NCBI GenBank assembly: GCA_028691835.1
Contig: JAQUYN010000025.1
Coordinates: 1 to 32,507, forward strand
From: Alphaproteobacteria bacterium
GTDB taxonomy: Bacteria; Pseudomonadota; Alphaproteobacteria; UBA9219
Reading direction: 5' to 3'
Length of the DNA stretch: 32,507 nucleotides
Both the position numbers and the translations under genes were made by a program. Below, in pieces: positions 1 to 32,507 of the stretch. Under the pieces are notes generated by a model. The model saw only the letters and a list, made by a program, of their open reading frames with translations. It was not told where the DNA came from and made no database searches. Every line of letters starts with the position of its first letter. The stretch's first letter is position 1.

Positions 1-991
1 TCTTGCGAGAGCGAGGAACAAGGATTTTGTCGCCTTGAACGCTGCCCGTAACGCTAAATCCGATCCGGCTTTTGGTTTTTGCCATAACCGCCATCGTTTC
101 TGGATGCCGTTTAACGAGATGCATCCCAACGCCGTAAGCGTCAGAGGCGTGGTAAAAATAGCCTTCACCATCGAACCCATAGAGATCGCCGTAAAGATCA
201 TGTTCGGCATCAAAGGGAACGTTCAGCAAAAGCGCGTTATTGATAAGATCATATTTGTAAATTGTGCTATTGACCGTAAAGCCGACCAATGTCCCGTCGG
301 ACGGCCAGATCACGCCGCCATCGCGATACCTTCCAGACACATTCGGAAAGATCGTTGCATCACAAGCCATGTCGCCGGAGCCGACAACCTCCGCGCTGAT
401 ACTCGGAATGCGGTTTGAGAAGTCAGCAAGCTGCAAGTCCGTGAAAACCAGATAGCACAGGCCACGATGCGCGGGGACTTTGCCTGTGCCTAGGTGCATT
501 TCCATCGTGCTATCGGGCTTTTGCGTTTCCGTTCCCAAATGAATACGGATCACGCCTGGCTGTTTTTCGGTCGCTTGTGTGTTGCTGGCCGAGGCATCGT
601 AAATAAGCTTTGTATCCGCCCAAATGCGCCGGATGGCCGAAACCGGCCCCGCGCACAGCCCCACAGCAAAAGAAACCGAATAAGTATAGCTGACCTGTTT
701 GGCTCCACCGCCGCCTTTACCGCCCGCGCTACTTTCATGACGGGTTTCTTTTAGCTTTGTTGACCAAATGACATTACCCGCGACACGCATGGTGCCGTAA
801 ACAAGCTGGATCGTGCCGCCATAAGTCGAAGATTGAACCGAAAGATCATCCAGCTTTGAGCCTTCGACTTCCGTCTTGGAGCCAAACAGGAGGTTGCCAA
901 GGACAACGCCACCCATCCAGCCTATGGTCGCACCGATCCCAGCGGCGGAGGACAAGCCAGCGCCGAGTGCGCCTAAAGCAAGAACAGCCAT
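1..991 (-). CDS. Phage tail-tip / host-specificity protein, N-terminal part (3' end outside window)
   Basis: An open frame of 330 codons runs off the left edge without a stop. It starts at an ATG whose A is the last base of the NlpC/P60 stop codon (TAATG). The N-terminus (MAVLALGALGAGLSSAAGIG) is Gly/Ala-rich and hydrophobic and is followed by a segment with the motif YGGTIQLVYGTMRVAGNVIW. This resembles the opening of large tail-tip (gpJ or GTA gp15-like) proteins, which begin with a hydrophobic stretch and then a conserved YG.. region. Its position directly after DUF2460, DUF2163 and NlpC/P60 genes is the family's usual place. Such proteins form the tail tip that contacts the host surface. 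Around residues 230-320 the sequence has short Tyr/Gly/Asp-rich repeats that could be a beta-propeller-like part, which is inference. Only the first third or less of a typical gpJ-like protein is visible. Confidence 0.75.
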   Translation of the reverse strand, partial: MAVLALGALGAGLSSAAGIGATIGWMGGVVLGNLLFGSKTEVEGSKLDDLSVQSSTYGGTIQLVYGTMRVAGNVIWSTKLKETRHESSAGGKGGGGAKQVSYTYSVSFAVGLCAGPVSAIRRIWADTKLIYDASASNTQATEKQPGVIRIHLGTETQKPDSTMEMHLGTGKVPAHRGLCYLVFTDLQLADFSNRIPSISAEVVGSGDMACDATIFPNVSGRYRDGGVIWPSDGTLVGFTVNSTIYKYDLINNALLLNVPFDAEHDLYGDLYGFDGEGYFYHASDAYGVGMHLVKRHPETMAVMAKTKSRIGFSVTGSVQGDKILVPRSRK

Positions 992-1443
992 TATTTGGAT
1001 TCCACAAACACGGGATAACGATAAGCGGCCATAATCCGGCTGCGCCAAAGATCATCAAGCCCATGCTCGACCACTTTCCCAGCGCGGGAGTAGCTGTGAA
1101 TGATGCCGCGATCCGTGATAAGCGCGACGTGCTGCGGCTCTTTCCCCCACGCCATAAAATAAATGTCGGCCATCGTCGCCTCGGCCACGGGGATTTGAAC
1201 AAGCCACGTCGCTAAACCTTCACGCATCCGGCGCGGATGGGGCATGATTGAATAATTGTTAAACGCCTTGGCCAACGCAGAATTGGGATCATAATCGACA
1301 AGCCTCAGCGCCATGCCGACGCCTTTAATCAGGCCGATGCAATCACACCCAGCGCCGCGCACACATCCTTGGTGCTTAAAGGGTGTGCCGATCCATTTGC
1401 GGGCTTCGACCACTGCGTCCAAGCGTGAGGGGTTACTTGCCAT
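991..1443 (-). CDS. NlpC/P60-family tail peptidase
   Basis: A 150-residue protein with the NlpC/P60 (CHAP-like papain fold) signature. The catalytic Cys is C35 in the motif DCIGL, the His is H105 in QHVALI, and a polar third residue is likely H116 in IIHSYSR. The family cleaves peptidoglycan peptides. In siphovirus tails and in GTAs (the gp14 position) this protein sits at the tail tip and helps the DNA cross the cell wall. It overlaps the end of the DUF2163 gene by 11 bases and touches the next gene through TAATG, so translation is probably coupled. Its length is normal for the phage NlpC/P60 subfamily. The assignment is firm; the substrate bond is inferred. Confidence 0.9.
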   Translation of the reverse strand: MASNPSRLDAVVEARKWIGTPFKHQGCVRGAGCDCIGLIKGVGMALRLVDYDPNSALAKAFNNYSIMPHPRRMREGLATWLVQIPVAEATMADIYFMAWGKEPQHVALITDRGIIHSYSRAGKVVEHGLDDLWRSRIMAAYRYPVFVESK

Positions 1444-2275
1444 CGGGATAGCTCAAAACCGCGTCGGTGCCTGGAACATATGGCTCACCTCTAAAATTGA
1501 TCCCGTTGCTATAACGGGAGCAGCAAGTCTCGAATGTTTTGTCGCAGCCAGGTTGCGCCATGTACGTGTCGCCCGCCGCGATTTCAGACGGCATAGGCAG
1601 AAAGAGCGCGAACGTGCCAGATGCAAAGGATCGGATTTCCATTTTGCGTCCAGCATTCGCGCCGCTTGTCCATGTAATGAGACCGCCTTTCCAATAGCCG
1701 TCTTCCTCGGTGCGCGTGGTATCGGTGAAGCCATAACGGTCTGTGGCCTCGGTAACGCTTCCCGATAACGTCAAAGCAGATAGATCAATGCCGCATCGCA
1801 TGTCGCCAAGATCGGCGCGGCAATCAGCCGTATAAAGCTCCCCTATGTTTTGGGAGAAAAGCTGCGTCAGGCCGCGCAACTCTGCCCTATAAAGCGTGTC
1901 TTTAAGCTCGACTTGTCCAATCGTTCCGCGTTTCAGGACAATCCGGCCTTCTGAAAGGGCGTTCCAATTCACAAGGAAAATCAGAACTTCGGCATTATCC
2001 CAAACGCCATCGCGCAAATCCTGCGCGGTAATGGCCTCGCTATCAAACGCGCTTTCAATATCCAGATTGTCCACCGAGAGGTCGGAAATGGTTTGAATAG
2101 CCGTGCGCGTATAGCCCGTCCGCGCTTCATAGGGCACATCGTCAATCACAAGGTTGCGGTCATGATCGGTAAACCCGAACACAGCCGCGTCCTTGCGCGT
2201 GACCTTCCAACAGGTCGCAAGGCTGGTGGTCTCGCCCGCAATGTGCGTGGCAAGTTGTGTGGATGCTGCTTTCAT
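1433..2275 (-). CDS. DUF2163 / phage BR0599-family tail protein
   Basis: A 280-residue protein matching the DUF2163 plus C-terminal phage_BR0599 architecture. The middle carries a Cys-containing segment (ADCRADLGDMRCG), and the C-terminus has the typical Cys cluster GCDKTFETCCSRYSNGINF followed by RGEPYVPG. In Rhodobacter-type gene transfer agents the homologue (gp13) is a hub component at the distal tail. It lies between DUF2460 (3-base gap upstream) and the NlpC/P60 gene (11-base overlap), the order seen in GTAs and many alphaproteobacterial siphophages. No strong Shine-Dalgarno is visible in front of the ATG, consistent with translational coupling to DUF2460. Confidence 0.9.
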   Translation of the reverse strand: MKAASTQLATHIAGETTSLATCWKVTRKDAAVFGFTDHDRNLVIDDVPYEARTGYTRTAIQTISDLSVDNLDIESAFDSEAITAQDLRDGVWDNAEVLIFLVNWNALSEGRIVLKRGTIGQVELKDTLYRAELRGLTQLFSQNIGELYTADCRADLGDMRCGIDLSALTLSGSVTEATDRYGFTDTTRTEEDGYWKGGLITWTSGANAGRKMEIRSFASGTFALFLPMPSEIAAGDTYMAQPGCDKTFETCCSRYSNGINFRGEPYVPGTDAVLSYPDGK

Positions 2276-2278
2276 GGA

Positions 2279-2878
2279 TCACACGCGGATTTCTATAATC
2301 GGAATGTCCGACCATTCATGAAGATTGAAGTTTTCAATACTGACATCCATCTCGTCCGTGTCGAAGCGAACGGGCACGTCGAACTCAAAATCTGCCGTGA
2401 TGATGGTGCCTTGTACGGGCGCTTCGGAGAAAGTGACAATCCCCGTGGTTGTGTTCACCGAAACACCCGTTGTGACCTTCACGCCACCGGCATAAATGAC
2501 AGCCGTGCCGGAAACGGGCTTGGTAATTGTACGGGTTTCGCTCCCCGCGCCGGACTCATACCCTTTAACCAGTTGAAATACCTGCGTTTCATCATCGCCA
2601 AGGCCTATTTGCTGCCCCGTGGCCTTGTAATCCGTCCAGTCCTTAAAACGGAACCCGTGCGCCTTTCCTTTACGGGCACGAAAGAAGGCAATCAGAGTTT
2701 CAAGCTGGCTTGCGCGTTTAAGGCCGGATGATACATCCCATCGCCCCCGCGCAGCCGACCAGTTCATATTCCTCTGTTCATAACCGGAGGCCGTTGAGAT
2801 AACGGAAGTGGAATAAGCAGGCCCGCCCGATGCGCCATAGGCAATGTCATCAGGGAACCGAACTTCGTGGAAAGTCAT
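2279..2878 (-). CDS. DUF2460 distal tail protein
   Basis: A 199-residue protein with the recognisable DUF2460 pattern. The N-terminus reads FPDDIAYGASGGPAYSTSVI, followed by SGYEQRNMNWSAARGRWDVS, then FFRARKGKAHGFRFKDWTDY, and it ends in an acidic/aromatic beta-rich part. In GTAs this is the gp12 distal tail (Dit-like) protein that links the tube to the hub. The start has a GGAG five bases upstream. A perfect 10-bp palindrome (TGTTATAACA, 2889-2898) lies just upstream, in the short space shared with the divergently transcribed HNH gene. Confidence 0.9.
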   Translation of the reverse strand: MTFHEVRFPDDIAYGASGGPAYSTSVISTASGYEQRNMNWSAARGRWDVSSGLKRASQLETLIAFFRARKGKAHGFRFKDWTDYKATGQQIGLGDDETQVFQLVKGYESGAGSETRTITKPVSGTAVIYAGGVKVTTGVSVNTTTGIVTFSEAPVQGTIITADFEFDVPVRFDTDEMDVSIENFNLHEWSDIPIIEIRV

Positions 2879-2888
2879 GGTAACTCCA

Positions 2889-2903
2889 TGTTATAACAAG
2901 CTT
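2889..2903. promoter_or_regulatory. Overlapping palindromes in the divergent gap between DUF2460 and HNH genes
   Basis: The 46-base divergent space holds the perfect palindrome TGTTATAACA (2889-2898), overlapping a second one, CAAGCTTG (2896-2903). Such symmetry in a divergent gap could be an operator for the cargo gene. There is no direct evidence of binding and it could be chance. Confidence 0.25.
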
Positions 2904-2924
2904 GCGATATTCTTGTGAGGAACA

Positions 2925-3641
2925 ATGGGCAAGGGATACAAAAATAAAACTTGCGTTTATTGCGGGCGCGAAGGCTGTTCAGAAACAGCAGATCACGTTG
3001 TTGCAAGGGAATTTTTTCTTAAGAGCCAAAGGGCTAATCTGCCTAAGGTTCCTTCGTGCGCGAAATGTAATGGAGAAAAATCATCCTTAGAACATTACTT
3101 AACCACAGTTCTTCCTTTCGGGGGAAGGCATGCAGATGCAACAACCAATCTTAGCGAAATGGTGCCTCAACGGTTAGAAAAGAATGCAAAACTACGTCGC
3201 CATCTCATTTCCGAAAAAGGCCGTATCTGGTCAGAAGAGGCTGGTTTACTTCTTCCCCATATGACCCTCCCTATAGATTCGGATAAACTTAATCAGTTGT
3301 TCTGCTACATTATAAAAGGACTAATTTGGCATCATTGGGGGTTGTTGTTACCGTGTGATTATTTCATTGGGGCGTCCTCTCTAACTAAAGAAGGGGAATC
3401 CTTTTTCCTCGATTTGTTTAACAAAAATCCAAGACGCGAAGTCAATGTTTCTTTAGGAAAGGGAACCTTCAAATATGAAGGAAGGCAAGGAACAGATGAT
3501 CCATATATTACACTTTGGAGATTTACGATTTATGGTGGGGTTGTTTTCTCCGAGAGTTCGCTTTTTCCGAGCGAGAAGACGTCGATAACTTGGGGACTAA
3601 CCTGTCACAATTCGCTAAATCCAAACTATATCTTTCAGTAG
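2925..3641 (+). CDS. HNH-type zinc-binding protein, cargo gene beside the tape measure
   Basis: A 238-residue protein on the strand opposite to the phage late genes. The N-terminal 60 residues carry an HNH/zinc-ribbon pattern: C10-x2-C13, D23-H24 (ADHVVAREFF), C45-x2-C48-N49 (SCAKCNGEKSS) and H57. This fits the HNH nuclease fold with a structural zinc site. The remaining 180 residues match nothing I know. They contain an aromatic stretch (KGLIWHHWGLLLPCDYF) and a beta-rich end. The coding region is visibly more AT-rich than its neighbours, suggesting separate acquisition. GAGGA lies a few bases before the ATG. The stop codon lies one base from the tape measure stop, so it fits tightly as a convergent insertion. 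A role in defence, superinfection exclusion or homing is only inferred. Confidence 0.75.
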   Translation: MGKGYKNKTCVYCGREGCSETADHVVAREFFLKSQRANLPKVPSCAKCNGEKSSLEHYLTTVLPFGGRHADATTNLSEMVPQRLEKNAKLRRHLISEKGRIWSEEAGLLLPHMTLPIDSDKLNQLFCYIIKGLIWHHWGLLLPCDYFIGASSLTKEGESFFLDLFNKNPRREVNVSLGKGTFKYEGRQGTDDPYITLWRFTIYGGVVFSESSLFPSEKTSITWGLTCHNSLNPNYIFQ

Positions 3642-3642
3642 A

Positions 3643-6165
3643 TCATATGTTCCTCTTTGCCCGATTAAGGCTTTTTGTGGCTTTGGCCATGATCTGACCT
3701 TGGCTGGCGCGGAAGCTATCAGCATTTGGCGTGGTTACGTTCATGACGAGATTGACCCCCGAAGAGCGGCGAGACCTGTCTTTCTTGGAAATTACTTCCT
3801 CACCACGTTGCAAGATAGCGGGAACTTCGTCCGGTTTCAGGCCAGCGATCCCGCCGCTGTGATAACGGGGCGCACCTGCAAAAACGTGAGCGGGGACAGT
3901 CCGCCTTAGTGTGGGGTCGCCAACCGTTCCGCCTTCATGAAAAAAGGAACTGATAATGCTTCCCAGAAAGCCGCCGTCGCTGCTGCCGTTTCCTGTCAGG
4001 CTGTTGAACAGAGGCGTAGTGATGGACTGTTTAATCAGCATTCGCGTAATGTCTGCGACCACCGAGCTTGCCAGATCATTGAGGCTATTCAGACTAATCT
4101 CACCGGACGTGACCATGTTCACAATTGCGTCCTCTGTCGCGGTCATGGCCTCCGTGAACGCATTCTCTATGGTCGTTGCCGTGTCGGTTGCGCTGTCTTT
4201 GTAATTCTGAAAAGCGCGAACAATGCCTGCCGCAGGATCGGTACGTGAGGCCAGAAGGTCTTTATCCGCTCCCGCCAGCGCATGGTTATAGGTTCCTTGG
4301 CTGATAGCCCCAGCATCTAATAACTGGTTAAGCCGCTCTATTTTTTCGGCATAAAGCTCGGTTGCTGTTTTTGCTTCATCGGTGAGGCTTTTGCCTTCTT
4401 CCCGCAGCCTGTCCAGTTGTTCTTGCGCGGTCTTTTGATCGAAATACGCTCCAGCAAGATCACGAACCTGTGCGATAAGCGCGGGCGATGCCGTGTCCGG
4501 CAAGGCATCAACGGCTTCCTTGATTGAAAGCTGCCGCGCCGTCAGCCCCAGCTCTTTCAATTTATCGTTCAGGCCATCGACAATTTTTTGCGCTTCAAGA
4601 AAAGCTTTCTCATCGAAAAGCTGTCCGGCAAGTTTTGCCGTTTGTTCGCGCTGTGCTTCCGTTGCTTTGTCGGAAAGACGCGCCACGGCTTCCTCAATGA
4701 AAATCTTCCGCTCGTCGGTGAGGCCGATAAGCTTTTGCTTAAGATCACCGACAATCTTTTGATTGGCAGAGGATTCTTTCTGTACGGCTTCTGCAAGTGG
4801 GTTTTCAATATCAGATATTTTAAAACCGATGGCCTTACGCGCCGTTTCGATAGCCTTGTCGATTTCCGCGCCATTTTCATTGGTGCGAAACCCGTTCAGA
4901 AAAGCTTCCGTTTGCTGCAATTCGTCATTGAGTTTTTTGACCTGATAGGCAGGGTCTTTTTCAAGAAACTTCTCGACGGCCTCGGCATAGGGCTTTGTGC
5001 GCTGCCCGATCAAATCATGAATGCGCTCTTCCTCCGCCGCTTTCTTGCCTTCCTCGGCTTTTCGCTTTTCCTCTTTTTCGGCTTTGATGGAATCTTGCAG
5101 AGATTTAATCTGTTTGCGAAGCGTGTCCGCCCGTTCTTCATGGTTGGCAACGTTACCGCGGACTTGAAGCATGGCCGGAATATCGCGAATACGAACCAGC
5201 TCTTTTTCAATCTCGGCCAATTCCTTCCTTGCATCGCTTAACTGTCTGTCAAGCGGCGCTTTAGAAATAACCTCGGTCGTAGTTCTGAAAGTTGAAGCTA
5301 GCCTGTTGAGGATCGCTTCTGCTGTGCCGCCAACGGCTTCGGTCTTGCCGATGGTTTTCAGCATGTCATCCCATGCGACAGACAAACGGTGCGTTGCCCC
5401 CGTCAGTCCTTGCGTTTCGGCGCGTCCCGCCCCACCGACCTGCTGGGCCAGTGCATCGAGGATAAGGCGCTGTGCCTCGGCATGTTTTCCAGTTTCAACA
5501 AGTTTGGCGATGACTTCTTTTTGCGAGTCCGTAAAGCTCACGCCAACGCGCCGCAAAGCTGTAATGCCCTGAATGGGGTCTTCCAGCGCCTTGCCAAGCT
5601 GCGTTGCCGAGGAGCGAAGATCCTGCCCGAACACAGCGGACATATCTTGGGCAAGGTGAATGCTGCGTTTAAACGTGTCGCCTGCCACAGAGCGGAAGGT
5701 CGCCATGATCGCCGCCGCGCCTTCGACGGCTTCCGAGCTGGTCAAGGTTGACCGTTCCATATCCTCGGCCATATCGACAATTTCTTGCCTTGTCAGACCG
5801 GAGGCGTAACCCGTGGCTTTCAACACGCCCTGCAAGCGGTTTTGCGCTTGTTCTTCTGCCATCGTTGCGGAAAGAGCGGCCTTGAGACCAAGCGTCATTG
5901 CAGCCAATGCCGCCGCCGCTGCAAGACCTGCGGGGCCAATGGCGGCAAGGCCAGAACCCAACGGCCCGATTTGTCCGGCCAGCCCTGTTGCCGCGCCCTT
6001 AACGTCATTGGCAGCAGCACCCAGAGCCTTCAGCGCACTTGAAGCGGGTTTGCCGGTTTGGACAATCTCATTCAGAGATTTCTTGCCCGTTTTCCCAAAC
6101 TCTATGAGTTCAGCCTTGGCCTTGCCGCCATCGACAACAAGACGCACAGCAATGCTATGAGTCAT
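3643..6165 (-). CDS. Tail tape measure protein
   Basis: An 840-residue protein, the longest of the phage block. It has a structure typical of tape measures: an N-terminal beta-like start (MTHSIAVRLVVDGGKAKAEL), a hydrophobic Ala/Gly-rich segment at about residues 65-95, and long Glu/Lys/Gln-rich coiled-coil stretches (about 300-620). The C-terminus contains YHSGGIAGLKPDEVPAILQR then GEEVIS, a hallmark of the lambda-type tape measure C-terminal domain. Its length sets the tail length; 840 residues would imply a tail near 120 nm by the usual 1.5 angstrom per residue rule. It is preceded by the G/GT chaperones, as expected, but a plus-strand cargo gene interrupts the usual adjacency on each side. 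An AGGGG lies about ten bases before the start. Confidence 0.95.
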   Translation of the reverse strand: MTHSIAVRLVVDGGKAKAELIEFGKTGKKSLNEIVQTGKPASSALKALGAAANDVKGAATGLAGQIGPLGSGLAAIGPAGLAAAAALAAMTLGLKAALSATMAEEQAQNRLQGVLKATGYASGLTRQEIVDMAEDMERSTLTSSEAVEGAAAIMATFRSVAGDTFKRSIHLAQDMSAVFGQDLRSSATQLGKALEDPIQGITALRRVGVSFTDSQKEVIAKLVETGKHAEAQRLILDALAQQVGGAGRAETQGLTGATHRLSVAWDDMLKTIGKTEAVGGTAEAILNRLASTFRTTTEVISKAPLDRQLSDARKELAEIEKELVRIRDIPAMLQVRGNVANHEERADTLRKQIKSLQDSIKAEKEEKRKAEEGKKAAEEERIHDLIGQRTKPYAEAVEKFLEKDPAYQVKKLNDELQQTEAFLNGFRTNENGAEIDKAIETARKAIGFKISDIENPLAEAVQKESSANQKIVGDLKQKLIGLTDERKIFIEEAVARLSDKATEAQREQTAKLAGQLFDEKAFLEAQKIVDGLNDKLKELGLTARQLSIKEAVDALPDTASPALIAQVRDLAGAYFDQKTAQEQLDRLREEGKSLTDEAKTATELYAEKIERLNQLLDAGAISQGTYNHALAGADKDLLASRTDPAAGIVRAFQNYKDSATDTATTIENAFTEAMTATEDAIVNMVTSGEISLNSLNDLASSVVADITRMLIKQSITTPLFNSLTGNGSSDGGFLGSIISSFFHEGGTVGDPTLRRTVPAHVFAGAPRYHSGGIAGLKPDEVPAILQRGEEVISKKDRSRRSSGVNLVMNVTTPNADSFRASQGQIMAKATKSLNRAKRNI

Positions 6166-6245
6166 GGTTCGGATTCCCCTTTTCTTTTCGTGCTTATGAC
6201 TTAGAATAAACTCACCCGTGAACGATGAGTGTTTCAGAGTGAAAA

Positions 6246-6908
6246 ATGGAATTTCTGCTTATAATTGCTTTTCTTTTTGTTTTCAGCCTTATAGCCGCTT
6301 TTTTGTCATCACCTCGCCGTCGAGGGGCAGTTGGTGAAAGGCGCATTCGCAGACGATTGGCGCGTTTCGAAAAGAAAGATGGAGGGAAGATCCTCTCCAA
6401 TGTTTACATCCCCAAAATGTCGGGCGGCACTACTGAAATTGATCTTCTTCTAATTCATCCAAAGGGGTTGTTCGTTTTTGAAAGCAAAAACTACAGCGGT
6501 TGGATTTTTGGAAATGAAGCCCACCAAAATTGGACACAGACACTCCCAAAAGGCTGGCATGGAGATGTTCACAAGGAACGATTTTACAATCCGATACGGC
6601 AAAATGCTTCTCATATAAAACATCTCATGCCACACGTTAGAAAACGTGTTCCTGTATGGTCTGTCATCGTATTCTCAGATGAATGTGAACTCAAAAACAT
6701 TACGGTAAGAAGTCCAAACGTTTGTGTTGTTCATTGCTGTCATGTTGCTTCCATCGTTAAACAAGTATGCTCTGAGACAGAAACAGATTTTCTAACTGAG
6801 GCAGATATAGACGAGCTTTATAACACGCTCCTCACTTATACGGACGTTAGCCAAGAAGAAAAAAGACATCATGCACAACAGGCTTTTGAGGCAAAACAAC
6901 GCCTTTAA
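6246..6908 (+). CDS. Membrane-anchored NERD-domain nuclease-like protein
   Basis: A 220-residue protein. Residues 2-21 form one transmembrane segment followed by a basic stretch (SSPRRRG), so the domain should face the cytoplasm. Residues 25-150 match the NERD (nuclease-related) domain: G30-E31, then TEIDLLLIHPKGLFVFESKN containing D66 and E79-x-K81, a PD-(D/E)xK-like active site. The later NPIRQN segment is also typical of the family. NERD domains occur in several anti-phage and DNA-handling proteins, but no partner helicase or kinase domain is present here. The gene is plus-strand, AT-rich, and sits between the GT chaperone and the tape measure. Its TAA shares a TTAA with the convergent GT stop. 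The Shine-Dalgarno is weak. Nuclease chemistry is inferred from motifs only. Confidence 0.85.
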   Translation: MEFLLIIAFLFVFSLIAAFLSSPRRRGAVGERRIRRRLARFEKKDGGKILSNVYIPKMSGGTTEIDLLLIHPKGLFVFESKNYSGWIFGNEAHQNWTQTLPKGWHGDVHKERFYNPIRQNASHIKHLMPHVRKRVPVWSVIVFSDECELKNITVRSPNVCVVHCCHVASIVKQVCSETETDFLTEADIDELYNTLLTYTDVSQEEKRHHAQQAFEAKQRL

Positions 6909-7267
6909 AAATCCTTGGCGGCTGTCCCAACTTTTTCATTTATAGCAGCGACAAGGCCAGATTCACAGGACGGCAAAAGCTCGGCCAGCGCGTGAAGGTC
7001 ATAACCCAAGGCTTCGCCGACTTTGAGCGCAGCATCCATGTCAATACCCGCAACGCCGAACTGCGCCACGCGAAGTTGGCCGGAGCAACGCAGGATGACA
7101 TCCCACGCTTGCCAGCCTTCCATAGTTTGGGGTTCGCTCTCACAGTAGGGGCAGCGTTTACCTTCATGATTGGCCTTGCCTTTACTGCATGGCAGATCAG
7201 CGTCCGCACATGCGCCGCAATAAGAAGGCCCGCCGCCAAAATGCCATTTAGCGCGAGCCTCTAACCG
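6905..7267 (-). CDS. Tail assembly chaperone T extension (made by -1 frameshift from G)
   Basis: This frame continues the G chaperone after a -1 shift at the slippery site 7273-7267. The fused product would have 112 residues of G plus 120 encoded here, 232 in total. The open frame extends upstream to 7336, but the first part lies inside the G gene and has no ribosome binding site, so an independent start is unlikely. The extension begins RLEARAKWHFGGG and carries possible metal-binding cysteines (YCGACADADLPC and RCPYC). It then has a conserved-looking block WDVILRCSGQLRVAQFGVAG and DMDAALKVGEALGYD, seen in phage tail proteins of this position. In lambda the G and GT forms bind the tape measure and recruit tail tube subunits. 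The stop overlaps the stop of the convergent NERD gene. Confidence 0.8.
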   Translation of the reverse strand, partial: RLEARAKWHFGGGPSYCGACADADLPCSKGKANHEGKRCPYCESEPQTMEGWQAWDVILRCSGQLRVAQFGVAGIDMDAALKVGEALGYDLHALAELLPSCESGLVAAINEKVGTAAKDF

Positions 7268-7602
7268 TTTTTTTCCTGTTCCAGAAGCAGGGTTGGGCTT
7301 AGATAAAGACGCTCGAAAGCATCCGCCATCGGCCACAAATCCATAAGAGCTTCTACGCCTGCGTCCGTAACGTTAGCAGGCTTGTCCTTATCATCGGCAA
7401 CGCCTTCCCATTCCGTAATGGCAAGCGTGGCCAGCTTCTTAATAAGCGCCGCACTTCGCCCACCAGCATCCTCCGTATCGGCTTTAAGCGCAGACACACG
7501 CGCCGCCATCACAAGGGCGGTCGAGGCGGGATGCACCTTGACGCGCACCCCATAGCCAAGATCAAGCCAATAATCTTCACGCTTTAGGTCGAGTTTTATC
7601 AT
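7261..7602 (-). CDS. Tail assembly chaperone (lambda G-like)
   Basis: A 113-residue, mostly helical protein immediately after the tail tube gene (ATGA overlap at 7599-7602) and before the tape measure. The N-terminus reads MIKLDLKREDYWLDLGYGVR, a beta strand pair followed by helices, matching the general form of siphovirus tail chaperones. It ends with a lysine-coding A-rich run that is the frameshift site. The protein is expected to be made in excess over the GT form and to coat the tape measure during tail assembly. The functional call rests mainly on gene order and on the frameshift, since sequence conservation in this family is low. Confidence 0.8.
   Translation of the reverse strand: MIKLDLKREDYWLDLGYGVRVKVHPASTALVMAARVSALKADTEDAGGRSAALIKKLATLAITEWEGVADDKDKPANVTDAGVEALMDLWPMADAFERLYLSPTLLLEQEKNG
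7267..7273 (-). promoter_or_regulatory. Programmed -1 ribosomal frameshift site A AAA AAC
   Basis: On the minus strand the end of the G gene reads CAG GAA AAA AAC GGT TAG. The heptamer A AAA AAC is in the correct phase for tandem slippage (AAA AAC to AAA AAA), and the next -1 codon is CGG at 7267, exactly the frame of the long downstream open frame. It lies six bases before the zero-frame stop codon. This is the same arrangement as the lambda G/GT programmed frameshift, although lambda uses a different heptamer. Confidence 0.85.
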
Positions 7603-8543
7603 GCGTAGCTCTCCACATCATTTGTTAAGGCAACCGTGAGCATTTGCCCTGCGGCAGTGTTTTTGGCAGCTTGCCAGTTGAAAGAAGCCTGAATGCCTCC
7701 AGCTCCATCAATCGGAAGCTTGGGCTTGGGCAGATAAACCTCGTGCGCGGTAAAGATCAGCGAACGCTCGGCATCAATCGTGTAGCCGAATGACAAAGCC
7801 ACCGCTGTGTTGTCGGTTGCCGCATCAAGAAGCGTTGTGTCCGCAAAGCGCACATCAATTGTTCCCGTGAACGCGGCTACCGTCGGGTCGGCCCCGTCAA
7901 TTTTGCCGTCGTCTCGAATTGTTTCGATCTTTTCGAGATTGTTTGTGTAAGTGAATTGTGCGCCCGTGACGTTGCCAAGCTGTATGCCATCCTTTTTGAC
8001 GCTTCCCTGAAACTGGTTGAAGCGCGTGATGACAAGCTCGGTCGGCGTTCCGCCCAAAGTGGCCGCAGCGCGATCTTCTCCTTGAGCAATGCAGCTCATC
8101 GTCGCCTTTGCCCCACCGGAACGCTCAAAAGAGACCTGCATCGAATTGGCCCGAACGCCGCTATTCATGAAATAGCTGGAGGCTTCCGGCGTTCCGACTT
8201 CCAGCGATAAGCTTGGCAAAGAGGTTGCGCCGGATTTGAAGGTATGAACGTAAGGCGCTTCAATCCCCGTCGTTACGGGTGCACCCAGCAAGGCGCGAAG
8301 CCAATAGCCGATATAACGAAGATCGACAGGCACAACCACGTCGCCTTCGACGTTGATAACGTCACGCATAGGCTGCGCAGGATCGCGGCCTTGCCCCAGA
8401 AGGTCGGACTCAATCAGCCCTTGTTCTGAACCAAGTTGCGAGGAAATAAAGGGAAACTTGATAAAGTCGCTCGATGGCGCAGTGCCATAAACGCTTTCAA
8501 ATTGACCCAATAGCTGCGCGTTCGCGCCGTAGGCTCGTGACAT
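7599..8543 (-). CDS. Major tail tube protein
   Basis: A 314-residue beta-rich protein. Features seen in tail tube subunits (phage_tube_2-like) are the opening SRAYGANAQLLGQFESVYGT, a KFPFISSQLGSEQGLIESD segment, the GYWLRALLGAP motif and a repeated strand-turn pattern. The C-terminal part (residues 180-314) resembles a second copy of the same fold (VTGAQFTYTNNLEKIETIRD), which suggests a duplicated tube domain as found in several long siphovirus tube proteins. It polymerises around the tape measure. A strong Shine-Dalgarno (GGAGG, five bases before the ATG) suits a highly expressed structural protein. It is followed with a 4-base overlap by the G chaperone. Confidence 0.85.
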   Translation of the reverse strand: MSRAYGANAQLLGQFESVYGTAPSSDFIKFPFISSQLGSEQGLIESDLLGQGRDPAQPMRDVINVEGDVVVPVDLRYIGYWLRALLGAPVTTGIEAPYVHTFKSGATSLPSLSLEVGTPEASSYFMNSGVRANSMQVSFERSGGAKATMSCIAQGEDRAAATLGGTPTELVITRFNQFQGSVKKDGIQLGNVTGAQFTYTNNLEKIETIRDDGKIDGADPTVAAFTGTIDVRFADTTLLDAATDNTAVALSFGYTIDAERSLIFTAHEVYLPKPKLPIDGAGGIQASFNWQAAKNTAAGQMLTVALTNDVESYA

Positions 8544-8576
8544 GGTACCTCCAATTTTTAGGGGAAAGAAAAACCG

Positions 8577-9005
8577 CTAACCGAGTTGGCTGGCGGTCAC
8601 ATAGATAAGTTCAATAGGGACAATGGCCGTTTGAACGCTTGGCGCACCCTCGATTGCCAGCGTGTCCGTGTCGGGCGCTTGCGGCGTTACGCGATCACAT
8701 AAACCGCCCAGTGTTGGATCATTTGAGAGAACGGCGGCAATTTCTTGAAACAGTGCACCCATCGTCTGGTTGCGCGTGTCGCCGTCAAGGGCTTGAACAA
8801 AGATTTCAAGCGAGGCCGAATGTTCCCAATAGTAAGAGAGCGGTGAGAGCATGGTTTCGGGTTCGCCTGGGTCACCATCGCGCAAAATCAAAAGACCTTC
8901 TGGCGGGATTCTCTCCGGCAAGGGGTCGTTGCGCAGGATTTTGGGGCCAGAGATTGTCTGCAAGGCTGCAAACAAGGCTTTCAGGATCGTTTCGCGTGTC
9001 GTCAT
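8577..9005 (-). CDS. Minor tail / tail terminator protein (lambda gpU-like position)
   Basis: A 142-residue protein starting MTTRETILKALFAALQTISG. It has a helix at the start, then strands (GLLILRDGDPGEPE) and an ending IVPIELIYVTASQLG. This short alpha/beta profile and the position between the gpZ-like and tail tube genes match tail terminator (gpU-type) proteins that cap the tail and connect it to the head. Its start overlaps the stop of the upstream gene (ATGA). The call rests mainly on gene order and overall shape. Confidence 0.65.
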   Translation of the reverse strand: MTTRETILKALFAALQTISGPKILRNDPLPERIPPEGLLILRDGDPGEPETMLSPLSYYWEHSASLEIFVQALDGDTRNQTMGALFQEIAAVLSNDPTLGGLCDRVTPQAPDTDTLAIEGAPSVQTAIVPIELIYVTASQLG

Positions 9006-9646
9006 GTGTCAGATGACTCTTTCCAGTTTTCAATCACGAGCGGTTCAAGGTTGTTGCTCCACTTTGCCACCGCGCACTTTACGTCGAGGCGTTTTTTCAA
9101 GGAGACCTGCGGGATAAGAACGAACATCGGCACGGTTGTTTGGCCCTTACTCGTTTTGGCTTTTGCAAACCCGCCGCGCTTGCCTTTTCGCGCCCGCATG
9201 TTCTCGGCAATAAGGATCGGGTTGTTGCCGCCCGTGCGTTTGACAAAAACAAGCTTTTGCTTGTTGTGTTCTTCCCAGTTTTTTGGGGTAAGTTTGCGCC
9301 GTCCCGCCAACTTGCCTGCTGCGGGGAGAGGGATCGGGAGATAAGCGCCCGTGTGTGAGCGAATGATGGCTCCCGTATCAAAGACGGTGATAATCTGCGG
9401 TGCGTTGCTCCAAACAAAACCAGCCGTATTCAGGCTCATCCTGCCCTTGGGGTACGTCTTGCCGCGCCACGTAAAGGCCAGCTTTTTGCCAAGCCCTGCG
9501 CCTGTCACCTGATCGCGCAATTCCGTTTTGAGATGATCCGTTGTTTCGCGGACACCCAGCGTTACGGCACGTTCTGCTGCTGCGACTTCCTGTTTCATGA
9601 TCTTTTCAAGATCACCGCGCAGGGCGACAAACAAACGTGGGTTCAT
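9002..9646 (-). CDS. Tail completion protein (lambda gpZ-like / DUF6441-like)
   Basis: The chosen ATG at 9646 overlaps the upstream stop (ATGA), giving 214 residues; the frame is open to another start at 9670, which would overlap its neighbour more. The protein has a helical N-terminus (LEKIMKQEVAAAERAVTLGV) and a basic middle rich in Lys/Arg/Gly (TWRGKTYPKGRMSLN, NMRARKGKRGGFAKAK). The C-terminus is predicted helical with aromatic residues. Phage minor tail proteins in the gpZ/gpU neighbourhood have this form. They act at the head-proximal end of the tail. DUF6441 is my best guess for the family; I cannot verify it without a profile search. Confidence 0.6.
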   Translation of the reverse strand: MNPRLFVALRGDLEKIMKQEVAAAERAVTLGVRETTDHLKTELRDQVTGAGLGKKLAFTWRGKTYPKGRMSLNTAGFVWSNAPQIITVFDTGAIIRSHTGAYLPIPLPAAGKLAGRRKLTPKNWEEHNKQKLVFVKRTGGNNPILIAENMRARKGKRGGFAKAKTSKGQTTVPMFVLIPQVSLKKRLDVKCAVAKWSNNLEPLVIENWKESSDT

Positions 9647-9954
9647 AAAGGAACCACGTTTAATGTCCAAACCAGCCGCTCACGGTCAGCCGTCGGCTCG
9701 GATTGCACCTGATAGGTCACGCCATCCACCGTGAGCCTGTCTCCCACTTGTGGCGCAGGAACATCGGATGCTTGCACGTCAAAGATATGTGTCTCGCTGT
9801 GGATTTGCGCATCGCCAAAGCTTGTCAGCGTATCCGGCTGTTTGGCGATAACGCGCACAGGTTTTGTTTCTGCGCTCCCGATAGAAAGGTAAGCAGCGTC
9901 CTTTGCAAGATGAGGGTCAGCAAAGAACGCTGCTATGGCTGCGGCAAAAGCCAT
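9643..9954 (-). CDS. Head-tail connector (lambda gpFII-like)
   Basis: A 103-residue protein located directly after the major capsid gene, sharing a TAATG with its stop. The N-terminal helix (MAFAAAIAAFFADPHLAKDA) is followed by a beta barrel-like part with RVIAKQPDTL, a VGDRLTVDGVTYQV hairpin and a short C-terminal strand (LVWTLNVVPL). This matches the gpFII connector fold and its place in lambda-like heads, where it forms the surface to which the tail binds. The last bases overlap the next gene's start. Assignment is by shape and order. Confidence 0.7.
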   Translation of the reverse strand: MAFAAAIAAFFADPHLAKDAAYLSIGSAETKPVRVIAKQPDTLTSFGDAQIHSETHIFDVQASDVPAPQVGDRLTVDGVTYQVQSEPTADRERLVWTLNVVPL

Positions 9955-10961
9955 TAAGCCACACCCTTAATCAGCACCTTTGGACGGGTGCAGATTGGCA
10001 GAGGGTTGGCTTGTGTGTGAAGTTTGACCCAGCGTCCGAACTCCATATCGACGGCCTGTTTTGCATAACGGGGCAAACCGATAGTGTTGACCGTTTCAAC
10101 AAAATCCGCAGGCGCGTTGTATTGCCGGAAAAGGCCCTGTACCCCAACGGGGAACAAACGGACTTCGCCGTCTTCAATGGAACACCCGCTGCCGCCGTGA
10201 TATTCCTCAAAGACGATGCCCGCGTAGTCAAACTGACCACGCGCTTGACCGCGCCTTAAGAAGATGCCCTCCTGAAAACGATCATAAGCCGCTGTGACTT
10301 CCTCATGCGTAACCAGCGCGTCAAAGAAGCTGGCCGAGCAGAAAGCATGGATATGATCGTAAGGAACCGCCCCAAGCGCGTTTTCCATTGTGCGCTTGAT
10401 TTGGTGGCACAGCTTTTTGATCGCGCCGTTGGCAGGGTTGGTGTTGTCGAGATCAAAATCCACGTCACTATTGGCCTCAACATTGAACTCGTCGAAGAGG
10501 TTATAAAGAACGCTTACCCCATCCGCGTCGATAACCTCGCCCTTGATTGCGCCAAGACGCAAATTTTCAAGGGTAAGGTCGTGTTTTGCGGCCATCTCCC
10601 CAAGGCGTTCATTCACGACGGTTTGAACGCTTTGAACAGCGGTTTCGCTGCCAAACTCCCGAACGCCTTGGACTTCATCGGCAAGGATGGTGTCTTCAAG
10701 TGTCAAGTGCGTGGTTAGCAAAGAACGGGCTTTGCGTTTGTTGTGCTTATTTTGTGTTGCGGGCGCACCACGGGGCGAAGTTGGGATCAGCTCAAGCGAA
10801 CCTTCCTTTTCTTCAATCATGATGGAGATTGTCGAAACCCCGCTTTCCCTGAAAAGGCCAAGCTGTCCGACTTGTCCAGGGAGATAGGGCATTTTGTTGA
10901 TGGCATCGGTCAGTGACGTGACCGAAAACGCATCATTTGAGAAAATATCAAGCATAGGCAT
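9954..10961 (-). CDS. Major capsid protein, lambda gpE family
   Basis: 335 residues from the ATG at 10961, which has AAGGA about nine bases upstream; the frame extends to 10982 but without a comparable site. The sequence fits the lambda gpE family of HK97-fold capsid proteins: MLDIFSNDAFSVTSLTDAIN at the N-terminus, then the FRESGVSTISIMIEEKEGSL segment, a long helix (LGEMAAKHDLTLENLRLGAI) and a C-terminal part with GRWVKLHTQANPLPICTRPK. Length is close to lambda E (341). It forms the capsid shell together with the upstream decoration protein, and would be shaped by the S49 protease and scaffold encoded further upstream. A hairpin and U-run separate it from the decoration gene. Confidence 0.95.
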   Translation of the reverse strand: MPMLDIFSNDAFSVTSLTDAINKMPYLPGQVGQLGLFRESGVSTISIMIEEKEGSLELIPTSPRGAPATQNKHNKRKARSLLTTHLTLEDTILADEVQGVREFGSETAVQSVQTVVNERLGEMAAKHDLTLENLRLGAIKGEVIDADGVSVLYNLFDEFNVEANSDVDFDLDNTNPANGAIKKLCHQIKRTMENALGAVPYDHIHAFCSASFFDALVTHEEVTAAYDRFQEGIFLRRGQARGQFDYAGIVFEEYHGGSGCSIEDGEVRLFPVGVQGLFRQYNAPADFVETVNTIGLPRYAKQAVDMEFGRWVKLHTQANPLPICTRPKVLIKGVA

Positions 10962-10984
10962 AAGAGGCTTTCCTTTCTGCATAG

Positions 10985-11018
10985 AAAAAGCCCCGCACTT
11001 TTGAAAAGCACGGGGCTT
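10985..11018 (-). terminator. Intrinsic-terminator-like hairpin between decoration and capsid genes
   Basis: The stem AAGCCCCG (10988-10995) pairs with CGGGGCTT (11011-11018), with two mismatches and a further four pairs inside. On the minus strand it is followed by a T run (complement of 10985-10989). It lies between two highly expressed head genes, so it is more likely a partial terminator or an RNA-stability element that adjusts their ratio than a full stop. Confidence 0.6.
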
Positions 11019-11037
11019 GATTGGTGGTTAAGGCGTG

Positions 11038-11688
11038 TTAGAGCGCAGACCTTGCTAGGATCACTTGCTTTCTGAACTCGGAAAGTGCGACGGCTTTTTG
11101 AACATCCGTAGCGCCTGTGAACCAGATCAGCTCGGCCTCATTGACTTCCGCATGGCGGGAGATGATGACGGCTTCCTTGTCCCCATCGGTTGCGTCCACA
11201 TTGTCCAGCAAAAGGGCAACTGGCGTTTGCGAACCATCGGTGTTGGCGGGATTGTATTCCTTGTACTTTCCTGATCCCGCCGAGACCGTAATGGTGAAGA
11301 CATCACCCGCTGCAAAGTCAGTGGAACCCGCCGTCAGGGTGAAATTAATCTCCCCTGCGAAGGCCGCGCCGACTTCTGCCGATCCAATGGTTACGCCATC
11401 GGGATCTTCGACCGAGAAAGTTCCAGCGCCCGTGGCTGGCTCAATGCAGGTGATTTTGTAATCCCCCACCTTTGCGCCTGTACCGACGGATACGCTTGAA
11501 AGCGCCCCATCGCCCGTATTGCCGGAAGAGGCTGCGCCGGAGGCTGTACCAACCGACACCTTGCCAAGAACATGACCCGCCTTGAGGTTTTGCCCTGCAA
11601 GAATGGTCACGGTCTCCCGCGAGATTGTACCTTCGCCCTCTGTCACGAGGAACTCGGCTTTATGTTGACCTTCTGTAACTTCTGTCAT
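11038..11688 (-). CDS. Capsid decoration protein (lambda gpD-like, with inserted domain)
   Basis: A 216-residue protein, about twice lambda D (110). The N-terminal part (FLVTEGEGTISRETVTILAG followed by QNLKAGHVLGKV) and the C-terminal part (QTPVALLLDNVDATDGDKEA, then AVIISRHAEVNEAELIWF) together form the gpD-like fold. The stretch from about residue 60 to 145 (ASGAASSGNTGDGALSSVSV, then a strand-rich FTLTAGSTDFAAGDVFTITV) looks like an inserted Ser/Gly/Thr-rich beta domain. Such insertions occur in many bacterial phage D proteins and probably project from the capsid surface. The gene has AAGGAG eight bases before the ATG, among the strongest sites here, suiting a protein needed in hundreds of copies. 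Confidence 0.85.
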   Translation of the reverse strand: MTEVTEGQHKAEFLVTEGEGTISRETVTILAGQNLKAGHVLGKVSVGTASGAASSGNTGDGALSSVSVGTGAKVGDYKITCIEPATGAGTFSVEDPDGVTIGSAEVGAAFAGEINFTLTAGSTDFAAGDVFTITVSAGSGKYKEYNPANTDGSQTPVALLLDNVDATDGDKEAVIISRHAEVNEAELIWFTGATDVQKAVALSEFRKQVILARSAL

Positions 11689-11747
11689 GGTTTAGGCTCC
11701 TTTTTTGGTTGAACGCGACTACTCTGTGACCGACGTATGCACGTCGC

Positions 11748-12113
11748 TCACAACCGTGACTGCGTTTTTGTGTTATTGCGTGATGCGTAGATTGCCGCCG
11801 TGTCGATTTTTGCCTCACCGGACGGCGTGGGGGCTGGCACATGCCCTGTGATGGCCGTGGCTTCAGCCTGTTTGGCTTTGCTTTCCAGCAGGGCCTTCCG
11901 TACCTCGGCAACCGGAACGGTCTTTTTGATAAAGGCCTCTGCCTTTTCAGGTGCTCCTGCCAAAGAGCAAAGGTCTTGCACTTCGGTCATGTAGGCTTGG
12001 GCTTCTGCAAAACCTTCGGCTTTGGCCTGTTTGAGAAGTTCCTCTTGCGAGGCCGCGACATCCAGTGCTTGTTCTTGCGCTAGGGGAGTCGGTGTTTCTT
12101 CGGCTTGTGTCAT
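11748..12113 (-). CDS. Nested scaffold protein (lambda Nu3-like internal start)
   Basis: An in-frame ATG at 12113 inside the S49 gene begins MTQAEETPTPLAQEQALDVA and gives a 121-residue helical, acidic protein. It has its own Shine-Dalgarno, AAAGGA eight to nine bases upstream (around 12122-12127), stronger than that of the long form. The ATG falls exactly at the border between protease and scaffold parts. This mirrors lambda C/Nu3, where the scaffold is made separately in excess from within the protease gene. Production of the short form is inferred from the site. Confidence 0.75.
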   Translation of the reverse strand: MTQAEETPTPLAQEQALDVAASQEELLKQAKAEGFAEAQAYMTEVQDLCSLAGAPEKAEAFIKKTVPVAEVRKALLESKAKQAEATAITGHVPAPTPSGEAKIDTAAIYASRNNTKTQSRL

Positions 12114-12980
12114 GAAAACATCCTTTCTGTTGGGTGGGGTTGAGAGAAGAGAAGAAAGATCGGCCAGCGCCACCTCAAAGGTGCCGATTTTGTCGGCAAG
12201 GCCTGCGCTCACAGCGTTATCGCCAAAAAAGAGCGAGGCTTCCGTTTGACGAACAGTCTTTGCATCAAGCCCGCGACCTGTTGCGACGCATTGAATGAAC
12301 ATGGCGTAGATGCGGTTCACTTCTTTTTGCAAAGCGTTTCGTGCTGGATCGGCCAAAGGTTTATGAGGAGAGTAATCGTCTTTATGATCGCCTGCGAAAA
12401 TGGCCGTATATTTGAGGCCTTCGTCTTCATCCGCTTGGCTTTGATCGAGATGGACGGCAATCACGCCGATAGAGCCAACACCGCCCGTGCGCGAGACGTA
12501 GATACGCTGAGCGGATGCCGCCAACGCAAAGGCTGCGGAAAAGGCTTCTTCATTGGCAACAGCCCAGACGGGTTTCTCCTGCCGCGCCGCATAAATCTGA
12601 TCGGCCAGATCAAACACGCCGCCCGCTTCACCCCCTGGGCTATCAATATCAAGCAAGATTGCCCGCACAGATGGATCAGAAACCGCGCCAGCCAATTGCG
12701 CTGAAAGCTCGGCATAGCTAGTTAAACCGCTTAAAGCTTCCAGACCCACCGTGCGCCGGACAAGCGTTCCAAGGATAGGAATAATGGCAACGCCATCACC
12801 TGTGACCTCATAGTTGCGCGTCTTTTTAGGAACTGTATCTATCGCAGTCGCGGTTGCGCGAAGCGCAGAGCAGTCGCGATCAAACTTAGGAGCAAGAATG
12901 CCCAAGATCACTTCCAGCTTGGCGTGGCTAATCATGAGGGGCGCAGAAAAGATGCGTCCTGCGATATGGGGCAAGATCAT
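11748..12980 (-). CDS. S49 capsid maturation protease (lambda gpC-like) with C-terminal scaffold
   Basis: A 410-residue protein. Residues 60-260 are a SppA/S49 protease domain: the LLDIDSPGGEAGG oxyanion segment at 109-121, the nucleophile S148 in EEAFSAAFALA, the G166-G167 and IGVIAVH segment, and the candidate general base K200 in AGDHKDDYSPHKPL. Residues 290-410 are Ala/Glu/Gln/Lys-rich and helical, the scaffold part. In lambda, gpC and its co-terminal scaffold Nu3 guide capsid assembly and processing. Here the same arrangement exists, with an internal start at M290. The start overlaps the portal stop by 4 bases (ATGA). The active site looks intact. Confidence 0.92.
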   Translation of the reverse strand: MILPHIAGRIFSAPLMISHAKLEVILGILAPKFDRDCSALRATATAIDTVPKKTRNYEVTGDGVAIIPILGTLVRRTVGLEALSGLTSYAELSAQLAGAVSDPSVRAILLDIDSPGGEAGGVFDLADQIYAARQEKPVWAVANEEAFSAAFALAASAQRIYVSRTGGVGSIGVIAVHLDQSQADEDEGLKYTAIFAGDHKDDYSPHKPLADPARNALQKEVNRIYAMFIQCVATGRGLDAKTVRQTEASLFFGDNAVSAGLADKIGTFEVALADLSSLLSTPPNRKDVFMTQAEETPTPLAQEQALDVAASQEELLKQAKAEGFAEAQAYMTEVQDLCSLAGAPEKAEAFIKKTVPVAEVRKALLESKAKQAEATAITGHVPAPTPSGEAKIDTAAIYASRNNTKTQSRL

Positions 12981-14521
12981 GCGTTTTCGTCTTTCTCTTC
13001 GGGATTGTCGGAAGGCTTGTCTTCGGCGTTTTCGTCCGGCTCTTTGTTCTCGTCGGGCGTATCTTCCGTTCCAGCTTTGGGCGCGTCCGATGTTGTGCCT
13101 GTCTTGATGCCAAGCTTTTTCTTTCGCGCATTATCCTCGGCAATACGTTGATAGGTCTCATCGACGTTATTGCCTTCGGCTTCAATAATGTCGCTTGGCG
13201 CTTTCCAGCCCATTTCTTGCGCGATCTTTTCAGCCTGACGGTCTTTAAGAGGATCGACCCATTCCCAGCGCGGCTTGATCCATTTGACCCTGTTATAAGG
13301 GCGCGGGTTTCGAACAAATTGAGGGAGACGCAGCGCCCCAGACAGCACAGCGGTTTCCAGCCAGCGCCGCCAGACCGGACGGCATAGCTGGTAAATCATG
13401 GTCATTTCTTGGAACTGATTCAAACGGCGGCGAAACTCGACGGTGCCGGCTCTCGTGCTTGAATAATTGGCTGACTTAAGATCGCCCGTCACATTGGCAT
13501 AAGGAACGCCCAGCGCCGCTGAAATGGCCAAGAGGGTGCGATATTGAAAGACCTCATAAGAGCCGCCAACATCCGCAGGGGATGAGAACTTAATGTCTTC
13601 GCCTGGCAACAAAACCTGCATTGTGCCAGGGGAAAGACCTGCAATGGCAGAGCCGTTTTCATCAGCATCGCCTTCACCGATCAATTTGTCTTCCGGTGAA
13701 TCCTTGGTGATGAACCCAGCGAAGAGAGCCGCGACCTTCTTGCGATCCAGTTCCGCATCGTCATATTGGTCGAGCAAAAACAGCTTAACCAGCGCAGGCG
13801 CAATCCAAGGAACGCCTCGGATTTGTCCAGGGCGCTGCGGGCGGTAGATATGAAGAACCTCCGAAGCCGGAACGCGCACAATCTCACCTGTATTGCCGTT
13901 TTCCGTGCTGTCCCCTGGATGCTTGCGATAGAAATGATAGGCAACACGCTTGCCGATCCCGTTAAACTCGATCCCGCACCGGATGCTGTTGCCTCTGGCT
14001 CCCATTTCTGTTTTGGAGAGCGGCAACATCTCGCTTTCCAAAAGCTGAAGCTGCAAAGGAACGGAAAGCCCGTCAGATTCCCGCCGAGGCCGAAAGCGAA
14101 TAAAACACTCGCCAGCTTCAAAGAGAGCATGGGCGATAAGTGCCTGCATCCCGAAAAAATCTATCAGCCCATCGGCGTCGGCCTCTAGCGCCCAATCTTT
14201 CCAAAGCTGAATAATCTCGTCTTTCAACACTTCGTCTTCAATCAGGCACGAAGGGCGGATGCCATCGCCAATGGCATTTGAAACAAAGCTATTCGCCGCA
14301 TTAGATGCGTAAGGGTTAGAGCGCACAATCTGCCGCGCCCGTGCCCGCAGCAGGTCGCCACCGCTTGAGACAAGGCCGTTGATATTCTGCTCGGTTGCTT
14401 TCCACGCAATAAGCCTGCGCTTGGCCATCGCACCTTCAAAGCCGCCCGACAAAGCAGACATGGACAATCGTCCGGTGGCAGCGTATTTGGCCGCTGCCCC
14501 GATACGGGAAAACAGATTCAT
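12977..14521 (-). CDS. Portal protein, lambda gpB family
   Basis: A 514-residue protein that fits the lambda-family portal: an N-terminal Arg-rich segment (RLIAWKATEQNINGLVSSGG, then DLLRARARQIVRSNPYASNA) and the conserved GDGIRP motif. The central crown/stem region has LLESEMLP, NSIRCGIEFN and HIYRPQRPGQIRGVPWIAPA, followed by the TYR-type FQYRTLLAISAALGVPYANV motif and SANYSSTRAG. The last 60 residues are acidic and disordered-looking. It forms the dodecameric DNA channel at one capsid vertex. AAGGA lies eight bases before the start. It directly follows gpW and overlaps the S49 gene. The terminase that normally precedes this block is not in the window. Confidence 0.95.
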   Translation of the reverse strand: MNLFSRIGAAAKYAATGRLSMSALSGGFEGAMAKRRLIAWKATEQNINGLVSSGGDLLRARARQIVRSNPYASNAANSFVSNAIGDGIRPSCLIEDEVLKDEIIQLWKDWALEADADGLIDFFGMQALIAHALFEAGECFIRFRPRRESDGLSVPLQLQLLESEMLPLSKTEMGARGNSIRCGIEFNGIGKRVAYHFYRKHPGDSTENGNTGEIVRVPASEVLHIYRPQRPGQIRGVPWIAPALVKLFLLDQYDDAELDRKKVAALFAGFITKDSPEDKLIGEGDADENGSAIAGLSPGTMQVLLPGEDIKFSSPADVGGSYEVFQYRTLLAISAALGVPYANVTGDLKSANYSSTRAGTVEFRRRLNQFQEMTMIYQLCRPVWRRWLETAVLSGALRLPQFVRNPRPYNRVKWIKPRWEWVDPLKDRQAEKIAQEMGWKAPSDIIEAEGNNVDETYQRIAEDNARKKKLGIKTGTTSDAPKAGTEDTPDENKEPDENAEDKPSDNPEEKDENA

Positions 14522-14534
14522 GGGGAAATCCTTC

Positions 14535-14741
14535 TTACAGGTCTTTTTCGGCGTAAATCTTGATCTGGCGCGTCATTGGCTTGCCGCTATCCCGCGCCAA
14601 ACCTTGCTCAACCTCGGCCAAAGCCGCTTTTAGCTCGGCCATCGTGCGGTATTGAACGGTCTTGCCGTCGTAGGACAGGCTCAATACGCCGCTTGCGATT
14701 GCGGCCTTCAAAGCATCGCGTTGCGTCGTCGTGTAAGTCAT
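14535..14741 (-). CDS. Head-tail joining protein gpW
   Basis: From the ATG at 14741 the protein has 68 residues, exactly the length of lambda gpW. A Shine-Dalgarno GGAGG sits seven bases before it, whereas the longer frame starting at 14759 has none. The two-helix plus hairpin pattern of gpW is visible: TQRDALKAAIASGVLSLSYD, then GKTVQYRTMAELKAALAEVE. The ending is basic. gpW binds under the portal after DNA packaging and is needed before the tail can attach. In lambda the order is terminase A, W, B; here W and B are present but A is missing. Confidence 0.9.
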   Translation of the reverse strand: MTYTTTQRDALKAAIASGVLSLSYDGKTVQYRTMAELKAALAEVEQGLARDSGKPMTRQIKIYAEKDL

Positions 14742-14866
14742 CGCGATGCCTCCATTCAAAACTGTGATGAAAGTTTAAAAGAGCCTTGCGTGGCTGGTGC
14801 TGCGCGTTATGCTGCCGCACCTTTTTAAGAACGGGTTTTGCAGTGATTATTTTTGTTTTTAACAAA

Positions 14867-14886
14867 CCGCCACTTTTTACAGGCGG
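14867..14886. terminator. Short GC hairpin between gpW and the methylase-like gene
   Basis: CCGCC and GGCGG pair around a ten-base loop. On the minus strand the stem is followed by TTTGTT, so it resembles a weak terminator that would insulate the phage block from anything to its right. If real, the phage genes need their own promoter in the 120 bases between here and gpW; I see no convincing promoter. Confidence 0.3.
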
Positions 14887-14892
14887 TCACGC

Positions 14893-15555
14893 ATGAGGGC
14901 TGCAACCTCTCATGCTGCAAACCTCAAAAAACTCATAGAAGAAACGTCCCGTCGGCATAACACTTGGCAAGTGTTTCATGATTTTGTCGCTATGTCCGCG
15001 ATTAGCATCCGCAACGCCACCGATCCAAGAGAGCGCGAAAAGTACGAACAGCAATATCTCGACATTGTGAAAAGGTATGACAGGGAGGAAGTCGATAGGT
15101 TCCCCCTTATGCTGGCGCATTTGGTCGGCGCTCTTGAAAATGACCTATCCGACGTTCTCGGCCAGCTATTCAGCGAATTAGAGTTGGGCAATAAATGGAA
15201 GGGCCAGTTCTTCACCCCCGATGATGTCTGCCGCCTTATGGCCAAGATTACCTACGGCGAAGACCTGAAAGAAAAACTCAAAACCCAGCCCTATATCTCG
15301 GTTCAGGAACCAGCCGTCGGCGGCGGAGCTATGATAATCGCCCTAGCCCGTGAAATGAGGGATCAAGGCATTAACTATCAAAAGGGGCTTCAGGTCACGG
15401 CCATCGACATAGACCTCCGCGCCGTCCACATGGCTTATCTGCAATTCTCGCTCTTCCACATCCCCTCCGTTGTCATCCACGGCGACACCATCCGCCTTGA
15501 AACCTATTCCGAATGGCGCACGCCAGCCGCGATTTGGCACGGATCAATTCGTTAA
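14893..15555 (+). CDS. N6-adenine methylase-like protein, probably truncated
   Basis: A 220-residue protein with the N-terminal helical part of type I-like N6 methylases and GQFFTPDDVCRLMAKIT, typical of HsdM-like proteins. It then has a SAM-binding motif (VQEPAVGGGAMIIALA, in place of DPACGSGG) and TAIDIDLRAVHMAYLQFSLF. The catalytic (N/D)PP(Y/F) motif is absent. Related mobile-element proteins of this size also lack it and end soon after a W.TPAH motif; here the end reads WRTPAAIWHGSIR and then stops. The stop lies within the first bases of repeat copy 1, so the original 3' end has probably been replaced by recombination. Activity is doubtful. It occupies the place where the terminase would be expected, on the opposite strand. 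Confidence 0.7.
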   Translation: MRAATSHAANLKKLIEETSRRHNTWQVFHDFVAMSAISIRNATDPREREKYEQQYLDIVKRYDREEVDRFPLMLAHLVGALENDLSDVLGQLFSELELGNKWKGQFFTPDDVCRLMAKITYGEDLKEKLKTQPYISVQEPAVGGGAMIIALAREMRDQGINYQKGLQVTAIDIDLRAVHMAYLQFSLFHIPSVVIHGDTIRLETYSEWRTPAAIWHGSIR

Positions 15556-15725
15556 AATCTTAACGATTTAAGTCCCAGATAGGAAATTGAAGTTGAGTAG
15601 GGCTACAAAAGAGGGTGTCCGATAGACCTTTGATCTTGCTGAAGATTATTCAGCGAATAACTCCATTCCATCATCGTATCCAGCACGTTTTCGGCCTCAA
15701 TCCGGTTCGAAGTTGCTCCTCCTAC
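15550..15725. repeat. Direct repeat copy 1 with gene-end fragment (minus strand)
   Basis: This copy begins with the palindromic CGTTAAAATCTTAACG (15550-15565). Ninety-four bases after its start comes GATTATTCA, followed by a stretch that on the minus strand encodes a protein end with TSNRIEAENVLD. It is the most diverged of three collinear copies. Reading on the minus strand, codons for RLVKVGGATSNRIEAENVLD end at a TAG near 15603. No start or full gene remains, because a stop lies just upstream of the fragment. Downstream, 15726-15827 holds only GC-rich hairpins (15740-15754; 15789-15812) next to the AraC stop. Confidence 0.8.
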
Positions 15726-15827
15726 CTTCACCAGCCTTCACTCGCTGCGCGAGTTACGGCTCGGCAAGCCAGTACAAAACTATGGCTCTCCCCCAAAGGA
15801 TGGGGCGGGGGATGATGAGATCAGGCT

Positions 15828-16625
15828 CTATGCTAAGGGATGGGGCCGCATCGCAATTTGTTGCCAAGCACCAGGCGTTAATCCGTAGACACGTTTGAAG
15901 TGTCTCGTTAAATGACTTTGATCAGAAAAACCCGCTTCGATTGCCGCTGAAACCAAAGACACGCCTTGCATGATATGAGAACGTGCGGCTTCAAGGCGTA
16001 ATGAAACAAGATGATTATAAGGGCTCGTGCCTAATAATGCGCGAAACTGCCGTGCGAGAGAAAACCGATCAAGTCCAGTCACTTTCTCCAATTCTTCCGA
16101 GCCAATATTTTGTAAAAATGAGGTGTCTAAAAACTCACGAGCCCGGAAAATGGCTGTTTTGTCAATAAGGCAACGTTTGTTGCCTGAGGGCCCTGCCTTG
16201 TCCAGAAGAGCGTCCGTAAGTGCAGCTAGAAAAGTATCTATGCGCAGATTTTCCAAAGGCATATCACGATCATCTAACACAAGTGCCAGAGCACGGAGTA
16301 GAGACGGATTAAAATGCACTGCCTCTTTAATAAAAGGAAGTGAGGTGGAGGAATTAGGAAGTGCTTTTTGTATCAGTAGGGGGTCTACATAGGCCATGCG
16401 GTAATGAAAACCGACTTCTGTTCCTGCATGTCCATCATGCACCTCATCTGGGTGAATGATGATACACGAACCAGCCAAACTGTTTAGATGTTCTCCGCGA
16501 TAACCAAAACTTTGCACGCCTGAGATTGTATGCCCTATGGCATAACAATTATGCCGGTGTTTGTCGTAGGCGTGTCCACTAAACCCAGCTTCCAGCAAAT
16601 TCAGACCGGGGTGAATAGTTTTCAT
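15828..16625 (-). CDS. AraC-family transcriptional regulator
   Basis: From the ATG at 16625 (GGA six bases upstream) the protein has 265 residues; a longer frame to 16736 would run into the divergent gene and is less likely. The N-terminal half is a cupin-like AraC-binding domain with H..H residues (YDKHRHNCYAIG, IIHPDEVHDGHAG). The C-terminal 100 residues hold two helix-turn-helix motifs: SEELEKVTGLDRFSLARQFR, then SLVSAAIEAGFSDQSHLTRH with the closing FKRVYGLTPGAW. It probably controls the divergent DUF2000 gene from the 109-base space between them. The inducer is unknown. It lies between repeat copies 1 and 2. Confidence 0.93.
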   Translation of the reverse strand: MKTIHPGLNLLEAGFSGHAYDKHRHNCYAIGHTISGVQSFGYRGEHLNSLAGSCIIIHPDEVHDGHAGTEVGFHYRMAYVDPLLIQKALPNSSTSLPFIKEAVHFNPSLLRALALVLDDRDMPLENLRIDTFLAALTDALLDKAGPSGNKRCLIDKTAIFRAREFLDTSFLQNIGSEELEKVTGLDRFSLARQFRALLGTSPYNHLVSLRLEAARSHIMQGVSLVSAAIEAGFSDQSHLTRHFKRVYGLTPGAWQQIAMRPHPLA

Positions 16626-16688
16626 ATTTATCCAGTTTTGACCTCGTATCTTGCACAATCGTTCAAGACAAGCCGGTCGCTCCGGACA

Positions 16689-16694
16689 TATACT
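16689..16694 (+). promoter_or_regulatory. Possible -10 box of the DUF2000 gene
   Basis: TATACT lies about 40 bases before the DUF2000 start, in the divergent region with the AraC gene. No good -35 box is placed at 17 bases, which is common for AraC-activated promoters. The assignment is tentative. Confidence 0.3.
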
Positions 16695-16734
16695 CTTTCC
16701 GCTAACTTGTGTAACTTGTTTGGAGCGTTTTGTC

Positions 16735-17160
16735 ATGGATGAAATTACTTTACCGCATGAAACGAAAATTGTTGTTGTCGTTCGTAATGATCTTGAGACA
16801 TGGCAGAAACTTAATGTTGCTAGTTTTTTAGCTGGTGGTTTGGCTGGTGCTGACCCTTCACTCGTTGGTGAGCCGTATCGGGATGCAACAGGATCCGTGT
16901 ATCATCCACTTATGCGCCAACCGATCCTCATTTACGCTGGAAGTTTAGATGATCTCCGCCTTGTGCACCGACGCGCCATGGATCGAGATGTCCGTTTGGC
17001 AATATATACGAAAGAATTATTTGCAACAAGCAACGATGTGGCCAATAGAAACGTTGTTGAAGCCGTCGAGCGTGATGATCTTAACCTTGTAGGCCTTGCG
17101 TTTCATACCGAGCGCCGCGTTGCGGATAAAATCGTAAAAGGTCTTAAGTGGCATGCATAG
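16735..17160 (+). CDS. DUF2000 family protein
   Basis: 141 residues from the ATG at 16735, which has GGAG about nine bases upstream; the frame is open further upstream, but that part lies in the promoter region of the divergent AraC gene. The sequence MDEITLPHETKIVVVVRNDL, LNVASFLAGGLAGADPSLVG and PILIYAGSLDDLRLVHRRAM matches DUF2000, a small alpha/beta family. These genes are often found divergent from, or beside, AraC regulators, as here. The biochemical function is not known. The two genes form a self-contained regulator/target pair, flanked by direct repeats. Confidence 0.85.
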   Translation: MDEITLPHETKIVVVVRNDLETWQKLNVASFLAGGLAGADPSLVGEPYRDATGSVYHPLMRQPILIYAGSLDDLRLVHRRAMDRDVRLAIYTKELFATSNDVANRNVVEAVERDDLNLVGLAFHTERRVADKIVKGLKWHA

Positions 17161-17249
17161 TCACGAAAAAACTTCTTCAGGACAACGGCTGTAAGAATAA
17201 TAGGCGTTTCTTCGTCGGGGTGAGCTTCTCAAGAATCGCATCTGCAAAT

Positions 17250-17432
17250 CGTTAAAATATTAATCAAACAATTGTGCGATGAGGATCAAACGAAAAACAG
17301 ACCTAAAATTCTGACGCGCCCATAGACGGCTGATTTTGTGGGAGATTATTCAAGATCACGCCCCACTCAGCCATCTCATCCAACACTTTTTCGGCCTCAA
17401 TCCGGTTCGAGGTTTTTACTCCGGCCTTCACC
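17250..17432. repeat. Direct repeat copy 2 with gene-end fragment (minus strand)
   Basis: It begins CGTTAAAATATTAATC, and GATTATTCAAGATCACGCC follows 94 bases later, exactly as in copies 1 and 3. On the minus strand it encodes the protein end YNRILQMVKAGVKTSNRIEA, then EKVLDEMAEWGVILNNL, ending at a TAG at 17303. The fragment frame runs back into the last codons of the adjacent dehydrogenase gene in another frame, so the parent gene was cut there. I do not recognise the protein with certainty; there is a vague likeness to the C-terminal tail of cysteinyl-tRNA synthetase. Confidence 0.85.
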
Positions 17433-17453
17433 ATTTGCAAAATGCGGTTATAG

Positions 17454-18401
17454 TCAGACTTGGGTTGGATAAATTCCTTTTACGGCATCCGCAATTGTCT
17501 GAACAAAAGCATCCATCATTTGCCGCATAGAGCCATCGGTGCACCAAGCGTATGCGGGGGCGGCCCAAACATTGCCTTGATAGTTATGGAAGGTTGCGGG
17601 CTCACTTTCAAAAGCGTAGCCGTACAAAGTCCCCTTGTTTACGGCTTCAAGAATAAGCTCATGATTGTAGTATCTGTGGACGATGCTCACGAATAGGGAA
17701 GTTTTCTGCATGGAGCGCAGCATATCATCGCTTATGATATGCTGCGTTTCTGCCGTATCGGCCATGCATGGAAAGACAACATCTGAACTGCTGAATAATT
17801 TAACAAGATCGATTTTGTCCCACCGCGTGTTTTTCGGTGACCTATTCCAGTAACACACGGACATCCCCAGTCCGTGACAGCGTTCTGCTATAGCCTCGCC
17901 AATGTTACCCAGCCCAATAATGCCAGCTACTTTTCCTTTCAGGTTCATTCCCCGATAGGTTTCAAAATCGCTTCCTAAGTTCAGGGGAAACTTGTTTTTG
18001 ATTAACAGAGGTATCTTGCGTGCAATATTCAACATCATCATAACTGCCCAGTCAGCTACAGCGTCAGAGCTGAAGTTGCGTGTATTGCAAACAGTTATGC
18101 CATTAGCCTTCGCGAACCCAGTGTCAATCCAACCATAGGATGTTGATCCGGTAATAATGCATGAAAGATTGGGAATGTTTTTGAAGCTGTCATGTGGCAA
18201 AGACCAGTCAACATAGTCTGGGTTGATGGCGAGAATTTTAGGCGACAAATCATTTAACAAAACATCGCTGTCTGATAAAGGAGCCTTTTCAGTTGTTAAT
18301 ATGACCTCAGCTCCAGCGGCCTGAAGTTGCGCCTCATTTTGCGACGTTAGTAAAGTCGGCCAAAGTGGATCAAAAACATATACCTTCACGTTTGCCCTCA
18401 T
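17454..18401 (-). CDS. D-2-hydroxyacid dehydrogenase-like protein, atypical active site
   Basis: 315 residues from the ATG at 18401; a TTG at 18419 is an alternative and neither start has a well-placed Shine-Dalgarno. The NAD(P)-binding Rossmann motif GLGNIGEAIAERCHGLGM is clear, followed by CYWNRSPKN, where the Arg may favour NADP. The substrate-domain segment TGSTSYGWIDTGFAKANGIT and the helix DAVADWAVMMMLNIARK are typical of the family. However, where an Asn-Thr-Ala-Arg-Gly loop is expected the sequence has SIVHRYYNH, and the usual PHIAG is PAYAW. The Arg-Glu-His triad is therefore not evident. It could act on an unusual substrate or serve another role. It lies between repeat copies 2 and 3, which suggests acquired cargo. 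Confidence 0.85.
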   Translation of the reverse strand: MRANVKVYVFDPLWPTLLTSQNEAQLQAAGAEVILTTEKAPLSDSDVLLNDLSPKILAINPDYVDWSLPHDSFKNIPNLSCIITGSTSYGWIDTGFAKANGITVCNTRNFSSDAVADWAVMMMLNIARKIPLLIKNKFPLNLGSDFETYRGMNLKGKVAGIIGLGNIGEAIAERCHGLGMSVCYWNRSPKNTRWDKIDLVKLFSSSDVVFPCMADTAETQHIISDDMLRSMQKTSLFVSIVHRYYNHELILEAVNKGTLYGYAFESEPATFHNYQGNVWAAPAYAWCTDGSMRQMMDAFVQTIADAVKGIYPTQV

Positions 18402-18488
18402 AGTAAAAAATGGTGCCAATTCCTTGACAGAAACTGTAGCAAGAAGCCTTGCCTGTAGAGAATATGCAGCCCATTAACGAAAAACAAT

Positions 18489-18665
18489 CGTTAAAATATT
18501 AACCAACCGCCTGCGCAATGAGCATCAAAAGCAAAACAGACCTAAAATCCTGACGCGCCCATAGACAGCTGATTTTGTGAGAGATTATTCAAGATCACGC
18601 CCCATTCAGCCAGCGCGTCCAGCACCTTTTCCGCCTCAAAATGGTTCGACAAATTTTGTGGACCC
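18489..18665. repeat. Direct repeat copy 3 with gene-end fragment (minus strand)
   Basis: It begins CGTTAAAATATTAACC; the gene-end block starts 94 bases later. On the minus strand it encodes EVKGPQNLSNHFEAEKVLDA, then LAEWGVILNNL, ending at a TAG at 18542. It is closest to copy 2 over the whole length (including CTGACGCGCCCATAGAC). It lies in the 430-base gene-free stretch between the dehydrogenase-like gene and DUF389. Confidence 0.85.
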
Positions 18666-18671
18666 TTCACC

Positions 18672-18716
18672 TCCGGCTTCTAGCCGGAATATGAAGCTAC
18701 CGGCTTTAACCGGTAG
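18672..18716. repeat. Two adjacent perfect hairpins
   Basis: TCCGGCT-tct-AGCCGGA (18672-18688) and CTACCGG-ctttaa-CCGGTAG (18697-18716) follow repeat copy 3. They share the CCGG core and resemble REP-type or terminator hairpins. Neither has a strong U-run. They may end transcription from the DUF389 gene on the minus strand. The remaining bases to 18851 show nothing else. Confidence 0.6.
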
Positions 18717-18851
18717 TTATTCACAATATTAACTAGCCCATTACGTGACGTGCGCATGGGTAGCTGATTATGTTTGAGGTTTCTCCTTTTTGATTTTTAG
18801 GTTGGCGTTGGTTTTGCCAAAGAACCTTGGGAAGACAAATGAGTTCAGAGA

Positions 18852-20708
18852 TTAATGAGGGTTAAGAATAATGCTTGCTTTAAGTTCGATCTGACGATTC
18901 ATTTGTTGTTCAATGCCGTGTTTGATCTCTTTCATTTGCTCCTCTGTTGGCATGCGGGGGGATACAAGGCTGGCCGCCAAAGTCAATGGATCTCCGCTTC
19001 CGACATAAACATTACTTAGCTTGATCTTCATGCCGCCGCTCAAAACAAGTTGCAAATTCTCAAGCTTTCTTGATGTTGTCTCGCGCTCTAACATGCCGTG
19101 CAAAGCATAACCTAAAGGAACGGCAAGAAGGGTCATGAACAGCAAGGCATAGCCCATACCTTTTTTTGCGATGCGTAAAGGGGTATAGCCCATAACCCAA
19201 AAGGCCACCACGGCGCCAAAGACGATGCCGGATAGGTTTGCAAGAAATAACAGCATTGCATTCAAAAACATTCCAATATCAAACCAACCCAAACCTATGC
19301 CAGCAACGCATAGCGGAGGGACCAATGCGACTGCGATGGCAATGCCTGCCACGCTTTTGGCAACGTTTTCATTTGCTGTTGCATAGGCCCCTACAATGCC
19401 AGAAACGAGGGCCACAGCTAAGTCAAATAAATTTGGCGCTGTTCGAGCTGTAATTTCTGACCCTGCATGTTGATTAGGAAGAAGGAGGGTCAAACCCAAA
19501 GAGACAAATAAAACGACCAACACGCCGACGACAACGGTTTGAGAACTCTGTCGTGTGACGGAAGCATCAAGGCGAGCCGTCCCCATGGCCATTGAGATGA
19601 GCGGAGACATCAGGGGGGCAAGAACCATCGCGCCGATGATAACGGGGCCAGAGTTCATAAAAAGGCCCATCGTTGCCATCACGGTACTGAGCCAAAGTAA
19701 CAGGAAATATTGGGTGTTCCATCTCGCATTTTGTCGTATTTGTGCAAACAACTCCTTAAAATCATCTGTGCTTGCATGCCTAAAAAGAGGCAGGGGTCTT
19801 CGTTCTAAAGTTTCCGCTTCTTCTCCTCTTGGTAATCCATTTATTCGAACGGATTCCTTTGGCTCCTCATCTGCATTTTTTGAAATAGCTTCAGGCGACA
19901 TGCAAACTTTTAATGCTCTTGGTTTGATTTCAAAACGCAGTTCGCTTGCTTTCTCTTTATGTCCGTCATGCAAATAATCAATTTCGCCATGACTCTTTAA
20001 TAGGACGGAGCGGCTTTGGATTAGGCCCACGCCTGAAGGCAGCCGTTCGATGTTCATTTCACGCGAAAAGGTGCCTTGAACAAGCAGGAGAAGGGCATTT
20101 AGTATGCTGGTCGGCGATAAGACAACCATATCCAAACGCCCATCTTGTTTCGAGAAGGATTCGCCAAACATTTTTTGCATCATTCTTGTCTGACGTGTTT
20201 CGATCACGAGAATCGCAGAGGCCACCGTCCGAATAATTACGCCTTTAGCTGTTTCGAAGACAAAGGCTCTATGGTTTATGACAGGAATGTTTGCTAAGCG
20301 TTGAAGAAATCTTTTTCCCGGTTCCAGGCTGCTGCGCAAAAGAGCCAGCCCGCCAATACTGACAGATGAGAAAACGGGTTTGTCATTACAGTACAGAATA
20401 TCCAATGCGCCTTGAGCCTCTTGTAACAGAGTTAGATCAAGCGCTTTGTCTGGCTCGACGCAAGCCCCCATGGCGCGTGCAAAACCACCCCCCACCTGAT
20501 GGTTGAGAAACAATGCGCGTGCCTGAGAATCAACGACCTTTTCAATAAACGGGCAGATTTTTTCATCAGATATATGAAAAAGAACCGTATCCTCGCTCGT
20601 CAAGCAAACTGACGCTAGATTGTCAGGAGTTATTTTAAGAACCATGGGGAGCAGGGCATGATCAGGAAGAGTTTGTTTTTCATCTTCTTCTTCGACCAAA
20701 AAGATCAT
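18852..20708 (-). CDS. DUF389 (TIGR00341-type) membrane protein with degenerate lipid-kinase-like N-terminus
   Basis: A 618-residue protein. Residues 340-550 form the DUF389 membrane domain with about six segments and conserved patterns (GPVIIGAMVLAPLMSPLISM, SGIVGAYATANENVAKSVAG, IAIAVALVPPLCVAGIGLGW). The soluble N-terminal 300 residues are unusual. Around 205-275 the text SPTSILNALLLLVQGT, then GEIDYLHDGHKEKASELRFE and IKPRALKVCM resembles the C-terminal half of diacylglycerol/sphingosine-kinase domains (DGE followed by a Pro-basic strand). The GGDGT ATP-binding motif is not seen, so kinase activity is unlikely. The function of DUF389 proteins is unknown. AAGGA sits before the ATG. A GCCTTT-TATT-AAAGGC hairpin lies 38 bases upstream of the start. 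Confidence 0.88.
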   Translation of the reverse strand: MIFLVEEEDEKQTLPDHALLPMVLKITPDNLASVCLTSEDTVLFHISDEKICPFIEKVVDSQARALFLNHQVGGGFARAMGACVEPDKALDLTLLQEAQGALDILYCNDKPVFSSVSIGGLALLRSSLEPGKRFLQRLANIPVINHRAFVFETAKGVIIRTVASAILVIETRQTRMMQKMFGESFSKQDGRLDMVVLSPTSILNALLLLVQGTFSREMNIERLPSGVGLIQSRSVLLKSHGEIDYLHDGHKEKASELRFEIKPRALKVCMSPEAISKNADEEPKESVRINGLPRGEEAETLERRPLPLFRHASTDDFKELFAQIRQNARWNTQYFLLLWLSTVMATMGLFMNSGPVIIGAMVLAPLMSPLISMAMGTARLDASVTRQSSQTVVVGVLVVLFVSLGLTLLLPNQHAGSEITARTAPNLFDLAVALVSGIVGAYATANENVAKSVAGIAIAVALVPPLCVAGIGLGWFDIGMFLNAMLLFLANLSGIVFGAVVAFWVMGYTPLRIAKKGMGYALLFMTLLAVPLGYALHGMLERETTSRKLENLQLVLSGGMKIKLSNVYVGSGDPLTLAASLVSPRMPTEEQMKEIKHGIEQQMNRQIELKASIILNPH

Positions 20709-20745
20709 GATGTCCTTATCCTCTTGCTCTCATGGAGTGTGTGGG

Positions 20746-20761
20746 GCCTTTTATTAAAGGC
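20746..20761. promoter_or_regulatory. Small inverted repeat in the DUF389 upstream region
   Basis: GCCTTT-TATT-AAAGGC is a perfect 6-bp stem with a four-base loop, about 40 bases upstream of the DUF389 start. It could be an operator or a leader hairpin. Confidence 0.3.
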
Positions 20762-20829
20762 TTAAACTAGTTTTGGATGAAGGCGGCCAAATCAGAAAAA
20801 AAAGTAACCGCTTTCTCAATTTGTTAATC

Positions 20830-20886
20830 AAGCAGATTTACGCGAACAGTTATCTGCAAGGCTGCTAACTTTATCACGATCTGCTC
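20830..20886. repeat. 57-bp palindromic repeat, copy A
   Basis: It begins AGCAGATTTACGCGAAC and ends TTTATCACGATCTGCTC. The ends form an inverted repeat (GCAGAT/ATCTGC), and the inner part GTTATCTGC-AAG-GCTGCTAAC forms a second stem. It is followed by a ten-base spacer and then copy B. Confidence 0.85.
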
Positions 20887-20896
20887 TTGTTTATCA

Positions 20897-20953
20897 GAGC
20901 AGATTCACGCGAACAGTTATCCGCAAGGCGGCTAACTTTATCACGATCTGCTC
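20897..20953. repeat. 57-bp palindromic repeat, copy B
   Basis: A near-identical tandem copy with a 67-base period. The ends GAGCAGAT/ATCTGCTC pair perfectly; the inner stem is GTTATCCGC-AAG-GCGGCTAAC. Relative to copy A, a T-to-C change on the left and a T-to-G change on the right turn mismatched positions into pairs, which suggests that pairing matters. Confidence 0.85.
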
Positions 20954-20963
20954 TTGTTTATGA

Positions 20964-21579
20964 GGCTACGAACTTTGTTCAAAGAAATCGTTAAAGTTTT
21001 AAGTGTTTGTAGGTTAAAAGAGAATGTGAGAGAAAGGTATTCAGACGAACAGTATATTTGTATGTCATTGATCTTGCGAAAAGGTATGGCGCGTCACGGT
21101 CCAATAGACCATGACATCAAGTATTCTTTTCTGGGTTCAAGAGGGCTCAAAGTTTTCGACTTCGTTTTCTTGGGTCACGATTGTTATTTTGGTTTTTTTG
21201 TTATGGTCGCCTACACAGTGTTCGCGTGCACGCGCGTGACAGCAACGAAAAGTTTTTGGGGATAGAGCCTCATTTGAAACAGGAAAATTGACAAAGCTTA
21301 TGGCCGTTGTTGTTAGGCCGAGATTATTAAATACGACGGTATTAAAGAAGCTTGCTTGTGATAGCGCATCACGTGACCGTCAGGAGCTTGTTTGGTATTT
21401 TATGCGTTCTTGGTCTATTTGCCTTTTCGTTGGTAACAGCATATACTCCGCGCACATATACGAAGCGCATTTTTTGATCCATTTTATTGAATGCCTCCTT
21501 TTCACTCCTTTTGTGGTCTGATAAGGGGAAGAAATGTAGTTGGTATCCCTTTATTTCGATCCGACTAAAGCCCAGCAAC
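20964..21579. other. Gene-poor stretch upstream of the trehalose synthase
   Basis: Open frames here are short and do not look coding: no good ribosome binding sites and no family likeness. A further CGTTAAAGTTTTAAG (20989-21003) resembles the start of the 180-bp repeats without the rest. A 12-bp palindrome CGCGTGCACGCG lies at 21223-21234. I see no RNA gene with confidence. Confidence 0.5.
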
Positions 21580-21597
21580 AGGGGGACCCCCCTTTTT
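21580..21597 (+). terminator. Hairpin plus T run in the otsA leader
   Basis: AGGGG and CCCCT pair around a four-base loop (21580-21593) and are followed by TTTTT. It lies 18 bases before the start of the synthase gene, next to its AGGAAG ribosome binding site. It could act as an attenuator of the operon; the short stem makes this uncertain. Confidence 0.4.
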
Positions 21598-21615
21598 ATG
21601 CGATAGGAAGTCTTG

Positions 21616-23850
21616 ATGTTTGTTTTGCGATTTATTCTTCCGTTACTGCTCGCGCTGACGAGTCTGGCCATTGTTGCGACGCCTCTGGCGGAAGGTCTTG
21701 TGTCTCGATGGTTTCAGCGTGATGTTGAGTTGCGTGCGACACTTATTTTCCAGTCTGTTGAATATTCGTTGACAGATTTGTGGAATCAAGGGAAGCGCTT
21801 GGAATCCTATAAAAAGTTGTTTGATAATATAGCTCGTGATGAACGGGTCCTTGCTGTTGGCATTTGCTCGGCAGAAGGTAAGCTTGTCACAAAAAGCGCG
21901 CAATGGCCGACAAACTTTGCTTGTCCGGCCTCTTTGTTGACCCCAGAGCCAATGTTTGTCGTTCAGAATTTAGATAAAGGTGCGCTGTTGTCAGGAAGCT
22001 TCCAGCTTCCCGTTGAGGATACGTTGAAGCCACGTTTTATTGTTTTGCATGATTTAAGCTTTGCCCTTCAACGTGAAAGTGAAACGCAATACTATTTGAT
22101 TGGATTCTTGATCATTGTTTCTTGTGTCGCCGCATTCGTGACATTGTTGACGGCGCGGATTACGATGCGGAGTTGGATCGGTAAGCTGCGCCTGACTTTT
22201 AGTGATCCGAAGGCGCGTTGGTCCCAGCAGCGCTTGCCGCGCGAGTTTGTTCCAATCGTCCGCGAAGTGCGGCAAATGCTTCGAGATATTAAACCTGGCG
22301 CGTATCCTTTGGAAAATATCAAGGTCGATTGGACGCCCCAAGCTCTTCATCGTTTGTTGAAACAAGAATTGCCGGATTCAGAAGTTATTGTTGTTTCAAA
22401 TCGTGAGCCATATATTCATAATCTTGTTGACGGCAAAGCTGTTTTACAACGTCCGGCAAGTGGTGTCGTTACGGCTTTGGAGCCGATCACACGGGCTTGC
22501 AAAGGGACATGGATTGCCCATGGCAGCGGATCGGCAGATCGACAGGTTGTGGATGAGAATGATCGTATTGCCGTTCCTCCCGATCATCCCGAATATGCTT
22601 TGCGTCGCGTTTGGCTGACACCGGAGGAGGAAGAAGGATATTATTACGGTTTGTCTAATGAAGGGCTTTGGCCTCTTTGTCACATTACCTTTGTTCGACC
22701 GACTTTCCGCGAGAGCGATTGGTTGGCCTATAAAGCTGCGAACCGGAAGTTTGCTGAAGCCGTGGTACAAGAAGCCAAGACAAAAAATCCGATTGTTCTT
22801 GTGCAGGATTACCATTTTGCTCTTCTTCCCAAATATGTGCGTGAGTTGTTGCCTGACGCGACAATTATCACTTTTTGGCATATTCCTTGGCCAAACCCTG
22901 AAGTCTTTAGCATTTGTCCTTGGCGTGAAGAGATTTTACAGGGGCTTTTAGGAAGTTCTGTGCTTGGTTTTCACACGCAATTTCATTGTCAAAACTTCAT
23001 GGACTCGGTTGATCGATTCCTTGAAAGTCACATCAATCGTGATCAGTCGATTATTACGGTGGGTGGAAACGCAACATTAATCCGTCCTTACCCTATATCA
23101 ATCGCTTGGCCCCCAGAGGGGCTGGCTGATGTTGCTGCGGCAGACGTTTGCCGCCAAGCTGTGTGTCAACGTTTTGCCCTTGATAAGGAGATCCGTATCG
23201 GTGTCGGCATTGAACGTTTTGACTATACAAAGGGGATTATTGATCGTTTTCTCGCTATTCGTGAATTCTTGATCGACTATCCGGAATGGCGAGGAAAGTT
23301 TACGTTTATACAAGCGGCGGCCCCGACGCGGAGTCAGTTGTCTTCTTATCAGACGATTCAAAAAGAAACGTATGAGGTTGCAGCTGCAATTAATTCTGAA
23401 TTCGGAAATGAACATTATAAACCCATTATTCTTTTGGGCCGCCATCATGAACCTCAGGAGGTTTTCGAGCTTTTTCGTGCGGCAGATTTTTGTGTTGTCA
23501 GCAGCCTTCATGACGGCATGAATCTTGTTGCCAAGGAGTTTGCGGCTACGCGGGAAGATGAGCGCGGCGTCTTGATTCTCAGCACCTTTGCTGGCGCATC
23601 TAAGGAGCTTTTGGAAGCCCTGCTTGTTAATCCATATGATGCCAAGGGAATGGCAACGGCCATGCATCGTGCCTTGATGATGCCACCAGAAGAACAGACG
23701 GATCGTATGCGGTTGTTGCGTGAAATGATCCGTGACAATAACGTCTATTATTGGGCCGCGCATATTCTCATGGATGCTGCACAATTACGTAAACGCGCCA
23801 ATCTTGAATCTTTTATTTCTGAAACATCCGAACAGAAAGATGCTTTGTAA
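21616..23850 (+). CDS. otsA: Trehalose-6-phosphate synthase (GT20) fused to a membrane sensor-like region
   Basis: 744 residues from the ATG at 21616 (AGGAAG five bases upstream). Residues 4-24 and 159-180 are transmembrane. Between them an extracytoplasmic part of about 130 residues has the pattern LFDNIARDERVLAVGICSAE, then GKLVTKS, like a PAS/Cache sensor. A linker (180-250) precedes the GT20 domain: VIVVSNREPY, PASGVVTALEPI, VLVQDYHFALLP, FWHIPWPNPEVF, GIERFDYTKGI and SLHDGMNLVAKEF, with donor- and acceptor-site motifs intact. The enzyme makes trehalose-6-phosphate from a nucleotide-activated glucose and glucose-6-phosphate. Typical OtsA has about 470 residues and no membrane part. The related glucosylglycerol-phosphate synthase cannot be excluded, but the adjoining otsB supports trehalose. 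Membrane sensing of osmotic state is inference. Confidence 0.88.
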   Translation: MFVLRFILPLLLALTSLAIVATPLAEGLVSRWFQRDVELRATLIFQSVEYSLTDLWNQGKRLESYKKLFDNIARDERVLAVGICSAEGKLVTKSAQWPTNFACPASLLTPEPMFVVQNLDKGALLSGSFQLPVEDTLKPRFIVLHDLSFALQRESETQYYLIGFLIIVSCVAAFVTLLTARITMRSWIGKLRLTFSDPKARWSQQRLPREFVPIVREVRQMLRDIKPGAYPLENIKVDWTPQALHRLLKQELPDSEVIVVSNREPYIHNLVDGKAVLQRPASGVVTALEPITRACKGTWIAHGSGSADRQVVDENDRIAVPPDHPEYALRRVWLTPEEEEGYYYGLSNEGLWPLCHITFVRPTFRESDWLAYKAANRKFAEAVVQEAKTKNPIVLVQDYHFALLPKYVRELLPDATIITFWHIPWPNPEVFSICPWREEILQGLLGSSVLGFHTQFHCQNFMDSVDRFLESHINRDQSIITVGGNATLIRPYPISIAWPPEGLADVAAADVCRQAVCQRFALDKEIRIGVGIERFDYTKGIIDRFLAIREFLIDYPEWRGKFTFIQAAAPTRSQLSSYQTIQKETYEVAAAINSEFGNEHYKPIILLGRHHEPQEVFELFRAADFCVVSSLHDGMNLVAKEFAATREDERGVLILSTFAGASKELLEALLVNPYDAKGMATAMHRALMMPPEEQTDRMRLLREMIRDNNVYYWAAHILMDAAQLRKRANLESFISETSEQKDAL

Positions 23851-24579
23851 ATGTGGTTGCGTTTTAATCCCGCAAGGGATGCCCTGTTTCTTGATATTGA
23901 TGGGACGTTACTTGATATTGCCCCCACGGCGCGTGAGGTTGTCGTTTCACATCAACTGATCAAAGATCTCGGATGTTTACACGATAAACTTGGCGGCGCT
24001 TTGGCTTTTATCAGCGGTCGCACAATTGAAGATATTGACGGGCTTTTTGCGCCATTACGATTGCCCTGTTCGGGTGTGCATGGCGCGGAATGGCGACTGT
24101 CTTCGCGTGGACCCATAAAAAATATTGCGCCTTTATCCGAAGATTTTCGAAATAAGATCATCGATGCGTTTGCAAAAATGAAAGGCGTCCGCGTGGAAGA
24201 CAAGGCTTTCACGCTTGCTGTGCACTTTCGGCAATCGCCAGAGTTTGCGGAGAAAATTGAGAAAACATTATCCTCAATTATTGAAAAAGCGGACAAGGAT
24301 CTTTTGCTTGTCCCAGGTCGCAAGGTTTTTGAAGTTTCGCAAAGTTCGCATGATAAAGGCCAAGCTCTTGAGCGTTTGATGTCCGTGCCTCCCTTTAAAG
24401 GACGCCGCCCCGTTTTTCTCGGCGATGATGTTACGGATTTGTCGGCCATTGGTGCTTGTTTGAAAAGGGGCGGCATTGCGGCACGTGTCGGCCAAGGCAA
24501 CAAGACTCCTCAGAATGCATTTGCAGATCCTGATGCCGTTCGGACTTGGATTAAAACAATGATGATTGAACTCGCGTGA
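23851..24579 (+). CDS. otsB: Trehalose-6-phosphate phosphatase
   Basis: A 242-residue HAD-superfamily protein of the OtsB type. Motif I is LDIDGTLLD (D15, D17), motif II includes SGR (55-57), then GVHGAEWR, and K169 in DKG with GDDVTD (191-196) completes the metal site. It dephosphorylates trehalose-6-phosphate to trehalose. The ATG follows the synthase stop directly (TAAATG), so the pair forms a translationally coupled operon. Length is normal for the bacterial family (about 240-270). The C-terminus ends in a helix (DAVRTWIKTMMIELA). Confidence 0.93.
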   Translation: MWLRFNPARDALFLDIDGTLLDIAPTAREVVVSHQLIKDLGCLHDKLGGALAFISGRTIEDIDGLFAPLRLPCSGVHGAEWRLSSRGPIKNIAPLSEDFRNKIIDAFAKMKGVRVEDKAFTLAVHFRQSPEFAEKIEKTLSSIIEKADKDLLLVPGRKVFEVSQSSHDKGQALERLMSVPPFKGRRPVFLGDDVTDLSAIGACLKRGGIAARVGQGNKTPQNAFADPDAVRTWIKTMMIELA

Positions 24580-24634
24580 TTTTCGATCAAGTTGACGCAT
24601 AGTTGACTGCAGGCAGCCGCTCTCTTTCTTTACC

Positions 24635-24690
24635 GAGCAGATTCACGTGAGTGCTTGGCGCAAAAGGTGCCAGCTTTATCACGATCTGCT
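24635..24690. repeat. 56-bp palindromic repeat, copy C
   Basis: It begins GAGCAGATTCACGTGAG and ends TTTATCACGATCTGCT like copies A and B, but the inner stem differs: GCTTGGCGC-AAAA-GGTGCCAGC. Keeping the ends and the ability to pair while changing the stem sequence points to a structured element. It sits between the convergent otsB and histidine kinase genes, with nothing else in the 185 bases. Confidence 0.8.
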
Positions 24691-24764
24691 TTAGACGAAT
24701 GCGAAGAAACTCGTCTTCTGTTGGGTCTGATGAACAGGCACGGGGCAAGGTATCTGCTTGTTAT

Positions 24765-26534
24765 TTAAGTTTTTGGCGTGTCCAGAATATAGGGAATATC
24801 GATGGCAATGATGGTTCCTTGTCCTGCGACAGAGGATACCTTTAATGTGCCGCCTATCGCCTTGACCTGCGCCACAACGGTTCCCATGCCGATGCCCCGC
24901 CCAGAATATAGACTGACTTGATCGCGAGAACTGACAGCATGGGTTAACATATCCTCAAGAATTTCTTGATCGTTTCGCTTGTTCCAATCAATATCATGAT
25001 ATTTGACGGTCAGTTTTTTTCGCAGTTTTGCCGTATCCACACCTGCGCCATCATCGGAAATCGTCACAACGAGTCGGTTCATGTTGATCTTCATTCCGAT
25101 GGAAATTTGTGCGGCGGGGGCTTTACCTTTTGCCTGCCGATCATCAGGCCGTTCAATACCATGGTCGATTGTGTTGCGGAAAAGATGAATAAACGAATCC
25201 AGCAAATCTCGATAAAAATCGACAATGACAGGAATGTCTTCATCAACAAAGAGGATCGGTTTGACCTTTTTGTTAAAACGTCCGGCTAAATCGGCAAGAA
25301 CAGTGTCATATCGTTTTAGATAGGTGCGAAGGGATTCGGCGCAAACATTGCGAAGGTAAAGTTCACGAAGTTCGTTTTGCCCCTTTTGCGCGAGTACGTC
25401 AGAAAAGGCGTAAAGCACTTTTTTGTCAAAATTACGTTCCGCCTCAATTCTGGTGATATCCATTCCTAACAGATCATGTAAATAAGCGGATAAAAAGGTG
25501 ACTTCCTGCGCAATTCTGTCCCGTATTTCATAAGCTGAAGCCAAAGAAGGATTGGTTTTATCGGAAAAAGAAAAAGAGGGCAGCGTCTCAAAAGGCTCCA
25601 ACGTAGTTTCTAAATCGTGTAGATCCTGCGCAATTTTGTTGAGCTTAAAGATCCCAGCATCCCCCTTCATCGTGTGAATTTCACGTCGCAGGTTTTCCAG
25701 ATTTACTTGCGGCCCTTGCCCGCGCAACGTTGTCAGTAATTCGTTGAGGCGGCGTATATGTGATCCAAAAAAAGCGCGATCACGAAAAATCTGTTCTAAT
25801 GATTCAAATAAGGCCCGCCGCTCTTCGGCGCTTTCCTGTTGGTGTACCTGTTCGGTAACATCCGTTGCGATCAAGATTATGCGGTCTAGCGCTCCATTCG
25901 GCAGCCTGTCGGGTTTATAGGTCAGCTTGATAATCGAGCCAGAGGAATGATAGTAAACCTTCGGCACAAAGCGCATGATCTCATAAAAAGACATGGCATG
26001 CGTCTGATTGAAAACCAGTTTTAACGCTGACTGCATCGTTGCCTTCTGTTTGGGGTCAAGGCGAAGAATTTCTGAAATCTGTTTACCTGTAGGTTCGATC
26101 TCAAGCAGCGCCTCACATGCCTTGGAATAGGTCGGCAAGCACAAGCCCGCACGATCAAGCATCATATAGCCGTGGCCAAGCGCGTTGATTAAAAGGCGAA
26201 TGGTACGGTTTGCGGTGGCCAATGCGTTGGCATCCGCGTTGTCGCCCTTTTTTTCTGTTGCTAAAGCATCCAAAATCGCCTGACCACGAGCCATTTGGTA
26301 TGGGTACATATCATCGGGCGCTTTAAGCTTCCAGATGGATTGAAGAATATAACGCGCACAGGATGGGTAATTGCTGCGACAAAATTGATCCTTTGTCGCT
26401 TCGGCTGTTTCCGGCATATTGGCCATCTTGTCGTTAAAAAAGATGCATCCCGGATAACGTTCACATAAAGGGGGTCTTGCGGAACAGGCAGAACACTGGC
26501 CGTGCGGGGGCTTTTGTTTTGGATCATCGGCCAT
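24765..26534 (-). CDS. CheA-like Hpt/HATPase histidine kinase with N-terminal cysteine cluster
   Basis: 589 residues; AGGAG eight bases before the ATG. Residues 14-59 hold six cysteines (C14, C17, C24, C30, C52, C59), a possible metal or Fe-S site. Residues 110-230 are PAS-like and end in ATDVTEQ, a common PAS boundary. A helical stretch contains the Hpt site H287 in LRREIHTMKGDAG. The ATPase domain follows, with an N box (HLFRNTIDHGIE, N454), G1 (DDGAGVD) and G2 (GRGIGMG). Unlike CheA there is no CheW-like regulatory domain at the end. It would phosphorylate the neighbouring CheY-like protein; with CheX it forms a three-gene unit. The signal is unknown; the Cys cluster suggests redox or metal. 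Confidence 0.88.
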   Translation of the reverse strand: MADDPKQKPPHGQCSACSARPPLCERYPGCIFFNDKMANMPETAEATKDQFCRSNYPSCARYILQSIWKLKAPDDMYPYQMARGQAILDALATEKKGDNADANALATANRTIRLLINALGHGYMMLDRAGLCLPTYSKACEALLEIEPTGKQISEILRLDPKQKATMQSALKLVFNQTHAMSFYEIMRFVPKVYYHSSGSIIKLTYKPDRLPNGALDRIILIATDVTEQVHQQESAEERRALFESLEQIFRDRAFFGSHIRRLNELLTTLRGQGPQVNLENLRREIHTMKGDAGIFKLNKIAQDLHDLETTLEPFETLPSFSFSDKTNPSLASAYEIRDRIAQEVTFLSAYLHDLLGMDITRIEAERNFDKKVLYAFSDVLAQKGQNELRELYLRNVCAESLRTYLKRYDTVLADLAGRFNKKVKPILFVDEDIPVIVDFYRDLLDSFIHLFRNTIDHGIERPDDRQAKGKAPAAQISIGMKINMNRLVVTISDDGAGVDTAKLRKKLTVKYHDIDWNKRNDQEILEDMLTHAVSSRDQVSLYSGRGIGMGTVVAQVKAIGGTLKVSSVAGQGTIIAIDIPYILDTPKT

Positions 26535-26614
26535 TTTACTTCTCCTGAATAAAGATAGAGCCTTTTCCGGTTAGGTTGGCGCTTATAGGGCGGGCCGATT
26601 TAACTGTGACTTGT

Positions 26615-27109
26615 CTAATGATATTGGGCAATCGCAATCCAGCATTCCTGTCCGTCTGCCAAGAAATCAATGCGCAGTTTCTCCGACTGAACAAAGCCTG
26701 TCTCGTTCATATCCTGTTCATGGATCAGCTGGGGAATGCCCATCGTTAATCCGTAGCCGTTGCCGTTGACCGATGTTTTGAAAAGCCCATAGATCATATT
26801 TGTGATTTCGCCAGCGGCGTCATCGATCATTGCCAGATCTTTCTGCTCATCTGGAAGATTAAGTACTTTTAATAGAAGGGGGCGTTTGAACGCGGCGATA
26901 AAGGCGCCAAACGGGACTCCATTGTCGGTTAGCTGGATTTGTGCAGCATGTCTGGCCTGCAGACCCAAATCGACATGGCGACCAATGTTGCATAAATCGA
27001 CGCATGTCGGCAGTTGAAAGGCCGAAACAAACGTCGTGTCGATGGCTGTTTGGATTGAAGCCGCTATGCAGTCGTTCAAGTCGAGAAAGCGAGGTTCAAC
27101 CATCCCCAT
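26615..27109 (-). CDS. cheX: CheX-like chemotaxis phosphatase
   Basis: A 164-residue protein. The CheX/CheC signature E..N is present as E101 and N104 in DDAAGEITNMIYGLFKTSV, and the N-terminal CIAASIQTAIDTTF helix also fits. CheX removes the phosphate from CheY-type regulators. It overlaps the CheY-like gene by 14 bases and is followed after 80 bases by the kinase, so the operon encodes a phosphorylation and dephosphorylation cycle. Only one E..N motif is present, as in CheX rather than CheC. An alternative start at 27103 exists. Confidence 0.85.
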   Translation of the reverse strand: MGMVEPRFLDLNDCIAASIQTAIDTTFVSAFQLPTCVDLCNIGRHVDLGLQARHAAQIQLTDNGVPFGAFIAAFKRPLLLKVLNLPDEQKDLAMIDDAAGEITNMIYGLFKTSVNGNGYGLTMGIPQLIHEQDMNETGFVQSEKLRIDFLADGQECWIAIAQYH

Positions 27110-27524
27110 CCAGCTCCGGCAACCCGTTTTTCCATCCTATGATGTCATTTATTTTGTGAATAAGAAGTTCTGGTTGGAAAGGTTTGGGGATGTAGGCTGT
27201 CGCCCCTTCCTCAATGGCTTTCAGAATGTTGGCGTCTTCGGATTCAGAGGAAACCATGACGATCATCATATCCTTTAGTCGCTCGTCTTTTCGGCAGGTG
27301 AGAAGAACGTCAAAACCGTTCATTTCCGGCATAGCCCAATCAAGGAAAACGATGTCATAAGGATGACCTTCGTCCGCTTTCTTACGGATTTTCTCGAGCC
27401 CCTCGCTTCCGTCTGCGGCCTCATGTGGCGTGGATGCGCCCAATCCTGTGACGACGCTTGCGATTGCACGTCGGGCAAAAGCATGATCATCGACAATTAA
27501 AAATGTTGTCTGACTTAAATCCAC
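27096..27524 (-). CDS. CheY-like single-domain response regulator
   Basis: 142 residues; start GTG at 27524 with GAGGG just upstream. The receiver fold is complete: D12-D13, phospho-acceptor D62 in FLDWAMPEMNG, S92-S93, Y111 and K114 in YIPKPF. No output domain. It is the first gene of the CheY-CheX-kinase operon and likely carries the signal to a partner elsewhere, for example a flagellar switch or another response protein. The sequence between it and the next gene (27525-27640) is AT-rich and probably holds the operon promoter, though I see no clear boxes. Confidence 0.92.
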   Translation of the reverse strand: MDLSQTTFLIVDDHAFARRAIASVVTGLGASTPHEAADGSEGLEKIRKKADEGHPYDIVFLDWAMPEMNGFDVLLTCRKDERLKDMMIVMVSSESEDANILKAIEEGATAYIPKPFQPELLIHKINDIIGWKNGLPELDGDG

Positions 27525-27640
27525 GACACCCTCTTTTGTCTTTAAAAGCAGATAAAAACCCTAATAAGTAAGGTATCGTAACATCCATACGTTAATATTT
27601 GATTAGATTGAGAAACAGGGGAAATGCGGTGTTCTGTGGA

Positions 27641-29611
27641 TTATCCAACCTGTTTCCATTTGCCAGCGGGAGAAGCGAGGATCATTTCTTCTTCGGCATA
27701 GAGAAGGGCTTCCAATTCTTCTTCCGTGAGGTTTGCATAATCAGGGATCGAAAAATCGTCCATGGCTTCGACGGGCCGTTGTTTTTTGTCGGAGTCAATC
27801 TGGCCCTTTGCAAAAGCTTTAAGTTGCGAGAGGCGTTCGATAATGGGGGTCTTCAGGTTTAGTGTTGAAACAGCCTTGATGGCGGCCTGAGCCGCACGTT
27901 CAACATGCTGAGCTGTGCGTTGCGTTTTGCTCTTCATCGTCGTGTTTGTTGCTGGCTTTGTGCGGCGAAGATTTGGCACCTGTTCTGTCCCGGATTTTTC
28001 GTGGGGGGGAGGTGTCTGCTTTGCTGGGTGCGTTGTATCAGAGACAATTTCTGATTTTGCTTTGGATAAGCTTGCGTGAACGGTTTCTCTAGATGAGATC
28101 GTATGGGCCTTCATGTCCTGTTCGCCAGTCGATGAGCTGAGGTTTCCTTCTTGTCCGCCTGACGGGGATGGCGGATTCGGCGTTAAGGAAAGCGATAAGG
28201 GGTGTTGATTGCTGGGGCCCTTGAGTGCAGCGCGAGAAGAGATCACTTTGCTCGGTGGGGTGATTTTGCCGTTTTTTTCAATTTTACTTAGACGGGGGAT
28301 GACTTCTTCAATGTGGCGGACAAGGGCTTCTAAGGCTTGCTGCTTGGAAGTGCCTTCGCTTCGCGGCTCTATCGTGTTGTAGTATGAGGCATAGTCGCTG
28401 GCCATTCCATAGATTGAGGCAATTTGTCGAGACAGCTCGGCGCCTAAGAATCCCAACTTGCCGATGTAAGCCTGAAATACGATGATGCGAATACGTGGCC
28501 ACGTTGTGTTTTCGCTGGTTTCTTCTTGCGCGATCTTTGACAGACGTGCCTGACACACAGACCGCGCCGCCATAAGTTCACCATGCAAAGCTGCGGCGAT
28601 GGACTTTATATCCTCTTGCTTTTGACGGAATTTATTCCATGTAAAAGTGCCTGATAAGACGAGCGTTGTTCCAAGCAATAAAAGGCCAGACAACAACAGC
28701 TGATAGCGTTCGATCAAACCATGCGTGTCAGCGGGTGGCGCTGGTGTGGCGTCCGGTTGGGGCGTCATCAACATGGCCTGAATATCATCTGCCGTGGTGG
28801 CCGATTCAAGATGAACACTTAAGTCGGGGTTAAGTTGAGGCAGGGGCGGCATGGCAGCCTTATCTCCTGCGCTGAGCTTGACGACTAAAGGGTGTTGATT
28901 GGTTTCGTCCTGCGCCAGACCTGCGGTTTGAGAAGGTGCGGGCGTTGTTTTGGCAAGTTCAGCCTTGGCAAGCTCGACTTCTTGTTTCGCCTGTTCAGCT
29001 TCTTGCTTGGCTTTCTGCGCTTCTGCCTTGGCTTTCTCGGCCTTTGTCATTACAGCGCGGATGCTAGATTCAGAAGCAGCCGAAGGAAGGGACGTTGACC
29101 AAAGGCCCAATTTCTGACTCTCTGCCGCCATTTCAGCTGCCTGATAGGGCGTGTCATAAGGCGTACCATGCAGCGATCCACGAGCGCAGGCAGCAAGGCC
29201 GCGCCGTAAAAGCTCAAGGCCGAAATCAGCTTGGGCCGCGTTGTGGCAAAGCGCGAGATAGTGTCCATCGCGTGTGCGATCTTTGATCTGGCAGGTGACG
29301 GTGCCTTGCGCCAAAGAATCGAGGACAGCGCGAGCCTGAGGACCGAACGATGCGCCCACCTGCGGGGGCACGACGCCAAAGAGTCGGATCTCCGTGTTGT
29401 TGATGCGCAGGCGTTCTGTGTCCACAATGGTGGCCGGCCCCCGTAAGAGGGTTGAGGGGCTAAGGGGAGTCGTTTTCCCAGACAAGATTTCTTTGCTGAC
29501 AGGCGTGCGAGGTGATTTCCGTGGCGTAGGGGCAAGTTGCGCATGTGCTGTTCCCATGCAAAGGAAGAGCAAGGCGCTTGTCAGATACAAAGAATTGCGT
29601 AGATTGATCAT
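27641..29611 (-). CDS. Membrane protein with degraded staphylococcal-nuclease domain
   Basis: 656 residues from M at 29611, which begins a good signal peptide (MINLRNSLYLTSALLFLCMG, cleavage after TAHA); an ATG at 29644 would lengthen the n-region. Residues 58-172 are an SNase/TNase fold (TEIRLFGVVPPQ, QAADFGLELLRRG-type helix, YQAAEMAAESQKLGLW). The catalytic residues are changed: DGD became DTE, the Asp and Glu of VDAPE became VVPPQ, and the later Arg is DGHYL. It is therefore unlikely to cut nucleic acid. Residues 188-222 are a Lys/Ala/Glu coiled coil, 303-322 a transmembrane helix, and 325-656 a cytoplasmic tail with Pro/Ser/Thr-rich linker (450-560) and an acidic end. Function unknown; perhaps a structural or binding protein at the envelope. 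Confidence 0.8.
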   Translation of the reverse strand: MINLRNSLYLTSALLFLCMGTAHAQLAPTPRKSPRTPVSKEILSGKTTPLSPSTLLRGPATIVDTERLRINNTEIRLFGVVPPQVGASFGPQARAVLDSLAQGTVTCQIKDRTRDGHYLALCHNAAQADFGLELLRRGLAACARGSLHGTPYDTPYQAAEMAAESQKLGLWSTSLPSAASESSIRAVMTKAEKAKAEAQKAKQEAEQAKQEVELAKAELAKTTPAPSQTAGLAQDETNQHPLVVKLSAGDKAAMPPLPQLNPDLSVHLESATTADDIQAMLMTPQPDATPAPPADTHGLIERYQLLLSGLLLLGTTLVLSGTFTWNKFRQKQEDIKSIAAALHGELMAARSVCQARLSKIAQEETSENTTWPRIRIIVFQAYIGKLGFLGAELSRQIASIYGMASDYASYYNTIEPRSEGTSKQQALEALVRHIEEVIPRLSKIEKNGKITPPSKVISSRAALKGPSNQHPLSLSLTPNPPSPSGGQEGNLSSSTGEQDMKAHTISSRETVHASLSKAKSEIVSDTTHPAKQTPPPHEKSGTEQVPNLRRTKPATNTTMKSKTQRTAQHVERAAQAAIKAVSTLNLKTPIIERLSQLKAFAKGQIDSDKKQRPVEAMDDFSIPDYANLTEEELEALLYAEEEMILASPAGKWKQVG

Positions 29612-29768
29612 AGGTGAAACTAGCCCCAATTGCTTTACACGCATACAGCCATTCTTTTTACATCAGCTTTGCTCTCGCTGAAAGCACGATTTTTAACCCT
29701 TTGTTTTGTTGAGTATCTGGTAAAAATCGTCCATATCTGCCGTATCACGACGAAGAAAAGGATGCCCT

Positions 29769-30827
29769 ATGACCAATATAACGCCGCCCATACCCGTCAC
29801 AGTCTTAACTGGTTATTTGGGGGCGGGGAAGACCACGTTGCTTAACCGTATTTTATCTGAAAAGCATGGCAAGAAATATGCGGTTATTGTTAATGAGTTT
29901 GGCGAGGTTGGGATTGATAACGATCTGATCATCGAAGCCGATGAAGAGATTTATGAGATGAGTAATGGCTGCGTGTGCTGCACCATTCGCGGCGACCTCA
30001 TCCGTGTGATTGGGGGTCTTGTCAGGCGGTCGGGACGTTTCGACGGCATCTTGGTGGAAACGACAGGTCTTGCCGACCCGGCCCCCGTTGCGCAAACTTT
30101 TTTCACGGACCGTGATATTGCGGCCAAGACCAAGTTGGACAGTGTGATTACGCTCGTCGATGCTTATCATGTGTGTGAGCAGTTGAAGAACTCGCCCGAA
30201 GTCGAACAGCAGATCGCCTTTGCCGATTGTCTTGTTTTGAATAAGATAGACCTTGTCGAGGCGGCGGACATTGAGGGCATCAAACATCTGCTTCATACGC
30301 TTAATCCTTTTGCGCGGATTCTTGCTGCCGAGCGAAGTGAGGTGAAGCTTGAGGACATTTTGGGTTTTGGCGGGTTCGACCTGAATAAGATTTTGGAACT
30401 GACGCCGGATTTTCTCACTGCCGAGGAAGAGGAAGCGGCGGCAAGCGAAGGTCATGTGCATGGTGATGGATGTGGTTGTGCCTCATGCAGCAGCGCCGCG
30501 CATGAGAATCCCCGCTTTCGCCACGATACGGCGATCAGCAGTGTGTCGTTGACCACAGAAAAACCGTTGGATGGGGATAAGATTCAGAATTGGATCAGCG
30601 AGCTTTCCGCGACGAAAGGGCCTGACTTATTGCGCTATAAGGGGATATTCAGTTTCGATGGTGAGGATAAGCGCATCGTCATTCAAGGTGTGCACATGAT
30701 GATTGAGGGCACCGTTCTTGCGCCCTGGCCGGAAGGCGCACAACGCTATAGTCGTCTTGTGTTGATTGGACGTAACCTTGATCCCCAACGGTTGCGTGTC
30801 GAGTTTCTGGCATGCGTGAAGCGGTAA
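29769..30827 (+). CDS. COG0523 (CobW/ZigA-type) GTPase metallochaperone
   Basis: A 352-residue G3E-family GTPase. Walker A is GYLGAGKT (15-22), the metal motif CVCC is at 68-71 in NGCVCCTIRGDL, the NKID guanine motif is at 158-161, and the CobW C-terminal domain ends the protein. Between the domains lies a His/Cys-rich stretch (H229, H231, C235, C237, C240, H245, H252) likely to bind zinc or cobalt. AGGA lies seven bases before the ATG. The family delivers metals at the cost of GTP. The nearby cobT gene makes a CobW role (cobalt for cobalamin) plausible, but zinc chaperones (ZigA, YeiR) have the same layout, and I see no zinc-uptake operator. Confidence 0.92.
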   Translation: MTNITPPIPVTVLTGYLGAGKTTLLNRILSEKHGKKYAVIVNEFGEVGIDNDLIIEADEEIYEMSNGCVCCTIRGDLIRVIGGLVRRSGRFDGILVETTGLADPAPVAQTFFTDRDIAAKTKLDSVITLVDAYHVCEQLKNSPEVEQQIAFADCLVLNKIDLVEAADIEGIKHLLHTLNPFARILAAERSEVKLEDILGFGGFDLNKILELTPDFLTAEEEEAAASEGHVHGDGCGCASCSSAAHENPRFRHDTAISSVSLTTEKPLDGDKIQNWISELSATKGPDLLRYKGIFSFDGEDKRIVIQGVHMMIEGTVLAPWPEGAQRYSRLVLIGRNLDPQRLRVEFLACVKR

Positions 30828-30879
30828 AACTGTGTAATACCGACCTGTGTATGAAAGCATCCCTACTGGTCACGAGAGG

Positions 30880-31069
30880 CCCTTTCAATGATACCAACCG
30901 CCCGATGAACCGACGCGCTGGGTCATGAGCGGTTGCGAGGAGATAGCCTCTTGCCGGACAGTCCTTTCCTTTAAAAACAAAGCGCCCGTCCGGCAAGAGG
31001 ATCGCGAGGCGCAGAGCGAGTGATTGACAGCAGCCCTTTCAATGAGTCCGTTCATAGACGGATTGGTAT
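30880..31069. repeat. Large imperfect inverted-repeat block in gene-free region
   Basis: The core is a perfect 13-bp inverted repeat (CCTCTTGCCGGAC at 30947-30959 and GTCCGGCAAGAGG at 30988-31000). The arms extend outward with ATGAAC/GTTCAT (30905-30910; 31050-31055) and ATACCAA/TTGGTAT (30891-30897; 31063-31069). A 12-bp direct repeat CCCTTTCAATGA occurs at 30880-30891 and 31034-31045. Short open frames inside it do not look like genes. It may be a non-autonomous mobile element or a long RNA hairpin downstream of the COG0523 gene. The rest of the 586-base interval 30828-31413 has only the two elements below. Confidence 0.7.
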
Positions 31070-31139
31070 AAGGGGAGGGCGAGGGTGGCTCCAACGTCTG
31101 CCGATTTTGCTTCGGGAGACCCTTAGTTTTTGACCCCCT

Positions 31140-31178
31140 ATATATTGTGTTTTTCTTTGCATTGCGACCACAATATAT
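31140..31178. repeat. 10-bp AT-rich inverted repeat
   Basis: ATATATTGTG (31140-31149) and CACAATATAT (31169-31178) form a perfect inverted repeat around 19 bases. It could be a regulatory site or part of the same element as the neighbouring repeats. Confidence 0.45.
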
Positions 31179-31199
31179 GGCGTTATTTTTGCTTAAAAC

Positions 31200-31270
31200 G
31201 GCCTCTCAGCGAGCTGATGATCAAAAATCGACCCTACCTACAGCTCAGCGCGACGAGAGAGGCCCATTTT
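31200..31270 (+). terminator. Stem-loop with T run, possible bidirectional terminator
   Basis: GGCCTCTC (31200-31207) pairs with GAGAGGCC (31257-31264) and is followed by CATTTTTT; an inner GCTG/CAGC pairing is visible. It lies between the plus-strand COG0523 gene and the minus-strand cobT, a good place for a terminator, although the loop is long. Confidence 0.45.
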
Positions 31271-31413
31271 TTGCTAACGTATTGAGATATAACGAATTAT
31301 ATTTTCGGTTTTTGAGGGGGCACAGAACCTCATTTTGGCTTTATCGTCTCTGGATTTTGGCTCAATGGCCGGGAGGACCCTATCGTTTTTATTGCGGTTC
31401 AGGACCCAGAGTC

Positions 31414-32507
31414 TCACCGTTCAAACAAAGCTGCCAATTGTTCGGTCATGGCCCCGCCCAGCTGATCAACGTCGGTGATGGTCACGGCGCGTTTGTAATA
31501 GCGTGTCACGTCGTGGCCGATGCCGATGGCCACAAGCTCAACAGGTGATCGGCGTTCGATCCATTCGATAACTGAGCGTAAATGCAAGTCGAGGTAGTTG
31601 TTGGGATTGGCCGACAAGGTTGAATCATCGACGGGCGCGCCATCTGATATAACCATCAGGATTTGACGTTCTTCAGGTCGCGCAAGCAAGCGATGATGTG
31701 CCCACAACAAAGCTTCGCCATCGATGTTTTCTTTCAACAGGCCTTCGCGCAGCATGAGGCCCAGATTGATGCGTGCGCGCCGCCACGGCGTGTCCGCTTC
31801 TTTATAAATGATGTGGCGAAGGTCATTCAGACGACCAGGACGCGGTGGTTTATGCGCGGCGATCCATGCTTCGCGGGATTTGCCGCCTTTCCATGTCCTC
31901 GTTGTAAATCCAAGAATTTCGGTTTTCACGCCGCAGCGTTCCAATGTTCGGGTCAGAATATCGGCGCAAGTCGCCGCTGTTGTAATGGGCCGACCGCGCA
32001 TGGATCCTGAATTATCGATCAAGATTGTTACGACGGTATCGCGAAACGTCGTTTCTTTTTCCGCTTTAAACGAAAGTGGTAGAACGGGATTGGCAATTAC
32101 GCGAGCGAGGCGGGCGGCATCAAGAAGGCCTTCTTCCAAATCAAAGTCCCAAGAACGAAGTTGTTGGGCCATCAGGCGACGTTGCAGTTTGTTGGCAAGG
32201 CGAATGATGATGTTTTGCGCGTGACGTATTTGATAATCGAGAAGTCGCCGCAAGCGTTGCAGCTCCGCTTGAGGACATAAATTCTGTGCATGCACAATCT
32301 CATCATGAGCTTTGGTGTAGGTGCGATAGGTGGTGACAAAACTTTGTGCGTCAGCTTCCCCTTTGTCGTTTTGCCGTTGATCTTGATCTTCACCGTCCTC
32401 TATCGTTTCGGACGGATCATCTTGTGCGGCGGACATTTGCATCGACGGATCGTCTGTCGCTTCACTGGGGGTGGCGTCATCTTTTACGGCTTGGGCTTGT
32501 TGCTGTT
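31414..32507 (-). CDS. cobT: Cobaltochelatase subunit CobT (5' end outside window)
   Basis: At least 364 codons, open at the right edge. The C-terminal von Willebrand A domain carries the MIDAS motif DNSGSMRG, then the [18 protein letters not shown] block and the CobT-specific [20 protein letters not shown], ending [20 protein letters not shown]. The N-terminal visible part is acidic ([14 protein letters not shown]), as usual for CobT. With CobS and CobN this subunit inserts cobalt into hydrogenobyrinate diamide in aerobic cobalamin synthesis. cobS usually lies upstream, which would be beyond the window. The call is strong. Confidence 0.95.

Follow-up and report, generated by a model that had tools for sequence, protein, structure and literature searches.

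In a 32,507-nucleotide stretch of DNA from an alphaproteobacterial metagenome assembly (hereafter the window), a three-gene operon encodes a kinase that combines CheA-like catalytic parts with a cysteine-bearing N-terminus. The locus raises two questions: what kind of circuit such a kinase serves when it has no domain for entering a receptor array, and what the cysteines contribute to it.

Operon layout and kinase anatomy

When the open reading frames were read, the operon that an earlier note on this DNA had proposed at 24765-27524 was found with all three genes in place, encoding a response regulator, CheX and the kinase; they lie on the minus strand, as do the features within them. The single-domain, CheY-like response regulator (142 aa; 27096..27524) begins at a GTG start codon and matches Pfam Response_reg (E 4.4e-23), with the acceptor residue D62 (27339-27341) and K114 both in place. 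Its reading frame overlaps by 14 nt that of a CheX-type phosphatase (164 aa; 26615..27109), which scores above the cut-off of the Pfam CheX model (E 3.2e-10), carries the catalytic pair E101/N104 (26798-26809) within a GEITN motif, and weakly matches the CheX/CheC structures 3iic, 3h2d and 3hm4; with both the profile match and the E-x-x-N motif by which membership is defined, it belongs by sequence to the CheX family and is predicted to dephosphorylate the partner CheY. The kinase (589 aa; 24765..26534) is thus encoded together with its own CheX and regulator, as the earlier note had held. Because a Shine-Dalgarno-like AGGAG (26542..26546), read directly in the sequence, stands 7 nt upstream of the kinase ATG, the N-terminus with its cysteines is probably genuinely translated; RNA folding gave no support for a structured 5' leader (z -0.37).

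Pfam placed an Hpt domain at residues 262-312 of the kinase (25599..25751; E 1.8e-7) and a HATPase_c domain at residues 448-581 (24792..25193; E 2.2e-9), and the ATPase half matched solved CheA P4 structures at E 2.4e-26 from near residue 405 onwards. The phospho-acceptor H287 (25674-25676) is invariant in 22 of 22 family kinases, as are the N-box, G1 and G2 residues of the ATPase (N454; D494/G496/G498; G545/G547/G549). Between the cysteines and the Hpt domain, residues of about 110-228 (25851..26207) form a PAS-like region, recognized from conservation and from PAS_4 matches in 7 of the 22 homologues, the signal in the window kinase itself being too faint to register a match. Two cysteines of this region, C132 and C140 (G[IV]CxxVYSQAC), each recur in 21 of 22 family kinases, whatever the input type, and could possibly form a second redox site. 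No CheW-like (P5) domain was found with Pfam, the protein ending eight residues past the HATPase match, nor was a transmembrane segment found, whereas the type of this kinase that occurs across the order has one or two. The CheA-like Hpt and ATPase parts, the missing CheW-like domain, the solubility and the numbering of H287 and D62 were therefore all read correctly in the earlier note.

How close this protein stands to CheA can be judged against a survey in which P1, P3, P4 and P5 were the core domains, present in all CheAs surveyed (PMC10782961). The window kinase shares with CheA an Hpt (P1) domain with its phospho-histidine, a P4-like ATPase, a CheY-type partner and a CheX phosphatase, but it has no P5, no detectable P3 and input domains of its own, PAS-like and cysteine-containing. 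P3 (H-kinase_dim) gave no Pfam match in the window kinase, and its PDB matches begin at P4, although residues 330-440 may hold a diverged P3. Because P5 is absent and P3 was not detected, the window kinase is, on its domain content, no CheA under the published definition.

A kinase family with apparently interchangeable inputs

The earlier note had called for a search for the three-gene set across genomes, and such sets proved to be common in the window's order, where the gene order regulator-CheX-kinase is kept in nearly all loci examined. The window genome itself holds another such operon, on contig C96 next to ribosomal protein genes, which encodes a membrane-bound kinase; loci of this type, with one or two N-terminal transmembrane helices, came from nearly every genome of the order that was examined. 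HAMP-like or long membrane inputs mark a third type, which is found in a few genomes, in one case with adjacent regulator and CheX-like genes. (A bacteriohemerythrin gene, at 2847-3263 of locus L190, adjoins the HAMP-like kinase operon in genome G012 and is another possible oxygen input.) In a fourth type a FIST-domain gene lies between CheX and the kinase; G020 and G249, the latter outside the window's order, carry the complete arrangement of regulator, CheX, FIST and kinase, and G031 carries CheX-FIST-kinase at a contig end. A PAS-Hpt profile located the family in the window's order and in one more genome out of 385 that were sampled in the class. As far as these loci tell, the set of three genes belongs to a whole clade, and the operon is no one-off.

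In a maximum-likelihood tree of 23 kinases, the window kinase grouped with the FIST-type kinase of G020 (support 99/97), within a clade of FIST-type kinases (100/99) that was separate from the membrane type; the window regulator is 50% identical to the regulator of the G020 FIST operon. The two closest homologues of the window kinase, at 44% and 39% identity, lack the cysteines and have a FIST sensor gene. The earlier note had named loss of the cysteines in close homologues as evidence against its reading, and taken literally this loss is what we found; in those homologues, however, a FIST gene takes the place of the cysteine domain, and other proteins do conserve that domain. Since the window operon, unlike the sister operons of G020, G031 and G249, lacks a FIST gene while its kinase groups with one from a FIST operon, the most economical interpretation is that a FIST sensor gene was exchanged for a fused cysteine domain in the window lineage. 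This apparent exchange is new here.

Against the NosP model of NCBIfam the FIST proteins of the sister operons reached E values of 1e-12 to 1e-16, and since these scores fall far below the model's cut-off, the proteins are better described as NosP-like than as NosP. Their operons resemble the pairing of NosP with NahK-type kinases in that a FIST-domain gene accompanies a PAS-containing kinase; they differ in that the kinase is of the Hpt/CheA type and not the HisKA type and that the FIST proteins score below the cut-off, and the window operon for its part lacks a FIST gene altogether. The window genome does keep one FIST gene, on contig C70, followed by a HisKA hybrid kinase whose PAS region is of the type seen in the window kinase, and this FIST protein could act in trans on the window kinase. 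The family would show how a CheA-type kinase can leave the receptor array while retaining CheX and a regulator, with membrane helices, HAMP regions, a FIST gene and a cysteine domain as interchangeable inputs.

A four-cysteine domain shared with free proteins and chemoreceptors

The N-terminus of the kinase had been described as a six-cysteine region. All six residues are present (C14, C17, C24, C30, C52 and C59), but they resolve into a four-cysteine domain at residues 24-90 (26265..26465), supported by profile, alignment and an AF2 model, and an additional CxxC (C14, C17; 26484..26495) that lies outside the conserved domain, is absent from the aligned kinases and precedes the profile, which begins at residue 24. 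The domain has the spacing C-x5-C-x21-C-x6-C together with an FFNDKM motif. A match on a Leptolinea plasmid supplied the motif with which genome contigs were then scanned as a DNA pattern; at least 80 loci were returned, 63 stretches being real copies among the matches listed. Single-sequence searches of viral, phage and genome collections with the cysteine region yielded nothing or chance matches, and four candidates (L035-L038) were rejected as chance matches with stop codons. With the window sequence left out of the profile, the window kinase still scored 71 bits, and none of 5000 shuffles passed.

In the 62-row alignment FFNDKM and the cysteines were fixed by the search pattern and filter, and their invariance there was not counted as evidence. 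About ten full-length divergent copies, obtained by profile search of the same genomes, keep all four cysteines while FFNDKM has drifted (CHYISSKL, CSYFVENL and CLFLHKQV are examples); the copy listed under L186 probably belongs to L229, with no effect on the number of cysteines. The AF2 model of the domain is all-helical, with a mean pLDDT of 89. None of the 62 members had a convincing match to a Pfam or NCBIfam model, no sequence match to the domain was found in the PDB, a fold search with the domain model gave no usable match, and a literature search turned up no publication on the domain or its motif, nor on CheX kinases without CheW. The cysteine region thus appears to be a small domain, spread over many phyla, that has no library entry, and its recognition is new here.

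Among the matches listed, the domain mostly stands alone as a free protein of about 70 residues, and the carriers include Anaerolineae, Desulfuromonadales/Geobacter, Spirochaetes, Thermotogae, Delongbacteria, Firmicutes, Methanolobus and others, lineages which we take to be mostly anaerobic. The Geobacter-type genomes of L081 and L117 (G665 and G676) hold four to five copies each, some with a degenerate FFNDKM. The domain also stands at the C-terminus of chemoreceptors, behind the MCP signalling domain, in two strains of Chromatium okenii and in Thiocystis minor, and as two tandem C-terminal copies in a receptor of a Spirochaetales metagenome-assembled genome (chemoreceptor-tail loci L048, L063, L114 and L186). 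Two-component genes were found within 3 kb of the free proteins in 9 of 59 loci, not clearly above background.

CZB modules bind metal through a His3-Cys site. They are the nearest functional parallel and are described as soluble, cysteine-containing metal modules on signalling proteins, among them the chemoreceptor TlpD and diguanylate cyclases (PMC6715182, PMC8262984). The domain described here differs in its four-cysteine pattern and in having no Pfam match, and no sequence relationship between the two was found.

We consider the four-cysteine domain to be, most likely, a cytosolic metal or Fe-S sensor of redox state or gas. More broadly, but only tentatively, it may represent an undescribed and widespread sensor of this kind in anaerobic prokaryotes, deployed as a stand-alone protein, at the tail of chemoreceptors and, fused to an array-free kinase, as a replacement for FIST. 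Four cysteines would also suit Zn(II), which they could bind structurally, and most copies are small free proteins; the domain might then be a zinc module for docking or dimerisation, with sensing left to the PAS-like region, perhaps through C132 and C140, which are retained even in family kinases without the four-cysteine domain. We regard this as unlikely, given that the domain stands in for a FIST sensor in the tree and is attached to chemoreceptors, and that its enrichment in anaerobic lineages is more in keeping with Fe-S or redox chemistry than with zinc alone. Because the domain is both exchanged with a FIST gene and present on chemoreceptors, a role as sensor is directly testable.

A candidate phosphorelay outside the receptor array

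Our preferred reading, to which we assign a probability of roughly 0.6, is that the operon encodes a CheA-derived phosphorelay located in the cytosol and operating outside receptor arrays, with the cysteine domain as an input replacing a FIST sensor. The kinase would autophosphorylate on H287 of its Hpt domain, the phosphate would pass to D62 of the operon's single-domain regulator, and CheX would strip it from D62 again. The input would be the N-terminal four-cysteine domain, which would bind a metal or an Fe-S cluster via C24, C30, C52 and C59, report redox state, oxygen or NO, and control the kinase through the PAS-like region to which it is joined. The ancestor would have been an operon of regulator, CheX, FIST and kinase in which a NosP-like FIST protein acted on the kinase, with FIST subsequently lost and the cysteine domain fused to the kinase in its place. 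Gene content, domain anatomy, catalytic residues, the kinase tree and the retention of the four cysteines in divergent copies were observed, whereas the direction of phosphotransfer, the cofactor, the signal and the output of the regulator are inferred; so is the redox- or metal-sensing closed circuit of the earlier note, and the circuit may not be closed.

Elsewhere the window genome encodes a canonical CheA with two CheW domains, a CheW protein and 11 receptor domains, because of which we take the window kinase not to be the array kinase. The same genes lend something to a doubtful alternative, in which the kinase belongs to ordinary chemotaxis as a side branch and would phosphorylate CheY of the flagellar pool, influencing swimming alongside the canonical CheA and its receptors; the top NCBIfam model of the operon's regulator is indeed CheY (E 2.7e-23), yet far below that model's cut-off. 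That the operon supplies its own regulator and CheX argues for insulation, however, and the kinase has no CheW-like domain by which to enter an array.

The fusion was seen in one metagenome-assembled genome only (2.54 Mb in 146 contigs, 5% contamination), the domain being found in none of 32 other genomes searched in the window's order and none of 397 others sampled in its phylum, but a functionless assembly or evolutionary accident is very improbable, as the fusion is in-frame behind a ribosome-binding site, its four cysteines and the kinase active-site residues are intact, and the tree places the kinase among relatives from its own order.

The window holds two other groups of genes. From about 1 to 14500 on the minus strand it carries prophage-type morphogenesis genes (portal, S49 peptidase, tail tube and tape measure), and at 21613-24579 on the plus strand a trehalose-6-phosphate synthase and phosphatase pair, in which the synthase has a membrane-anchored N-terminal extension of ~250 residues ahead of its catalytic domain.
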